Origin: Solibacillus palustris
GTDB lineage: Bacteria > Bacillota > Bacilli > Bacillales_A > Planococcaceae
Direction of reading: 5' to 3'
Assembly: GCF_022549215.1 (NCBI RefSeq)
Contig: NZ_JAKZFC010000008.1
Coordinates: 1 to 64,000 of the forward strand
DNA length: 64,000 nt
Shown in pieces: positions 1 through 64,000 of this stretch. A model generated the notes under the pieces. The model was not told where the DNA came from and searched no databases. It saw nothing but the letters and a program-made list of their open reading frames with translations. The translations under genes were made by a program, and so were the position numbers. Position 1 is the stretch's first letter. The number at the start of each line of letters is the position of its first letter.

Positions 1-262
1 TCACTTTAAACCCTCGACGTCAATACTTTATTTGAAAAAGTTTTTCGTTCTCGATTTGAAATGACAGTCAATAAATTATAACATCCTTTAATTCGAAATT
101 CAAATTTATTTATTTGTATTTGATTTAACTCACTTCTCTTAAGGACATTTAATATAATAACAAGTAATCCCCACATCGTCAATACTTTTTTAAAGAAAAA
201 GTTAAAAAAATAAATGACCTTTAATTGATAACTAATCAACTAAAAATCATTTCAATTATAAA
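1..262. other. AT-rich stretch without a supported gene
   Basis: A 77-codon frame runs on the minus strand from 239 to 6, but it is Phe/Leu/Asn/Lys rich, lacks a convincing ribosome binding site and resembles no family I know. The 12-mer CGTCAATACTTT occurs at 18-29 and again at 177-188, each followed by an A/T-rich run. I see no other gene or RNA here. Confidence 0.5.
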
Positions 263-1342
263 CTAATTATTTTTTGTAATAACCCGAGATATATAAAAGC
301 TTCGTTTTGATGAAAGATCAATAATTTCACCTGATTTTATTAATTTAACAAGCGGACGAGTAGGAGAATATTTATTAATGAACATAACTTCACCTAATTC
401 GAAATTGGATATTTCAATTTTCGTACCAATCGGTAAATCAACAACAATATCCATTAAAGCTTGAACAACTTTTATATCAAACTTACCGAACTCTTCTTCT
501 TTAATCATTTCGATTACTTTGAATGGTGATTGTTTTGTACGATATAAACGTTCACTTGTCATAGCATGGAATACATCAGCGACTGCTATAATTTGAGCGA
601 AATTCGAAATGGACCCAATGCGTTCCCCTTTAGGATAACCGCTGCCATCTAAACGCTCATGGTGTTGATAGATTGCCTCTTTCATCACTTCTTTAATAGC
701 AGGTACATTTTTTACAAGCATATAACTGTGATAAGGATGCTTTTTTACTTCATCAAATTCTTCTTTTAATAATGCACTTTTTTTATCACGGATACGAGGT
801 GAAATGCGCGCCATTCCACTATCTGCTAACATCCCTGCAATTGCTAATTGTATTATAATACCACGCTCGAAGCCTAATTTCTTAGCCATAATAGAAGCGA
901 TTAAACCTGTTGCAATACAATGGTGATACAAGTAATCTTTCGGGTTGGAGTAGCTGTTTAAATCAAATATATAGGAGCGATCCTCTAAGATTATCTCGAT
1001 TAACGGGATGATCATACCACGAACTTTCGTAATATCAATCTTGCCTCCAGCCTCCCAATTTATAAATTCCTTTTTCAATTGAACAATTGCATCATTATAA
1101 TGCTTTTCAAATGAAATGTATTTTGGTAAAGGTACTGATTTTGCTTGAATTTCTGGGTTGTCTTCTATTAGGTTTTCTATACTTGCATCGTTATAAACTG
1201 AAACTGTATTTAAATTAAATAATTCAAATACACGTAAATGCTCTGGCTTAATTTTTGTATCCTTATAAATAATTGGATATTGTGTATTGGCAAAAATGTC
1301 TTCTGCGATGACTTTACCTAAACGTAATTCTTCGACCTTCAT
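263..1342 (-). CDS. HD-GYP domain protein with altered HD motif
   Basis: Probably a cytoplasmic cyclic-dinucleotide phosphodiesterase relative. The C-terminal half has HD-GYP landmarks: a YHH pair near residues 139-141, HP..H near 202-205, HHERLDGSGYPKG near 217-229 and ADVFHAMTSERLYR after it. At the metal-binding HD dyad the sequence reads MLADSGM (Ala173-Asp174) where active members have LLHDIGK, so activity may be lost or changed. The N-terminal ~100 residues look like the small domain seen in Firmicute HD-GYP proteins. No membrane segment. Start chosen at the ATG preceded by GGAAG. A TTG at 1357 with AAGGGG eight bases upstream is an equally good alternative. It lies downstream of gyrA, behind a terminator. 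Confidence 0.8.
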   Translation of the reverse strand: MKVEELRLGKVIAEDIFANTQYPIIYKDTKIKPEHLRVFELFNLNTVSVYNDASIENLIEDNPEIQAKSVPLPKYISFEKHYNDAIVQLKKEFINWEAGGKIDITKVRGMIIPLIEIILEDRSYIFDLNSYSNPKDYLYHHCIATGLIASIMAKKLGFERGIIIQLAIAGMLADSGMARISPRIRDKKSALLKEEFDEVKKHPYHSYMLVKNVPAIKEVMKEAIYQHHERLDGSGYPKGERIGSISNFAQIIAVADVFHAMTSERLYRTKQSPFKVIEMIKEEEFGKFDIKVVQALMDIVVDLPIGTKIEISNFELGEVMFINKYSPTRPLVKLIKSGEIIDLSSKRSFYISRVITKNN

Positions 1343-1523
1343 ATTTATTGCTTCCAACTTCACAACCCCTTGCATAAATGAATTAATATAATTGTATCGA
1401 AAATTTCAATTAATGGGGAGAAAATCACCCGAATGACTACATATTTCAATAAATATAGTTATTTAAACCTAATGCAAATGTCTTTTATACTATTATAACG
1501 AATACACTCTAAAATACAAATAT

Positions 1524-1568
1524 AAAAAAGTAGCCTAGGTAGTTAAATCAACCTAGGCTACTTTTGAA
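1524..1568 (-). terminator. Rho-independent terminator of gyrBA
   Basis: Perfect inverted repeat AGTAGCCTAGGT / ACCTAGGCTACT with a 10-base loop, followed on the minus strand by a run of T. It lies 15 bases beyond the gyrA stop and separates gyrA from the HD-GYP gene. Confidence 0.9.
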
Positions 1569-1582
1569 AATTATTACTCTAT

Positions 1583-4048
1583 TTATTCAGTTTCTTGTAT
1601 TTCTTCATCTTCTGTATCTTCGTCTTTTTTCACACGTGCAACTGTTGCTACTGACTCATCTTCTGAAAGACGGATTAAACGAACACCTTGTGTGCTACGA
1701 CCAATTATAGAGATATCATTTATATCCATACGAATTAACATACCATTAATCGTGATTAACATAATATCCTCTGTGCCATCTACAGCCTTCATAGCGCACA
1801 TCTTACCGTTCTTATCAGTAATTTGCATTGTTTTTAGACCTAGACCACCACGACTTTGTAAGCGGTACTCTGCTTCAGGTGTACGTTTACCGTAACCTTT
1901 TTCTGTTACAACTAAAATTTCCTGACCTGGTTCGATAATTTCCATCCCAACAACATGGTCGCCTTCGCGTAATTTAATTCCGCGCACACCAGCAGCCGAA
2001 CGTCCCATCGAACGAATATCATCCTCTTTGAAACGAACAAGCATCCCTTCGCGTGTACCAATAATAATTTCCTTCGTGCCATCTGTTAAATGTACAGAAA
2101 TTAGATCATCATCTTCACGTAAAGTAATGGCAATTAACCCATTTGTACGGATATTGGCGAATTGATCAACAGGAGTACGCTTTGTTACACCCGTTTTCGT
2201 TGTGAAGATGAAGTAAGCATCTTCTTTAAATTCAGAAACGCGGATCATCGCTGTTACTTTTTCGCCCTTATCAATATTTAATAAGTTAACGATTGGTAGC
2301 CCTTTTGCTTGGCGTCCAAACTCTGGAATTTCATACCCCTTCGCACGGAACACTTTCCCTTTTGATGTAAAGAATAGGATTGTATCATGCGTTGATGTGA
2401 ACAATAAATGTTCTACGAAGTCATCTTCATTCGTACCCATACCTTGTACACCGCGCCCTCCACGTTTTTGTGAGCGGTATGTGTTCGCTGCTAAACGCTT
2501 AATGTACCCATTATGCGTTAATGTTAGCACTGAGTTTTCACGAGGAATTAAATCTTCATCTTCGATCATTTCTAAGCCACCAGCAGTAATTTCTGTACGA
2601 CGTGCGTCATTAAAGCGATCTTTAATTTCTGTCATTTCTGTACGAATGATTTCTACTACTTTAGCTTCATCAGCTAAAATTGCTTTTAACTCGGCAATTA
2701 ACACTAGCAACTCATTGTATTCATTTTCAATTTTTTCACGCTCTAAACCACTTAAACGAACAAGACGCATATCTAAAATCGCTTGTGCTTGGCGTTCCGA
2801 TAAATTGAAGCGCTCCATTAATTGCGGCTTTGCTTCTTCTCCGCTACGAGAGCTACGGATAATTGAAATAATTTCATCGATATGATCAAGTGCAATACGT
2901 AAGCCTTCTAAAATATGTGCACGATCTTCTGCTTTTCGAAGCTCGAATGCAGTACGTCGTTTAATAACTACTTTTTGGTGTTCTAAGTAATGATATAGCA
3001 CTTCTTTTAAGCTTAATACTTTCGGTTGACCATCTACTAATGCAAGCATGTTCACACCGAAGCTTGATTGCATAGTTGTTTGCTTATATAAGTTATTTAA
3101 CACAACATTGGCATTGGCATCACGACGAACTTCAATAACGATACGCATCCCATTACGGTCTGATTCATCTTGAAGTTTTGTAATGCCATCAATTTTTTTG
3201 TCGCGTACTAATTCGGCAATTTTTTCGATTAATTTTGCTTTGTTTACTTGGTATGGTAATTCGTGAACTAAAATCGTTTCTTTCCCATTAGAAGCTTGCT
3301 CAATTTCTACTTTTGCACGAATAGTTAATGAGCCGCGCCCTGTTTCATAGGCACGACGGATTCCTGAGCGCCCTAAAATTAAACCACCTGTTGGGAAATC
3401 TGGTCCTGGGATAATTTCCATTAGCTCCTCAGTTGTAATACTTGGGTTATCTGCTAATGCTAGTACGCCATCGATTGTTTCACCAAGCTGATGTGGTGGA
3501 ATATTCGTCGCCATACCAACGGCAATTCCTGATGCTCCATTCACTAAAAGGTTCGGATAACGTGCTGGTAACACTTTTGGCTCGTTTTCGCTACCATCAT
3601 AGTTTGGTTCGAAATCAATTGTATCTTTGTTAATATCTCGCAACATTTCCATTGCGATTTTTGACATACGCGATTCTGTATAACGCATCGCAGCTGCGCC
3701 ATCGCCATCGACAGAACCAAAGTTACCGTGTCCATCGACAAGCATATAGCGGTAACTGAAGTTTTGCGCCATACGTACCATCGCTTCATAAATTGAAGAG
3801 TCACCGTGCGGGTGGTATTTACCCATTACGTCCCCGACGATACGCGCACTCTTTTTATATGGTTTATCCGAAGTGTTTCCTAGTTCCTGCATCCCATATA
3901 AAATACGACGGTGTACAGGCTTAAGCCCGTCACGTACATCTGGTAATGCACGTGAAACAATAACACTCATCGCATAACTTAAAAAGGATGTTTTGATTTC
4001 GGATGTAATATTTCTAGATTCAATATGTCCATGTTGAATGTCAGACAA
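1583..4048 (-). CDS. gyrA: DNA gyrase subunit A
   Basis: Breakage-reunion subunit of the A2B2 type II topoisomerase that introduces negative supercoils. The 821-residue product has the active-site tyrosine at MRYTES (Tyr123), the quinolone-resistance region [12 protein letters not shown] with the wild-type Ser84 and Glu88, the GyrA box [10 protein letters not shown], six C-terminal beta-pinwheel blades and a short acidic tail. So the sequence predicts quinolone sensitivity at this locus. Translation starts at TTG (4048), with GGGGG eight bases upstream. It lies 20 bases after gyrB and is presumably cotranscribed with it. Family length and motifs leave little doubt. Confidence 0.98.
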
Positions 4049-4068
4049 AATAAGGACCCCCTTCCAAT

Positions 4069-6000
<1,932 letters not shown>

Positions 6001-6068
6001 TCACCTACTCTTTCATAACGATTAGTATGCTTCTTTTTTGTTTATTTTCATGCATTAAAAATGCGCTA

Positions 6069-7184
6069 TTATTGTTCAATTGTACCTTGTCTTACACGGA
6101 ATAGTTTCGCATGTTGAATTGTATCATGATGAATGCCCTCAACGCTTGTAGTCGTAACAAATGTCTGTACTTCACCTTGAATCGTATTCAATAAATGCGA
6201 TTGACGATAATCATCCAACTCTGACAATACGTCGTCTAATAATAATATCGGTGTTTCTTTTGTTTCCTGTTTGATGAGCTCTATTTCTGCTAATTTTAAT
6301 GACAGTGCTGTTGTGCGCTGCTGGCCTTGCGAACCATACACTTGCACATCATAGTCATTTACAAGAAACTGCAAATCATCTCGGTGCGGCCCAATTAACG
6401 TCACACCACGGTCAATTTCACGTTGCTTAATTTCATCTAGCTTTTGCTTTAAATAGGCACTCATCTGTTCTGCGCTCCAGCTTGCTTCCATTCCCGAAAC
6501 AGGACGGTATTTGATGACAAGCCTTTCTAACCCGCGCGAAATGCCTTCATGAATCGGCTCTGCCCAAGCTTGTAATAGCTCCATAAATTGAAATCGTTTA
6601 CGAATAATTTGCACAGCAGCCCCTATATATTGCTCCGTATAAATATCAAACATCACGTCATTAGTGAGTGATGCTTTTCCTTGGTTACTTTTTAATAAAT
6701 GATTACGTTGTTTTAATATTTTTTGAAATGTTAATAAATCATGTAAGTAAACAGGCGAAATTTGCCCAATTTCCATATCGATAAATCGACGGCGAATTTG
6801 TGGACTTCCTTTGACGATATTTAAATCTTCAGGTGCAAACATGACAACGTTCATTTGACCAATATAGTTACTTAACTTTGTTTGCTCGAGATGATTAATC
6901 TTGCCTTTTTTGCCCTTCTTGGAAATCGTTAATTCAATCGGGACACTACCGTAACGCTTATTAATTACACCTTCTATTTTACCATAATCCGCTTCCCAAC
7001 GTATTAATTCTTTATCGTTTGCAGTGCGGTGGGATTTTGCCATCGCCAATACATAAATCGATTCCATAACATTTGTTTTTCCTTGGGCATTTTCCCCAAT
7101 AAAAACATTAATCTTGTCTGAAAAATCTAAAGTAAGCGATTCATAATTACGGTAATTCATTAGCTGTAAGCGCTCGATATTCAT
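6069..7184 (-). CDS. recF: DNA replication and repair protein RecF
   Basis: SMC-like ATPase that helps load RecA at single-strand gaps during recombinational repair. It shows Walker [10 protein letters not shown] near residue 31, the ABC signature region [18 protein letters not shown] and Walker [12 protein letters not shown] near the C terminus. The length of 371 residues is typical. It begins 3 bases after the yaaA stop codon, so it is almost certainly translated from the same message. Confidence 0.97.
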
Positions 7185-7187
7185 GAA

Positions 7188-7424
7188 TTACATTTCTCCA
7201 TTTGCAATAAATGCATCAACAATTTTAAATCGGCCAACCCCTGGAATATTAACGACATCGCCATGACGTAATTTTTTTCCACGGCGATCTTCTACTTCAC
7301 CATTAACAAATACTTCATGTTCACTTAAAAACCACTTTGCCATACCACCAGAACTAATGGCATCTGTCATTTTTAAAGCTTGACCAAGCGTAATAAATTC
7401 TGTATCAATTACTAATTCATTCAA
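7188..7424 (-). CDS. yaaA: S4-domain RNA-binding protein YaaA
   Basis: Small S4-type RNA-binding protein (78 residues), conserved between dnaN and recF in Bacillales and thought to act in ribosome biology. The S4 fold is visible as ITLGQALKMTDAISSGGMAKWFLSEHEVFVNGEVEDRRGKKL with the basic RNA-facing end. A longer reading frame extends upstream, but a perfect GGAGGT sits nine bases before the TTG at 7424, so that start is preferred. The extra 52 residues would cross the repeat-like terminator at 7493-7532. Confidence 0.9.
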   Translation of the reverse strand: MNELVIDTEFITLGQALKMTDAISSGGMAKWFLSEHEVFVNGEVEDRRGKKLRHGDVVNIPGVGRFKIVDAFIANGEM

Positions 7425-7492
7425 CGTAATCCTACCTCCACTTAAATAAAGTCTTATCATTCTATCATACCTAAAAATTGTCCATAAGTAAA

Positions 7493-7532
7493 AAAGGGAG
7501 TGTCCGAGAAATAATTCTGGGACACTCCCTTT
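7493..7532 (-). terminator. dnaN terminator, member of a dispersed repeat family
   Basis: Long hairpin built on AAGGGAGTGTCC / GGACACTCCCTT, followed on the minus strand by six T. It separates dnaN from yaaA. Related hairpins occur at 20378 and 24436, and a shorter one at 43668. TTTATTCTGCCCAC at 7552-7565 is the companion motif of the first two relatives. Confidence 0.8.
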
Positions 7533-7627
7533 GCGCCAAGGATGGTGGGAATTTATTCTGCCCACTGCAGAAGCGCGCACTATGCAAAAGTTTTTTTACA
7601 CAGCACTTAATTTATTTTTGTACCAAA

Positions 7628-8764
7628 TTAGTACGTACGTACAGGTAAAATTAATTGTAAAATTGAATCGTCTAAAGCAGATCGTAAGATGAATGGGCGC
7701 ATAGCACCAGTAAATTCAATGACAACATCTTGACTATCGATAGCTTTTAAAGCTTCCATCATGTATTTCGCACTGAAGGAAATTTTAAGTGTTTCACCTT
7801 CAAGATTCTCTACTTGGATTTGTTCTTCTACTTTACCAATTTCAGGTGAATTTGATGAAACTTCAATTGTTTGGTTTTCTAATGTTTCAAAACGAACAAC
7901 GTTATTGCGATCTTCACGCGCTAAAAGTGAAGCACGGTCGATGGCCTGTAATAAAGATTTACCGTTGATTGTAATCGTTGTTTTGAATTCATCAGGAATT
8001 AAACGAGACGTATCAGGATAATTGCCTTCTAGCAATCGTGAGAAGAATAACACATCATCCGTTTTAAATAATACTTGCTGGTTTGTTAATACAATTTGAA
8101 CTGGGTTGTTTGTATCTTCTAAAATTTTGTTTAGTTCGTTTAAGCTTTTCCCTGGAATAACTACTGAAGTAATATCAGTTGGTAAATTATCAAGATTTAC
8201 TTTTCGACGAGCTAAACGGTGACTATCCGTTGCAACGCATATTAATTCATTACCTTCTACTTTCCAGTTTACACCTGTCAATACTGGACGACTTTCTGAA
8301 GTAGCTACTGCAAAAACCGTTTCACGAATAATTGATTTTAAAAGATCTGCAGGTATTGCAAATTGTTTATCTGCTGCTACTTCTGGTAGCTGTGGATATT
8401 CTGTTGAGTCTAAACCAATTAAATTAAACTCAGATTTACCAGAGCGAATAATTGTAGCAAAACCATTTGTAATTTCAATTTCTACTTCGTTTGTTGGCAA
8501 TTTACGAATAATTTCATTGAACATACGTGCTTGTAAAACGATTGAGCCTGTTTGTGTAATGTTAATGATTTGTTGACCATCTTCTTCTGCATGAATAAAT
8601 GTTTGAATGGTAATGTCTGCATCACTACCCGTTAAGCTTATACCTTCGTTTGTTACATCAATTTTGATCCCCGTTAAAATTGGAATTGTAGTTTTTGAAC
8701 TTACTGCTTTCATAACATCGTTTAAACCGTCTAATAAACGATCACGTAAAATATCAAATTTCAT
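7628..8764 (-). CDS. dnaN: DNA polymerase III beta sliding clamp
   Basis: Ring-shaped processivity clamp that tethers the replicative polymerase to DNA. The 378-residue product has the three repeated clamp domains (near 1-125, 128-250, 251-378) and ends with the conserved LILPVRTY motif. It starts at ATG after GAGAGGT. The dnaA-dnaN gap upstream of it contains the putative unwinding element of the origin. Confidence 0.98.
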   Translation of the reverse strand: MKFDILRDRLLDGLNDVMKAVSSKTTIPILTGIKIDVTNEGISLTGSDADITIQTFIHAEEDGQQIINITQTGSIVLQARMFNEIIRKLPTNEVEIEITNGFATIIRSGKSEFNLIGLDSTEYPQLPEVAADKQFAIPADLLKSIIRETVFAVATSESRPVLTGVNWKVEGNELICVATDSHRLARRKVNLDNLPTDITSVVIPGKSLNELNKILEDTNNPVQIVLTNQQVLFKTDDVLFFSRLLEGNYPDTSRLIPDEFKTTITINGKSLLQAIDRASLLAREDRNNVVRFETLENQTIEVSSNSPEIGKVEEQIQVENLEGETLKISFSAKYMMEALKAIDSQDVVIEFTGAMRPFILRSALDDSILQLILPVRTY

Positions 8765-8809
8765 TGTTTTACCTCTCTTATATAATTAATTATTTATTAA
8801 AAGATATAT

Positions 8810-8846
8810 ATAGATATAGTAGTAGGGGCTGTGGATTTGTGGATAA
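8810..8846 (-). other. Putative oriC unwinding region with DnaA-trios
   Basis: Read on the plus strand, three consecutive TAG triplets (8817-8825) abut GGG (8826-8828). A weaker DnaA box TGTGGATTT (8830-8838) and a perfect box TGTGGATAA (8838-8846) follow. An A/T-rich tract with TATATATAGATATA lies on the other side, up to dnaN. This matches the box, GC-cluster, DnaA-trio, AT-rich order described for Bacillus subtilis oriC in the same dnaA-dnaN gap. The functional assignment is by analogy. Confidence 0.75.
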
Positions 8847-8866
8847 CTATGGTTCGGAGCTTTAAA

Positions 8867-8907
8867 ACACGATTATTCACATGTTAATAAGTTGTGAGTA
8901 ATCGTGT
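8867..8907 (-). repeat. Inverted repeat after dnaA carrying DnaA-like boxes
   Basis: Arms ACACGATTATTCACA (8867-8881) and TGTGAGTAATCGTGT (8893-8907) pair with one mismatch around an 11-base loop. On the minus strand the stem is followed by TTTTAAA, so it could act as a weak dnaA terminator. Each arm also contains a near-consensus DnaA box, TTATTCACA and TGTGAGTAA. TTATACACA at 8923-8931 is another. Confidence 0.6.
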
Positions 8908-8934
8908 GAAAAACTAGGAACCTTATACACAGCA

Positions 8935-10278
8935 TTATTTACCTAACATACTACGGATTTGTTTAATATCCTGCTGTAATTGTTGATCTGTTTTAAGTAA
9001 TGAAGAAATTTTTTCATGTGCATGAATAACCGTAGTATGATCACGGCCACCGAATTCTTCACCAATTTTAGGTAAAGAGAAGTCAGTTAGGTCGCGCGAT
9101 AAGTACATAGCCACTTGGCGTGGAAATGCAATTGACTTTGTACGGCGTTTTGCAGAAAAGTCTTCTAAACGAATATTGAAGTGTTCGCCGGTTGCTGTTT
9201 GAATATCTAAAATTGAAATCATGCGCGGTTTTGAGTTTGGCATGATATCTTTTAATGCTTCTGCTGCAAGCTCTGGTGATACATCTCTATTTACTAAAGA
9301 TGAATAAGCTACTACACGAATCAATGCGCCCTCTAATTCACGAATGTTTGTATCAACTTGATTTGCGATATATAGCATTACTTCATTTGGAATATCTAGA
9401 CCGTCAGCTTTCGCTTTTTTGCGTAAAATTGCAATACGCGTTTCCAAATCAGGTGGTGCAATATCTGTAATTAAACCCCATTCAAAGCGTGAACGTAAAC
9501 GATCCTCTAATGTTGGGATTTCTTTGGGTGGACGGTCACTTGAAATGACAATTTGTTTTGATTCTTCATGCAATGTATTAAAGGTATGGAAAAATTCCTC
9601 TTGCGTCGATTCTTTCCCAGCTAAAAATTGAATGTCATCAATTAATAAAACATCGACGTTGCGGTACTTGTTGCGGAAGTCGATTGCTTTATTGTCACGA
9701 ATCGAGTTAATGAACTCATTTGTAAATTTTTCAGATGATAGATACACGACATTAGCGTTAGGATTATGTTCTTTTACATAGTGACCAATTGCGTGCATTA
9801 AGTGTGTTTTCCCTAATCCAACTCCTCCATAGATGAAGAAGGGATTATATGCTTTTGCAGGTGCTTCTGCTACAGCCAAGCTGGCAGCGTGTGCAAAGCG
9901 ATTTCCTGAACCAATAACAAATGTGTCAAATGTATATTTTGGGTTAAGCATGCCCGGTGAATTATCTGCATGTTCATTTGGTTTTACTTGTGTAATTGGT
10001 GGTGGTAGTTCGAAATCATCTGCGATTTGATCCTTCTGAACGACAAATTTAATGACCAAATCTTCCCCAGTTAACTCGTTTAAAATTCCTGTAATCATAT
10101 GAATATAGTATTGCTCAAGCCAATCACGGGCAAAAGAGTTAGGTGCTGAAATCGTTACATTTGTGCCGTTATGCGCCAGTAATTTCGTCGATTTTAGCCA
10201 CGTATCGAAGCTCGGTTTTGAAATTTTTTGTTCAGCTTGGGAAAGTACTGCGTTCCATAGAGTTTCTAAATGTTCCAA
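8935..10278 (-). CDS. dnaA: Chromosomal replication initiator DnaA
   Basis: AAA+ ATPase that binds DnaA boxes and opens oriC. It has the N-terminal helicase-interacting domain ([14 protein letters not shown]), Walker [10 protein letters not shown], Walker [11 protein letters not shown], the sensor/arginine-finger region and the box-binding helix-turn-helix signature [11 protein letters not shown] near the C terminus. A start at ATG 10296 would add six residues. The TTG at 10278 is preferred because AAAGGAAG lies seven bases upstream and the product then aligns with the family N terminus, giving 447 residues. DnaA boxes in the upstream region suggest autoregulation. Confidence 0.97.
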
Positions 10279-10379
10279 GCTCGTTCTTCCTTTCATAAGT
10301 CAGTTCAATATTGATTTGTATATAAATAAAGGCTCTGTTAAGAGAAATAATTAGTAGAAAACAGAGTTATTTTATGATG

Positions 10380-10725
10380 CATTTTTAGGTAAAAATGCAT
10401 GTCATACACATAACCACATGTTGTGGATAAACGTTATTCGAAATAGGTGGAAATCTTTGTCCACAGATTATCAACAATTGTGGATAAAATATTTCCCAGA
10501 AAAGAATTCCACAAAGTAAAACACAATTATCGTATCAAATAAAGTGGGCTATTTCAATACTTAAACGACTTTATCCACATAATCATAAACTATCCACGTA
10601 CGAGTTGTCCACAGGCATAATTTATGTGAAAAAGTTGTAGATAACACTTGTGGATAAAATTTTAACGAAAAATAATTACTCACAGCATTTATTTGAACAC
10701 CGGAAATTTTTGTGGATAACTGATT
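10380..10725. other. oriC: oriC DnaA-box cluster upstream of dnaA
   Basis: Five perfect DnaA boxes: TGTGGATAA at 10422-10430, 10479-10487, 10649-10657 and 10711-10719, and TTATCCACA at 10571-10579. One-mismatch copies lie at 10457-10465, 10468-10476, 10605-10613 and 10636-10644. The gap of about 600 bases between the divergent dnaA and rpmH genes holds no reading frame. With the element at 8810-8846 this gives the bipartite origin usual in Bacillales. Gene orientation flips here, as expected at the replication start. Confidence 0.95.
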
Positions 10726-10791
10726 TAAAGGAATAAGAGGGGGCGTTGCGTGAGGTATTGCTAATAAAAATAGAAAAAATAAATTGGGCCA

Positions 10792-10821
10792 TTGACAAAG
10801 AGCTAGTTTTATTTATATAAT
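10792..10821 (+). promoter_or_regulatory. Sigma-A promoter of rpmH
   Basis: Perfect -35 TTGACA (10792-10797) and perfect -10 TATAAT (10816-10821), 18 bases apart, about 60 bases upstream of rpmH. Confidence 0.85.
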
Positions 10822-10880
10822 GTCATGGTCTGTATGTAGAAATAGATATAGTAACACTCAGATTCAGGAGGTGTATATAA

Positions 10881-11015
10881 ATGAAACGTACGTACCAACC
10901 TAAAAAACGTAAGCACAGCAAAGTTCACGGTTTCCGCGCTCGTATGAGCACAAAAAACGGCCGTAACGTATTAGCTCGTCGTCGTAAAAAAGGAAGAAAA
11001 GTATTATCAGCATAA
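10881..11015 (+). CDS. rpmH: 50S ribosomal protein bL34
   Basis: Forty-four residue, extremely basic ribosomal protein of the large subunit, beginning [19 protein letters not shown] and ending KGRKVLSA. It is complete and of canonical length. AGGAGGTG precedes the ATG. It sits in its conserved position between oriC and rnpA and ends at a strong terminator. Confidence 0.98.
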
Positions 11016-11017
11016 GT

Positions 11018-11050
11018 CCACTGAGCCACATCAGTGGTCTTTTTTTTCTT
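11018..11050 (+). terminator. rpmH terminator
   Basis: Stem CCACTGA / TCAGTGG with a short loop, followed by a long T-rich run. It lies directly after the rpmH stop and would partly uncouple rpmH from rnpA. Confidence 0.85.
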
Positions 11051-11107
11051 TTATATTGTACGAAGCAAAAAAAGTACCAATGATTAGATGGAGCAGGTGA
11101 ATGGATA

Positions 11108-11461
11108 ATGAATAAACGCCAACGTATTAAGAAAAATGAAGATTTTCAAAAGGTGTTTAAGAAAGGTAAGTCATTTGCGAATCGCCAATTTGTCGTGTAT
11201 TGCTTAAAGCAACAAGATCAACAGGCGTTTCGTATTGGCTTATCAGTGAGCAAGAAAGTAGGAAACGCAGTCACACGAGTTCAAGTGAAGCGTTATATTC
11301 GCCAAGCTTTTCTGGAAATGAAAGACGAAGTAAATCAAGATTTCGATTATGTTATTATCGCCAGAACGCAGGCGGCCATGTTAGATTTTCATGAAACGAA
11401 AAAAAGCTTGCAGCATGTTTTAAAGGTTGCAAGAGTTTACAAAAGCTCAACAAACCGATAA
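11108..11461 (+). CDS. rnpA: Ribonuclease P protein component
   Basis: Protein cofactor of RNase P, which matures tRNA 5' ends. The 117-residue basic product has the central family signature near residues 52-68 ([17 protein letters not shown], the RNR-like helix) and the N-terminal pattern [27 protein letters not shown] lies eight bases before the ATG. A hairpin at 11473-11506 (AGATTTC / GGAATCT, then TTTTT) follows the gene. Confidence 0.97.
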
Positions 11462-11472
11462 AGAAAAAAACA

Positions 11473-11506
11473 AGATTTCACGCTGTATGGCGCGGAATCT
11501 GTTTTT
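11473..11506 (+). terminator. rnpA terminator
   Basis: AGATTTC / GGAATCT outer stem plus CGC / GCG inner stem, followed by GTTTTT. Confidence 0.7.
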
Positions 11507-11664
11507 CTAATTGGCTATATTTATTTAAACGGACTGTTCAATAGTTTGAAATAGAGTTGGGATTAATTTTATAAATTATTGAAACAATTAGTAGTGTACA
11601 AGCGTACACACATGATAAACTGTTGTCATATTAACTGAATAGGTTTGCTTTAGGAGGAAGAAGA

Positions 11665-12441
11665 TTGAAGAAAAATCTTTGGATAATGCTGTCGCTTGTG
11701 TCAGTTGTATTACTGTTATCAGGTTGTTCAGAGTTTGACCAACCGATTTCTGAAGATAGCGAAGGCTTTTGGAATGAATATATCGTTTGGCCACTAGTAT
11801 CATTCATCAAGCTCTTTGCTGATATGTTTGAAGGCAATGTAGCGCAATATGCATTTGCGATTATTATCGTAACAATTATCATTCGTTTAATTATTTTACC
11901 TTTAACAGTTAAGCAAGTGAAAAGCTCGAAAAAAATGCAAGAAATGCAACCGAAGTTAAAAGAGTTACAAGCTAAATATAGCTCGAAAGACGCGGCTACA
12001 CAACAAAAATACCAGCAAGAAATGATGCAGTTAATGCAAACTTCTGGGGTTAACCCATTAGCTGGATGTTTACCAATCTTTATTCAAATGCCGATTTTAA
12101 TTGGTTTCTATCATGCGATTAGCCGTATGAACGCAACTTCAGCATATGAGTTAGGTTCATTCTTAACAGTTCCATTAGGAGAACCAAGTATAGTATTTGC
12201 TGTTATTGCAGGTCTAATTCAATATGTTGTATTAATGACGGGTCCAGCAGTAGATAACCCGCAAATGAAAATTATGATGTATATCATGCCATTAATGATT
12301 GTTGGTTTCGGTGTTATTGCACCGGCAGCACTTTCATTATACTGGGTAGTCGGAAACATTGTTTCTGTATGTCAAAACCTTGTTATTTATAAACCTTGGA
12401 ATAAAAATAAACCGGATGCTACTGACAAAGGGGCGAAATAA
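11665..12441 (+). CDS. spoIIIJ: Membrane protein insertase YidC/SpoIIIJ
   Basis: YidC/Oxa1-family insertase of the cytoplasmic membrane. In Bacillus the SpoIIIJ paralogue is also needed for forespore development. The 258-residue product has a lipoprotein signal (LVSVVLLLSGC, lipobox LSGC), about five membrane spans, and the cytoplasmic loop VKQVKSSKKMQEMQPKLKEL after the first core span. A TTG start at 11665 follows AGGAGGAAG. The jag start codon follows its stop directly, so the two form an operon. Confidence 0.96.
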   Translation: MKKNLWIMLSLVSVVLLLSGCSEFDQPISEDSEGFWNEYIVWPLVSFIKLFADMFEGNVAQYAFAIIIVTIIIRLIILPLTVKQVKSSKKMQEMQPKLKELQAKYSSKDAATQQKYQQEMMQLMQTSGVNPLAGCLPIFIQMPILIGFYHAISRMNATSAYELGSFLTVPLGEPSIVFAVIAGLIQYVVLMTGPAVDNPQMKIMMYIMPLMIVGFGVIAPAALSLYWVVGNIVSVCQNLVIYKPWNKNKPDATDKGAK

Positions 12442-13200
12442 GTGAAACAAACTACGCAAATAGGCGCAACAGTAGAAGAAGCGATCTCATTAGCGTTACA
12501 AAAGCTTGGCCATAGTCGTGAACAAGTTGATGTGGAAGTTTTACAAGAAGGTAAAAAGGGATTTTTAGGTTTCGGAGCACGCAACGCCGAAGTTCGTGTG
12601 ACGGTAAAAGACATTGTTCAACAACAAGTGAATGAAGCTGTTTTACAAAAGGTGACATCTGTCGAAGAGTTTGTTATTGGTGAACCTGTTGAAGAAGAGC
12701 CAATTTTTGTACAAGATGCGCAACCTATTCACCAAGAACATGCCCAGGTTGACCCAATTGAAGAAGCGAAAAGCTATTTGACGAGCATTGCTTTAGAAAT
12801 GGGCATTACAGATTTATCAATTGAGCATACTTCAGATGGCAAGAACGTGTCATTTAAGTTATCAAGTGAAAAAGCAGCACTATTAATTGGTAAGCGCGGT
12901 CTAACATTGAACGCATTGCAACAATTAACGCAGCTTATTTTAAACAAATCAGCAAAATCGTTTATGATTTTACAAATGGATGTCGAAAATTACCGTGAAC
13001 GCCGTCAAGTCGCATTAGAACAGCTTGCTGCTCGTATGGCTGACAAAGCAATTCGTTCACGAAAACCTGTTGCATTCGAACCAATGGCATCATACGAACG
13101 CAAAATCATTCATAATGCTTTAGCGAATCGTTTAGATATTGAAACGCATTCAGAGGGTACTGAACCGAATCGTTATTTAGTCATTGAACCAGTAAAATAA
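12442..13200 (+). CDS. jag: RNA-binding protein Jag (KhpB)
   Basis: Cytoplasmic RNA-binding protein encoded beside SpoIIIJ. The 252-residue product has an N-terminal Jag_N domain (residues 1-55), a Glu/Pro-rich linker, a KH domain with the signature LIGKRGLTLNALQQLTQ, and a C-terminal R3H domain (YRERRQVALEQLAARMA ... RKIIHNAL). The GTG start abuts the stop of spoIIIJ, with AAAGGGG upstream. A terminator at 13216-13248 ends the pair. The KhpA/KhpB role in RNA regulation is known for other Gram-positives and is inferred here. Confidence 0.95.
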   Translation: MKQTTQIGATVEEAISLALQKLGHSREQVDVEVLQEGKKGFLGFGARNAEVRVTVKDIVQQQVNEAVLQKVTSVEEFVIGEPVEEEPIFVQDAQPIHQEHAQVDPIEEAKSYLTSIALEMGITDLSIEHTSDGKNVSFKLSSEKAALLIGKRGLTLNALQQLTQLILNKSAKSFMILQMDVENYRERRQVALEQLAARMADKAIRSRKPVAFEPMASYERKIIHNALANRLDIETHSEGTEPNRYLVIEPVK

Positions 13201-13215
13201 ACATGTAGACAATAG

Positions 13216-13248
13216 CGACCTATTCTTTTGGGATAGGTCGTTTTTTTC
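13216..13248 (+). terminator. spoIIIJ-jag terminator
   Basis: CGACCTAT / ATAGGTCG stem followed by seven T. Confidence 0.88.
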
Positions 13249-13334
13249 GTAGATGTTTAGATAATCTTCATTACTTTAGATTTTGCTTAAAATATGTTAG
13301 TCTAAATTGTTAGAAAGTATAGCTCGGATGTGAT

Positions 13335-13352
13335 TTATCCACATGTGGATAA
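13335..13352. promoter_or_regulatory. Palindrome of two perfect DnaA boxes before mnmE
   Basis: TTATCCACATGTGGATAA is an exact 18-bp palindrome made of two head-to-head consensus DnaA boxes. It ends 21 bases before the mnmE start codon, so it could place DnaA on the mnmE promoter or leader. Confidence 0.8.
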
Positions 13353-13373
13353 CACTGATATAGGAGGATATAA

Positions 13374-14759
13374 ATGGAATTCGATACGATTGCTGCAATA
13401 TCCACACCAATGGGAGAAGGTGCTATTGCAATTGTCCGTTTAAGTGGCGATGAAGCAGTAGCAATTGCAGATAAAATATTTAAGTCACCAAATAATAAAC
13501 GCTTAACAGAAGTCCCGACACATACAATTCACTACGGACATTTAGTCGATCCAAAAACAGATGAAGTCGTTGAAGAAGTGATGCTGTCATTAATGCGCGG
13601 GCCTAAAACATTTACGCGTGAAGATGTTGTAGAGATTAACTGTCACGGTGGGATTGTGTCAGTAAATCGTGTATTACAGCTTGTGTTACGTTCAGGTGCC
13701 CGTTTAGCAGAGCCAGGGGAATTTACGAAGCGAGCCTTTTTAAATGGCCGTATTGACCTATCACAAGCAGAGGCTGTAATGGACTTAATCCGTGCAAAAA
13801 CAGACCGTGCGATGAATGTGGCATTAAATCAAATGGACGGGAAATTATCTCGGTTAATTACATCACTTCGCCAAGCATTAATCGAAACACTAGCACAAGT
13901 CGAAGTTAATATTGATTATCCAGAATATGATGACGTAGAAGAAATGACGATTCCAGTACTGCAAGAGAAGTGTGGCTGGGTACGTGATGAAATTATTAAA
14001 CTTCTGAAAACATCATCACAAGGTAAAATTTTACGTGAAGGCTTATCGACTGTTATTTTAGGTCGCCCAAATGTAGGGAAATCTTCACTTTTAAATAGTT
14101 TAGTACAAGAAAATAAAGCGATTGTTACTGATATTGCAGGGACAACGCGTGATATCATTGAAGAATATGTAAACGTGCGAGGCGTGCCATTACGTTTAGT
14201 CGATACAGCAGGGATTCGTGAAACCGAAGATATTGTGGAGCGTATCGGCGTAGAACGTTCACGTGAGGCATTAAAAGATGCGGACTTAATTTTACTCGTT
14301 TTAAATTATGGCGAGGAATTAACGGTAGAAGATGAGCGTTTATTTGAAACGATTCAAGCGATGGATTATATCGTTGTTGTTAATAAAACCGATATCGAAC
14401 GTAAAATTGATTTAAACCGTGTCCATGAACTTGCAGGAAAACACCGCGTTGTCACTACTTCATTATTGAAAGAAGAAGGCGTTATTGAGCTTGAAGAAGC
14501 AATTGCTGCATTATTCTTTGAAGGACAAGTGGAGTCACAGGATTTAACCTACGTATCAAATGCACGACATATCGCATTATTACACAAAGCGCAGGCGGTT
14601 ATTGAAGAAGCGTTACAAGCAGCTGAATCAGGTGTACCGGTGGATATGATTCAAATCGACGTAACACGTACATGGGAATTTCTTGGTGAAATTATTGGAG
14701 ATACTGTGCAGGAAAGCTTAATTAATCAGCTGTTCTCACAATTCTGTTTAGGAAAATAA
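13374..14759 (+). CDS. mnmE: tRNA U34 modification GTPase MnmE
   Basis: GTPase that, with MnmG, adds carboxymethylaminomethyl to the wobble uridine of certain tRNAs. It shows the N-terminal tetrahydrofolate-binding domain, then a G domain inserted in a helical domain: G1 [10 protein letters not shown]3 DTAGIRET, G4 NKTD. It ends with the invariant CLGK. The length of 461 residues is normal. GGAGG precedes the ATG, and mnmG follows 43 bases on. Confidence 0.98.
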
Positions 14760-14802
14760 AAAAAGTGCTTAACAAGCAGAAATTCAGAAAGGAAGAACAT
14801 TC

Positions 14803-16698
14803 ATGTCAACACAATATGAAGCAGGTAACTATGATGTAATTGTTGTTGGTTCAGGTCATGCCGGAGTTGAAGCTGCTTATGCCGCAGCAAAAACTGGCGC
14901 AAAAACATTAATGCTTACAATCAACTTAGAATTAATCGCGTTTATGCCTTGTAATCCATCAGTCGGCGGTCCTGCAAAAGGGATTGTTGTCCGTGAAATT
15001 GATGCATTAGGCGGTTTAATGGGACGCGTAATCGATAAAACACATATTCAAATGCGTATGCTTAATACAGCAAAAGGTCCCGCAGTTCGTGCATTACGCG
15101 CACAAGCGGACAAACAACTATACCAACGAGAAATGAAACGCTTGTTAGAGGAAGAAGAAAATCTTCAAATTCGTCAAGCAATGGTAGAAGAATTAATCAT
15201 TGAGGACAACCAAGTAAAAGGGGTTGTGACACAAGTTGGTGCGATTTATCGTGCAGATGCGGTTGTATTAACAACTGGTACATTTTTACGCGGCGAAATT
15301 ATCATCGGCGACTTAAAATATTCATCAGGCCCAAATAACCAACAACCGTCCATTAAGTTAGCCGATAACTTAAAAGATTTAGGTTTCAATATGGTACGAT
15401 TCAAAACAGGTACACCACCACGCGTAAATAGCCGTACCATTGATTATTCAAAAACGGAAATTCAACCTGGGGATGAAGAACCACGTGCATTCAGCTATGA
15501 AACAACAGAATATATTACAGATCAGCTTCCTTGCTGGTTAACATATACGAGTGAAAATACGCATGACATCATAAATGCGAACCTACACCTTTCGCCAATG
15601 TTCTCGGGAATGATAAAAGGAACAGGTCCGCGTTATTGTCCGTCAATTGAAGATAAAATTACACGCTTTGCCGATAAGCCACGTCACCAAATTTTCCTTG
15701 AACCAGAAGGGCGTGACACGCAAGAAGTTTATGTACAAGGCTTCTCTACGTCTTTACCAGAGCATGTACAACGTCAAATGGTGGCATCCATTCCTGGTTT
15801 AGAAAATGCAGAAATTATGCGTGCAGGTTATGCAATTGAGTACGATGCAGTAGTTCCAACGCAATTATGGCCAACGCTTGAAACAAAAAAGATTCAAGGT
15901 TTATACACAGCAGGTCAATTAAATGGTACATCAGGCTATGAGGAAGCAGCAGGTCAAGGTTTAATGGCTGGTATGAATGCAGGTCTGAAAGTACAGGGCA
16001 AAGAAGAGATTATTCTTTCACGTTCGGACGCTTATATCGGTGTGTTAATTGACGACTTAGTAACAAAAGGTACAAACGAACCTTACCGCCTATTAACATC
16101 GCGTGCGGAATATCGTTTACTATTACGTCATGACAATGCAGATTTACGTTTAACAGATGTTGGACATAAAGTAGGCTTAATTTCAGATGAACGATATGCA
16201 CGCTTTACGAAAAAACGTCAGCAAGTAGAAGACGAAATCACACGTTTACGCGAAATTATCGTGAAACCAAATGCGCAAACACAAGAAACAGTTCGTTCAG
16301 TAGGTGGCGCAGAGTTAAAAGACGGTATTCGTGCATCGGACTTTGTCAAACGTACAGAAATGACATATGACTTAGTAGCAGGTTTAATTGAGCCAACTGA
16401 AGAATCATTAAGTGTAGAAGTACGTGAGCAAGTTGAAATTCATTTAAAATACGAAGGCTATATTCAAAAAGCGCTTCAACAAGTGGAAAAAATGAAAAGA
16501 CTTGAAGATAAGAAAATACCAGAAAACATTGATTACGATGCAATTAGTAGTTTAGCTACAGAAGCCTTACAAAAATTAAAGCAAGTACGCCCGCTATCAA
16601 TCGCACAGGCATCACGTATTGCAGGTGTAAACCCTGCAGATATTTCGATTTTACTTGTCTATATTGAGCAAGGAAAAATTGCAAAAATCACTAACTAA
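14803..16698 (+). CDS. mnmG: tRNA U34 modification FAD enzyme MnmG
   Basis: FAD-dependent partner of MnmE. The 631-residue product has the FAD Rossmann motif [19 protein letters not shown] near residue 13, the [12 protein letters not shown] signature, the [15 protein letters not shown] motif and the [19 protein letters not shown] motif near 370. The C-terminal helical domain binds MnmE. AGAAAGGAAG precedes the ATG. A weak hairpin follows the gene near 16702. Confidence 0.98.
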
Positions 16699-16757
16699 TG
16701 AGGGAGCGTCTTTTTATAGGGCGCTCTTATTTATGAATACAATAAAGGAGCGTTATT

Positions 16758-17474
16758 ATGAACGAGCAGCAATTTATTGAAGCTTTAAAGCAAAAGGGCA
16801 TCGAGCTTTCAGATGAGCAAGTCGCCCAGTTCCGTAAATACTTTGAGCTTTTAGTTGAGTGGAATGAAAAAATGAACTTAACAGCCATTACAGATTTAGA
16901 AGGTGTCTATTTAAAACACTTTTACGATTCAATTAGCGCGTCATTTTACTTTGACTTCACAAAAGTAACAACTGTATGTGATGTTGGTGCAGGTGCTGGA
17001 TTCCCAAGTATACCAATTAAAATCTGTTTCCCACATTTGGAAATTACCATTGTGGATTCTTTAAACAAGCGTATTACGTTTTTAAATCAGTTAGCGAATG
17101 AATTAAACTTAAACAATATGTCATTCGTGCATGCACGCGCGGAAGAGTTTGGTCAAAATGAAAAATACCGCGAACAGTTTGATGTTGTCACAGCACGCGC
17201 AGTTGCCCGTCTTTCAGTTTTATCAGAGTTATGTATCCCACTTGCAAAAGAGGGGGGTTACTTTGTGGCATTAAAAGCAGCAGCTGGTGCAGAAGAAATG
17301 AAGGATGCCGCAAAAGCGATCACAACATTAGGTGCGAAATTAAAAGAAGAGTTCGCGTTCCTTTTACCAGTTGAAGAAAGTGAGCGTTCACTTTATGTTT
17401 TTGATAAAGTAAAAGTGACACCAAAAAAATACCCACGTAAACCAGGTGTTCCAAATAAAACGCCTATTAAATAA
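16758..17474 (+). CDS. rsmG: 16S rRNA (guanine527-N7) methyltransferase
   Basis: SAM-dependent methyltransferase that modifies G527 in the 530 loop of 16S rRNA. Loss is known to give low-level streptomycin resistance in Bacillus. The 238-residue product has the family N terminus ([10 protein letters not shown]), SAM-binding motif [18 protein letters not shown] and the [11 protein letters not shown] motif. It follows mnmG by 59 bases with its own AAAGGAG, and is the last gene of the mnmEG-rsmG cluster. Confidence 0.97.
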
Positions 17475-17654
17475 TTTTAGTAAAAGTTAGAGAAAAATAT
17501 AAATTATGAAATGTTTTCGTCTTTTGATGCATACATAATTATATTTATGTTATTTTTTCAAAATTACTGTTCATTGGACACTGTACATTTTTGAATGAAT
17601 CAGAAATAATATTGTATATGAACTAGACAGTTTCTTAAAGGTGGTGCCACACGG

Positions 17655-18542
17655 ATGAAAAGTACTTTTTCACGTTTTTTCGGAGGCGGGACTAAGGAGC
17701 AGCCAGAAGTAAACAGTGAAGTAGAAGTAATAGAGAATATCTCAATGGCTTCAGAAGAAGTAGTTAAAATTCCTATAGATAAAATCATTCCAAACCGTTA
17801 TCAGCCACGTACAGTTTTTGATGATGAGAAGATTGAAGAATTAGCAAGAACGATTCATACACATGGAGTTATTCAACCAATCGTAATTCGACCAATGACG
17901 GATGATGCAAGTAAATATGAAATCATTGCCGGTGAACGTCGCTATCGTGCTATGAAATCGTTGCAGTGGACAGAAGTGCCTGCGATTGTGCGTAATTTAA
18001 ATGATCGTGAAACGGCTTCAATTGCGCTTATTGAAAACCTTCAACGTGAAGAATTGACAGCAATTGAGGAAGCACTTGCATACCAACAATTATTAGAGTT
18101 ACATTCGCTAACACAAGAAGCGCTTGCTCAACGATTGGGTAAGGGCCAATCAACAGTTGCCAATAAATTGCGTTTACTAAAGCTTCCGCAATTTGTACAG
18201 GATGCCATTTTAAATCGTGAAATCTCGGAGCGTCATGCTCGTGCATTAATTTCTATTAAAGATGATCAATTACAAATGCAATTAATCGCAGCAACGAAAG
18301 AGTTTGATTGGAATGTAAGACAGCTTGAAGAACAAATTCAAAAAATTCTTCATCCAGAAGAGCCGGAAGCAAAAAAACGCAAACCTGCTCGAAAAGCGAT
18401 TAGTAAAGATGTACGCATTGCCCTTAATACCATTAAGCAGTCATTATCGATGGTTACAAAAAGCGGGATCAATTTAAAAACAGAGGAAGAAGATACAGAT
18501 GATTACTATCAAATCACTGTAAAAATTCCGAAGAAAAAATAA
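17655..18542 (+). CDS. noc: Nucleoid occlusion protein Noc
   Basis: ParB-family CTPase-fold DNA-binding protein that blocks FtsZ assembly over the nucleoid. The 295-residue product has an N-terminal amphipathic membrane-targeting segment ([11 protein letters not shown]), the ParB/Noc CTP-binding motif [10 protein letters not shown] near residue 96, the helix-turn-helix [21 protein letters not shown], and a C-terminal dimer domain. The position before soj-spo0J separates it from Spo0J, its paralogue two genes downstream. AAAGGTGG precedes the ATG. Confidence 0.96.
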
Positions 18543-18550
18543 CCGAGTTG

Positions 18551-18582
18551 CCTTCTATGTATTTTGTATGTAGAAGGTTTTT
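18551..18582 (+). terminator. noc terminator
   Basis: CCTTCTA / TAGAAGG stem with a T run, nine bases past the noc stop. Confidence 0.8.
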
Positions 18583-18774
18583 TAGTGGGTAAAAAGCATA
18601 ATTTATTTAGTAAATCCATAAAGATAGGTAAAATAAGTTTTTATAATGCAACTTTTTATATAGTTTTTTGATAATATGAGATTAGAATAAGAAAAATCGT
18701 CAATAAAGTCATCGTAAAAAGATAGATAGATTCACTAATATACCTAAAATGAAGTGATGAAAGCAGGTGCGAGT

Positions 18775-19536
18775 ATGGGACGTATTATTGCAATAGCCAA
18801 TCAAAAGGGCGGTGTCGGTAAAACAACGACATCCGTTAATTTAAGTGCATGTTTAGCTTATTTAGGAAAGAAAGTGTTATTAATCGATATCGACCCTCAA
18901 GGTAACGCATCAAGTGGCCTTGGGGTAAAAAAAGGTGATTTAGAAAGTTGTATTTATGATGTTCTGATTAATGATGAAGATATAAAAGAGGTCATTCAAC
19001 GAACAGATGTGGAGAATTTGTATATTGTGCCTACAACAATTTCACTTGCAGGTGCAGAAATTGAGCTTGTATCGACGATTTCACGTGAAGTACGTTTAAA
19101 AAAGGCTGTGCAAGAAATAAAAAGCAATTTTGACTTTATTATTATTGATTGTCCACCATCGTTAGGGTTATTAACAATCAATGCGTTAACGGCAGCTGAT
19201 GCATTAATTATTCCAGTACAATGCGAATATTATGCGTTAGAAGGATTAAGCCAACTGTTATCGACGGTTCGCCTTGTTCAAAAGCATTTAAATAAAGAGC
19301 TTGTGATTGATGGGGTATTACTAACAATGCTTGATGCGCGTACAAATTTAGGTTTGCAAGTGATTGATGAAGTAAAACGTTATTTCCGGGATAGAGTGTA
19401 TCGTTCGATTATTCCCCGTAATGTACGTTTAAGTGAAGCGCCTAGTCATGGTAAGCCTGTAATATTGTACGATGCAAAATCTCGCGGATCAGAAATATAT
19501 TTAGAGTTTGCAAGGGAAGTGATTAAAAATGGTTAA
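18775..19536 (+). CDS. soj: Chromosome-partitioning ATPase Soj (ParA)
   Basis: Deviant-Walker ParA ATPase that works with Spo0J in origin segregation and controls DnaA activity. It has Walker A QKGGVGKTTTSVNL near residue 10, FIIIDCPPSLG, and IDIDPQGNASSGLG. An in-frame GTG at 18754 would add seven residues. The ATG at 18775 has AGGTG at the right distance and gives 253 residues, the usual length. It overlaps spo0J by 8 bases. Confidence 0.97.
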   Translation: MGRIIAIANQKGGVGKTTTSVNLSACLAYLGKKVLLIDIDPQGNASSGLGVKKGDLESCIYDVLINDEDIKEVIQRTDVENLYIVPTTISLAGAEIELVSTISREVRLKKAVQEIKSNFDFIIIDCPPSLGLLTINALTAADALIIPVQCEYYALEGLSQLLSTVRLVQKHLNKELVIDGVLLTMLDARTNLGLQVIDEVKRYFRDRVYRSIIPRNVRLSEAPSHGKPVILYDAKSRGSEIYLEFAREVIKNG

Positions 19537-20371
19537 AGGTTTAGGAAAAGGGATTGACGCATTATTTCGTGAGGAAGCGGTACATAAAGAAGATCAGGTA
19601 CAGCAAATTGCGATTGCCAAGATTTTGAGGAATCCATTTCAACCACGTAAACGATTTGATGAGACAGCCATTGAAGAACTGGCACAGTCAGTACGTGAAC
19701 ATGGGATTATTCAGCCAATTGTTGTCCGTAAAAACGTAAAAAAATATGAAATTGTCGCTGGTGAGCGTCGTTATCGCGCGGCAAAACTCGCGGGCTTAAC
19801 CGATGTACCAGTTATCGTGCGTGATTTTAATGAACAACAGATGATGGAAGTCGCGATTTTAGAAAACTTACAACGTGAAGATTTAACACCAATTGAAGAA
19901 GCAGAAGCGTACAATAGCTTAATCGTTAATCTAAAATTTACACAGGAAGATTTGGCACAGCGCTTAGGGAAAAGTCGTCCTCATATTGCCAATTTAATTC
20001 GTTTATTGCAATTGCCTGAAGAGATTCGAGAACTTGTAAATGAAGGGCATTTATCAATGGGCCACGGCCGCGCATTACTTGGTTTAAAAAACAAGCGTCG
20101 TATACCAGAAGTCGCGAGCAAGGTTATGAAGGATCAATTAAATGTACGCCAGCTTGAAAAATATATTCAGGATTTAAATGAGTCTGTTTCACGTGAAACG
20201 AAGCAACAAAAAAAAGATGTGCATACACAAGCAACAGAATCACAACTACGTGAATATTTTGGTACTCAAGTACAAATAAAAAAGGTGAAAAATAAAGGGA
20301 AAATAGAAATTGAATTTTATTCAGAAGATGATTTACAACGTATTTTGGAAATGCTGAATATTGAAGAATAA
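19529..20371 (+). CDS. spo0J: Chromosome-partitioning protein Spo0J (ParB)
   Basis: parS-binding CTPase that clamps the origin region and loads SMC. The 280-residue product starts with the Soj-activating peptide (MVKGLGKGIDALF), followed by the CTP-binding motif GERRYRAAK, the helix-turn-helix TQEDLAQRLGKSRPHIANLIR and a C-terminal dimerisation domain. A parS site lies within the gene itself (20185-20200). It is translationally coupled to soj. Confidence 0.98.
   Translation: MVKGLGKGIDALFREEAVHKEDQVQQIAIAKILRNPFQPRKRFDETAIEELAQSVREHGIIQPIVVRKNVKKYEIVAGERRYRAAKLAGLTDVPVIVRDFNEQQMMEVAILENLQREDLTPIEEAEAYNSLIVNLKFTQEDLAQRLGKSRPHIANLIRLLQLPEEIRELVNEGHLSMGHGRALLGLKNKRRIPEVASKVMKDQLNVRQLEKYIQDLNESVSRETKQQKKDVHTQATESQLREYFGTQVQIKKVKNKGKIEIEFYSEDDLQRILEMLNIEE
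20185..20200. other. parS: parS site inside spo0J
   Basis: TGTTTCACGTGAAACG differs at one position from the Bacillus parS consensus TGTTTCACGTGAAACA. Bacillus subtilis also has a parS inside spo0J. Confidence 0.93.
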
Positions 20372-20377
20372 TAGTGA

Positions 20378-20416
20378 AAGGGCTTGTCCGGAAAGTAATC
20401 TGGACAAGCCTTTTGT
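20378..20416. terminator. spo0J terminator, dispersed repeat family
   Basis: GGCTTGTCC / GGACAAGCC stem with flanking A and T runs just after the spo0J stop. The companion motif TTTATTCTGACCAC lies at 20490-20503, as in the elements at 7493 and 24436. Confidence 0.8.
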
Positions 20417-20662
20417 GTTGAGGGTGGTTTTCAACGTGATGCTGGGCACGCATTTGTTGTCACACGATGGGACCTTATAGTAATCATTCTTTATTCTGAC
20501 CACCTTATTAAATTGGCGAATATTACGTAGGACAGTCGTATTCTTTTTTGAAATCTGTATTGTTTCTATGAATATATTTAAGGGGAATTTGAAATAGGAA
20601 TTTAAGTTATAGTATGCCCATGTTAAAATCAAAACTATTATAAAAAGAAAGAGGCATCCATT

Positions 20663-21370
20663 ATGGTATTACTAGGTTCGTTATTAAATGCTTTATTTAT
20701 TGTTATTGGTGCATTTTTAGGGAGATTATTTAAAAATATCCCTGAAAATATGCAACAAACAGTTATGGTCATTATTGGATTAGTTATTGCATTGTTAGGA
20801 ATCCAAATGGGAATGGAAAGTAGTAATTTTATTGTCATTGTTATTAGTCTTGTCGTTGGTACGGTTATTGGTGAATGGCTTGATTTAGACGGTAAATTTA
20901 ATCGCCTTGGTTTGTGGGTGGAATCTCTTTTTGGTAAACGTTCTCAAAAAGGGACGATTGCACAAGGATTTGTGACTGCTTCTTTAATTTTTGTTATTGG
21001 TTCGATGGCGATTATTGGCGCATTAGATAGTGGTTTACGTAATGAGCATGATGTACTCATTACAAAAGGAATAATTGACGGCTTTATGTCAATTATTTTG
21101 GCGTCAACGTTAGGAATAGGAGTAATGCTATCCGCCGTGCCGGTCTTTTTATATCAAGGGGCGATAGCGTTATTTGCGGGTGTTATTAGTACATATATTC
21201 CAACTGACGCACTAGATTTATTTATTAAAGAGATGACGGCTACAGGCGGTGTAATGATATTAGCGATTGGCTTAAATATAGCGAATCTAACGAAAATCCG
21301 TGTAGCCAATTTGCTGCCAGCGATTATTGTTGTAGCTATTATGGTAGCCATTATTTTTCCGTTTCAATAA
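20663..21370 (+). CDS. DUF554 membrane protein (YqgA-like)
   Basis: Integral membrane protein of 235 residues with about seven hydrophobic segments, beginning MVLLGSLLNALFIVIGAFLGRLF and containing the family pattern VGTVIGEWLDLD and QGFVTASLIFVIGSMAIIGALDSGLRN. DUF554/YqgA proteins have no established biochemical role. The start has GAAAGAGG upstream. Its last 84 bases overlap the opposite-strand yyaC gene. The call rests on family resemblance. Confidence 0.88.
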   Translation: MVLLGSLLNALFIVIGAFLGRLFKNIPENMQQTVMVIIGLVIALLGIQMGMESSNFIVIVISLVVGTVIGEWLDLDGKFNRLGLWVESLFGKRSQKGTIAQGFVTASLIFVIGSMAIIGALDSGLRNEHDVLITKGIIDGFMSIILASTLGIGVMLSAVPVFLYQGAIALFAGVISTYIPTDALDLFIKEMTATGGVMILAIGLNIANLTKIRVANLLPAIIVVAIMVAIIFPFQ

Positions 21371-21910
21371 ATGACGTTGCCACGCAAGTAATAAGGCACG
21401 GGCAATTTTGTCCCCCATTGAGTAGGTAACATGTAAACGCGTATTTGAAAGCACTTTAGCTTCCATAAATCCGCCGATATTGACAATGCCTTTAATGGCT
21501 AAATCGCCAATTGGAGGCAATTGCTTATTTACTGCTTTTCCTGGATAGAGTGGACCAGGTTGGACTAAGATGGAACCAATGGCAGTTGATTCGCCTAAAC
21601 AAGCATCGATGGCCACGATATAAGGCTCTTGTTGTTCGTACAGCTGCTTTTGGCGGTCGATAATATTAAGTGCATGGAGCGGTGCTTGTAATGTTCCAAC
21701 AATTTCGAATGGAAATGAAAATGTTTGTTGTAATTGGCTACCAATAATTGGACCGAGTGCATCACCAGTAGAACGGTCGGTACCGATACAGCAAAATATT
21801 AATTTTTCATGATCAAATGGAATAAGCTGCAACAAGATTTCACTTAGCTCCCATACGGCACTTGTTTGCTCGTAATGAATGCTATAATTCTTTTCAGAGG
21901 CTTGTGTCAT
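21287..21910 (-). CDS. yyaC: Spore protease-like protein YyaC
   Basis: Member of the YyaC family, related to the germination protease GPR and linked to sporulation. The 207-residue product contains the family signature IFCCIGTDRSTGDALGPIIG near residue 38 and IVAIDACLGESTAIGSI. It also has the patterns GDLAIKGIVNIGGFMEA and RLHVTYSMGDKIARAL. The C-terminal ~28 residues run antiparallel through the end of the DUF554 gene and are low-complexity Asn/Lys rich. AAGGAG lies seven bases before the ATG. It is transcribed against replication, as in relatives where it flanks spo0J. Confidence 0.9.
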   Translation of the reverse strand: MTQASEKNYSIHYEQTSAVWELSEILLQLIPFDHEKLIFCCIGTDRSTGDALGPIIGSQLQQTFSFPFEIVGTLQAPLHALNIIDRQKQLYEQQEPYIVAIDACLGESTAIGSILVQPGPLYPGKAVNKQLPPIGDLAIKGIVNIGGFMEAKVLSNTRLHVTYSMGDKIARALLLAWQRHLLKRKNNGYHNSYNNNRWQQIGYTDFR

Positions 21911-22019
21911 TTATACACTCCTTTTATTCGAAATAGATTACTCGAGAAATATGAAAAAATACGATATATTTATGCAGTATATTCAATATGCTACAGCGTT
22001 ATACAAGAGGTGAAAAATT

Positions 22020-22910
22020 TTGGAAGAAGAACTAACAATAGACATTGCAACGACAGATATTAAAGGTCTTGCACGCTATACAACTAAGCTTTGGGACTAT
22101 GTTACAAGCCAAGCATTCTGGGATATGATTTTAGAAGTGACCATAAAAATTGCAGCAATTTTGGTTATTTCATATTTAGTCGTGCTCATTGGAAAAAAAG
22201 TAATTGCGCGTGTTTTTATGATTCGTGTTCGAAATAATGAGCGTCGCCAAGTGACCATTGTAAAATTATTGCAAAGTGTATTAAGTTATTTAGTATACTT
22301 CTCAATGATTATGGGGATTTTATCCGCATTAAATATTCAAATTGCAGGGTTAATTGCAGGGGCCGGAATTGCATCGGTTGCCATTGCATTTGGTGCGCAA
22401 AACTTAGTGAAGGATATCATCACCGGATTCTTTATCATTTTAGAAGATCAATTTAGTGTAGGTGATTATGTAAGAATTGGTGCAGCAGAAGGTACGGTTA
22501 TAGAAATTGGTTTACGTACGACAAAATTAAAAGGCACCAATGGAGAGCAATTTATTTTGCCAAATGGAAGCATTGCGGAAGTTATTAACTATTCTATTAA
22601 TAACTCAAAAGCGATGATTGATATGCAAGTAGCGCTCGATGCTAATATTGAAAAAGTACAAATAATTATTCAAGATTATTTAGATACATTACCTTCGCAA
22701 CATGAGGAACTTGTGAGTGCGCCACTATTTTTAGGCGTTACGAATACGACAAGTACGGAAGCGACAATTCGAATTACGGTGGAGACATTACCATTACAGC
22801 AGTTCGCGATCTCCCGTGTTATTCGTAAAGATGTCATTGATATTTTAACGCGTAACGGTATTCCATTAGCTGTGCCGAAAATGATGTTTTATGATAAGGG
22901 GGGAGAATAA
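22020..22910 (+). CDS. Small-conductance mechanosensitive channel (MscS)
   Basis: MscS-type channel that releases solutes under hypo-osmotic stress. The 296-residue product has three membrane segments (near 37-60, 80-103 and 105-130). The pore helix region is GLIAGAGIASVAIAFGAQNLVKD, and the beta domain begins FSVGDYVRIG. The TTG start follows AGAGGTG. It is followed after 3 bases by the DUF951 gene and then ychF, a grouping common in Firmicutes. Confidence 0.93.
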   Translation: MEEELTIDIATTDIKGLARYTTKLWDYVTSQAFWDMILEVTIKIAAILVISYLVVLIGKKVIARVFMIRVRNNERRQVTIVKLLQSVLSYLVYFSMIMGILSALNIQIAGLIAGAGIASVAIAFGAQNLVKDIITGFFIILEDQFSVGDYVRIGAAEGTVIEIGLRTTKLKGTNGEQFILPNGSIAEVINYSINNSKAMIDMQVALDANIEKVQIIIQDYLDTLPSQHEELVSAPLFLGVTNTTSTEATIRITVETLPLQQFAISRVIRKDVIDILTRNGIPLAVPKMMFYDKGGE

Positions 22911-22913
22911 CGG

Positions 22914-23114
22914 ATGGAAGCAAAACAATATGAGCTAAACGATGTTGTGGAAATGAAAAAGCAGCATCCATGTGGAACAAACGCTTGGAAAATTATTCGT
23001 CTTGGGGCAGATATTCGTATTAAATGCGAGGGCTGTGGTCATAGTGTGATGATCGCACGTCGAGAATTCGAAAAGAAAATGAAAAAGGTGTTAATTAAGT
23101 CGAGTGAGGCTTAA
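22914..23114 (+). CDS. DUF951 small protein (YyzM-like)
   Basis: 66-residue DUF951 protein, beginning with YELNDVVEMKKQHPCGTNAWKIIRLGADIRIKCEGCGHSVMI. The HPCG and CEGCG motifs suggest a small zinc-ribbon or OB-like fold. The function of this family is not established. It lies between mscS and ychF and is probably cotranscribed with both. Confidence 0.92.
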   Translation: MEAKQYELNDVVEMKKQHPCGTNAWKIIRLGADIRIKCEGCGHSVMIARREFEKKMKKVLIKSSEA

Positions 23115-23208
23115 AAGCAAATTAGACTTTTAACGTTGGAATCAATATAATAGACAAGGTTATAGAATTTTAGAAAAAATGTACTGAACATAGAAAGGTT
23201 GTGTCCAA

Positions 23209-24309
23209 ATGGCATTAACAGCAGGTATCGTTGGTTTACCGAATGTAGGGAAATCGACGTTATTCAACGCAATTACAAAAGCAGGTGCTCTTGCGGCTAA
23301 CTATCCGTTCGCAACAATCGAACCAAACGTAGGTAGCGTAACAGTTCCAGACGAGCGTTTAGACAAATTAACAGAATTAGTAACACCAAAGAAAACTGTT
23401 CCAACAACATTCGAATTTACAGATATCGCGGGTATCGTAAAAGGTGCTTCTACAGGTGAAGGGTTAGGAAACAAATTTTTAGCACATATCCGTGAAGTAG
23501 ATGCAATTTGCCAAGTTGTTCGTTGCTTCGAAGACGAAAACATTACACATGTTGCAGGTACAGTTAACCCAATCGACGACATCGAAGTTATTAACTTAGA
23601 GTTAATTTTAGCGGATATGGAATCAGTGGAAAAACGTATCCAACGTGTTGCAAAAATGGCGAAGCAAAAAGATAAAGAAGCCATGGTAGAAGAACCAATT
23701 CTTCAAAAATTAAAAGAAGTGTTAGAGGCTGAAAAACCTGCTCGTGCAGCGGAACTTTCTGATGACGAGAAAAAGGTAATTAAAGGCTTACACTTACTAA
23801 CGATTAAACCAATGCTTTACGTAGCAAATGTTTCAGAAGATGAGGTAGCAGATCCAACTGATAACAAGTACTTACAAATGGTACAAGAGTACGCTACAGC
23901 TGAAGGCGCTCAAGTCATTACTATTTGTGCAAAAATCGAAGAAGAAATCTCTGAATTAGAAGATGAAGAGAAAAAAGAATTTTTAGCGGAATTAGGAATT
24001 GCTGAATCTGGCTTAGATCAATTAATTAAAGCTTCTTATAGCTTATTAGGTTTAGCTACTTACTTCACAGCTGGTGTACAAGAGGTTCGTGCTTGGACAT
24101 TCCGTAAAGGTATGAAAGCGCCACAATGTGCAGGAATTATCCACACGGATTTCGAGCGCGGCTTTATTCGTGCAGAAACTGTTGCCTTCACGGATTTAGT
24201 AGAGTTCGGTTCAAAGCCAGCTGCTAAAGAAGCGGGTCGTGTACGTGCTGAAGGTAAAGAATACGTCGTTCAAGATGGCGACGTAATGGAGTTCTTATTT
24301 AACGTATAA
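23209..24309 (+). CDS. ychF: Redox-regulated ATPase YchF
   Basis: Obg-family P-loop NTPase of 366 residues that prefers ATP and associates with ribosomes. It has G1 GLPNVGKST at residue 8, the DIAGIVKGAS switch II, a NVSE motif in place of NKxD, a coiled-coil insert, and a C-terminal TGS domain (TFRKGMKAPQCAGIIHTDFERGFIRAE). AGAAAGGTTG precedes the ATG. It is complete. Confidence 0.97.
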   Translation: MALTAGIVGLPNVGKSTLFNAITKAGALAANYPFATIEPNVGSVTVPDERLDKLTELVTPKKTVPTTFEFTDIAGIVKGASTGEGLGNKFLAHIREVDAICQVVRCFEDENITHVAGTVNPIDDIEVINLELILADMESVEKRIQRVAKMAKQKDKEAMVEEPILQKLKEVLEAEKPARAAELSDDEKKVIKGLHLLTIKPMLYVANVSEDEVADPTDNKYLQMVQEYATAEGAQVITICAKIEEEISELEDEEKKEFLAELGIAESGLDQLIKASYSLLGLATYFTAGVQEVRAWTFRKGMKAPQCAGIIHTDFERGFIRAETVAFTDLVEFGSKPAAKEAGRVRAEGKEYVVQDGDVMEFLFNV

Positions 24310-24322
24310 AATTAATGCGAGG

Positions 24323-24358
24323 GAAATGTCCGAAAAGGTGTACCTTTTTGGACATTTC
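24323..24358. terminator. Hairpin after ychF
   Basis: Stem GAAATGTCC / GGACATTTC with further AAAAGGT / ACCTTTT pairing. No strong T run follows, so the terminator role is uncertain. Confidence 0.6.
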
Positions 24359-24435
24359 ATTAATTATGTATTATTTATCTGCTTAAGGCGGTGCTCCTTT
24401 GGTGGTCAGAATAAACTCACATTAACTTCAGGAAC

Positions 24436-24482
24436 AAAGGGTCTATCCGGAAAGTGATTTCTGGACAGACCCTTTGCTTTTT
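24436..24482. terminator. Terminator of the dispersed repeat family
   Basis: 18-bp stem AAAGGGTCTATCCGGAAA / TTTCTGGACAGACCCTTT with a 4-base loop, then CTTTTTTAATT on the plus strand. The companion motif GTGGTCAGAATAAA lies at 24402-24415. It sits between converging ychF and the propeller gene. Confidence 0.8.
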
Positions 24483-24485
24483 TAA

Positions 24486-27278
24486 TTATTCTCCATCTTC
24501 AGGATTCGGTTGGTTGCCTTTGCCTGGCTTGTTTGGTTGATTACCTTTTCCAGGTTTATCAGGCTGATTGCCCTTTCCAGGCCTATTTGGTTGATTGCCT
24601 TTCCCAGGTTTTGTTGGTGTTGTCGGTTCTACCACTTTTTCACGTTCAAACGTTAGTTGAGCATCATCAAAGTAAGCACCGTTTGTTGTGAAGTAATTAG
24701 ACGAACCAACAAAAATACGTGCGTATTTAGCATCTTCCGGAGCCGTTACGATGGCTTGGACCGTTTGCCATTCTTTATGACCACCACGTACATGAATGAT
24801 GTTTTCGCCATCTTTATCTGTTCCTACTTGTACGCCATTTTCGTTGAAGTAGCGTAAGAAGAAGCTAACGCTGCCATCCTCTAAAAATAGCTTTGAAGAG
24901 GCTGTATAAGTTTGACCTGCATCAATTGGAATCAAATTAGATTGAGCAAAAACCGTTTCATTTTGAGCGCTATCTACAATTTTTAGGCTTGTTAAACCAT
25001 CTTGTGCACGTAATGTACTTAATTCAAATTTTACATTAGCTGAAAAAGTACCAAATAATGAAGACCAACCTGGAATTTTGTCCTCAATTAATGGTTCTTC
25101 AAAGCTAGCATTTTCAATTGCTACATGAACCGTTTCCATTTCTGGTTCCTCTGGTGTAATCACTTCGCCGCCATCAATGATAGGAACCATATAAAGATGG
25201 GTAGCAGTTGCATCAATATAGAAAATATTTTCATTTCCTGCTGAATCTTGTCCTAATACCATAAAATCAATTTCTGGACCATTCGAAATAAGAGATACAA
25301 AATCAAGCGTCTCTGGATCTACAACAGATAACTTTCCAGCAACATCTGTATATAATAATCCATCTTGTCCAAATTCAATATGAACAGGGCGCCACATGCC
25401 GCGATTTTTGATTTCTGGATATAAATTTTTGTATTTAACAACTGCAAGATTTTCCGGAGTTAGTGCAAAAATAATGCCATCTACTGCACCCCATAATAAA
25501 TTATCGGGACCAAATGTTAATCCACTAATCATTGGAGGTGCATCAAGTTCAGGAATAGCTAATTCGGATTCTTGTACAACACGTTCAGATGCAACATCCC
25601 AAATAAACAACTTCGCTTCTGTCGCAGTTGGATTGATGTCTAAACCACCGCGAATTGTTGTAGAACCATAAATTTTTCCATTACGCATCGCTAAACCAAC
25701 GATACTTTGATCTTTTACTAAATTTGTATAAGTTGAGCGAGTATTGGATACCGTATCATAAATAGTTAAAGAGCCGCCTAATTTTTGATAATTCGGAATC
25801 GTACCAATTAAAAGCTTGTTATCTTCAAACTCCATAACATATGGACGGTCTTGGTTATAGTCCTTTTTTAGCTCAAATAATGTTTCACTAGTTAAAGTGT
25901 CTGTATTCATTTTTTGAATAACTGCCCCAGGGTAAATTCCAAAATACAGGTCCTTATTATTTCCTGCTACAATTCCTTCAGCCTGACCTTGACTGTACGT
26001 AACAAATTGATTTGTTTTTGTATTGAATCTCGATCCTTTTGGGCCTCCTGGATATGTCGTCATATACAAGTTTCCATCTGGACCTTTTCCTAAATTGTGT
26101 AATTTTAATGGGGATGCAACCATTGTTCCTGGGAGTAATTTTGTTGTGCCTGTTTCCAAATTGGCAATGAAGATTTGACCTAATCTAGACATCGTTACAA
26201 CGGAAGCCCCAGGTAAATCAGGTGTACCGAATTCTAAAACTGCGCCACCGCGTAAACCTGCTGCATAGCTAATTCCAGTACGACGAGTTTCAAGAGTTGT
26301 CATATTGACTTCTACTATTTCTCGATTATGGATTACGTAAATTTTATCATCTTTATTAGGTAACTGAATAAATCCAAAACTTCCAATATCATTTGTTGAG
26401 CCATCATATAACTTTGCAAGTTTAAAATTTTCTATCCACTGTTGTGTGTGTAAATCATAAAATAAGATTGCGCCTTCTTTTCCTTCGTCAAAGCGTGTTA
26501 CTAAATAATGACCAGCGATACTCATATCATAAGCAAAATTAATTTCATCGACAGGCTTCCCAATAAGAGCTGGTACACGTTTTGTAATATCTTCTTTTTC
26601 AAAAGTTGTTGTACTGATGCGATAAACTTTCCCTGATACACCTAAACCTGCGTATAAATAGCCATCATAATATTCTAAAGACCGAATATAACTGCTATTA
26701 CCTTGATCAATTTTTCCTAAATCAACAAATTGATTGGTTGTAATATCATATTTGAAAATGCGTCCATCATTTTCTGCATATGAACCAACATAGAGATTTC
26801 CAGCCTCATCAGTCGTGCTACTCCAAAGCTGGTGTGCAGAGTTTGGTGCACCTAGTTTGGTTACTTGTTTTGTTTGAGGCGAATAGCGCCAAACTTCACC
26901 AACATTTGTATTTGTAAGTGCGGCAATATATACCGTACCATCTTTTGAAATAGAGTGACTCCATACTTGGGAAACCCCACTTAATTGTTGTGAAAATAAT
27001 AGTTCATTGGTTTTGACATCGACGATATTGAAAATACCGCCATTTGCTGTTGCGTATACGACATCAATGCCATCTTCTTGACCAAAAACGGCATTGATTA
27101 AAACAACTTCAGATGCGCCAATGCCTAAATTAACAGGCTCCTTAAATCCACGATTTTTTAATTGCGCCATAACATTTTCATCATTTGCCTGCGTTGAATT
27201 GCTAGAAATCAAGGTAAAAGTAAAAACAACAGTAAAGACCATTAGAACTTTTGTTATCTTACTAATAAATTGAATCAA
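24486..27278 (-). CDS. Secreted beta-propeller protein with repeat tail
   Basis: I do not recognise a named family. The 930-residue product has a signal peptide (about residues 1-31, ending SNSTQA). About 650 residues of repeated four-strand blades of the beta-propeller type follow (recurrent YVGSYAENDGRIFKYD and YDGYLYAGLGVSGKVYRI-like strands). Next is a beta-sandwich resembling a carbohydrate-binding module (IENASFEEPLIEDKIPGW... near 725-875). The last 41 residues hold four 9-residue repeats, KPGKGNQPN and variants. There is no LPXTG or S-layer domain, so the basic Gly/Pro/Lys tail may bind the wall. The TTG start follows AAAAGGGGG. It is transcribed against replication between core genes ychF and rpsF, and is likely accessory. 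Confidence 0.82.
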   Translation of the reverse strand: MIQFISKITKVLMVFTVVFTFTLISSNSTQANDENVMAQLKNRGFKEPVNLGIGASEVVLINAVFGQEDGIDVVYATANGGIFNIVDVKTNELLFSQQLSGVSQVWSHSISKDGTVYIAALTNTNVGEVWRYSPQTKQVTKLGAPNSAHQLWSSTTDEAGNLYVGSYAENDGRIFKYDITTNQFVDLGKIDQGNSSYIRSLEYYDGYLYAGLGVSGKVYRISTTTFEKEDITKRVPALIGKPVDEINFAYDMSIAGHYLVTRFDEGKEGAILFYDLHTQQWIENFKLAKLYDGSTNDIGSFGFIQLPNKDDKIYVIHNREIVEVNMTTLETRRTGISYAAGLRGGAVLEFGTPDLPGASVVTMSRLGQIFIANLETGTTKLLPGTMVASPLKLHNLGKGPDGNLYMTTYPGGPKGSRFNTKTNQFVTYSQGQAEGIVAGNNKDLYFGIYPGAVIQKMNTDTLTSETLFELKKDYNQDRPYVMEFEDNKLLIGTIPNYQKLGGSLTIYDTVSNTRSTYTNLVKDQSIVGLAMRNGKIYGSTTIRGGLDINPTATEAKLFIWDVASERVVQESELAIPELDAPPMISGLTFGPDNLLWGAVDGIIFALTPENLAVVKYKNLYPEIKNRGMWRPVHIEFGQDGLLYTDVAGKLSVVDPETLDFVSLISNGPEIDFMVLGQDSAGNENIFYIDATATHLYMVPIIDGGEVITPEEPEMETVHVAIENASFEEPLIEDKIPGWSSLFGTFSANVKFELSTLRAQDGLTSLKIVDSAQNETVFAQSNLIPIDAGQTYTASSKLFLEDGSVSFFLRYFNENGVQVGTDKDGENIIHVRGGHKEWQTVQAIVTAPEDAKYARIFVGSSNYFTTNGAYFDDAQLTFEREKVVEPTTPTKPGKGNQPNRPGKGNQPDKPGKGNQPNKPGKGNQPNPEDGE

Positions 27279-27690
27279 TAGAAAATACCCCCTTTTACTT
27301 GTGATAAAGTCATTTTATCTAAAAGTTCAGTCAACTGTGGTCTTATTAATGTCTTTAAATAGACTAAGTAAATAATTGATTAAATAGTACTGGATAAGGA
27401 GGCGATTCGTAGGGGGAAATGGGAGACAGCTAATAAATCAAAACTAGATATTTTTGCGAGTAGTATAGGTAAAAAGTGTATAACGAAAGTAAAATAATAA
27501 AGTTATTATTGAAAAACGTAAAATAGCGTTTAAGAAAGTGTATTTATCTAGCATTAACGGGCAGTAAAACAACCATCTTAAAGTTTAAGAAAATCGAGAG
27601 GTGTATGTGGGAGATTAACTACTCATAAAAGCCTGATTGGTGAAGGCTACAATCAATGAGAGATGTAGAAAACCTCCACTAATTGAAGGT
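27279..27690. other. Intergenic region without a supported gene
   Basis: Between the propeller gene and the DUF3267 gene. AAACCT / AGGTTT at about 27669-27692 could be a weak terminator for the latter. I see no reading frame or recognisable RNA in the rest. Confidence 0.5.
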
Positions 27691-28230
27691 TTACTTTTTA
27701 TAAACATATAGCTTCGGTTCTTTTGGATCGTCTTCTACAATTGCATTATTTGGAAATTTGCGCAATTCCTTATACATATAAAAATCACCTATAGCGCCAG
27801 CCATCAGCATTGCACCAAGAATGACGATTAAAAAGTTATCAAGCGATAGCCCCACGATGGTAGGTATAACACCAGTGGTCCAAAAGGGTAGTAATAATGC
27901 TTTTTTCATCGCAGCGTTTGAAAGAGGCTTATTTGTTGTTGCATACGCTACGCCCAGTTTTAAATTGACGCCATAATCAAGCTCTTTGTAGGATGCACAG
28001 CCAAAGATCATAAAACCGATTAAATGAAACACTTCATGTAAAATAATGAGTACAATATAGGCGAGAATCAAATAGAGAAAATCAAACAATGAAAAATTAG
28101 CAGTAAATCGTTGATGAATGAGTGAATTTAGTAGAACAGTAAAAATAATTAAAACAATTGTCCATATAATATTGTCACGTGCAATTGTTTGCATATTTAA
28201 TTCAATAATAATTGGCTGTTTAGTGTTCAT
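27691..28230 (-). CDS. DUF3267 putative membrane metalloprotease
   Basis: 179-residue protein with four likely membrane segments and the zinc-protease motif HEVFH (HExxH) at about residues 65-69, within IVLIILHEVFHLIGFMIFG. This arrangement is typical of DUF3267 proteins, which resemble intramembrane or site-2-type peptidases. Substrates are unknown. GGAGGTG precedes the ATG. It is transcribed towards the propeller gene and away from rpsF. Confidence 0.85.
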   Translation of the reverse strand: MNTKQPIIIELNMQTIARDNIIWTIVLIIFTVLLNSLIHQRFTANFSLFDFLYLILAYIVLIILHEVFHLIGFMIFGCASYKELDYGVNLKLGVAYATTNKPLSNAAMKKALLLPFWTTGVIPTIVGLSLDNFLIVILGAMLMAGAIGDFYMYKELRKFPNNAIVEDDPKEPKLYVYKK

Positions 28231-28292
28231 AAAGCACCTCCGTTATCAATGATTATAACAAAAATTGAATAAAGATTAAGAGGCGTATCTGG

Positions 28293-28321
28293 TTGCGCCT
28301 AAATTGTAATTGTGATACAAT
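28293..28321 (+). promoter_or_regulatory. Promoter of the rpsF operon
   Basis: -35 TTGCGC (28293-28298), 17-base spacer with an upstream TG near the -10, and -10 TACAAT (28316-28321). Confidence 0.6.
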
Positions 28322-28334
28322 TCATTGATGTGAG

Positions 28335-28392
28335 TAATAGAAGTTACTTACTCCTTGCTCCCTGCTAGACAGGAGAGCCCAAGTCCATAAGG
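28335..28392 (+). promoter_or_regulatory. Candidate S6:S18 ribosomal leader
   Basis: The rpsF 5' leader contains a stem GCTCCCTG (28357-28364) / CAGG-A-GAGC (28370-28378) with a five-base loop and a one-base bulge, immediately before the Shine-Dalgarno site. The Firmicute rpsF leader is known to fold and bind the S6:S18 complex for feedback. The match is by position and general shape. Confidence 0.5.
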
Positions 28393-28406
28393 AGGTGCAA
28401 ACACAA

Positions 28407-28697
28407 ATGAGAAAGTACGAATTAATGTACATCATCCGTCCAAACATTGAAGATGAGGCGAAAAAAGCTTTAACAGCTCGTTTCGAAGAGATCTTAACTT
28501 CAAATGGTGCAGAGATCGTTGAAGCAAAAGATTGGGGCAAAAAACGCTTAGCTTACGAAATCAACGACTTCCGCGAAGGTTTCTACCAAATCGTGAAAGT
28601 TAACGCTGGTACAGAAGCTATCAACGAATACACTCGTTTAGCGAACATCAGCGAAGACATCATCCGTCACATCGCAGTACGCGAAGGAGACAAATAA
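28407..28697 (+). CDS. rpsF: 30S ribosomal protein bS6
   Basis: Small-subunit protein that pairs with bS18. The 96-residue product starts [17 protein letters not shown] 12 bases upstream would add four residues, but GGAGGTG is placed for the ATG at 28407. The family features [12 protein letters not shown] and GFYQIVKV are present. First gene of rpsF-ssb-rpsR. Confidence 0.98.
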
Positions 28698-28734
28698 TTT
28701 TTAAACAAAATGCTGTAAAAAGGAGGGTGCATTG

Positions 28735-29295
28735 ATGATTAACCGTGTTGTATTAGTTGGAAGACTAACAAAGGATCCAGAGCTTCGTTACACACCGAGT
28801 GGAGTTCCAATGGCGCGTTTTACAATTGCTGTAAACCGTACTTTTTCGGGCCAATCGGGTGAACGCGAAGCAGATTTCATAGGTTGTATTGCCTGGAGAA
28901 AACAAGCTGAAAACTTAGCGAACTTCATGCGAAAAGGAAGTTTAGTTGGTGTGGAAGGCCGTATTCAAACGGGTAGCTATGAAGGACAAGATGGTAAGCG
29001 TGTATACACAACAGATGTCGTTGCAGATGCTGTGCAGTTCTTAGAGCCGCGCGGAGGAGCAGGTACATCACAAGGTATGCAAGGTAACCAACAAAATGGC
29101 GGTGGGCAGAATTATGGTGGACAACCATCATACAATCAGCCAAACCAACAATTTGGAGGAGCTCAACCACAAGATTCTTATGGTTCTTATCAACAACCAC
29201 CTCAAAATCAGCAAAATTATACACGTGTAGATGAAGATCCATTTGCAAATAGTAAAGGACCGATTGAGGTTTCTGAAGACGATTTACCGTTCTAA
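28735..29295 (+). CDS. ssb: Single-stranded DNA-binding protein
   Basis: Tetrameric SSB that coats single-stranded DNA at forks. The 186-residue product has an OB fold ([23 protein letters not shown] ... [16 protein letters not shown]), a Gln/Asn/Gly-rich flexible linker, and the acidic C-terminal hook SEDDLPF that recruits partner proteins. ATG at 28735 chosen over the TTG three bases upstream because of AGGAGG spacing. It lies in the conserved rpsF-ssb-rpsR operon. Confidence 0.98.
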
Positions 29296-29342
29296 GAACT
29301 GCAACATCTACAAATTTAAAAATTAAAAGGAGGAACACGATA

Positions 29343-29579
29343 ATGGCACCACGTCGCGGAGGCCGCAAACGCCGTAAAGTTTGCTACTTCACTTCAAACA
29401 ACATTACGCACATCGACTACAAAGATGTAGATCTTTTAAAGAAATTCATCTCTGAGCGCGGTAAAATTTTACCACGTCGCGTAACAGGTACTTCTGCTAA
29501 ATACCAACGTAAACTTACATCTGCAATCAAAGTTTCACGTATTATGGCATTATTACCATTCGTTGCTGAAGACAAATAA
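29343..29579 (+). CDS. rpsR: 30S ribosomal protein bS18
   Basis: 78-residue basic small-subunit protein, with [37 protein letters not shown] typical of bS18. AAAGGAGG precedes the ATG. It is the last gene of the rpsF operon, followed by a strong terminator. A hydrophilic [12 protein letters not shown] leader resembles Bacillus homologues. Confidence 0.98.
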
Positions 29580-29610
29580 GTCTCATTTGGTTATTAGGTA
29601 ACCATTATAA

Positions 29611-29648
29611 AACCACCCAATCTAATTTTAGATGTGGGTGGTTTTTTG
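29611..29648 (+). terminator. rpsF-ssb-rpsR terminator
   Basis: AAACCACCCA / TGTGGGTGGTTTT stem and T run. Confidence 0.88.
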
Positions 29649-29726
29649 TCTTTCAATTTTATGTATTGTGTGTGGCGTTAGTTTGTTTGAACATGTAAAA
29701 ATGGTACAATAGAATGGTGAGAAAAG

Positions 29727-29756
29727 TTGAAAGGGTCGATTAATTATTTATATTAT
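29727..29756 (+). promoter_or_regulatory. Candidate promoter of the DUF2232-gdpP operon
   Basis: -35 TTGAAA (29727-29732), 18-base spacer, -10 TATTAT (29751-29756), 72 bases upstream of the first gene. Confidence 0.5.
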
Positions 29757-29828
29757 TCGGCATTGGAAAGACATATACGCATTTGTGATTTAGAAAGTCT
29801 TTCGAACTCTAGATAAGGAAGGTTCTCC

Positions 29829-30776
29829 ATGCAAAATAATCAATCAAGGAAGTTAGCACACGGTGCGATGATGATTGCACTGTTTACAGTGTTAATGGCC
29901 ATCGTTTTTTATGTGCCTATAGTGAGTTTACTTGCAGCAGTAGTAGCACCACTACCAATTATTTGGTATAGTGCACACTATGACCGAAAATCATCGGTAT
30001 TTGTTGCTATTGCAGCCGTAATCGTTACTTTTTTTATTGGTGGATTGTTCCTAATGCCCGCTTCTTTAATCTTTGCAGCAGCAGGTATGACAATTGGTGA
30101 TGCCATTTATAATAAAAAAAGCAAAGTATTTATGTTTTTATCTACAAGCGTTATTTTAATCCTGACATTTGCGGTTCAATATGTAATTGCAGTTCGTTTA
30201 TTTGCCGTTGACTTTATTAGAGAGTCACTGGATTTAATGAAAACGACGTATTTAGAGTCAATTAAAATGACAGAGCAAATTACAGGTCAAGCAATGCCTA
30301 AGGAAACAATGGATAATTTAAAGAATATGTTAGATATGTTAGAAACCGTGATACCGGCTGCGATTACGCTTTCGATGCTGTTATTTGCACTGTTACTTAT
30401 TTCGGTGAACTTACCGATTTTAAAACGTTTGAAAGTTAATGTACCAGAATTTGCTGAGTTTAGTAAATTACGCTTACCAAGATCGATTCTTTGGTATTAC
30501 TTTATTGTATTAGCAATTAATTTATTTGTCCGCCCTGAGGTTGATTCAATATTAGGTGTTGTAATGCTAAATGTTTCAATGATTTTATGGGTACTACTAA
30601 CAATACAGGGAATCTCGTTTATTCATTATGTGCTTAATTGTTATAAGCAACCGAAGTTTTTAAAGGTTATTAGTACGTTAATGGCTATTCCGTTTTATTC
30701 ATTTGTAATTCTAATTGGTATTATTGATTTAGGGTTTAATGCTCGAGAATTTATTGTACAAAAGAGTCAAAAATGA
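29829..30776 (+). CDS. yybS: DUF2232 membrane protein (YybS-like)
   Basis: 315-residue integral membrane protein with about eight hydrophobic segments; the first ~110 residues (ALFTVLMAIVFYVPIVSLL ... PASLIFAAAGMTIGDAIYNK) and the C-terminal half match DUF2232/YybS. The function is not established. Conservation next to gdpP and rplI is known in Bacillales. AAGGAAGG precedes the ATG. The gdpP start lies 13 bases past its stop. Confidence 0.9.
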   Translation: MQNNQSRKLAHGAMMIALFTVLMAIVFYVPIVSLLAAVVAPLPIIWYSAHYDRKSSVFVAIAAVIVTFFIGGLFLMPASLIFAAAGMTIGDAIYNKKSKVFMFLSTSVILILTFAVQYVIAVRLFAVDFIRESLDLMKTTYLESIKMTEQITGQAMPKETMDNLKNMLDMLETVIPAAITLSMLLFALLLISVNLPILKRLKVNVPEFAEFSKLRLPRSILWYYFIVLAINLFVRPEVDSILGVVMLNVSMILWVLLTIQGISFIHYVLNCYKQPKFLKVISTLMAIPFYSFVILIGIIDLGFNAREFIVQKSQK

Positions 30777-30789
30777 GGAGCTGATTGAA

Positions 30790-32763
30790 ATGGGGATTTT
30801 TCGTAAACGACCAATTCGATATCCATTGCTAGTATTATTTTTACTAGGTATAGTAGCAGCTACCCTTATTATGATGTGGAATGTATGGATTGGTATTGTC
30901 TTTGTATTAGTTTATGCAGTAGCGATGTACTATACGTTGCGTGTAGAGCTCGTAACGTATTTAGAGACGGAAAAGCATATTGAAGAATTATCGTTTCGTA
31001 TGAAGAATGTTGGCGAAGAGGCCTTTTTGGAGATGCCGTTTGGGATACTTATTTTAAACGATGATTTTTCAATTGAATGGGCAAATCCGTTTATGCAGCG
31101 TATACTTCAGCAAGAATCATTAGTTGGGCACGAGTTATTCGGTATTTCTGAAACGCTGCACACCCTTGTGATGCAAGGGAAAAAAGAAGAAATGGCAATT
31201 GCTTTATTTGATCGTAAATATAATGTGTATTACAAAAAAGAAGAAAAAATTCTGTATTTCTTTGATGTAACCAAACAAGTACAAATTGAAAAGCAATATT
31301 TAGCGGATCGTACCGTGCTTGCCATTATATTTATTGATAACTATGATGAATTAACATCAGGTATGGACGATCAAGCACGTAGTTTAACCAATACAATGGT
31401 GACGTCGATTATTAATGAATGGGCGGCGCAGTACGATATTTTTGTTAAACGTTTTGCATCGGATCGTTATATTGCGGTATTTAATGATGCAATTTTGGCA
31501 GAGTTTGAACAGAAGCGTTTTTCGATTTTAGATGTTGTACGTGAACGCACGGCGCAAAAAAATCTATCGTTGACATTAAGTATTGGAGTGGGTGCAGGCT
31601 CTCAATCGTTAGTCGAGCTTGGGCAGCTTGCACAATCGGGATTGGATTTAGTATTAGGACGCGGTGGTGACCAAGTAGCGATTAAGCAATCAAACGGGAA
31701 AATCCGTTTCTATGGTGGTAAAACGAACCCTGTTGAAAAACGCACAAGGGTACGTGCTCGTGTCATTTCACATGCGTTAAGTGATTTAATTCAAGATAGT
31801 GATCGTGTGTTTGTCATGGGGCACAAAAATCCAGACATGGACTCGATTGGTGCCTGTGTAGGTGTACGTAAAATGGTGGCAATGAATGGTATAGAGGGCG
31901 ATATTATTGTTAACTTTGATGAAGTACATGGCAGTGTTGATCGCTTAATGAATGAGTTAGAAGCTAAAACGGATTTCTATGATCGTTTTATCACGCCAGA
32001 TGATGCGCTATCAAAAATAACTGCAAAATCACTCGTTATTATTGTCGATACACATAAACCAAGTTTAGTAGTAGACAGCCGTCTGTTAAGTAAAACGGAT
32101 AAGGTTGTTGTCATTGACCATCATCGTCGTGGTGAGGAGTTTATTACAAATCCGACATTAGTTTATATGGAGCCATATGCATCGTCTACAGCTGAGCTTG
32201 TAACAGAATTACTAGAATATCAGCCGCAAAATGAAAAGTTAGTGCCATTAGAGGCAACGGCGCTGTTATCTGGTATTATTGTTGATACGAAAAGCTTTAC
32301 ATTGCGAACTGGTGCCCGTACCTTTGAGGCCGCCTCGTATTTACGTACATTTGGTGCCGATACAGTGTTGATTCAACGCCTATTAAAAGAAGATGTCGAT
32401 ACGTATGTAACGCGTTCGAAAATTATCCAAACAGTAGAGTTTCCATATAAGGAAATTGCGGTTGCACATGGTGAAAATTCAAAAGTGTATGATTCGGTGC
32501 TTATTGCACAAACGGCCGATATTTTATTAACGATGAAAGATATCGGAGCTTCGTTTGTTATTGCGCATCGTAGTGATGGCCTAATTGGTATTAGTGCCCG
32601 TTCATTAGGTGAAGTGAATGTGCAGTTGATAATGGAGCAGCTAGGTGGTGGTGGGCATTTAACGAATGCCGCAACACAAATTGCAGCTAGCTCGATTGAT
32701 GAAGCGAAACAGCATCTATATGAAGCAATTACTGAAATAGTCGAAGGGAGTAATCAATCATGA
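30790..32763 (+). CDS. gdpP: Cyclic-di-AMP phosphodiesterase GdpP
   Basis: Membrane-bound phosphodiesterase that degrades c-di-AMP and so tunes potassium and wall homeostasis. The 657-residue product has two N-terminal membrane spans (residues 8-52), a PAS domain, a degenerate GGDEF domain (the position of GGDEF reads SDRYIAVF), then DHH ([15 protein letters not shown]) and DHHA1 (GGGGH) catalytic domains. A longer frame exists upstream, but GAGGAG sets the ATG at 30790. It overlaps rplI by 4 bases. Confidence 0.97.
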
Positions 32764-33206
32764 AAGTAGTATTTTTAAAAGACGTTAAAGGTAAAGGAAA
32801 AAAAGGCGAAATTAAAGAGGTTGCAGAAGGTTATGCACGTAACTTTTTAATTAAAAATGGTTATGGAAAAGAAGCAAACAACCAAGCAATGAGCGAATTA
32901 AAAGGGCAACAACGCCTTGTAGAAAAAAATGCAGCAGCAGAATTACAAGCAGCGGAAGATTTAAAAGTAGAATTAGAAAAAGTAACAGTCGAAATTAAAG
33001 CAAAATCAGGTGAAGGTGGCCGATTATTCGGTTCGGTTTCAACAAAGCAAATTGCCGATCAACTACAAAAGAAACATGGCTTTAAAGTAGATAAACGAAA
33101 AATGGATTGCAACGATGGAATCCGTTCGTTAGGTTTTACAAACGTTCCTGTCAAGTTACATCACGATGTAAAGGCAACATTAAAAGTACATGTAATTGCA
33201 GAATAA
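32760..33206 (+). CDS. rplI: 50S ribosomal protein bL9
   Basis: 148-residue two-domain protein of the large subunit. N-terminal domain [21 protein letters not shown] with the [13 protein letters not shown] signature, a long linker helix, and a C-terminal domain ending VTLHVIAE-like (LKVHVIAE). The ATGA overlap with gdpP indicates coupled translation. Followed 12 bases later by the replicative helicase. Confidence 0.98.
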
Positions 33207-33218
33207 GGAGCGACAACA

Positions 33219-34571
33219 ATGAGCGAATCCATGATGGACCGCGTTCCGCCCCATAATACCGAAGCAGAATCCTCGGTACTTGGCGCAATTTTCCTTGAAC
33301 CGCAAGCACTAATTACAGCATCTGAAATAGTTATTGCCGATGATTTTTATCATATTGCGCATCAAAAGATTTTCCAAACGATGCTGAATTTAAGCGACCA
33401 GGGGAAAGCGATTGATGTTGTCACTGTTACAGAAGAATTATCAGCAAAAAAAGAGCTAGAGGATGTTGGTGGTTTAACGTACATGACGGAGCTTGCGAAT
33501 GGGGTTCCGACTGCTGCCAATATTGCACATTATGCAAAAATCGTAGAAGAAAAGGCGATATTACGTCGACTTATTCGTGTCGCTTCGAAAATTGCGGATG
33601 ATGGTTATACGCGTGAAGATGAAGTAGAAGTTCTTTTAGCAGAAGCTGAAAAGAAAATGCTCGAAGTATCGAACCGTAAAAATGCGGGCGACTTTAAGCA
33701 TGTAAAAGATGTATTAGTTCAAACATTTGATAATATTGAACAGCTGCAGGCACGTGACGGGGACGTGACAGGTATTCCAACTGGTTTCCGTGACTTAGAT
33801 AAAATGACTGCAGGGTTTCAGCGCAATGATTTAATTATTGTAGCAGCACGTCCATCTGTTGGTAAAACGGCGTTTGCGTTAAATGTTGCTCAAAGTGTTG
33901 CCGTAAAGGCGCGTGAAAATGTCGCGATTTTCTCTCTGGAGATGGGTGCCGATCAACTTGTCATGCGTATGTTATGTGCAGAGGGTAATATCGATGCGCA
34001 GCGCTTACGTACCGGAGCCTTGGAAACGGAAGACTGGGGCAAGCTGACGATGGCGATGGGAAGTTTATCGAACTCAGGTATTTATATTGACGACTCACCA
34101 GGTGTGCGTATGGCCGATATCCGTGCCAAATGCCGGCGCTTAGCAAAAGAAAATGGCCTTGGAATGATCTTAATCGATTATTTACAGCTGATTTTAGGAA
34201 GCGGTAAACCTGGAGAAAACCGTCAGCAAGAAGTATCGGAAATTTCCAGGTCGTTAAAAGGTCTGGCGCGTGAATTAAAAGTACCCGTGATTGCACTGTC
34301 TCAGCTTTCACGTGGTGTAGAGCAGCGTCAAGATAAGCGTCCGATGATGAGTGACTTACGTGAATCGGGTTCAATTGAGCAAGATGCCGATATCGTAGCG
34401 TTCCTTTACCGTGATGATTACTACGATAAAGAATCGGAAAGTAAAGATATTATCGAAATTATTATTGCCAAGCAACGTAACGGTCCTACAGGCACAGTTA
34501 GCTTAGCATTCCGAAAAGAATATAATAAATTCTTAAACTTAGAATTTACCCCGCCACCACGCGAGGAATAA
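33219..34571 (+). CDS. dnaC: Replicative DNA helicase (DnaB family)
   Basis: Hexameric fork helicase, named DnaC in Bacillus subtilis and DnaB elsewhere. The 450-residue product has the N-terminal primase-interacting domain (PPHNTEAESSVLGAIFL), and a RecA-like domain with Walker A AARPSVGKTAFALN near 210, Walker B MILIDYLQLI and the DnaB motif LSQLSRGVEQRQDKRPMMSDLRESG. There is no intein. It starts after AAGGAG and ends at the terminator at 34578. Confidence 0.98.
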   Translation: MSESMMDRVPPHNTEAESSVLGAIFLEPQALITASEIVIADDFYHIAHQKIFQTMLNLSDQGKAIDVVTVTEELSAKKELEDVGGLTYMTELANGVPTAANIAHYAKIVEEKAILRRLIRVASKIADDGYTREDEVEVLLAEAEKKMLEVSNRKNAGDFKHVKDVLVQTFDNIEQLQARDGDVTGIPTGFRDLDKMTAGFQRNDLIIVAARPSVGKTAFALNVAQSVAVKARENVAIFSLEMGADQLVMRMLCAEGNIDAQRLRTGALETEDWGKLTMAMGSLSNSGIYIDDSPGVRMADIRAKCRRLAKENGLGMILIDYLQLILGSGKPGENRQQEVSEISRSLKGLARELKVPVIALSQLSRGVEQRQDKRPMMSDLRESGSIEQDADIVAFLYRDDYYDKESESKDIIEIIIAKQRNGPTGTVSLAFRKEYNKFLNLEFTPPPREE

Positions 34572-34577
34572 TAGTGA

Positions 34578-34624
34578 AACACGAACGTTATTCTTATTAA
34601 TTTAAAAATACGTTCGTGTTTTTT
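34578..34624 (+). terminator. gdpP-rplI-dnaC operon terminator
   Basis: AACACGAACG / CGTTCGTGTT stem, long A/T loop, then TTTTTT. Confidence 0.85.
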
Positions 34625-34654
34625 GTTGACTTTATTTTATTTTTATTGATAAAA
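34625..34654 (+). promoter_or_regulatory. Candidate purA promoter
   Basis: -35 TTGACT (34625-34630), 18-base spacer, -10 TAAAAT (34649-34654). It directly follows the preceding terminator. Confidence 0.5.
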
Positions 34655-34755
34655 TATTCATGCTTTATTATGAAAAAGCTTGGCAAGACTATTTTAAGAA
34701 TAAGTATTGAACGCCTAGATCAATTAGGGGGCTCAATCGTCGGAGGTGCGTATAG

Positions 34756-36042
34756 ATGACAGCAGTTGTTGTAGTAGGTACACAGTGGGGAGACGAAGGT
34801 AAGGGAAAAATTACAGACTTTCTTTCTAAAAAGGCAGATGCCATTGCACGTTTTGCAGGTGGCGATAACGCAGGTCATACAATTAAAATTGGTCAGGAAA
34901 CGTACAAGCTACATTTAATTCCTTCTGGTATTTTTTATTCCGATAAATTATCGGTTATTGGTAACGGAGTAGTAATTAATCCAAAGTCGATTGTGACAGA
35001 ATTAAAAGGTTTACAAGCACGTGGCATTGATACGGCAAATTTACGTATTTCAAATCGTGCACATGTCATTTTACCGTATCATATTTATCAAGATATTGTA
35101 GATGAGCAAAGCCGAGGCAATCAGAAAATTGGGACAACAGCTAAAGGAATCGGTCCATGCTACCAAGATAAAGTAGGACGCATTGGGATTCGCGTGGCGG
35201 ATTTATTAGATAAAGCAATTTTTGAAAAGAAATTGCGAGCAAATTTAGAATTAAAAAACCGTTTATTTACAAAGTTCTATGAAGTAGAGGGTTTAAATTT
35301 TGACGATATATTTGAAGAATATTATGCATTCGGACAAGAAATCGCACAATATGTAACAGATACATCAAAAGTGTTAAATGACGTTATTGATGATGGCGGT
35401 AAAGTGCTATTTGAAGGTGCACAGGGGATTATGCTAGATGTTGATCAAGGCACATATCCTTTCGTAACTTCATCAAACCCTGTGGCAGGTGGAATTGCAA
35501 TTGGTTCTGGTGTTGGTCCAAATGCGGTATCACGTGTTGTAGGTGTATGTAAGGCGTATACATCACGTGTTGGGGATGGTCCATTCCCTACAGAGCTACA
35601 CGATGAAATTGGTCAGCAAATTCGCGAGGTAGGCCGTGAATATGGTACAACAACAGGGCGTCCGCGTCGTGTCGGTTGGTTTGACTCGGTTGTTGTGCGT
35701 CACTCACGTCGTGTGTCAGGTATTACCGATTTAGCACTAAATTCAATTGACGTTTTATCAGGACTTGAAACGGTTAAAATTTGTACGGCATACGAATATA
35801 ACGGCGAAGTCATTACAGAATATCCTGCAAGTTTAGAAATTATTGAGCAGTGCAAACCAATTTATGAAGAGTTACCAGGTTGGTTTGAAGATATTACAGG
35901 CGTTAGAGAATTTGGAGATTTACCACAAAATGCACAAAACTATATACACCGTGTATTAGAACTGACAGGCATTCAATTGATGACATTCTCTGTCGGTCCA
36001 GCACGCGAGCAAACTAACATTGTAAATGAGATTTGGGCTTAA
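34756..36042 (+). CDS. purA: Adenylosuccinate synthetase
   Basis: GTP-dependent enzyme that joins IMP and aspartate in the first committed step of AMP synthesis. The 428-residue product has the P-loop-like [14 protein letters not shown] at residue 8, DNAGHTIK, the [14 protein letters not shown] motif, [13 protein letters not shown] and the [14 protein letters not shown] region. GGAGGTG precedes the ATG. It is monocistronic, between two terminators. Confidence 0.98.
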
Positions 36043-36169
36043 AAAATAGATTCAAAAGACAGGAAGCGTTGCGAAAAAAGTATTTTTAACGCAGTGCTTA
36101 TAAAATAAAAATCTTTGATATCCACCGTTTTATTGGAAGTTAAAATAAATTTTTATCATATTTATTACA

Positions 36170-36210
36170 AGAAGCTAGTTCAGAAATCATACTCTGAACT
36201 AGCTTCTTTT
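36170..36210 (+). terminator. purA terminator
   Basis: Perfect 15-bp stem AGAAGCTAGTTCAGA / TCTGAACTAGCTTCT with an 8-base loop, then TTTT. Confidence 0.92.
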
Positions 36211-36325
36211 CTATATATTGCATGTGCATATTGGAGAATAAAGGGAATAAAAAATATAGTAAATGAATATAAAGATATAGTATTGCCGATGCTAGTAATG
36301 AGAATGTAACAAATTTTTAGAAAAT

Positions 36326-36342
36326 AATACAATTTCATTACA
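36326..36342 (-). promoter_or_regulatory. WalR-like binding site
   Basis: On the minus strand the sequence reads TGTAAT-N5-TGTATT, one base off the WalR consensus TGTWAH-N5-TGTWAH. It lies 123 bases upstream of a wall-peptidase gene and 1.8 kb upstream of walR. Confidence 0.45.
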
Positions 36343-36464
36343 AAAAGTTTGAAGTAGTTCAATTGAAATGAGAATTATGATACAGTAGCAGAGTGTGTTT
36401 TATAAGTAATTAGAATAATACAATTTTAAAATATAGAATAAAAATTCTCGAAGGGAGCATTATC

Positions 36465-37931
36465 ATGGAATCGAATGAAAGCCAGTTAGACTTGAATCAT
36501 AAAAAACCAAGTCTAATTAATCGTCACAATGGTAAACTTAAAATAGCTGCAGTATTAGCATTACTAGTTTCAACAGTGACATTTAATCTAGGTTTTGCGA
36601 ATGAGACAGATAAAGAAGAATTCGCGAAAATTTATCACGTATATGTAGCTGACGCTTACGTTGGTTCAGTTGCTGATGAAGCGATTGTTGAACAAATTGT
36701 TAAGAAAAAAGAGCAGGAAGCAAGTCAGCAATATCAAAATATAGAGCTTGATGCAGGATCGGATATTACGATCGTGCCAGAGCAAGTATTCACAGTAGAA
36801 ACAAATGAGGAACAAACAGTAAAAGACCTTCAACAAGCCATTACTGTACAGGCAAAAGCCTACTCGCTAAAAGTAGGTAATACAGCGGTAGCTACATTGA
36901 AGGCTAAAGAAGATATCGAAGCCGTAATTGACGGATTAAAGCTTCAATATGTTACACAAACCCAACTTGACGGATTAAAAAATAATACTGCTTCTACTTT
37001 ACCCTCATTACAAAAAAATGAAACACGTTTAATAGATGTTACATTAACGGAAGACATCACGGACGAAGAAGTTTTAGTAAGTCCAGCTGAAATTACGACA
37101 GTAGAAAAGGCAGTACAACTTTTACAAACAGGTGCAGAAGCAAAAGAGACTTATGCCGTAAAGTCGGGTGATGTTTTAGGCTCAATCGCGAAAGCCCATA
37201 GCTTAACAACGGCGGAACTGTTAGCTTTAAATCCATCGTTAAAAGCCGATACTGTTTTACAAATCGATCAGGAGTTAAACGTAACAGTAGAAAAGCCATA
37301 TGTATCAGTGAAGGCTGTTTATGAAAAGAAAACATTAGAAGCAATCAACTATCAAAAAGTTGTTAAAGAAGATCCAACAATGTTAAAAGGTGAAAGAATT
37401 GTCCAGCAAGAAGGTGCTATCGGTAAGAAGGAAGCAGAGTATACTCTTATTGAAGAAAATGGCGTACGCACTGAAATTGTTCAAACAGACGAAAACACTG
37501 TTCTTGAGCCTAAAGACAATATTGTTGTGATCGGAACAAAAGTAATTCCTTCAGTAGGTACAGGGACATTTGCTTGGCCAGCAGAGGGGGGCCATATTTC
37601 AAGTCAGATGGGTAGTCGTTGGGGTCGTTACCACTATGGTATTGATATCGCACGTCCATCAGGATATACAATTAAAGCATCGGATAACGGTGTTGTCAAA
37701 ACAGCAGGCCGTCATTCAACTTACGGAAACTATGTAGTGATTGATCATAATAACGGTTATGAAACATTATATGCACATTTATCAGAGATTGACGTGTCAG
37801 TAGGTCAAGTTGTCGGACAAGGTGCTGCTATTGGTGTGATGGGTTCAACAGGTCGTTCAACAGGAACACACCTACACTTTGAAGTTCACAAAAATGGAGA
37901 AGAAGTAAATCCATTATCTTATTTAAATTAA
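36465..37931 (+). CDS. M23 (LytM) endopeptidase with LysM and G5 domains
   Basis: Secreted or membrane-tethered peptidoglycan hydrolase that probably cuts peptide cross-bridges. The 488-residue product has a short cytoplasmic N terminus, one membrane or signal segment (about 26-45), a region of unknown fold, LysM (about 229-273, YAVKSGDVLGSIAKAHSL), a G5 domain (about 276-355), and a C-terminal M23 domain. All M23 zinc and catalytic residues are present: His390, Asp394, His437, His469 and His471. GAAGGGAG precedes the ATG. The WalR-like site upstream and neighbouring walRK suggest it belongs to the wall-turnover regulon. Confidence 0.94.
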   Translation: MESNESQLDLNHKKPSLINRHNGKLKIAAVLALLVSTVTFNLGFANETDKEEFAKIYHVYVADAYVGSVADEAIVEQIVKKKEQEASQQYQNIELDAGSDITIVPEQVFTVETNEEQTVKDLQQAITVQAKAYSLKVGNTAVATLKAKEDIEAVIDGLKLQYVTQTQLDGLKNNTASTLPSLQKNETRLIDVTLTEDITDEEVLVSPAEITTVEKAVQLLQTGAEAKETYAVKSGDVLGSIAKAHSLTTAELLALNPSLKADTVLQIDQELNVTVEKPYVSVKAVYEKKTLEAINYQKVVKEDPTMLKGERIVQQEGAIGKKEAEYTLIEENGVRTEIVQTDENTVLEPKDNIVVIGTKVIPSVGTGTFAWPAEGGHISSQMGSRWGRYHYGIDIARPSGYTIKASDNGVVKTAGRHSTYGNYVVIDHNNGYETLYAHLSEIDVSVGQVVGQGAAIGVMGSTGRSTGTHLHFEVHKNGEEVNPLSYLN

Positions 37932-38051
37932 TTTTTTAAAAGCAGTCCACAAATGTTTGTGTGACTGTTTTTTGTTTAAAAGTGTTAAATTATGTTTAAA
38001 TTTATTCGTAAATGGGAATTTAAATAAATTATTCTATTAAAATAATGAAAT

Positions 38052-38065
38052 ATTTCCCGGAAAAT
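38052..38065. other. Noc-binding-site-like sequence
   Basis: ATTTCCCGGAAAAT is one base off the Noc site ATTTCCCGGGAAAT. It lies in the gap upstream of walR. Confidence 0.35.
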
Positions 38066-38168
38066 AATGTACAAAACATCTGTATAATGCATCAAAAGCG
38101 AAAGCGTGATAGAGTAATAATAGAATCCTTTCCAAATAGAGCTATTCTAAAGAAAAGAGGAATGTAAG

Positions 38169-38879
38169 ATGGATAAAACGATTTTAGTTGTTGACGATGA
38201 AAAGCCAATTGCAGATATATTGCAATTTAACTTAATTAAAGAAGGTTATCGTGTGATTTGCGCGTATGACGGAGAAGAAGCATTACAAAAAGTAGAAGAA
38301 GAGCAGCCAGATTTAATGCTATTAGATATTATGTTACCAAAGCGCGATGGCATGGAAGTGTGCCGTGAAATACGCAAAAAATATGATTTTCCGATTATTA
38401 TGCTGACAGCAAAAGGTTCGGAAATTGATAAGGTATTAGGTCTTGAAATGGGTGCAGATGATTATGTAACAAAGCCATTTAGTACGCGTGAATTAATTGC
38501 ACGTGTGAAGGCGAATATGCGTCGTTTAAATGTACCAGCGCAAGTCGAAGAAGCACCGGTGGAGACGAATGATATTGTCATAGGCTCACTAACAATTCAA
38601 CCCGATGCATATTTAGTGTTGAAGCGTGAGGAGGCAATTGAATTAACGCACCGTGAATTTGAATTGTTGCATTATTTAGCGAAGCATATCGGACAAGTAA
38701 TGACACGTGAACACCTATTACAAACGGTATGGGGCTATGATTATTTTGGTGATGTACGAACAGTAGACGTAACGATTCGTCGTTTACGTGAAAAAATTGA
38801 GGATAGTCCAAGTCACCCTTTATGGATTGTGACAAGACGAGGAGTCGGCTACTACTTACGAAATCCTGAACAGGAGTAG
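38169..38879 (+). CDS. walR: Response regulator WalR (YycF)
   Basis: Essential OmpR-family regulator of peptidoglycan remodelling. The 236-residue product has a receiver domain with phospho-acceptor Asp in [11 protein letters not shown] (about residue 53), the conserved Lys in TKPFSTREL, and a winged-helix DNA-binding domain ([25 protein letters not shown] ... [16 protein letters not shown]). AAAAGAGG precedes the ATG. walK follows 5 bases on. Confidence 0.98.
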
Positions 38880-38884
38880 ACTAC

Positions 38885-40720
38885 ATGCAAAAAGTAAGTT
38901 TCTTCAAATCAATTCATGTAAAGCTTGTATTGATTTATATGCTGTTGATTATTATTGCTCTTCAAATTATTGGGATTTACTTCATGAAGCAGCTAGAAAC
39001 CAATTTGAAAACCAATTTCCAAGATTCGATTCGTCAGCGCATTGAATTAGTGCACTATAGCATTCGTGAGGAAATGTTAAAAGAGCGTGATGATACACTA
39101 CCGTCGCGTGAAGAAAGCTTAGGGACAATTTTAAAGGAGTTTTCGACCCAGGATATTAACAAAATCAATGTCGTCGATAACCGAAACCGTATTTTAGCAA
39201 CGTCTGATGCAAACAATCAAGCACAAGTTGGTCAGCGGGCAAACGAAGAAATTATACGTAAGTCGATTTCAGCAGAGACGTTGCTTGATTCCATTTCATT
39301 GGATCGTGATACAGGGAAGCGTGTGTGGGTGCTCGCTGCCCCTATTACTGATACAGTTGGCCCGAGTGGTGAGGTAATCGGTGCAGTTTATGTAGAATCA
39401 AATATCGAGAAGGTTTATGAACAGTTAAATGAGATTAACCGTATTTTTGCTGCAGGAATAGCGATGTCGCTAGTCATTACCATTATTTTAGGTATTTTAG
39501 TAGCGCGTACAATTACGCGTCCAATTTCCGATATGCGAAAGCAAGCACAGGCAATGTCAAGAGGGAACTATTCACGTAAAGTACGTGTTTACGGTACCGA
39601 TGAAATTGGACAATTAGCTATTGCATTCAACCATTTAACGAATCGCTTGCAAGAAGCACAATCTACAACAGAGGCAGAGCGACGCAAGCTAGCGAGTGTA
39701 TTAAGTAATATGACGGACGGCGTAATTGCGACAGACCGTAAAGGGAAAATTATATTAATTAATGAACCTGCACTTGAATTATTGCATGATTCACGTGAAA
39801 CAACGTTAAATCGTCCAATTGCGTCGGTATTAAGACTTGATCAAGAATATAGTTTTGAAGATTTGATTCATATGAAAGATCCGGTAAATCTTGACTTTAG
39901 TATGAGTGATACACCGTATATTTTACGCGCGAACTTTTCCGTTATTCAAAAGGAAACGGGTTTTGTGAACGGGCTTATTACCGTGTTACATGATATTACC
40001 GAGCAGGAAAAAATCGATATGGAACGCCGTGAATTTGTAGCAAACGTATCGCATGAATTACGTACGCCACTAACAACGATGCGCAGCTATTTAGAAGCAC
40101 TAGCTGATGGGGCGTGGCGTGACGAAAATATTGCACCAACGTTTTTAAATGTTACACAAACGGAAACGGAGCGCATGATTCGTCTAGTAAATGATTTATT
40201 ACAGCTATCAAAAATGGACAGTCAAGAGTATGAGCTTAATTTTGAATTTGTTGAGTTTAATAAATTTTTTACGCGTATTATTGACCGCTTTGAAATGTCA
40301 AAGTCCCAAAATGTTGAATTTGTACGTCTATTACCAGAGAAAAGTTATTATGTCGATATTGATACCGATAAATTAACACAAGTAATTGATAATATTATTT
40401 CGAATGCCCTGAAATATTCTCCAGATGGCGGTAATATTCGCTTTGGCTTTACGGTTCATGACAATATGCTGCGCGTTATGATTTCCGATGATGGTATGGG
40501 GATTCCGAAAGAAAATGTCAGTCGTATTTTTGACCGCTTCTATCGTGTAGACCGTGCACGTGCACGGTCAATGGGTGGCACTGGTTTAGGTCTTGCAATT
40601 GCACGGGAGATGATCGAAACACATGGAGGGAAAATTTGGGCAGAAAGTGAGGAAGGGCAAGGAACAACAATCTTCTTCACATTACCGTATGAACTTGATG
40701 AGGCGGGGGATTGGGAATGA
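38885..40720 (+). CDS. walK: Sensor histidine kinase WalK (YycG)
   Basis: Essential membrane kinase partner of WalR, located at division sites. The 611-residue product has two membrane spans (about 13-32 and 189-208) around an extracellular Cache-like domain. HAMP (TITRPISDMRKQAQAM), PAS, the HisKA phospho-site FVANVSHELRTPLT and a HATPase domain (N box IISNALKYS, G boxes DDGMGIPKE and GGTGLGLAIAREM) follow. A parS-like sequence (39787-39802) is embedded in the PAS-coding part. It overlaps yycH by 4 bases. Confidence 0.98.
   Translation: MQKVSFFKSIHVKLVLIYMLLIIIALQIIGIYFMKQLETNLKTNFQDSIRQRIELVHYSIREEMLKERDDTLPSREESLGTILKEFSTQDINKINVVDNRNRILATSDANNQAQVGQRANEEIIRKSISAETLLDSISLDRDTGKRVWVLAAPITDTVGPSGEVIGAVYVESNIEKVYEQLNEINRIFAAGIAMSLVITIILGILVARTITRPISDMRKQAQAMSRGNYSRKVRVYGTDEIGQLAIAFNHLTNRLQEAQSTTEAERRKLASVLSNMTDGVIATDRKGKIILINEPALELLHDSRETTLNRPIASVLRLDQEYSFEDLIHMKDPVNLDFSMSDTPYILRANFSVIQKETGFVNGLITVLHDITEQEKIDMERREFVANVSHELRTPLTTMRSYLEALADGAWRDENIAPTFLNVTQTETERMIRLVNDLLQLSKMDSQEYELNFEFVEFNKFFTRIIDRFEMSKSQNVEFVRLLPEKSYYVDIDTDKLTQVIDNIISNALKYSPDGGNIRFGFTVHDNMLRVMISDDGMGIPKENVSRIFDRFYRVDRARARSMGGTGLGLAIAREMIETHGGKIWAESEEGQGTTIFFTLPYELDEAGDWE
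39787..39802. other. parS-like site inside walK
   Basis: TGATTCACGTGAAACA differs at one position from the parS consensus TGTTTCACGTGAAACA. Confidence 0.7.
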
Positions 40721-42036
40721 AATATGTTGAGCAAATAAAATCATTTTTATTAGTGTTCCTCGTGTTCTTAAGTGTTGCCCTAACACTCATCATTTGGAAT
40801 TACCAGCCAGATTATGAGCTCATTGAAGAAACACAAGTAGAAGAGGTACTTATCGGAGACCAAAAGCAATGGCAGGATGTGCTCAAGCCGTATCGCGTAT
40901 TATTTCGCGAAAATGATGCATTTACTGGGACCGTTTCAAATGGTGTATTAAATGAGCTATATAGAAATTTCATTACTTGGCAAGTCCAAGATGTAAAATT
41001 ATATAATAATATTTCAGATCCTAAAATGAATGAAATAATAAACAAAAATAATCGAGCAACTTTATTTTTCAATGAAGAAATTCCAATGCAATCTTTTTCG
41101 AATGTATTACCGTTTGTTGAAAAGGACCAGTTGGATATGAGCTTTAACCGCTTGATTATCGATTGGTCGAATGCGGAAGAACAAGATCAGCTTCAGCTAT
41201 TATTTTTAAATACGGAAAAGCGTTTATTGCTGCAAGGCTATGTCAATTTGGCTAGTGGTCAACGTTTTTTAACACAGGTAATCCAGCCTTCGAAAAATTA
41301 TACAAGCTATGTAGAGGTTGAGCGTGATTCACTGCATTCTTTATATGTGCCACAGGGGACATTTGAGGCTACAAAATATACGTATTTAATTGATGGATTT
41401 TTACCAGAAAGCTTTAAAAATATTGTCTTTCCCGATCCTTCTATTGTGCAACTTAATGTAGAAAACGAGCAATCAGTAAGGTATACAGATGGTACATCAT
41501 TAATGACGGTCGATACGCAAAATCGTATTTTAAATTATGTATACCCACCTGCAGAAAGCATAGCACCCATCCCATCCTCAAAATTGTTATTAGATAGCTT
41601 TGAATTTGTGAATGACCATGGGGGCTTTACATCTGATTTCCGTTTGTCTTCGATGAATATTGGAAAGCACATCATGGAATACCAGCTATTTTTACATGGC
41701 TATCCAGTGTATAGCAATATGACAACGACGCGGATTATAACGACTTGGGGAGAAAATCGATTATTCCGTTATCGTCGTCCGTATTATTCAATTGAAAGAG
41801 ATATTCCGAATGAGCGCGCGGTGCAAAGTTTGCCTTCAGGTGAAGCGGTTGTGGAATATTTGCGTAACTCAAAGGACTATCCATTTGATGAAGTGGATGA
41901 GATTGTTGTTGGCTATTATTTAATGCAAAATCCGGACTCGTATATTCTAGATCCAAGCTGGTTTATCATATCTGACAACGTTTGGACACGCATTACACCT
42001 GAACAAATAGGAGGTGTAATGAATGGATTGGAATAG
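40717..42036 (+). CDS. yycH: WalK regulator YycH
   Basis: Extracytoplasmic protein with one N-terminal membrane span (about residues 7-25) that, with YycI, modulates WalK. The 439-residue product matches the YycH layout: a long soluble domain ending in RITPEQIGGVMNGLE. An in-frame TTG six bases upstream is rejected because GGGGG is placed for the ATG at 40717, which overlaps the walK stop (ATGA). It overlaps yycI by 14 bases. Confidence 0.93.
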   Translation: MKYVEQIKSFLLVFLVFLSVALTLIIWNYQPDYELIEETQVEEVLIGDQKQWQDVLKPYRVLFRENDAFTGTVSNGVLNELYRNFITWQVQDVKLYNNISDPKMNEIINKNNRATLFFNEEIPMQSFSNVLPFVEKDQLDMSFNRLIIDWSNAEEQDQLQLLFLNTEKRLLLQGYVNLASGQRFLTQVIQPSKNYTSYVEVERDSLHSLYVPQGTFEATKYTYLIDGFLPESFKNIVFPDPSIVQLNVENEQSVRYTDGTSLMTVDTQNRILNYVYPPAESIAPIPSSKLLLDSFEFVNDHGGFTSDFRLSSMNIGKHIMEYQLFLHGYPVYSNMTTTRIITTWGENRLFRYRRPYYSIERDIPNERAVQSLPSGEAVVEYLRNSKDYPFDEVDEIVVGYYLMQNPDSYILDPSWFIISDNVWTRITPEQIGGVMNGLE

Positions 42037-42853
42037 AACGAAGACAATTTTTATTTGGGTATTTTTAATATTAAATATCTTTTTATACACGCAATATTTA
42101 CAGCGCTACAATGAAGGGCAAGAAATAGAAGTACTTGGTGAGACGACAAAATTTGAATCGCTTTTGAAAGAGGATAATATTACGTATAATGCCTTACCAA
42201 ATAATAATGAAAGCGCGGCTTATTATTCCGGTCAAATCAAAAACTTTTCACCTTCTGAAGTGCCGTATTTTGCAAATCAGCGTACAGAAATCGAAAATGG
42301 TAATAAACTTAACGTGACGATGGAAAAACCTGTGAAGCTACAGGAAGGTGGGGCGCACGATAAATTTACAGAATTCCTTCATAGTCATGTTTATGAAGGG
42401 GATTCCTACGTATTGTGGAATGTTGATAATGAAAATAAAGTTGCAACTTTTTTCCAAAAGGTAAATGATTTAACACTTTACTATAATGTTCGTGGTTACG
42501 TGAAAATTTATTGGAATGATGATGAACGTGTTGTAGCGTATGAGCAAACGATGCTAGAAAAACATGAAAAACTAGAAAAACAGCAAAATTTACTAACACC
42601 GATTCAAGTGTTACAAATTTTATATGGTAAAAATTTATTGAAACCGGATTCTCAAATTGTAAAATTAAATCTTGGCTATTCAACAATTGTGCAATTAACA
42701 CAGACACAAGTATTTGCCCCAACTTGGGAAGTACGTGTGCGCTTAGCTGATAAATCAGAGGAAATTCATTTTGTAAATGCGGTGGATGGCAAGATTGTAG
42801 AAATTCAAAATGACTTATCTGAAATTGTTGAGCCTGAAGAGGATTTGGAGTAG
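42023..42853 (+). CDS. yycI: WalK regulator YycI
   Basis: Second membrane-anchored regulator of WalK. The 276-residue product starts MDWNRTKTIFIWVFLILNIFLYTQYL, the conserved YycI anchor, followed by an extracytoplasmic domain with two similar halves. The start codon lies inside the end of yycH, with GGAGG upstream. walJ begins 15 bases after the stop. Confidence 0.94.
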   Translation: MDWNRTKTIFIWVFLILNIFLYTQYLQRYNEGQEIEVLGETTKFESLLKEDNITYNALPNNNESAAYYSGQIKNFSPSEVPYFANQRTEIENGNKLNVTMEKPVKLQEGGAHDKFTEFLHSHVYEGDSYVLWNVDNENKVATFFQKVNDLTLYYNVRGYVKIYWNDDERVVAYEQTMLEKHEKLEKQQNLLTPIQVLQILYGKNLLKPDSQIVKLNLGYSTIVQLTQTQVFAPTWEVRVRLADKSEEIHFVNAVDGKIVEIQNDLSEIVEPEEDLE

Positions 42854-42868
42854 TGGGGAGTTTTAATA

Positions 42869-43657
42869 ATGCGATTTAGCGTTTTAGCTAGTGGCAGTTC
42901 TGGCAACGCAATATATGTAGAAAATGACGAGCATTCATTTTTAGTGGATGTTGGTTTGAGTGGCAAAAAGATGGAGCAGTTGTTTGCTGAAATTGACCGT
43001 GACATGAAAAATTTATCGGGAATTTTAGTGACGCATGAGCATAGTGATCATATTAAAGGGCTAGGTGTCGTGGCACGTAAATATAATGTCCCTATTTTTG
43101 CGAATGCGAAAACATGGGGGGCGATGGACGGTTTAGTGGGTAATATCCCATCCGATCTGCGCTATCATTTTGATATGGAGACCGTTAAAACATACGGTGG
43201 CTTAGATATTCAATCTTTTGCAGTGTCGCATGATGCAGCAGACCCCATGTTTTATACATTCCAGCAGGATGGGCGTAAATTGGTCGTTATCACAGATACA
43301 GGTTATGTGAGCGACCGAATGAAAGGTTATATAGCAGCAGCAGATGCCTATGTATTTGAAAGTAATCATGATGTGAGTATGTTACAAATGGGGAAGTATC
43401 CATGGAGCATAAAGCGACGCATTTTATCGGATGTTGGGCATGTTTCAAATGAAGATGCAGCAGTTGCAATGGCCGATGTTGTTGCGGAAAAACCAACACA
43501 AATTTACTTAGCGCATTTAAGTAAAGATAATAATATGAAGGAATTGGCGCGCATGAGTGTCACGCAAACACTAGAGTCATGCGGGATTATTACCGGTGAA
43601 TACTTGAATTTGCATGATACCGATGCCAATAGCCCAACAAGACTTGTGACAATTTAA
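42869..43657 (+). CDS. walJ: Metallo-beta-lactamase-fold protein WalJ (YycJ)
   Basis: Metal-dependent hydrolase or nuclease of the metallo-beta-lactamase fold, linked to WalRK and to coordination of division with replication. The 262-residue product has the metal motif [10 protein letters not shown] near residue 55 (HxHxDH), further ligands in SHDAAD and DTGYVSDR, and HLSKDNN near the end. GGGGAG precedes the ATG. It is the last gene of the walRK operon. Confidence 0.95.
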
Positions 43658-43667
43658 TTAGGGTAAA

Positions 43668-43706
43668 GAAGGGAGTGTTCAAGAAATGATTCTGAACACT
43701 CCTTTT
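43668..43706 (+). terminator. walRK operon terminator
   Basis: GGAGTGTTCA / TGAACACTCC stem with T run. It resembles the 7493 hairpin in sequence but lacks the GTGGNCAGAATAAA companion. Confidence 0.85.
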
Positions 43707-43814
43707 GCATTTTTTTTTAATTTTTAAGCATGTTTTAGATAATTTTCATCTAATTTTAATGTTTCCTGTGTATTCTAACAGTAAGAAAAGAAACAATAAG
43801 AGAGGATGAGTGTA

Positions 43815-45098
43815 ATGAGTTATTTTCCAGAGGACGAACAAAAACAAGTAGATCGTGTTGCGGAACTTGAAGCACGGTTAAAACGTGAGGAAGAGGAACG
43901 TCAACAACGTCAAAATAAGAAAAATAAAAAAGGTGGCAGTAAGTGGGGCTATTTTGTTTCTGGCCTAAGTGGTGTTATTGTTGGCGTGCTATTACTTTGG
44001 CTACTGTTACCGTCATTAGCAAATCAGCTACCAGGTTCTAGCCAAATTTCGAATGTGAATAATTCAACGGGTACATCGATTGGACAAACAGCAACGGAAG
44101 TAACAACTGATGTAACAAGCGCGGTAGAAAAAGTATCGAGCGCAGTTGTCGGTATTACAAATATTCAAGATGTAGCACCGAATTTCTGGAGCCAAAACAC
44201 TTCAGTAACGCAAGAGGTAGGAAGTGGATCAGGTGTAATTTATAAAATCGAAGGCAATCGAGCATTTATTGTTACGAATTATCATGTAGTAGATGGTGCA
44301 AAACAAATTGAAGTAACATTAGATGATGGCTCAAAAGTAGAAGCACAATTAGTTGGAAGTGATATGTGGACAGACTTAGCGGTTATTTCGATTTCAAGTA
44401 AAGGTATTGAAACGGTTGCCCAATTTGGTAATTCAGATGTATTAAAGCAAGGGGAAACCGTTATAGCAATTGGTAATCCACTTGGATTAGATTTCTATGG
44501 GTCAGTGACAACAGGTGTTATTTCTGGTAAAGACCGTTCTGTACCAGTTGATTTTAACGAAGATGGTGTAGAAGATTGGTCAACAGATGTGTTACAAACA
44601 GATGCTGCTATTAACTCGGGGAACTCAGGTGGTGCGTTAATTAATATTGCAGGGGATTTAATAGGTATTAACTCAATGAAAATTGCCCAATCTTCAGTAG
44701 AGGGGTTAGGCTTTGCGATTCCGATTAACTCAGCGATTCCAATCATTGAGCAATTAGAGAGAAGCGGCGAAGTAAAGCGTCCAACAATGGGTATTTCATT
44801 AATTGATTTAGCAGAAGTGCCTGCATTCTATCAACAGCAAACATTAAAAATACCGCAAGAAGTAACGGGTGGTGTGGTAATTTCTCAAGTAGTACGCGAA
44901 TCGGCGGCTGAAAAAGCTGGTTTACAACAATATGATGTCATTGTTGAGATGGATGGCAAAAAAATCGAAAATGCAATTCAGTTACGTAAACATTTATACA
45001 ATGAAAAACAAATTGGGGACACCTTACAAATGAAAGTGTACCGTCAAGGGAAATTAGTAGAAGCGCAATTAGAATTAGTAGAAAATGCACAATTATAA
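43815..45098 (+). CDS. htrA: HtrA-like serine protease (YycK)
   Basis: Membrane-anchored quality-control protease. The 427-residue product has a charged cytoplasmic N terminus, one membrane span (WGYFVSGLSGVIVGVLLLWLL), a trypsin-like domain with His (TNYHVVDG), Asp (WTDLAVI) and Ser (INSGNSGGALIN), and one C-terminal PDZ domain (VVRESAAEKAGLQQYDVIVEMDGKKI). An ATG at 43806 abuts AGAGG too closely, so 43815 is chosen. Position after walJ is conserved in Bacillales. Confidence 0.95.
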   Translation: MSYFPEDEQKQVDRVAELEARLKREEEERQQRQNKKNKKGGSKWGYFVSGLSGVIVGVLLLWLLLPSLANQLPGSSQISNVNNSTGTSIGQTATEVTTDVTSAVEKVSSAVVGITNIQDVAPNFWSQNTSVTQEVGSGSGVIYKIEGNRAFIVTNYHVVDGAKQIEVTLDDGSKVEAQLVGSDMWTDLAVISISSKGIETVAQFGNSDVLKQGETVIAIGNPLGLDFYGSVTTGVISGKDRSVPVDFNEDGVEDWSTDVLQTDAAINSGNSGGALINIAGDLIGINSMKIAQSSVEGLGFAIPINSAIPIIEQLERSGEVKRPTMGISLIDLAEVPAFYQQQTLKIPQEVTGGVVISQVVRESAAEKAGLQQYDVIVEMDGKKIENAIQLRKHLYNEKQIGDTLQMKVYRQGKLVEAQLELVENAQL

Positions 45099-45135
45099 TT
45101 TGTGGATAACTGAATACAATTAACAATTTAATCAC

Positions 45136-45180
45136 AACGGGTAGAGAGGGAAAAATGCTTTTCTTTTCTACCCGTTTTTT
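45136..45180 (+). terminator. htrA terminator
   Basis: AACGGGTAGA / TCTACCCGTT stem and T run. Confidence 0.88.
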
Positions 45181-45264
45181 GTTTGTTACAATGGGTTGTG
45201 GATAACATTCTTAAAATTGTGAATAAGTTTGTGGAAATTTCAGAAAAGAAAGAAGGCTTTTAAA

Positions 45265-45429
45265 ATGACAAAATATAGCTGTGAAACCCATATAGACCAT
45301 GCTTTAGATATGCATGTTGCAGAAACGGGAGAATACCCTGTGATGGAATTTTTATCAGAAGATAAAAAGTTATCAACAACTTGCTCTTACTGTGAACAGC
45401 AAGCAACATATATTGTATCAAGTAAATAA
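45265..45429 (+). CDS. Small CxxH/CxxC protein
   Basis: 54-residue protein with C-x2-H (CETHID) near the N terminus and C-x2-C (CSYCEQ) near the C terminus, a likely zinc site. It matches the small CxxH/CxxC family found beside rlmH in Bacillales. Function unknown. A longer frame starts upstream, but GAAGG precedes the ATG at 45265. It lies inside the DnaA-box cluster. Confidence 0.85.
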   Translation: MTKYSCETHIDHALDMHVAETGEYPVMEFLSEDKKLSTTCSYCEQQATYIVSSK

Positions 45430-45519
45430 CTTTACACAACATATGGATATAGCTTGTGGATATGTGTATAACTTTTGTGGATAATTTGTTTGTAAATGGA
45501 ATGTAAAGGTGGATAAGTT

Positions 45520-45999
45520 GTGAATATTACTATCATTTCTGTCGGTAAATTAAAAGAAAAGTATTTAAAAATGGGTATCGATGAATACGTAAAGCGCTTA
45601 GGGGGCTATGCGAAAATCGATTTAGTCGAAGTGCCAGACGAAAAAGCACCTGAGCAATTAAGTGATGCGGAAATGGAACTTGTAAAGAAAAAAGAAGGCG
45701 AGCGCATTTTAGCTAAAATTAGTGAGGGCACATACGTCATTGCCCTAGCACTTGATGGAAAAATGAAAACAAGTGAAGAAATGGCGACTGATTTAGATGC
45801 GCTCATGACGTATGGGAAGAGCAAGGTGGCATTTATCATAGGCGGCTCACTTGGTCTGCATGATGAGGTCTTTAAACGTGCGGATGAAAAGTTATGTTTC
45901 GGGAAAATGACGCTACCTCACCAGCTGATGAAGCTTGTGTTGGTGGAGCAGATTTACCGTAGTTTTCGGATTATTAAGGGAGAACCGTACCATAAGTAA
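45520..45999 (+). CDS. rlmH: 23S rRNA pseudouridine1915-N3 methyltransferase RlmH
   Basis: SPOUT methyltransferase acting on helix 69 of 23S rRNA in assembled ribosomes. The 159-residue product has [13 protein letters not shown] (SAM knot) and the [28 protein letters not shown] tail. It is orfX, the SCC insertion gene of staphylococci. Its last codons and the bases just after them recur twice downstream (46335, 48523), so the gene end acts as an attachment site. The GTG start has AAAGGTGG upstream. The gene is intact. Confidence 0.98.
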
Positions 46000-46005
46000 G
46001 TGCGG
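45979..46005 (+). repeat. att copy 1 at the rlmH 3' end
   Basis: 27-bp copy GGAGAACCGTACCATAAGTA + AGTGCGG, spanning codons for EPYHK and the stop. It matches the copies at 46335 and 48523 at 24 of 27 positions each. TAAGTGCGGTTT (45997-46008) is the left arm of a perfect 12-bp inverted repeat whose other arm is 46313-46324. Confidence 0.85.
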
Positions 46006-46355
46006 TTTATAAAATTTATAAAAGGTAGCCAATTAATAAAAATATGGCTATCTTTTTTTATGATTAAATTTAATTTATATTGGTAGTAAGGATAGATATC
46101 AATTTAGTGACTTTTTATATAAAATGTACTAATGAATTTAATAAACAATTAATACAGGCGATAGATAATGCTTTTTTAGGTAGTAACTATCCGTACAAAT
46201 TAAAAGATGCAATAAGAAATTTATTTATGAGAGATGCTGTGGTTTATAAAAAAATTGTTGACTCTTTTGAAGAAGAAGATCTGGAAATACCAGAATTATT
46301 AAAGATAGATTAAAACCGCACTTAGCCGCATCGTGGTGAACCGTATCATAAGTAA
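46000..46355 (+). mobile_element. SCC-like unit 1 (356 bp)
   Basis: Interval between att copies 1 and 2, bounded by the 12-bp inverted repeats TAAGTGCGGTTT (45997-46008) and AAACCGCACTTA (46313-46324). The layout, insertion at the rlmH end with direct repeats and terminal inverted repeats of GCGGTTT type, is that of staphylococcal SCC ends. It holds one small ORF and no recombinase, so it is a remnant or a non-autonomous unit. Unit limits are placed at the stop codons and are approximate. Confidence 0.65.
46080..46313 (+). CDS. Hypothetical protein in SCC-like unit 1
   Basis: 77-residue frame, which I do not recognise, from a TTG start (46080) with no clear ribosome binding site. It contains FYIKCTNEFNKQLIQAIDNAF and an acidic C terminus (EEEDLEIPELLKID). 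Its TAA stop falls on the right inverted repeat of the unit. Codon use and acidic/basic balance look protein-like, but expression is unproven. It is the sole candidate gene between att copies 1 and 2. Confidence 0.45.
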   Translation: MVVRIDINLVTFYIKCTNEFNKQLIQAIDNAFLGSNYPYKLKDAIRNLFMRDAVVYKKIVDSFEEEDLEIPELLKID

Positions 46356-46361
46356 GTGAGG
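46335..46361 (+). repeat. att copy 2
   Basis: GGTGAACCGTATCATAAGTA + AGTGAGG; still reads EPYHK-stop with a synonymous TAT. It is preceded by AACCGCACTTAGCC..., and att copy 3 has a similar AACCGCATTTAG lead-in. Confidence 0.85.
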
Positions 46362-48543
46362 TATTCTATGTAAAACAAGGGTAAGAAAAGAATACAGGAG
46401 AAAATCGAAAATGGCAGGTTGGTCTTGATTTTCACTGATATTATCATGTTTATTTTATTATGCCTATAATTGGAGGCTATGTGAATGTTAAGTGATCAGG
46501 CGAGATATTCTAGGCTCGCGAATATAACAAAAATAATAAATACAAAATTAGAGCTACGTGAAGTATTGCAGCGTGTAACAATGGCGATATCAGAGGAGAT
46601 TGTTCAATGCAATGCTGTTGGAATCTATTTACCCCAGGAAGATGGAACATTTAGAGGATTTGCAGGAAAACCAGAGACCATAAATGGCGTAACACTCGAT
46701 ACCCAGGTAATTGATCCTGAAATAGACTTATTGGCAAAAGAAGTTATTGAAACCAAAAAAACCATCTATATCCCTGATACCTCAAAGGATCATCGGCTGG
46801 ATACGAGATCAGTTGATGCGTTCAAAATTAAGTCCTTATTAGTCCTGCCTATCTCATTTGGGCAAGAGTTATTTGGTCTGGTTTTTTTATTTGATTATGG
46901 AGCTCCAATGAACTTAACAGATTCAGAAATTCAAAGTGTTGAAGCTTATGTAAATATGGCTGCGGTCGCAATTCAAAACGCAAATAATTTAACACAAAAG
47001 GAAAACCTTATTGCCGAGAAGCAACTGTTACTAAATGTTACCCGTGATTTATCAATGTGTTCCTCGATACAGGAGAGTTTTGATAAATGTTTTTTTTACT
47101 TAGGACAGATTTTAGAGAGTAAAAACATGGCTGTCCACCTTTTAGACCCGCTAGACAAAACAACGATTAAAACAACGAAGTTAAGCAAGGACTGTGATTG
47201 GACAGAAGCGGATTGGATGGAGAAAAGCTATGAAGCCAAGATCCAAGAGGTTATTCATACAAAAAATATAGATAGTAAGGGTCTACTGATGATTCCATTG
47301 GTTTCAATGGGAGAAGTATTAGGAGTAATCGTCGTTGGCAAAGAGGAAAAAGCTCACAATTACGATAATTCCCAAATTCAACTGGCAAAATCTATCGTTG
47401 ATGCCACAGCTCCTACGTTTTCAAACTTGTTATATATGGATCAACTTGAAAGCATGGTGGAAGAGCGAACGAGAGAACTAGCTGCTGCTAATGAAAAAGT
47501 TACAAGTGTGATTGAAAGTATTACGGATGGATTCTTTACTTTGAATAATAAATGGGAATTTACGTACGTAAATAAGCATCAATATTTTCCACAAAGAAAA
47601 ACGGCAAAAGATGTATTAGGCAAGAATATATGGGGGGTTTTCCCGAGTAGCGTTGACACAGTTATGTATAAGGAATTTCATCGTGCAATGTCAGAGCGAA
47701 CTACAGTTCATTTCGAATTTCTTTCTACCTCTGATGAATATTGGCACGAAGTTATTGCATACCCGTATGATAATGGTATTTGTTGTATTTTTAAAAACAT
47801 AACGGAAAAAAAGCAATATGAGAAGGAATTGAAAAGGTTATCCAACATAGATTTAATAGGGCAAATGGCAGCAGGTATCAGCCATGAGATTAGAAATCCA
47901 ATGACAACAGTACGAGGATTTTTGCAGTTATTAAAAGAAGAGAACACCTATGAGAAAGATAATATGTACTTTAATTTAATGATTGAAGAACTTGACCGTG
48001 CCAATTCTATTATTACTGAATTTCTCTCAACGGGTAATACAAGGAAATCGGATTTGCAGATGTTAGATTTAAATTCAATTATCCACGATATTATTCCTTT
48101 AATAAAGATTGATGCGTATAATCAAAATAAATATATTCAAATCGATACAAATGACATTCCGGAATTACTTTTAAATCGTAATGAGATACGGCAATTATTA
48201 ATAAACCTATACCGTAATGGCTTAGAAGCGATGAGCACAGGGAAAGTTCTAACCATTAGCACCTACAAGGAAGGTCAAAATTGTGTGGTACTTGCAGTGC
48301 GGGATCAAGGAAAAGGTATCAGGCCTGAAGTATTAGAGAAACTGGGTACTCCATTTTACACAACCAAAGATAATGGAACGGGATTGGGGCTAGGCGTATG
48401 TTATGCCATTGCTGCCCGTCATAATGCAAAAATAGAAATTCAAACAGGATCGGAAGGCACTATCTTTTTAGTTAAATTTAATTATGAAAATAATGAACAA
48501 TAACCGCATTTAGATTAGTTGTGGTGAACCGTATCATAAGTAA
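46356..48543 (+). mobile_element. SCC-like unit 2 (2.2 kb, histidine kinase)
   Basis: Interval between att copies 2 and 3. The left end TAAGTGAGGTATT and the right end AATAACCGCATTTA (48500-48513) form an imperfect inverted repeat. The only gene is the histidine kinase, whose TAA stop lies in the right repeat, as does the stop of the unit 1 gene in its own right repeat. No recombinase gene is present. Confidence 0.6.
46485..48503 (+). CDS. Cytoplasmic GAF-PAS sensor histidine kinase
   Basis: 672-residue kinase with no membrane segment or signal. Order: two GAF domains (about 15-165 and 180-320), a coiled coil (MDQLESMVEERTRELAAANEK), a PAS domain (about 345-440), HisKA with GISHEIRNPMTTVRGFLQLL (phospho-His), and HATPase (N box LLINLYRNGLEAM, G1 VRDQGKGI, G2 GTGLGLGVCYAI). 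The HEIRNPMTTVRGFLQLL box is of the sporulation-kinase (KinA/KinD-like) type, so it could feed the Spo0A phosphorelay; that is an inference. No response regulator is adjacent. GGAGG lies eight bases before the ATG. It is the only gene between att copies 2 and 3. Confidence 0.9.
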   Translation: MLSDQARYSRLANITKIINTKLELREVLQRVTMAISEEIVQCNAVGIYLPQEDGTFRGFAGKPETINGVTLDTQVIDPEIDLLAKEVIETKKTIYIPDTSKDHRLDTRSVDAFKIKSLLVLPISFGQELFGLVFLFDYGAPMNLTDSEIQSVEAYVNMAAVAIQNANNLTQKENLIAEKQLLLNVTRDLSMCSSIQESFDKCFFYLGQILESKNMAVHLLDPLDKTTIKTTKLSKDCDWTEADWMEKSYEAKIQEVIHTKNIDSKGLLMIPLVSMGEVLGVIVVGKEEKAHNYDNSQIQLAKSIVDATAPTFSNLLYMDQLESMVEERTRELAAANEKVTSVIESITDGFFTLNNKWEFTYVNKHQYFPQRKTAKDVLGKNIWGVFPSSVDTVMYKEFHRAMSERTTVHFEFLSTSDEYWHEVIAYPYDNGICCIFKNITEKKQYEKELKRLSNIDLIGQMAAGISHEIRNPMTTVRGFLQLLKEENTYEKDNMYFNLMIEELDRANSIITEFLSTGNTRKSDLQMLDLNSIIHDIIPLIKIDAYNQNKYIQIDTNDIPELLLNRNEIRQLLINLYRNGLEAMSTGKVLTISTYKEGQNCVVLAVRDQGKGIRPEVLEKLGTPFYTTKDNGTGLGLGVCYAIAARHNAKIEIQTGSEGTIFLVKFNYENNEQ

Positions 48544-48549
48544 GTGCAG
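48523..48549 (+). repeat. att copy 3
   Basis: GGTGAACCGTATCATAAGTA + AGTGCAG; differs from copy 2 at two positions. It marks the start of the following accessory segment, for which I found no right-hand copy in the window. Confidence 0.85.
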
Positions 48550-48648
48550 TGTTTGAAAAGACCGAATTAAAAACACAATATTGGAGAAAACACATGGGAA
48601 ATCTCAATACTATTCACATATCTCGCGCCCCATAAGGATTCTAAAATA

Positions 48649-48687
48649 GAAATAGCATCATTCGATAATAATCGAATGATGCTATTT
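48649..48687 (-). terminator. pbuE terminator
   Basis: AATAGCATCATTCGAT / ATCGAATGATGCTATT, a perfect 16-bp stem just past the pbuE stop, with a T-rich flank on the minus strand. Confidence 0.8.
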
Positions 48688-48691
48688 AAAA

Positions 48692-49888
48692 TCATATATT
48701 TGAATGTTGAACATCCGAAGCTGTCGTTTTATATTCTCCTCTTACATTCGTTTTTCTTGTTAAAGAAAAGACTGCACATGCTAAGGCAATGAGAACAAGG
48801 CACCCCCCATACCAAGCTGCATGTGAGATAGTATTTGTTTGATTTAAAACAATACCCCCAAATCCAGATCCCATGGAAATACCGATTTGTAATGCTGAAT
48901 TGTTAAAGCTTTGCTGAATATCCGATGTAGCAGAATCTGTTTGAATTAGATAGCTTTGTTGTGGTGGAGATAGACTCCAGCTTAATGCTCCCCAAATCAT
49001 CATTACCGGTATAAATACAATGAGTGAGAAGGTAGTGAATGGCAGCAGGAACAGCACAATAGCAAATGAGATTATGACAATAAGGATACTTTTAGGAGCG
49101 CCAATCGTATCTGAAAGTGTTCCCCCAAATGCACCCCCACTTACCGCTGCAATACCAAATAAAAGATAACAAAGGCTAATCCAATAAGAATTCAGATGAA
49201 GTTCCGTTTCCAAAAATGGAGTGAAATACGCATAGATCGTATAATGTCCTGCCAGCATAAACATGGTAGCAAGATGTGCACTCCCGATTTTTAAGCTGGC
49301 AACGGCCTTTAATTGTTGTGAAAGTGGAATTGTCACTTCTCCAGGAATTCGCTCCAAAAAGATGGAAATCAGGATAAAGGAGCCTACTGATAGAATTGCA
49401 ATTCCAAGAAAAATTACCCGCCAACCAAAATTTTCGGAAATGAGAATACCTAGTGGCACACCAAGGACAAGTGATGAACTAATTCCCATGTAAATGAGTC
49501 CTAGAGCCTTTGCTCGATGGTCTGGTGAAACAACTTTTGCTGCTATTGTTAAGGATAGCACCACGATAAGTGCTGTACTCATAGCACTTAAAACCCGGGC
49601 AATCATCATAAAGGTAAAATCTGGACTGAAATAAGTTATGATATTACTGATGAAAAAAATAAACAAGGAAATAAGGTATAACTTTTTTCGTTCAATTTTG
49701 CTCGTTAAAACTAATAACACTGGACCGGAAATCGCAAAAATAAGTGCGAAGACTGTAATCAGCTGTCCAGCAGAGCTTAATGAGATATTCATATCTGTTG
49801 CGATAATTGGAAGTATACCGCCAACGATCAATTCTACCAAACCAACGGCAACAGTTGATAATGCTAGTATAAAAACTTTGAAATTCAT
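48692..49888 (-). CDS. pbuE: Purine efflux pump PbuE (MFS)
   Basis: Twelve-span major facilitator transporter that exports purine bases and nucleosides. The 398-residue product closely follows Bacillus subtilis PbuE from its first residues ([20 protein letters not shown], then [10 protein letters not shown] and [20 protein letters not shown]) to [10 protein letters not shown]...[15 protein letters not shown]. The adenine riboswitch directly upstream supports the substrate. The gene runs against replication, inside the accessory region. A poor ribosome binding site (GAGAGG 14 bases upstream) is the only doubt on the start. Confidence 0.95.
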
Positions 49889-49929
49889 AATCTGCTATAC
49901 ATCCTCTCTGATGAAAAAATTAGAAAATA

Positions 49930-50031
49930 AAAAAAATCCTGATTACAAAAAATGAATAGTTCATTTTCTGTAATCAGGATTTTAAGGTTCCTGGTAGAGA
50001 CCCTCAAGCCGTATTCTTGAGGTTATACAGT
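49930..50031 (-). promoter_or_regulatory. Adenine riboswitch of pbuE
   Basis: On the minus strand the aptamer (50031-49968) shows P1 CTGTA / TACAG, P2 CCTCAAG / CTTGAGG, P3 AGGAACC paired with its partner, and the conserved TCTACC and CCTTAAAA junction bases. The key base in GATTAC is U, as in adenine-sensing members (C in guanine ones). The 3' part CCTGATTACAG also forms the 5' arm of a strong terminator (49980-49930) with CTGTAATCAGG and a long T run. Adenine binding should therefore stop termination, an ON switch as in Bacillus subtilis pbuE. Confidence 0.93.
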
Positions 50032-50064
50032 AATATTTATGTGTAATAAGCGAGCACGTTGAAT

Positions 50065-50093
50065 AGTTTACTAGCTTTCATTTGAATTATCAA
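50065..50093 (-). promoter_or_regulatory. pbuE promoter
   Basis: Minus strand: -35 TTGATA (50093-50088), 17-base spacer, -10 TAAACT (50070-50065), about 30 bases before the aptamer. Confidence 0.65.
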
Positions 50094-50208
50094 GTGTTTA
50101 ATTTTAGTTTTAATATTACCAATTGGCAAAAAAACAAGTTGTACTTCCAATGTTTATGAAACAAGAGAGGGATGACAGGCACTACGCTAGGCGGATGGGG
50201 GAATATAA

Positions 50209-51009
50209 ATGTATTTAATTGGTGAAATCGCAAAAATTACAAAAGTGTCTACTAGAATGCTGCGACACTATGAGAAAGAAGGGTTATTAAATCCCTCGGT
50301 TAATGAGGAAAATGGATATCGTCAGTACACAGAGGAAGATATTGATACGATTGAAAAAATTAAGAGACTACGGAAATACCATTTTTCTATAGCGGAGATA
50401 CAAACCATTTTTGAAAAAGGACTTTACCATTCTCCTGGAATTTATAAGGAAAAATTAGATCAGTTAAATGGGGTAGTGGAAGAATACCAACAGCTAATTG
50501 ATGAGTTACAAGAAGAAAATATTCCATCAAAATTAGTGAAGAATAACTATGATGTTCTTATCGGAAACAGAAAAGGATTCGATACGATCTTTAAAAGAGC
50601 TGTTATAAAGGAATTTCATTTGGAACGATTTTTAGAAGATACAGTAGAGAAAATGTATAAGCAGCCATTTACTTTGGGTGGGAAATTTTTTGTTGTTTTT
50701 CATGATATGTCACAAATAAATGAAGGTGAACTTGATGTAGGCGTGTTTCAACCAATTGAAAATAGGGGAGAACATACAGATTTTGAGTTGTTACCATTTT
50801 CTGATGCTATATATATAAGTACGATCCATTATGGTACGTATAATACAATAAGCCGGGCATATATTCAGCTTTTTCGCTATGCAGAAGAAAATGATTATGA
50901 AATCATTGGGGAGTTTATGGAGAGGTATTTAGTTGATGGATACTATACCTCATATGTTGAGGAATTTATAACAGAAATATTTGTTACGGTTGCTCTTAAA
51001 AAGCCTTGA
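50209..51009 (+). CDS. MerR-family regulator with GyrI-like domain
   Basis: 266-residue transcription regulator. N-terminal MerR helix-turn-helix (MYLIGEIAKITKVSTRMLRHYEKEGLLNPS ... YRQYTEEDI), a dimerising coiled coil (about 85-110), and a C-terminal GyrI/BmrR-type ligand-binding domain (about 118-266, with ISTIHYGTYNTISRAY). Such proteins usually bind a hydrophobic or cationic ligand and activate a nearby promoter. The agmatine deiminase gene follows after 56 bases on the same strand. Whether a polyamine is the ligand is an inference. Confidence 0.88.
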   Translation: MYLIGEIAKITKVSTRMLRHYEKEGLLNPSVNEENGYRQYTEEDIDTIEKIKRLRKYHFSIAEIQTIFEKGLYHSPGIYKEKLDQLNGVVEEYQQLIDELQEENIPSKLVKNNYDVLIGNRKGFDTIFKRAVIKEFHLERFLEDTVEKMYKQPFTLGGKFFVVFHDMSQINEGELDVGVFQPIENRGEHTDFELLPFSDAIYISTIHYGTYNTISRAYIQLFRYAEENDYEIIGEFMERYLVDGYYTSYVEEFITEIFVTVALKKP

Positions 51010-51065
51010 CCTTCACATAATGTCAACCTATATATTTTAGTTGAAAATTGAATGGAGGGATTATT

Positions 51066-52184
51066 GTGAGCAAGCTAAAAAAGAGAATCGCTAGTTCATT
51101 ATGTATTGCAGGTTTAATAGGTGGGGGATTAACAGTCCAAGCTCTTTCTCAAGAACCAGTTGGGAAATATAGTATGCCATTAGAAGAGGAAAAGCATGAA
51201 GGAACTTGGCTACAATGGCCACATAACTATACCTATGGAAAAGGCTATAAAGAAAATATTCAAGACATTTGGGTAAAGATGACAAAAGCTCTTACAGAGG
51301 GTGAAAATGTCCATATTATAACATACAATCAAAAAGAAGAAGAAGCGATTCAAAAGTTGTTAGTAAATGCAGGTGTAAACTTGAAGCGTGTGGATTTTTA
51401 TCAATATCCAACTGACGACGTATGGGTTCGTGATAATGGTCCAATATTTGTCTATGATGAAAAAGATGAGTTAGTTATTTTAGACTGGGGATTTAATGGT
51501 TGGGGTAAGAAGGAGCCGTATAAAAAAAGTGATATAATCCCCCAACGAATAAGCGAAGATTTAGGGTTTAAACTAGTCAATTTAAATGAAGTCGTTTTAG
51601 AAGGTGGAGCAATTGAATTTGATGGAAGTGGGACAAGCTTGGCAACACGTAGTTCTGTCACAAATGATAATCGAAATTCGCATTTATCTGAAAAAGAAAT
51701 AGAGGGCTATCTGTATGATGTTTATGGTATTTCAAATCCTATTTGGCTAGATGGGGTAAAAGGGGAAGACATTACAGATTTTCATATCGATGGATTTGCA
51801 CGCTTTTTAGATGATGAAACTATTATCACATTAAAGAATGCAGACTTAATAGACTGGGGATTGAAGAAATCAGACCGAGATATACTTTTAAATGTAAAAA
51901 ACGCAAAGAATAAACGATATAACTATGAATATTTACCTTTAACTAAAGAAAATGTCCGTTTAAAAAATGGTCAAAATTTAGGTTATAAAGGTTCTTATTT
52001 GAACTATTATGTTGCAAATAGTGTTGTATTAGTGCCAAATTATAATGATTCAAATGATAAAAGAGCTAATGAAATCATTCAAAAATTGTATCCAAATCGA
52101 AAAGTAGTTGGTATTGATGTACGTCAGCTCTATAAAGATGGTGGAATGATTCATTGTGTTACACAACAGCAGCCGGTTGAATAG
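51066..52184 (+). CDS. Agmatine deiminase with signal peptide
   Basis: Agmatine/peptidylarginine deiminase-family enzyme, converting agmatine to N-carbamoylputrescine and ammonia. It shows the guanidine-binding DDVWVRDNGPIF, the catalytic His in DFHIDGFARF, and the catalytic Cys in GGMIHCVTQQQP at the C terminus. Unlike most cytoplasmic family members it begins with MSKLKKRIASSLCIAGLIGG plus a hydrophobic stretch, so export is likely. GTG at 51066 has GGAGG seven bases upstream, making the longer frame at 51048 unlikely. It is 372 residues, just downstream of the MerR gene. Exact substrate is not proven. Confidence 0.87.
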   Translation: MSKLKKRIASSLCIAGLIGGGLTVQALSQEPVGKYSMPLEEEKHEGTWLQWPHNYTYGKGYKENIQDIWVKMTKALTEGENVHIITYNQKEEEAIQKLLVNAGVNLKRVDFYQYPTDDVWVRDNGPIFVYDEKDELVILDWGFNGWGKKEPYKKSDIIPQRISEDLGFKLVNLNEVVLEGGAIEFDGSGTSLATRSSVTNDNRNSHLSEKEIEGYLYDVYGISNPIWLDGVKGEDITDFHIDGFARFLDDETIITLKNADLIDWGLKKSDRDILLNVKNAKNKRYNYEYLPLTKENVRLKNGQNLGYKGSYLNYYVANSVVLVPNYNDSNDKRANEIIQKLYPNRKVVGIDVRQLYKDGGMIHCVTQQQPVE

Positions 52185-52257
52185 GGAATCCAAACCAATT
52201 ATACCATTGTTGTTTCAGATCCGTTAAAAAAATTAAATTCACGAACGCTTACAGCAA

Positions 52258-52305
52258 AAAAGTGTTAGATCGACATCAGTCAATCTAACACTTTTTTCTA
52301 TTTTG
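52258..52305 (+). terminator. Terminator after agmatine deiminase
   Basis: AAAAAAGTGTTAGAT / ATCTAACACTTTTTT stem, active in principle in either direction. Confidence 0.85.
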
Positions 52306-52419
52306 TCCCAGCCTCGTTGCAAGTGAACGGAACGAGCGCAACAAGCGCGGTCGTGAAGAACGTAGCGCTAACAGTAGGAGCAAACCCTCGTCGTTTCCGT
52401 AACTTCGAGTGGAGATAAA

Positions 52420-52716
52420 GTGGATACAGTACTAACCGGGTATACGCTAAAAGCGATGGAGAATAAGTAGGCCATCCAGACGCCTAACGGCAACTACAAG
52501 CTTCCTGCTACGGATGTATTGTTCGATCAATTATCCAAACAGCTTGGAGCGTGATGGAAAGTATTACACTACGTCAATAACATGACGAAAAGCGCGTACT
52601 CGCTAATTTGGCACCCGGTGACATTCTCGGACGTGGATAGACATCGGTCTAAACACGCGGTGAACGATTTGATGTCACTGTTCGTGATCAATGGCATCAA
52701 TGCAATAGATTGCTAG
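52420..52716 (+). pseudogene. Decayed gene of unknown family
   Basis: One frame holds 99 codons from GTG (52420, GGAG upstream) with internal stops at 52468 and 52552. The pieces read VDTVLTGYTLKAMENK, AIQTPNGNYKLPATDVLFDQ and WKVLHYVNNMTKSAYSLIWH. Codon use is richer in G and C than the neighbours, which points to foreign origin. I do not recognise the family. Confidence 0.4.
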
Positions 52717-52804
52717 TTAGCTTGCTATATCAGGGCATATTTGCCAATTTCCAGCTGCGAAAATAGAGTTAAAGATGCTTCTAGGTATTCATTGGTAAAA
52801 TATA

Positions 52805-52838
52805 TGATATTGACTATCATTCTCAATGGTGATAAGAT
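52805..52838 (+). promoter_or_regulatory. Fur box over the promoter of the uptake operon
   Basis: TGATATTGACTATCA (52805-52819) matches the 7-1-7 Fur consensus TGATAAT-N-ATTATCA at all but two defined positions. It covers a -35 TTGACT (52810-52815) that is 17 bases from -10 TAAGAT (52833-52838). This predicts repression by Fur in iron-replete cells. Confidence 0.75.
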
Positions 52839-52994
52839 TCTTTTTGTTTAAAAGGGTAGAAAATGAAGTAACCGAAGAATGCAGAATAAGATTATGGGCC
52901 CCTTTTATGATCAGATTTATCGGATCGGCCATAGGGTTGTGATCGTATGGGATTATTTTTGCAGAACAATAAACTATTAGGAGTAATAACAAAC

Positions 52995-54110
52995 ATGATT
53001 AAATCAAAATTTTTAATGGGTAGTACAGTAGGTATTATGGCATTAGGTTTAGTTGGCTGCCAAACCTCAGATAACAGCCAAAAGGAAAAGGAAAGTGCAA
53101 AAGTCAGTGAACCTGTAACTATCGTTGATGGTAGAGATAAAGAAGTTGTTCTTGAGAATGGATATGCCAAAAATTTCGTAATGTTTCCAGCCGAGGGATC
53201 TGAAATGCTTTCCATTACACAATCCGCTAAACCATATTTAGGCATGGTAAAAGAAGATCAAGAAAATAATATTAAAGGCGATGTCGTTGCAAAAAAATAT
53301 CCGGGAATTCTAGATGTGAATTCTGACATCATGCATGGTGATTGGTCAAAGCCAAATGTTGAAAGTATTTTAAATTTGGACCCTGATGTTGTTTATCAAT
53401 GGAATTTTGGAGAAGAAGGAATTAAACCACTAGAAAATGCTGGCATTGATGTTGTAGCTGTAAACTGGGGTACATATGCTGACGATATTGAAAGATATAC
53501 TTTGTACGGTGAAGCTCTAGGAAAGCAAGATCGAGTAGATGAGGTATTTGCACACCAAGAGAAATCTAAACAAGCCGTTCTTAAAGTAACTGAAAGCCTA
53601 ACAGAAGATGAGCGACAAAATCATGTATTTATAGGCAATGTGGCTGAAAATAAAATCACAACATGGGGAACAGAACTCCCTCACACTGCTGTACATAAGG
53701 TAGATAACCTTACCTATACACTTGGAAAATTTGATACACCAGATGCTGAGATCAATGTAGAAACACTGCTAGAATGGGATCCTGATATGATCGTTATTGG
53801 CGATTTCCTAAAAGATATCACTCCCGAATATTTCTATAACCATCCTGTTCTTAAAAACCTAACAGCTGTTAAAGAAAAAAGAGTGTACAAAGCCCCTACA
53901 GCATCTCAACTAGATAATCCAGGAATTACTTGGTATTTCTATGCTTTCTTAGCGACTCCAGAGAAGTTCAAGGATTTTAGTATGCGCGAACAGGTTCGTG
54001 AAGATTATAAACTGTTGTACAATATCGATGTAACTGAGGAAGAAATTGATCAAATTCTAAATGTTGAAGAAAACAAAAACAGCAAATACTTCGACAACTT
54101 TATGCAATAA
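52995..54110 (+). CDS. ABC transporter substrate-binding lipoprotein (siderophore type)
   Basis: 371-residue lipoprotein with signal MIKSKFLMGSTVGIMALGLVGC (lipobox LVGC), then a two-lobe binding protein of the FecB/FepB (TroA-like) class: EPVTIVDGRDKEVVLENGYAKNF, SILNLDPDVVYQW and LLEWDPDMIVIG are typical strands. Start ATG at 52995 follows AGGAG at 11 bases. The Fur box upstream and the FecCD permease downstream support iron-complex uptake. The actual ligand is unknown. First gene of a five-gene operon. Confidence 0.9.
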   Translation: MIKSKFLMGSTVGIMALGLVGCQTSDNSQKEKESAKVSEPVTIVDGRDKEVVLENGYAKNFVMFPAEGSEMLSITQSAKPYLGMVKEDQENNIKGDVVAKKYPGILDVNSDIMHGDWSKPNVESILNLDPDVVYQWNFGEEGIKPLENAGIDVVAVNWGTYADDIERYTLYGEALGKQDRVDEVFAHQEKSKQAVLKVTESLTEDERQNHVFIGNVAENKITTWGTELPHTAVHKVDNLTYTLGKFDTPDAEINVETLLEWDPDMIVIGDFLKDITPEYFYNHPVLKNLTAVKEKRVYKAPTASQLDNPGITWYFYAFLATPEKFKDFSMREQVREDYKLLYNIDVTEEEIDQILNVEENKNSKYFDNFMQ

Positions 54111-54122
54111 GGAGAGGTTTTG

Positions 54123-55136
54123 ATGGTAACAGCAAGACAGAGGAAGCTTAAGACCTTTTACGTATTATCCTCTCTTTCCTTAATTATTTTAATGGTGGCA
54201 GCGATTTGTATCGGAAGATACACAATCGCCCCGCTAGATGTTTTCCATTCAATCTTTAACCCAGATTCAATTTCAGACCCGAAGCTTTCAGTAGTCGTAC
54301 ACGAAATTAGAATACCTCGCGTACTGTTAGCAGTGGTTGTAGGAGCCGGTATTGCTGTTGCTGGGGCTGCTTTGCAGGCTACTTTTGGTAATCCGCTCGT
54401 AAGTGAACATATTTTGGGCGTATCATCGGGAGCAAGCTTCGGTGCAGCTCTTGGCATAATAACAATTGGAACAACGCTTGGTACGCAGTTTTTGGCCGTG
54501 CTCTTTGCATTTGCAGGGATGTACCTCACGTATAGCATCGCAAAAAGACGTGGGCGTCTCACTGTGCTTATGCTCGTTCTTTCGGGAATTATTACTAGCG
54601 CATTATTCGACTCTGGCGTCTCCATATTAAAGTATTTGGCCGATTCCAAAAATGAACTTCCTGCTATCACCTTTTGGCTTATGGGCTCACTTGCTGGACC
54701 TTCGAAGGAAACCATTATTAGAACAATGCCTAGTATTTTGATTTCTTTATTTGTCCTCTATAAATACAGATGGCATCTAAATCTTCTTTCACTAGATGAA
54801 GATGAAGCGATTTCGTTGGGCGTAAATGTAAAAAAAATGCGTGTTATTATCATATTCTTCACAACAGTCATTGTGGCGTCAATTGTATCTATTGCTGGTA
54901 TTATTAGCTTTGTTGGGCTAATTGTACCGCATTTTACACGGATGATCGTCGGAACAGACAATAAGCATTTAGTGCCAGCAGCTATGATTATGGGCGCTAT
55001 ATTTATGCTAATTACAGATACACTCGCAAGATCCCTAACAGCAGCGGAAATTCCATTATCTATTATAAGCTCGCTTCTCGGTGTACCATTCTTTATTTAT
55101 CTTCTTAGAAGAACAGGAGGTGTGTGGGATGATTAG
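54123..55136 (+). CDS. FecCD-family ABC permease
   Basis: 337-residue membrane permease with about ten spans, of the BtuC/FecCD family that moves iron complexes or cobalamin. Family features: RIPRVLLAVVVGAGIAVAGAALQATFGNPLVSEHILGVSSGASFGAALG, GIISFVGLIVPHFTRMIVGTD (the ATPase-coupling loop) and GVPFFIYLLRR at the end. It is the only permease gene, so the channel would be a homodimer. ATG at 54123 chosen for the GGAG spacing. It overlaps the ATPase gene by 8 bases. Confidence 0.94.
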   Translation: MVTARQRKLKTFYVLSSLSLIILMVAAICIGRYTIAPLDVFHSIFNPDSISDPKLSVVVHEIRIPRVLLAVVVGAGIAVAGAALQATFGNPLVSEHILGVSSGASFGAALGIITIGTTLGTQFLAVLFAFAGMYLTYSIAKRRGRLTVLMLVLSGIITSALFDSGVSILKYLADSKNELPAITFWLMGSLAGPSKETIIRTMPSILISLFVLYKYRWHLNLLSLDEDEAISLGVNVKKMRVIIIFFTTVIVASIVSIAGIISFVGLIVPHFTRMIVGTDNKHLVPAAMIMGAIFMLITDTLARSLTAAEIPLSIISSLLGVPFFIYLLRRTGGVWDD

Positions 55137-55920
55137 AGTTGAAAATCTTAACTTTCAATATCCCAACTCAGAAAGACAGATATTTAAAGATTTATCCTTT
55201 AACGTAAAAAAGGGTGAAACATTAGCCATCTTAGGAGCAAATGGGATTGGAAAGACAACCTTTGTAAAATGCTTATTAGGATTTTTAGAATACAAATCAG
55301 GAAATATTTTAATTAATGATAAATCTGTTAAACAAATGTCTGCAAGTGAGTATTGGAAACTTGTAGCCTATGTGCCACAATCTAAAAAGTCGGCGTTTGG
55401 ATTTACTGGGCTTGAAATGACTGTTATGGGTTTATCTCCTCATGTGAGAATGGGCAGGCTTCCTAAAAAAGAGGATTACGAGAGAGCCTATGAACAATTA
55501 AGAAAGCTTGGTATTGAGCATTTAAGTGAACAAAATTGCAATAAGATGAGTGGCGGTGAGCTACAAATGGTTTTAATTGCAAGAGCCCTTATCAAGAATC
55601 CTAAAATACTCATAATGGATGAACCAGAATCCCATCTTGACTTGAGAAACCAACTAAAAATATTGAATATTGTCGAAGAGTTAAATCAGCAAGGGGAATA
55701 TTCTATTATCATAAATACCCATTTCCCACATCATGCCTTTCGTATAGCAAACTCGACTTTGCTTTTAGGTAAAGAAGGGTACATTTTCGATGAAACTGAA
55801 AAAGTAGTGAATACCGATAATTTACGAAATTATTTTGGTATTAATTCTGAAATTTTATCGTATGAACAAGCAGAGAAATCCTATTCAACAATATTGCCAA
55901 TAGACTTGCATAAATATTAA
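55129..55920 (+). CDS. ABC transporter ATPase (FecE-like)
   Basis: 263-residue nucleotide-binding subunit. Walker A GANGIGKTT near residue 37, Q loop YVPQSKKSAFG, signature MSGGELQMVLIARAL, Walker B ILIMDEPESHLD, H loop NTHFPHH. A longer frame begins upstream inside the permease, but AGGAGGTG precedes the ATG at 55129. It energises the preceding permease. The next gene follows 18 bases after the stop. Confidence 0.95.
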   Translation: MIRVENLNFQYPNSERQIFKDLSFNVKKGETLAILGANGIGKTTFVKCLLGFLEYKSGNILINDKSVKQMSASEYWKLVAYVPQSKKSAFGFTGLEMTVMGLSPHVRMGRLPKKEDYERAYEQLRKLGIEHLSEQNCNKMSGGELQMVLIARALIKNPKILIMDEPESHLDLRNQLKILNIVEELNQQGEYSIIINTHFPHHAFRIANSTLLLGKEGYIFDETEKVVNTDNLRNYFGINSEILSYEQAEKSYSTILPIDLHKY

Positions 55921-55938
55921 CAATGAAAAGGTGTAAAA

Positions 55939-57249
55939 ATGAAAAAAATCGCTTATGTTACAACAGGAACAAGTGCGCAGTTAATCAGCTATTGGGATTA
56001 CGCTCATTACATGGATCAATTAATTTATGCTGATGACCTTCCTAACTTTAATCTAGCAGAATTCGATGCAGTCATTCTTTCTTGTCATGGTCATAGTGAC
56101 CGCATATTGCCACACAAAAAACAACTTAACGAATATGTTAGAAATGGTGGCTTTCTTTTAATTTTTGCACTTAACAATGTTGATAAGCTTTTAGATGTTG
56201 TAGATATAGAATGGGTCGATTCAAAAATAAAGGATTGGTTATGGTGGACTAAGCCAGGTGGTAAAATAGAGCTATATGTTCCAGATAATATTAATCATTC
56301 CTTTTTTGATTATGTAAAGCCTGAGAATTTACGTTGGCACTGGCATGGATCATTCAAAGGAAATCACAACGGTACTACATTGCTCGGGATAGAAGATACT
56401 GATGAGTCCGTTATCGTTGATTTTGACAATTTAGAAGGTGGCGGTAGAGTGTTTATCACAACGCTAGACCCTCATAGTCATAATGGACAACGATTTATGC
56501 CAGCAGCAATGAAACTACTTCAAGAATTTTACCCATGGATTCATAACGAGCTTGGTATTGATCGAAATCAGATTAATCCGTTTAAAGTGGCTTATTTGCA
56601 AACAACATCGTTTGACTCTGAGAATAAGCCTTCCTATTTAGCGAAAACCTTTGAAGGCACAGGTGGACAAATCGAATACTATGGCGTTCGTCCTATTCCG
56701 GATGAGGTTTGGGATTGTGATATCATCTATTACCCTGGTCTTGGTGACAATATCTATATGCAGCGATACTCGGATAGAATGATGGAATATGTCAAGAATG
56801 GTGGACAACTCATATTAAATATAGAAGTAGCTATATGCTGGCTGCCATTTTTAAAGCCATTCCAAACGGTACCGCCAACTCCTTATACGAATCTCAAGGT
56901 AAGAATAGAAAATGATCCATTTGAATTTTTTAAGAATATGCCAGATGACTTTGATGGGTGGAGCGGCATACTAGGGCAGTATTCAAGAGGATTTACGCAA
57001 TTGCCTGAAAATGCTATAGGTCTTACATCCATAGGGGCTGAAAATGCAAAAAACTCAGCAGATTACATATGGCAGTACCCTACATTAGATGGAAGTGGTG
57101 GAAAGGTGTTCGTGCATAACGGTGATAATATGGTGCGATATCCTGATCACGGTGAGCATAAAGAATGCCTTGTTCGTGATATTTGTGTAGGTCTTATGAA
57201 ATATCGCAGAGCAGTTGTACCTTTTGCTGGGGTGCAAGTGAAAGAATGA
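55939..57249 (+). CDS. His-rich GATase-like protein A of the uptake operon
   Basis: I do not recognise a named family. The 436-residue soluble protein appears to contain two related Rossmann-type, ThuA/class-I-amidotransferase-like halves: residues 4-76 (AYVTTGTSAQ ... FDAVILSCHGHSDR ... YVRNGGFLLIF) and 217-295 (AYLQTTSF ... CDIIYYPGLGDN ... YVKNGGQLILNI). Only the first half keeps Cys49-His50-x-His52 at the nucleophile-like turn. Further His clusters: WHWHG (134-136), NHNG (143), DPHSHNG (179-181) and DHGEHKEC (404-410). This suggests a metal site or hydrolase. Its place behind a Fur-regulated ABC operon points to handling the imported ligand. GAAAAGG precedes the ATG. The next gene is a close paralogue. 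Confidence 0.8.
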   Translation: MKKIAYVTTGTSAQLISYWDYAHYMDQLIYADDLPNFNLAEFDAVILSCHGHSDRILPHKKQLNEYVRNGGFLLIFALNNVDKLLDVVDIEWVDSKIKDWLWWTKPGGKIELYVPDNINHSFFDYVKPENLRWHWHGSFKGNHNGTTLLGIEDTDESVIVDFDNLEGGGRVFITTLDPHSHNGQRFMPAAMKLLQEFYPWIHNELGIDRNQINPFKVAYLQTTSFDSENKPSYLAKTFEGTGGQIEYYGVRPIPDEVWDCDIIYYPGLGDNIYMQRYSDRMMEYVKNGGQLILNIEVAICWLPFLKPFQTVPPTPYTNLKVRIENDPFEFFKNMPDDFDGWSGILGQYSRGFTQLPENAIGLTSIGAENAKNSADYIWQYPTLDGSGGKVFVHNGDNMVRYPDHGEHKECLVRDICVGLMKYRRAVVPFAGVQVKE

Positions 57250-57267
57250 AATTATTAGGAGACAAAG

Positions 57268-58575
57268 ATGAAAAAAATAGCTTATGTTACAACCGGAACA
57301 AGTGCACAGCTGATCAGCTATTGGGATTTTGCTCATCATATGGATCAATTCATATATGTGGAGGACCTGTCTAACTTTAATTTAGAAGAATTTGGTGCAG
57401 TCATTATTTCTTGTCATAGTCACAGTGACCGCATTCTGCTTCACAAAAAGCAGCTTAATGATTATGTTAGAAATGGCGGATTTCTACTCATCTTTGCACT
57501 TGATAAAGCTGATCAGCTATTAGACGTTGTAGATATAGAGTGGGTTGATTGTAACACTAAGGATTGGCTATGGTGGACGAGACCAGAACGTAAAATAGAA
57601 CTATATGTTCCCGATCATGAAAACCACTCCTTATTTGAATATGTGAAACCTGAGCATTTACATTGGCACTGGCATGGTGCATACAAGGGGAATCATAACG
57701 GGACTACATTGCTTTCGATAGAAGATACTCATGATTCCGTTGTCATTGATTTTAAGGATTTAGAAGGCGGGGGTAGAGTTTTTATCACAACACTTGACCC
57801 TCATAGTCATAACGGTCAACGATTTATGCCAACAACAACTAAATTCCTTCAAGGGTTTTATCCATGGCTTAATAACGAGCTTGGAATTGATCGAAATCAG
57901 ATACAACCATTTAAAGTGGGTTATTTACAAGCAACAGGGACAGATTCTGTGGATACTCCCCCGTATTTAGCGAAAACGTTTGAAGGTACAAGCGGACAAA
58001 TCGAATACTATGGAATCCATCCTATTCCAGATGAGGTTTGGGACTGTGATATCATCTATATCCCTGGTCATTGCGATCAAATATATATGCAACAACAATC
58101 GGATAGACTAATGGATTATGTTAAAAATGGCGGACAACTCATATTAAATATAGAGGTTGCTGTATGCGTGCTTCCAATTTTAAAACCATCCCAAACGGTA
58201 CCGCCTGTTCCCTATACGAATCTCAAGATAAGAGTAGAGAACGATCCCTTTGAATTTTTCAAGAATATGCCAGAAGACTTTGATGGCTGGGAAGGAATAC
58301 TCGGGACGTATGCAAGAGGATTTACTGCATTACCTGAACATGCTTTAGGTCTTACATCTATAGGGGCTGAACATGCAAAATACTTCGCCGATTATATATG
58401 GCAGTATCCTACAATAGATGGGAGTGGCGGCAAGGTCCTCGTGCATAACGGTGGCGATTTGATACGATATCCTGATCACGGCGAGCATAAAGAATGCCTA
58501 CTTCGCGATATTTGTGTCGGTCTTATGAAATACCGCAGAGCCGTTGTGCCTTTTGCCGGGGTACAAGCACCTTAG
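57268..58575 (+). CDS. His-rich GATase-like protein B (tandem paralogue)
   Basis: 435 residues, very similar to the preceding protein over the whole length (I judge well over two thirds identical by eye). It has the same two-half layout, with Cys-His at IISCHSHSDR, WHWHG, NHNG, DPHSHNGQRFMP and DHGEHKEC retained. Differences cluster in the linker at 220-232 and in residues 263-272 (IPGHCDQIY against YPGLGDNIY), so the two copies may differ in specificity. LSIEDTHDS replaces LGIEDTDES. The start ATG follows TAGGAG, 18 bases after copy A. This is a recent tandem duplication kept in frame, and it closes the operon. No function is proposed beyond that of copy A. Confidence 0.8.
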   Translation: MKKIAYVTTGTSAQLISYWDFAHHMDQFIYVEDLSNFNLEEFGAVIISCHSHSDRILLHKKQLNDYVRNGGFLLIFALDKADQLLDVVDIEWVDCNTKDWLWWTRPERKIELYVPDHENHSLFEYVKPEHLHWHWHGAYKGNHNGTTLLSIEDTHDSVVIDFKDLEGGGRVFITTLDPHSHNGQRFMPTTTKFLQGFYPWLNNELGIDRNQIQPFKVGYLQATGTDSVDTPPYLAKTFEGTSGQIEYYGIHPIPDEVWDCDIIYIPGHCDQIYMQQQSDRLMDYVKNGGQLILNIEVAVCVLPILKPSQTVPPVPYTNLKIRVENDPFEFFKNMPEDFDGWEGILGTYARGFTALPEHALGLTSIGAEHAKYFADYIWQYPTIDGSGGKVLVHNGGDLIRYPDHGEHKECLLRDICVGLMKYRRAVVPFAGVQAP

Positions 58576-58755
58576 TGAAATGTTCTCAGAAATGTGTCCG
58601 TATGTGCCAGCGACGATCGCTTTCCTAAATTTAATAGGGAATCGGTCGTTTATCTTTTTATGGGAAAGAGTTATATTCTCTCACCTTATTTTCAATTACC
58701 ATGCTTTTACTTAGCTGGACCTCTGTGTTGATGAAGAGGTCCAGCTAGCTTAAGG

Positions 58756-58836
58756 GCATTGAACAGGGCGGATGGGCTTAAAGCATTCTTGAATGATGGG
58801 CGTATTGAAATTGACAATAATCCAGGTGGAAAAAGT
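58756..58836 (+). pseudogene. IS66-family transposase fragment
   Basis: Frame from 58756 reads ALNRADGLKAFLNDGRIEIDNN, the C-terminal DDE-region motif of IS66 transposases (FLEDGRIEIDNNRAERAI in intact copies). After DNN it diverges and the frame is lost. No complete IS ends were found. It is about 27 codons long. Confidence 0.75.
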
Positions 58837-58884
58837 GTTAAATGCTTATGCGAATGCACAATATATAACAAAAATGCATACAAT

Positions 58885-58900
58885 TGTTTCACGTGAAATA
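58885..58900. other. parS-like site
   Basis: TGTTTCACGTGAAATA differs at one position from the parS consensus. It lies between the IS66 fragment and cotD. Confidence 0.8.
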
Positions 58901-59100
58901 TTAAAAACGTATGACAATATGTCTGCTCCAACGGTTCTTTATGTATTTGAGCAATTTACGCTCAAGGAAAATCGATCCAATACAGGTGAAAGAAAAGCAT
59001 TTAAAGAGTCGATAAACTATGCTACATTATCGCGGTTTAACTTGATCAAATTTTTAAGACTTTTTAATAGGCAAGTAAATAGGTCACCAAGATTTCCTTT

Positions 59101-59109
59101 CATATGTTA
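59101..59109 (+). promoter_or_regulatory. Candidate sigma-K -10 element of cotD
   Basis: CATATGTTA fits the sigma-K -10 pattern CATANNNTA, 36 bases before the cotD start. An AC lies upstream at 59086-59087, somewhat close. Confidence 0.4.
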
Positions 59110-59145
59110 ATAAAGATACTATTACAAATAGGGAAGGAGATTTAA

Positions 59146-59481
59146 ATGGTCAATAGAAACTGGTTTGATCCGTTTGGCGGTAATACAGGTCAAGGTTTCT
59201 TTAACAATGCACAACAATTGCCAGCGCAGACTTCACCGACGCAATATGCATCACCACAAGTATCACCGTCAAGACAATATGTTCAAAGAAATATTACAAA
59301 TACGGTTGTACCACACATTCACCCTTCACACTTAACTACTGTTAATCAACATTATATTAATAACCAACATTATTTCCCTCATACTGAATCGGTAATAAAT
59401 GAATGCTTTGAAACAAATACAATGTGCGGAACGCCATTTAGACCAAATGGGTGTGGCTGTTCTAAAAGAAGAGGCTGGTAA
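59146..59481 (+). CDS. cotD: Spore coat protein CotD
   Basis: Inner-coat spore protein of 111 residues. The His/Tyr/Asn-rich block VPHIHPSHLTTVNQHYINNQHYFPHTES is the CotD family core. The C-terminal CGTPFRPNGCGCSKRRGW has clustered Cys typical of coat proteins. GAAGGAG precedes the ATG. Mother-cell (sigma-K) transcription is expected, and a matching -10 lies upstream. Confidence 0.93.
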   Translation: MVNRNWFDPFGGNTGQGFFNNAQQLPAQTSPTQYASPQVSPSRQYVQRNITNTVVPHIHPSHLTTVNQHYINNQHYFPHTESVINECFETNTMCGTPFRPNGCGCSKRRGW

Positions 59482-59627
59482 TTAAAGCGGTTGAGTAGAG
59501 AATTAAGAATAATGTTCTCAGTTAGTGGGACATGGCTTTCTGAATAATTGAACTGAATAATCCATGAAATTTTTCGGAAATATGTGGTGAGAGAGTAGTG
59601 AATCTCTCTACATTTAACAAAAAGCAA

Positions 59628-59670
59628 TAAAAAATCGAAATGGCATTTGTGCCATTTCGATTTTTTATTT
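59628..59670. terminator. cotD terminator
   Basis: AAAAAATCGAAATGGCA / TGCCATTTCGATTTTTT, a perfect 17-bp stem with a loop of about 4 bases. Confidence 0.88.
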
Positions 59671-59985
59671 GGACTAAAACTAATTCTGTCTGAGCCTCGT
59701 TTTACTCAAGATTCATTACTAAAGGGTAAGTATGAAATCATTTCGCGCTATTTTGGGGAGAAATGTGTTTTCTAATTAAAATTAGTTGCTTTAGCTATGA
59801 AGTAAATCTGATTTTTAATGCTCATATTTATACTATATTAGGATCTTTTGTTAATAAGTTCAAAGTAAAGTATTGATGCAAGGCTTATTTACAACTTTAT
59901 TTTTAAAGAATTATTCCTCTTTTTACTACAAAATAATCCATTTCTCTAATTTTCTTTAATTTAAAAATTTTATTCGTGTTTTGTA

Positions 59986-60014
59986 TAGACTAAACGACTT
60001 TTATCCCATATAAT
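59986..60014 (+). promoter_or_regulatory. Candidate guaD promoter with PurBox-like site
   Basis: -35 TAGACT (59986-59991), 17-base spacer, -10 TATAAT (60009-60014). AAAAACGAACATT (60032-60044) downstream resembles a single PurR half site (AWWWCCGAACWWT) with one core change. Confidence 0.5.
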
Positions 60015-60056
60015 ATTCCCTATTCTTCATTAAAAACGAACATTAAGGTGGTTTTT

Positions 60057-61427
60057 ATGTTTAAATATACGCAAATTTTCCGAGGGACTGCTTTTTCGAG
60101 TAAGTCATCTAAAGAAATACAAGTTTTAAAAGATTATCTGTTTTGCATAAATGCTGACGGAATGATTGAAAAAGTAGTTGCACCTGAGGATGCTGACTAT
60201 CAAGAACTACTAAATAGATATCGAGGGAAAGAAAACTTCCACCAGTTAGCGGAAGGGCAGTATTTCCTACCAGGCTTTGTTGATTTGCACGTTCATGCAC
60301 CTCAATGGGCACAATCTGGAACAGCACTAGATATTCCCCTTTCTGATTGGTTAAACACATATACCTTCCCAATTGAATCGAAGTTCTCAGATTTAAATTT
60401 TGCTAAAGAGGTCTATGAAGATTTAGTAAGTACATTACTAGCAAATGGCACAACTACATCACTCTATTTTGCTACTGTTCATAAAGAGGCTAGTTTATTG
60501 CTCGCTGAAATATGTGCCAACAAGGGACAACGTGGTCTAGTAGGAAAAGTTGTGATGGATGATCCTGAGCAAACGCCAGAATTTTACCGAGACGCTGATA
60601 TTCAAACAGCATTAGCAGATACAGAAGAATTCATTATAGCTGTTAAAGAATTAGCGAAAACGACGAAACAAGGAGTTTATCCGGTTGTCACACCACGATT
60701 TATCCCAAGTTGTACAGACGGTGCTTTAAAAGGTTTAGGAGAATTGGCTGATAAGTACGATACTCATATTCAATCTCACTGTAGTGAAAGCGATTGGGCA
60801 CATGGTTATGTAAAAGAGCGATTCAATAAAAATGATGCGTTTGCATTACATGATTTTGGTTTATTAGGCGACAAAGCGGTTATGGCACATTGTAATTTTT
60901 TAGATGATGAGGATGTAGAACTATTTGCCGAAACAGGTACTGCTATTAGTCATTGCCCGATTTCTAATGCTTACTTTGCTAATAGTGTTATTCCGGTTGC
61001 TCATTTCCATTCAAAAGGAGTCGATATTGGTTTAGGCTCAGATGTTTCTGGAGGTTTTTCTCCAAGCCTTTTCGATAATGCTAGACAAGCTGTAATGTCA
61101 TCTAGAATGCTAGAAGACGGCGTAAATCCATCTCTCCCTGCTGAAAAACGTGGCGTAGCAAATTCTCGTATTACAATTAACGAAGCATTTTATTTAGCAA
61201 CAGCAGGCGGTGGGGAAAGTTTAAGTTTACCAATTGGCCGTTTACAAGAAAACTATGCATGGGATGTACAAATAATTGATACGAAAATAGCATCTGCAAA
61301 ACTACCGATTTTCGATGCGAATGAAAATTTAACTGATATTTTTCAAAAAATCATGTATCTTGTTCGACCTGAAAATATTCTTGAAGTTTGGGTGCAAGGC
61401 AACAAAGTGCATAACAGAACGGTATAA
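60057..61427 (+). CDS. guaD: Guanine deaminase
   Basis: Amidohydrolase that deaminates guanine to xanthine. The 456-residue product has the metal site PGFVDLHVHAPQW, then HCSESDWAHGYVKERF, HCNFLDDEDVELF with the ISHCPISN strand, and GLGSDVSGGFSPSLFD. ATG at 60057 chosen, five bases after AAGGTGG. The purine permease gene follows 70 bases later. The pair would import and degrade purines as a nitrogen source. The SsnA-type relation is possible, but the HVHAPQ motif favours guanine deaminase. Confidence 0.93.
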   Translation: MFKYTQIFRGTAFSSKSSKEIQVLKDYLFCINADGMIEKVVAPEDADYQELLNRYRGKENFHQLAEGQYFLPGFVDLHVHAPQWAQSGTALDIPLSDWLNTYTFPIESKFSDLNFAKEVYEDLVSTLLANGTTTSLYFATVHKEASLLLAEICANKGQRGLVGKVVMDDPEQTPEFYRDADIQTALADTEEFIIAVKELAKTTKQGVYPVVTPRFIPSCTDGALKGLGELADKYDTHIQSHCSESDWAHGYVKERFNKNDAFALHDFGLLGDKAVMAHCNFLDDEDVELFAETGTAISHCPISNAYFANSVIPVAHFHSKGVDIGLGSDVSGGFSPSLFDNARQAVMSSRMLEDGVNPSLPAEKRGVANSRITINEAFYLATAGGGESLSLPIGRLQENYAWDVQIIDTKIASAKLPIFDANENLTDIFQKIMYLVRPENILEVWVQGNKVHNRTV

Positions 61428-61497
61428 ACGAAAGTTCAATATCCTAAAACGTCGATAAATTGAATTAAACAAATTAAAACTTTGAGGTGTGCAATAA

Positions 61498-62850
61498 GTG
61501 GAAACGCAAAAAAACAAGCAAGCTAACAATCAAAGCAGTACCCAACAATTAACCGTTTTACCTGATGATAAAATCTCATTTGGTCAATCAGCCTTTTTAG
61601 GATTACAACATGTAATGGCGATGGATGTGTATGTAGTACCCTTCCTTATTGCGTTGTTAATCGGTTTACAATCAGGGCAATCTTCAGCGCTAATACAATC
61701 AACATTTATTGCAGCAGGAATTGCAACAATTGTTCAAACATATTTTTGTATGAAATTGCCGATTGCCCAAGGTCCGTCTTATGTTCCGCTTGGTGCCATC
61801 GTGGGTATTTATGCTGCTAGTGGTGGTGGCGAACTTGGCTGGAGTTCTGTGCTTGGGGCAAGTTTAATCGGTGCTATATTAGTTATTATTTTAGGATTTA
61901 CGGGTCTTTTTAATAAGATTGTAAAAATTTTCATTCCGCCAATCGTCGGAGGTACGATTATCTTTGTCGTTGGTCTTTCATTAATGCCTGTTGGTTTAAG
62001 TAGCAATATTTATAATGGAGCAGGTGCTACAATTAACCAAAACATTTATTTAGCGCTTATTACAGCTACGGTTTTAATCGTTTGCGTTATGATAGGTTCT
62101 TTCTTCCAACAAAAAGGTCGCATCTTCCGTATTGCTTCGGTTCTTATTGCGTTAATTGCAGGGAGCATTGCAGCGAAATTTATGGGAGTACTAGATTTAT
62201 CGGCAGTCTCACAAGCTAAATGGTTTAGCCTGCCACAAATTCCGTTCTCTGATTTTAGTTTCACGTTTAATGCTTCTGCGATTATAACAATGGTCATTAT
62301 TTATATTGTATTAATGGCTGAAACAACAGGTACTTGGTTTGCGATTAGTAATGTTATCGATCAACCGTTAACAGATAAGCAAGTAAATCGTGGAGTGATT
62401 GGTGAGGGGATTGGTTGTTTCGTTGCTTCTTTCCTTGGTTCAACACCAGTTACAGGATACTCAACTAACGCAGGTGTCATTTCAATTACAGGTATTGCAA
62501 GTCGACGTGTCTTCGTAGCTGCGGGGATTTGGTTTGTATTATTTGGGTTTTCAGGTAAACTAGCAGCCTTAATATCTGCTATTCCTTCAGCAGTAATTGG
62601 TGGTGTGTTCGTCATCGTTTGTGGCATTATCGCGATTAGCGGTTTGCAAGTGATGAAAAATGTAAGAATCGGCGAAAAAGAAATGTACGTTATTGCGGTT
62701 CCAATGATTTTAACACTTGCATTAACATTATTACCTAAGGATTTCTTATATTCTTTACCGACGACAGTACAATATTTATTTGGCTCTCCAGTAGCAACAG
62801 CTGCAATTGCCGCAATTGTATTAAATAAAGTTTTACCAAGTGGCAAATAG
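61498..62850 (+). CDS. NCS2 purine permease
   Basis: 450-residue nucleobase:cation symporter-2 member with about 14 membrane segments. Typical features: FLGLQHVMAMDVYVVPFLIAL in span 1, PIAQGPSYVPLGAIVGIY in the substrate-binding span 3, and GSTPVTGYSTNAGVISITGIASRRV (the NCS2 signature). Xanthine or urate-like substrates are likely given guaD beside it. GTG start with GAGGTG upstream. A clear terminator follows. Confidence 0.92.
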   Translation: METQKNKQANNQSSTQQLTVLPDDKISFGQSAFLGLQHVMAMDVYVVPFLIALLIGLQSGQSSALIQSTFIAAGIATIVQTYFCMKLPIAQGPSYVPLGAIVGIYAASGGGELGWSSVLGASLIGAILVIILGFTGLFNKIVKIFIPPIVGGTIIFVVGLSLMPVGLSSNIYNGAGATINQNIYLALITATVLIVCVMIGSFFQQKGRIFRIASVLIALIAGSIAAKFMGVLDLSAVSQAKWFSLPQIPFSDFSFTFNASAIITMVIIYIVLMAETTGTWFAISNVIDQPLTDKQVNRGVIGEGIGCFVASFLGSTPVTGYSTNAGVISITGIASRRVFVAAGIWFVLFGFSGKLAALISAIPSAVIGGVFVIVCGIIAISGLQVMKNVRIGEKEMYVIAVPMILTLALTLLPKDFLYSLPTTVQYLFGSPVATAAIAAIVLNKVLPSGK

Positions 62851-62873
62851 CCAATAATAAAAATAAAGGAATT

Positions 62874-62901
62874 AACTAGCTAAATTCTAGCTAGTTTTTT
62901 T
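62874..62901 (+). terminator. guaD-permease terminator
   Basis: AACTAGCTA / TAGCTAGTT stem followed by TTTTTTT. Confidence 0.88.
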
Positions 62902-63201
62902 GTGGTTAGAAAAGTATTAATTTTTATTGAACTTTAAGAAAAGATATTGTGTCGTGCGCTTTGGTGAGAAATGTGTTTTTCTAACATTTCTATTCTTGTA
63001 TGAACACGGATTTTCACTTTCCTCTTATTAGTTTTTTAACTAGCCAAAATACAATTTTAAAATGGTCGAGTTCATTAAATTGGCACATAAAAGTACCGAG
63101 GCTACTATGGTTACGTAAAGTAACTAATAGCAGATAGGTAATGGAAAATAAAACTATAGATTCTGTTTGTTAAAGTTTTTGAGAGAATACAATTCACATT
63201 A

Positions 63202-63230
63202 TTGACACAATAAGCAAAAACGATTATTAT
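63202..63230 (+). promoter_or_regulatory. SDR gene promoter
   Basis: Perfect -35 TTGACA (63202-63207), 17-base spacer, -10 TATTAT (63225-63230). Leaves a 5' leader of roughly 265 bases. Confidence 0.75.
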
Positions 63231-63234
63231 TCGT

Positions 63235-63279
63235 TTAGTCGTAAACTTTTTAGATGTATACTTTTTAGCTGTATACTTT
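63235..63279 (+). repeat. Three tandem 15-bp repeats at the transcript start
   Basis: TTAGTCGTAAACTTT, TTAGATGTATACTTT and TTAGCTGTATACTTT follow one another without a gap. Copies 2 and 3 differ at one base, and copy 1 differs from them at two to three. They begin four bases after the -10, where a repressor or slippage could act. Confidence 0.75.
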
Positions 63280-63330
63280 CGGAATTTAATGCTTTTTTTT
63301 AGATTCTCGCTACTTCAAATTTGGTTAAGT

Positions 63331-63430
63331 GAATTGATTTCCGTTAGTTTCCCACGAAAACCAGGGTTTGATAGACCGTCTGCGAATTGAAGTAGGATAG
63401 GTTAAGAAAAATAAGGAAACTAGTCAATTC
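63331..63430 (+). promoter_or_regulatory. Structured SDR leader, possible switch
   Basis: GAATTGA (63331-63337) pairs with TCAATTC (63424-63430), and TAGTTTCC (63345-63352) with GGAAACTA (63415-63422). Inside is a small hairpin, GGTTT / AGACC (63365-63377). A second GAATTGA (63384-63390) could compete for the same TCAATTC. I know no riboswitch class that fits. Confidence 0.5.
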
Positions 63431-63504
63431 AAAAAGTGCGTTGCTTTGAACAGGGGTATTTTAATACTCAAGAAGGTTATTGGTTTAGATAAGGAGATAT
63501 AGCA

Positions 63505-64000
63505 ATGAAAAAATTAGAAGGAAAAGTAGCAATTATTACAGGTGGCGCTGGTGGTATTGGTATGGGTATGGCAACTGCCTTTGTAAAAGAGGGAGCAAAA
63601 GTTGTAATTGTAGACTTAAACGCAGAAGTAGGAAATGAAACGGTCAAAACATTACAAGCGCATGAACCAGATTCAATGTTCATCCAAGCAGATCTTACAG
63701 AGCATGCTAAATTAGGTAACATCGTTAATCAAGTTGTTGACAAGTATGGAAAATTAGACATTTTAGTAAACAATGCACACGCTTCAAGAATGAACTCAAT
63801 TGAAGACACAACTCAAGCAGATTTCGATTTCTCGTTTAATACAGGATTCTACCCAACATTCTACTTGATGCAAGCGGCACTACCTTACTTAAAAGAAACA
63901 AAAGGAAACATCATCAACTTCGCATCTGGTGCAGGAATTAACGGAGATGTAAATCAAGGTTCATACGCTGTTGCTAAAGAAGCAATCCGCGGTATTACAC
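63505..64000 (+). CDS. SDR-family oxidoreductase (truncated by window end)
   Basis: The first 165 codons of a short-chain dehydrogenase/reductase; the 3' end lies beyond the window. It shows the NAD(P)-binding TGGAGGIGMGMATAF motif near residue 12, the DLNAE acidic residue that favours NAD, NNAHAS near 91, and the active-site Tyr-Lys in SYAVAKEAIRG. The Ser partner is in NFASGAG. Substrate unknown. AAGGAG lies nine bases before the ATG. A long leader with repeats and stems precedes it. Confidence 0.9.
   Translation, partial: MKKLEGKVAIITGGAGGIGMGMATAFVKEGAKVVIVDLNAEVGNETVKTLQAHEPDSMFIQADLTEHAKLGNIVNQVVDKYGKLDILVNNAHASRMNSIEDTTQADFDFSFNTGFYPTFYLMQAALPYLKETKGNIINFASGAGINGDVNQGSYAVAKEAIRGIT

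Follow-up and report, generated by a model that had tools for sequence, protein, structure and literature searches.

The 64-kb stretch of Solibacillus DNA analyzed here (the window) very probably contains the rlmH-side end of an array of SCC-type cassettes that are small, non-autonomous and moved by Ccr recombinases in trans; we give this reading a probability of roughly 0.85. As judged from sequence comparison, there are att sites, with their orientation, cassette boundaries that fall at att, empty sites and transfer between species and genera, and there are Ccr relatives at the rlmH site of sister genomes but no Ccr in the window genome. The two units next to rlmH, units 1 and 2, appear to behave as mobile cassettes, on which Ccr would act in trans. 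The features of the window are collected in Table 1.

Table 1. Features at the rlmH end of the array, in window coordinates
Feature	Position	Strand	Remarks
rlmH	45520..45999	+	PF02590, E 1.7e-56; 3' end is the attachment site
att copy 1	45982..46002	+	rlmH end and unit 1 left end; attL-like
Unit 1, 356-bp cassette	45992..46347	+	presumed crossover to crossover (after GAACCGTAYC)
Unit 1 left inverted repeat, TAAGTGCGGTTT	45997-46008	+	perfect 12-bp pair
Terminator-like hairpin, GGTAGCCA/TGGCTATC and T run	46024..46059	+	unit 1 left end; read by eye
Putative 77-aa orphan ORF	46080..46313	+	in unit 1; no Pfam match
Unit 1 right inverted repeat, AAACCGCACTTA	46313-46324	+	perfect 12-bp pair
att copy 2	46338..46358	+	unit 1 right end and unit 2 left end
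Unit 2, 2188-bp cassette	46348..48535	+
GAF-PAS-HisKA-HATPase histidine kinase, 672 aa	46485..48503	+	Pfam; PAS_4 below curated cut-off
att copy 3	48526..48546	+	unit 2 right end and left end of next segment
Start of third segment, MFS transporter on - strand	48536..50131		left att is copy 3
Stretch sharing 95.3% identity with part of an att-to-att interval of G007	52244..58680		7403-15074 of the G007 region

The 27-bp repeat of the rlmH end lies at 45979-46005, 46335-46361 and 48523-48549, exactly to the base where the initial annotation had placed it. Copies 1 and 2 match at 24 of 27 positions, as do copies 1 and 3, and copies 2 and 3 at 25 of 27; all three still encode EPYHK-stop. The description of the inverted repeats was likewise correct, a perfect 12-bp pair bounding unit 1 and an imperfect pair (GTAAGTGAGGTATT / ATAACCGCATTTAG) bounding unit 2. 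The only PF02590 match in the window genome is rlmH. The 21-mer GAACCGTAYCATAAGTAAGTG, with at most 3 mismatches, occurs at exactly 3 sites in the 64 kb and at none in each of 100 dinucleotide shuffles, which excludes a chance origin of the three copies. Their scores with an att position weight matrix (PWM) were 70.4, 68.8 and 38.3, as against -17.0 for the next best place on the + strand, but these scores are not independent: the training sites came from regions later scored, window copies 2 and 3 included.

An SCC element is usually viewed as an island with its own recombinase, and is recognized by integration at the 3' end of rlmH/orfX, by direct repeats with a TATCATAA core together with inverted repeats, by its own ccr complex and by precise excision by Ccr. 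The window units are inserted at the 3' end of rlmH and have both direct repeats with the TATCATAA core (in copy 1 the variant TACCATAA) and inverted repeats at both ends. They have no ccr recombinase gene complex of their own. As att-bounded, ccr-less units at rlmH they correspond to what is called pseudo-SCC or a composite.

Unit 1 is missing from the conspecific genome G001, where a clean junction marks the empty site, and the Solibacillus regions that were fetched gave no other match to it. When its ORF was searched against 5.8 billion proteins, only the ORF itself came back, and no Shine-Dalgarno sequence was seen before it by script. As this ORF matched nothing but itself, we do not count unit 1 among one-gene cassettes; of the two one-gene units initially proposed, the description thus holds for unit 2, in which the histidine kinase gene is the only long ORF.

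Unit 2 has a copy at the rlmH of Lysinibacillus xylanilyticus SR-86 (L123), where 2186 of 2188 bp align at 97.5% identity against a background of 75.6-78.8% (rlmH 78.8%); immediately to the right of this copy, similarity is not evident. It is also found at the rlmH of G001 with 97.4% identity, the right half of its right att being replaced there by other DNA. The comparison of rlmH-downstream loci across Solibacillus and Lysinibacillus, which had been suggested as a check, has yielded an empty site in G001 and a unit 2 copy in L. xylanilyticus. The SCC-like reading first offered is borne out by that empty site, by the variable content, by a unit 2 of the same length in another genus and by Ccr relatives at the site.

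Other cassettes are also shared. Cassette B (485 bp, from the C1 array of the window genome) recurs over 485/485 bp with 97.7% identity at the rlmH of L. xylanilyticus DSM 23493, where the rlmH background is 76.5%. An Rfam identity for cassette B was rejected: no match reached the gathering score, and the sub-threshold matches were all unrelated. Related copies of cassettes A, B and C occur at different positions and loci, with homology that stops at att, and a 911-927 bp cassette is present near full length at three loci. An 8.1-kb Ccr element that ends at att cores, located at rlmH in G010 and at a secondary locus in G013 (this copy interrupted by inserted DNA), is 100% identical between the two genomes against a background of 79.7%. 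In the C1 array of the window genome (G000) a 913-bp cassette separates two units that adjoin each other in G001, and gain at the proximal end is therefore not a strict rule. Simple relocation of this cassette between the C1 arrays of G000 and G001 was rejected, its identity being 91.4% as against 97.6-98.0% for the other shared cassettes; independent acquisition fits these identities better. The cargo is ordinary, a single gene or a few per cassette (the Pfam analysis covered 40 of 59 ORFs of at least 80 aa, in cassettes of 300-1700 bp), and one, cassette B, has a putative sRNA gene, predicted on the minus strand.

Same-strand att arrays were found at rlmH and at secondary chromosomal loci, and also in other families of the class. 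Downstream of 80 named rlmH loci (the best 80 of 394) there are 70 extra att on the same strand and 1 on the opposite strand, and upstream there are none; the named-cassette set used 78 of the 80 loci, leaving out L116 and L118 (G003 and G002). The largest array at a secondary locus has 9 att. Behind rlmH in a distant family lies an array of 17 att (that of rlmH included) over 105 kb, in which no recombinase was found. Relatives in which the neighboring gene stands without an array show no equivalent of the att that comes first in the secondary arrays, and in G008 and G012 the flanks of the secondary array are 68 and 76 bp apart with no att core between them. Over 16 genomes the att pattern gave 98 matches and its reversed control 8, so that chance may account for a few isolated sites distant from arrays.

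The fetched Solibacillus regions contain 60 att-to-att intervals, 38 of which are shorter than 3 kb. Sizes of 0.36-4.1 kb account for 45/60; a further 14/60 exceed 4.1 kb, reaching 23 kb, and are probably composites. A Ccr-type recombinase lies inside 4/60. Interval ends were admitted at PWM scores above 8, and random sequence gave one score of 19.6 in 3.9 Mb; a few intervals may therefore be false.

The att core reads GAACCGTATC followed by ATAAGTAAG, with the presumed crossover in the middle, between them. The arms are TAAGTGCGGTTT on the left and, on the right, AAACCGCACTTA with ACGG following after about 8 bases; a cassette thus has the left end ATAAGTAAGTGCGGTTT and the right end AAACCGCACTTA...GAACCGTATC. 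Arms match within cassettes with a mean of 9.52, a value reached by 0/500 shuffles (shuffled mean 8.96), and those facing each other across one att match less well (9.11, n = 37). In the distant f3 family matching was weak: 72/2000 shuffles reached the observed value, and the arm types CAAGTT/CGAAAT were chosen post hoc, with the data already seen. Terminator-like hairpins at the left end are clearly enriched on the + strand (19/58 cassettes against 10/290 inner places), more weakly on the - strand (12/58 against 28/290), and right ends have them in 5/58 and 4/58; this test covered the 58 of 60 cassettes above 400 bp, a length filter below which unit 1 falls.

Each cassette would accordingly extend from mid-core at one att to mid-core at the following one, its own arms included; in about a third, a terminator-like hairpin lies immediately within the left end, ahead of the gene or genes or, in one cassette, a putative sRNA. 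A recombinase is absent from almost all of the small cassettes. We propose that an autonomous SCC-like element brings a CcrB-type large serine recombinase, which would excise and insert the small cassettes in trans, presumably through a circular intermediate and by crossover at an exact base within the att core. Arrays would grow in one orientation, tending often to do so from the rlmH-proximal end.

The window genome has no PF07508 match, its sole Ccr match being a 221-aa frame with an E value of 3.1e-4 and 24% identity; units 1 and 2 contain no recombinase gene. Searching sister genomes detected Ccr relatives in G009, G010, G013 and G014 (NCBIfam SCCmet_CcrB, E 1e-65 to 1e-121), often adjoining rlmH; in G010 they form a pair of 492 and 579 aa. 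All five sister-genome proteins (5/5) have NF047343 as best match at 221.7-405.1 bits, far under the 900-bit equivalog cut-off, and are CcrB relatives, not equivalogs. A plasmid search with a Ccr protein gave only identities below 60% among the matches listed and was left unused. The search for ccr homologues proposed at the outset has separated a window genome without Ccr from sister genomes with CcrB relatives. The suggestion that the recombinase was lost or acts in trans is consistent with this, since the window genome has no Ccr and yet Ccr-less units are intact elsewhere. Because Ccr is missing there, cassette mobility in the window genome may be fossil.

The att sites could be genuine and the units nevertheless spread by homologous recombination or transformation, with no recombinase at work today. 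We consider this unlikely, although it may coexist with movement by Ccr. G001, G003, G005, G006 and G007 indeed have no Ccr match at all, and common att cores and neighboring cassettes supply homology; but related units lie at different loci without clear homology beyond att (for the cassette C pair of G000 and G008, 69.7% over 122 columns rightward, just at the limit of random values), and the att core, at about 20 bp, offers little length for homologous exchange. It is still more doubtful that the units are remnants of tandem SCC-like islands that lost ccr and most of their cargo by deletion. Some att are broken, such as the right att of unit 2 in G001, long intervals and Ccr-bearing elements share arrays with short ones, and staphylococci are known to have both composites and pseudo-SCC (excerpts of PMC10061031). 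Decay is disfavored because independent deletions are not expected to yield equal lengths, whereas the 2188- and 485-bp units each recur with both ends in two genera, the 911-927 bp unit is near full length at three loci and arms match within cassettes. A conserved motif linked to rlmH with some other role, for example that of an immobile regulatory repeat, can be dismissed: the rlmH copy stands alone in 40/80 named loci (best 80 of 394), content is variable, arrays occur away from rlmH, and the unit 1 empty site and inter-genus copies refute a motif without variable content.

Among known systems the cassettes come close to SCC, with which they have in common the rlmH 3' end, the TATCATAA core, direct and inverted repeats, tandem insertion and Ccr-type recombinases in related elements. 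They differ in that the intervals are mostly small and few have Ccr, in their ordinary-gene or sRNA-like cargo, in their secondary-locus arrays and in their hosts, which are not staphylococci. Integrons use the tyrosine integrase IntI with attI and attC. By analogy, the arrays resemble those of integrons in their small one-site units, single orientation, tendency to proximal gain and presumed trans recombinase; the differences are the presumed serine rather than tyrosine chemistry, rlmH-derived sites, the left-end hairpin of some cassettes and a recombinase that rides a cassette-like element.

The initial annotation was wrong in taking such a system to be undescribed outside Staphylococcus-like genera (excerpts of PMC6222049, PMC10061031 and PMC10581047, the last with a list of genera). 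According to the same excerpts, ECC of Enterococcus uses the rlmH site with att repeats of about 50 bp that contain the same TATCATAA motif, and its circularization and transfer are reported (PMC6222049); unlike the ccr-less window units, ECC islands carry ccrAB and measure 32 kb in the transferred case. SCC-like islands of Bacillus and other Bacillota share rlmH-end repeats, tandem composites, empty sites and large serine recombinases, but have Pol-SSB, helicase and recombinase genes on the islands; the excerpts of PMC10061031 mention neither small cassettes free of recombinase nor arrays outside the rlmH locus. The ccrDE islands have an SCC-related recombinase at a non-rlmH site, rimL, but with other direct repeats and their own ccr genes (excerpts of PMC10581047). 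No description of recombinase-free small cassette arrays was recognized among the matches listed in open-license PMC papers. What looks new is the organization, namely recombinase-free, often one-gene cassettes in integron-like arrays that Ccr presumably moves in trans.

An att site of the SCC kind appears to serve tiny recombinase-free units common to genera of non-staphylococcal spore-formers. We lean, if only slightly, toward the view that Bacilli have a chromosomal, serine-recombinase counterpart of the integron, in which rlmH and a few secondary loci capture small recombinase-free cassettes with protein or small-RNA genes, while Ccr comes in trans from SCC-like elements that visit the genome. 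If so, rlmH would be a general gene-capture platform in Bacilli and SCCmec one large autonomous member of a cassette world, which would suggest how SCC elements assemble and gain cargo; such an integron-like system would be directly testable with the Ccr genes of sister strains.

To the right of unit 2, the third segment has no right att within the window. At 48623-50131 it shares 97.9% identity with a stretch of the third interval in G007, a genome with an rlmH of 80.1% identity. The second stretch resembling G007 DNA (Table 1) has no att at its ends in the window, and most of it (52200-58446) is missing from G001. Directly after rlmH, G006 has an MFS segment whose left end is the same, G004 a Fic unit, G010 a Ccr element and a toxin-antitoxin-like unit, and G014 another Ccr element.

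The three repeats of the rlmH 3' end that the initial annotation had placed in the window were confirmed (identities 24/27 for copies 1 and 2, 24/27 for copies 1 and 3, and 25/27 for copies 2 and 3), as was the perfect 12-bp inverted repeat claimed for unit 1. The attachment site (att) 21-mer occurs three times in the 64-kb window and not once in 100 shuffles. An att model built from related sites (PWM) scored the three copies at 70.4, 68.8, and 38.3, against −17.0 for the runner-up position on the plus strand, and found no att beyond copy 3 in the window. The genome (G000; 42 contigs, 99.98% complete, the window being on contig C41) has a single rlmH match. Unit 1 carries a terminator-like hairpin and T run directly inside its left end, as read by eye, and a 77-aa ORF that has no Pfam family and matched only itself among 5.8 billion proteins. 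The single long ORF of unit 2 encodes a GAF-HisKA-HATPase kinase (Pfam), and an MFS gene lies downstream of att copy 3.

Coordinates of att sites, cassettes (stretches from one att core to the next), and other regions
Sequence	Coordinates	Length	Description
Window	45979-46005		att copy 1
Window	45992-46347	356 bp	Unit 1
Window	46335-46361		att copy 2
Window	46348-48535	2188 bp	Unit 2
Window	48523-48549		att copy 3
Window	52200-58446	6.2 kb	Segment missing from same-species G001
Window	52244-58680		95.3% identity to part of second G007 interval
L146	10462-10947		Cassette of B type
G592, C7 (L208-L213)	44804-150381	105 kb	17 same-strand att-like sites
G004, C13 (L206, L207)	708679-736677	28 kb	12 PF07508 matches
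G237 (second genus), C2	1382575-1398443	16 kb	8 PF07508 matches

The units had been read as insertions, and relatives bore this out. In G001, rlmH leads directly into unit 2, without unit 1. Lysinibacillus xylanilyticus SR-86 also carries unit 2 at its rlmH, with an att on each side. The window and SR-86 copies of unit 2 are 97.5% identical (2186/2188 bp aligned) on a background of 78.8% for rlmH and 75.6% for the 1.5 kb upstream; a forced global alignment of the next 300 bp on the right, without random control, yields 62.9%. In G007, where rlmH has 80.1% identity to the window gene, part of one interval matches the third segment, from copy 3, at 97.9% over 1.5 kb. L. xylanilyticus DSM 23493 has at its rlmH a full-length match (97.7% identity) to cassette B, a 485-bp unit of a secondary att array of G000 away from rlmH (the C1 array). 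Different Solibacillus species also share such DNA: an 8.1-kb element with an SCC-type large serine recombinase (Ccr) is 100% identical in G010, at rlmH (L089), and G013, at a secondary locus (L112; background 79.7%), and G009 and G012 have in common a 2.2-kb stretch from the att crossover onward (99.8% identity; background 81.3%). Pairwise comparison of Solibacillus cassettes gave 78.5-100% identity inside and only short or random-like alignments outside, the right end of pair D being placed arbitrarily; to the right of cassette C in G000 and G008 identity was 69.7% over 122 columns (random maximum 70.5). The G013 copy of the 8.1-kb element is interrupted by ∼2.4 kb resembling, by eye, an IS66-type insertion. 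The 6.2-kb window segment is cleanly missing from G001, has no att at its breakpoints, and by eye encodes an iron-siderophore ABC importer-like system plus two 435-436-aa proteins in tandem.

Sixteen Solibacillus genomes contained 98 att-like sites (≤1 mismatch; rlmH copies included) versus 8 with a reversed control, arranged in same-strand arrays at rlmH and elsewhere; G000 had 5 forward and 9 reverse sites (reversed control, 0). The 60 intervals of the fetched Solibacillus regions had a median length of 2.0 kb (range, 76 bp to 23 kb), and 38 were <3 kb. Among named rlmH loci (best 80 of 394, 10 of these with a downstream stretch of <9.8 kb), 39 had extra downstream att within the stretch covered, 70 sites being same-strand and 1 opposite, with none upstream on either strand; the 69 named intervals had a median of 2188 bp (45 were <3 kb). 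Ccr relatives lay downstream of rlmH in 8 of these 80 loci; of the 39 multi-att loci, 35 lacked them in the stretch covered. At least one att site, rlmH's own counted, was present in 255/261 family genomes. With a wider pattern, the highest counts in a class sample of 398 genomes were 18 (G592) and 16 (G553), both in the distant family f3. The G592 array starts inside rlmH and has two main arm types; neither a Ccr match nor an opposite-strand site was found within the 120 kb read, and PF07508 matches lie on two other contigs.

The G000 genome has no PF07508 match, and a Ccr query matched only a 221-aa frame (E = 3.1e-4). CcrB (NF047343) was the top match for the recombinases of G009, G010 (two), G013, and G014, at 221.7-405.1 bits, below the equivalog cut-off of 900. 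Because Ccr is missing in G000 and present in sister genomes, we infer from this genomic distribution that Ccr may mobilize Ccr-less cassettes in trans. A G000 Ccr could also be hidden by an assembly gap or have been lost with a plasmid. Beside rlmH (L021, L022, and L023, from G009, G010, and G014; six named loci), the CcrB-like gene stands at the left end of the element, convergent with rlmH, and reads through att, its final residues (NNSETAVNLLY-like) being encoded by the rlmH antisense strand. The same gene at the G013 secondary site has a different C terminus; the insertion site thus sets the C terminus of the recombinase.

The system works like SCC and resembles integrons in layout. Because they lack ccr, the window units do not strictly qualify as SCC. 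The suggestion that no such system was described outside Staphylococcus-like genera is contradicted by ECC in Enterococcus (PMC6222049), by SCC-like islands, including tandem composites, in many Bacillota (PMC10061031), and by a list of genera in PMC10581047. Among the open-licence PMC matches listed, we recognized no description of arrays, at rlmH and at secondary loci, made of cassettes that are recombinase-free and often hold a single gene.

The C1 array, behind a gene of ∼345 aa, has 9 att spanning 23.7 kb; G001 has 9 att behind the same gene. In G008 and G012, 68 and 76 bp separate the flanks of the C1 array, so these genomes lack the 29-kb stretch; other DNA is present at this place in G015 and G013. 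Array-less relatives have no att core behind the ∼345-aa gene.

The C1 array opens with a 485-bp cassette in G000 and with cassettes of 927 and 541 bp in G001; later units are shared at ∼98%, with a 913-bp G000 unit between two units adjacent in G001 and a 3.3-kb G001 unit only partially matched in G000. At rlmH, G000 carries unit 1 ahead of unit 2. Ccr occupies the first rlmH interval in G009, G010, G014, and G553, and starts ≤60 bp from the rlmH end in 6/8 named loci having it (best 80 of 394). An MFS segment that shares its left end across four genomes adjoins rlmH directly in G006. It comes after a Fic unit in G004, after a Ccr element in G014, and in G010 after a Ccr element together with a toxin-antitoxin-like unit; no right att was found for it in G006 or G004. 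These array differences and first positions suggest a tendency to insert at the proximal site, as in integrons, a pattern rather than a measurement.

Within a cassette, the left arm matched the right at a mean of 9.52 versus 8.96 (S.D. 0.15) for shuffled arms, with 0/500 shuffles reaching 9.52; arms facing across one att gave a lower mean of 9.11 (n = 37). The arms of the Ccr elements in G009, G010/G013, and G014 (AAGGGTAAAA, GAGGCAAAA) differ from those of most small cassettes, and the G013 rlmH-proximal stretch with a third Ccr type starts with the common arm GTGCGGTTTT. Terminator-like hairpins occur on the same strand in the first 120 bp of 19/58 cassettes versus 10/290 inner stretches (minus strand, 12/58 versus 28/290). 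Forty small-cassette proteins included GGDEF, Fic, EamA, HepT, nucleotidyltransferase, MFS, AraC-GyrI, MerR, methyltransferase, RlaP, RhuM, nitroreductase, and diphthamide synthase matches in a Pfam scan; 10 had none.

Cassette B, of a type (449-485 bp) also seen in L146 and L086 besides the C1 array (L096), encodes no convincing protein. Its strongly conserved ∼100-bp stretch, whose minus strand terminates by eye in a terminator-like hairpin, has no Rfam family and is read, from sequence, as a putative minus-strand small RNA gene. The stretch also occurs outside recognized cassettes in other Solibacillus genomes. The PF07508 cluster of G004 lies behind genes that by eye are phage tail- and amidase-like, and several of its matches fall in 1100-1240-aa open frames; the G237 cluster has similar frames.
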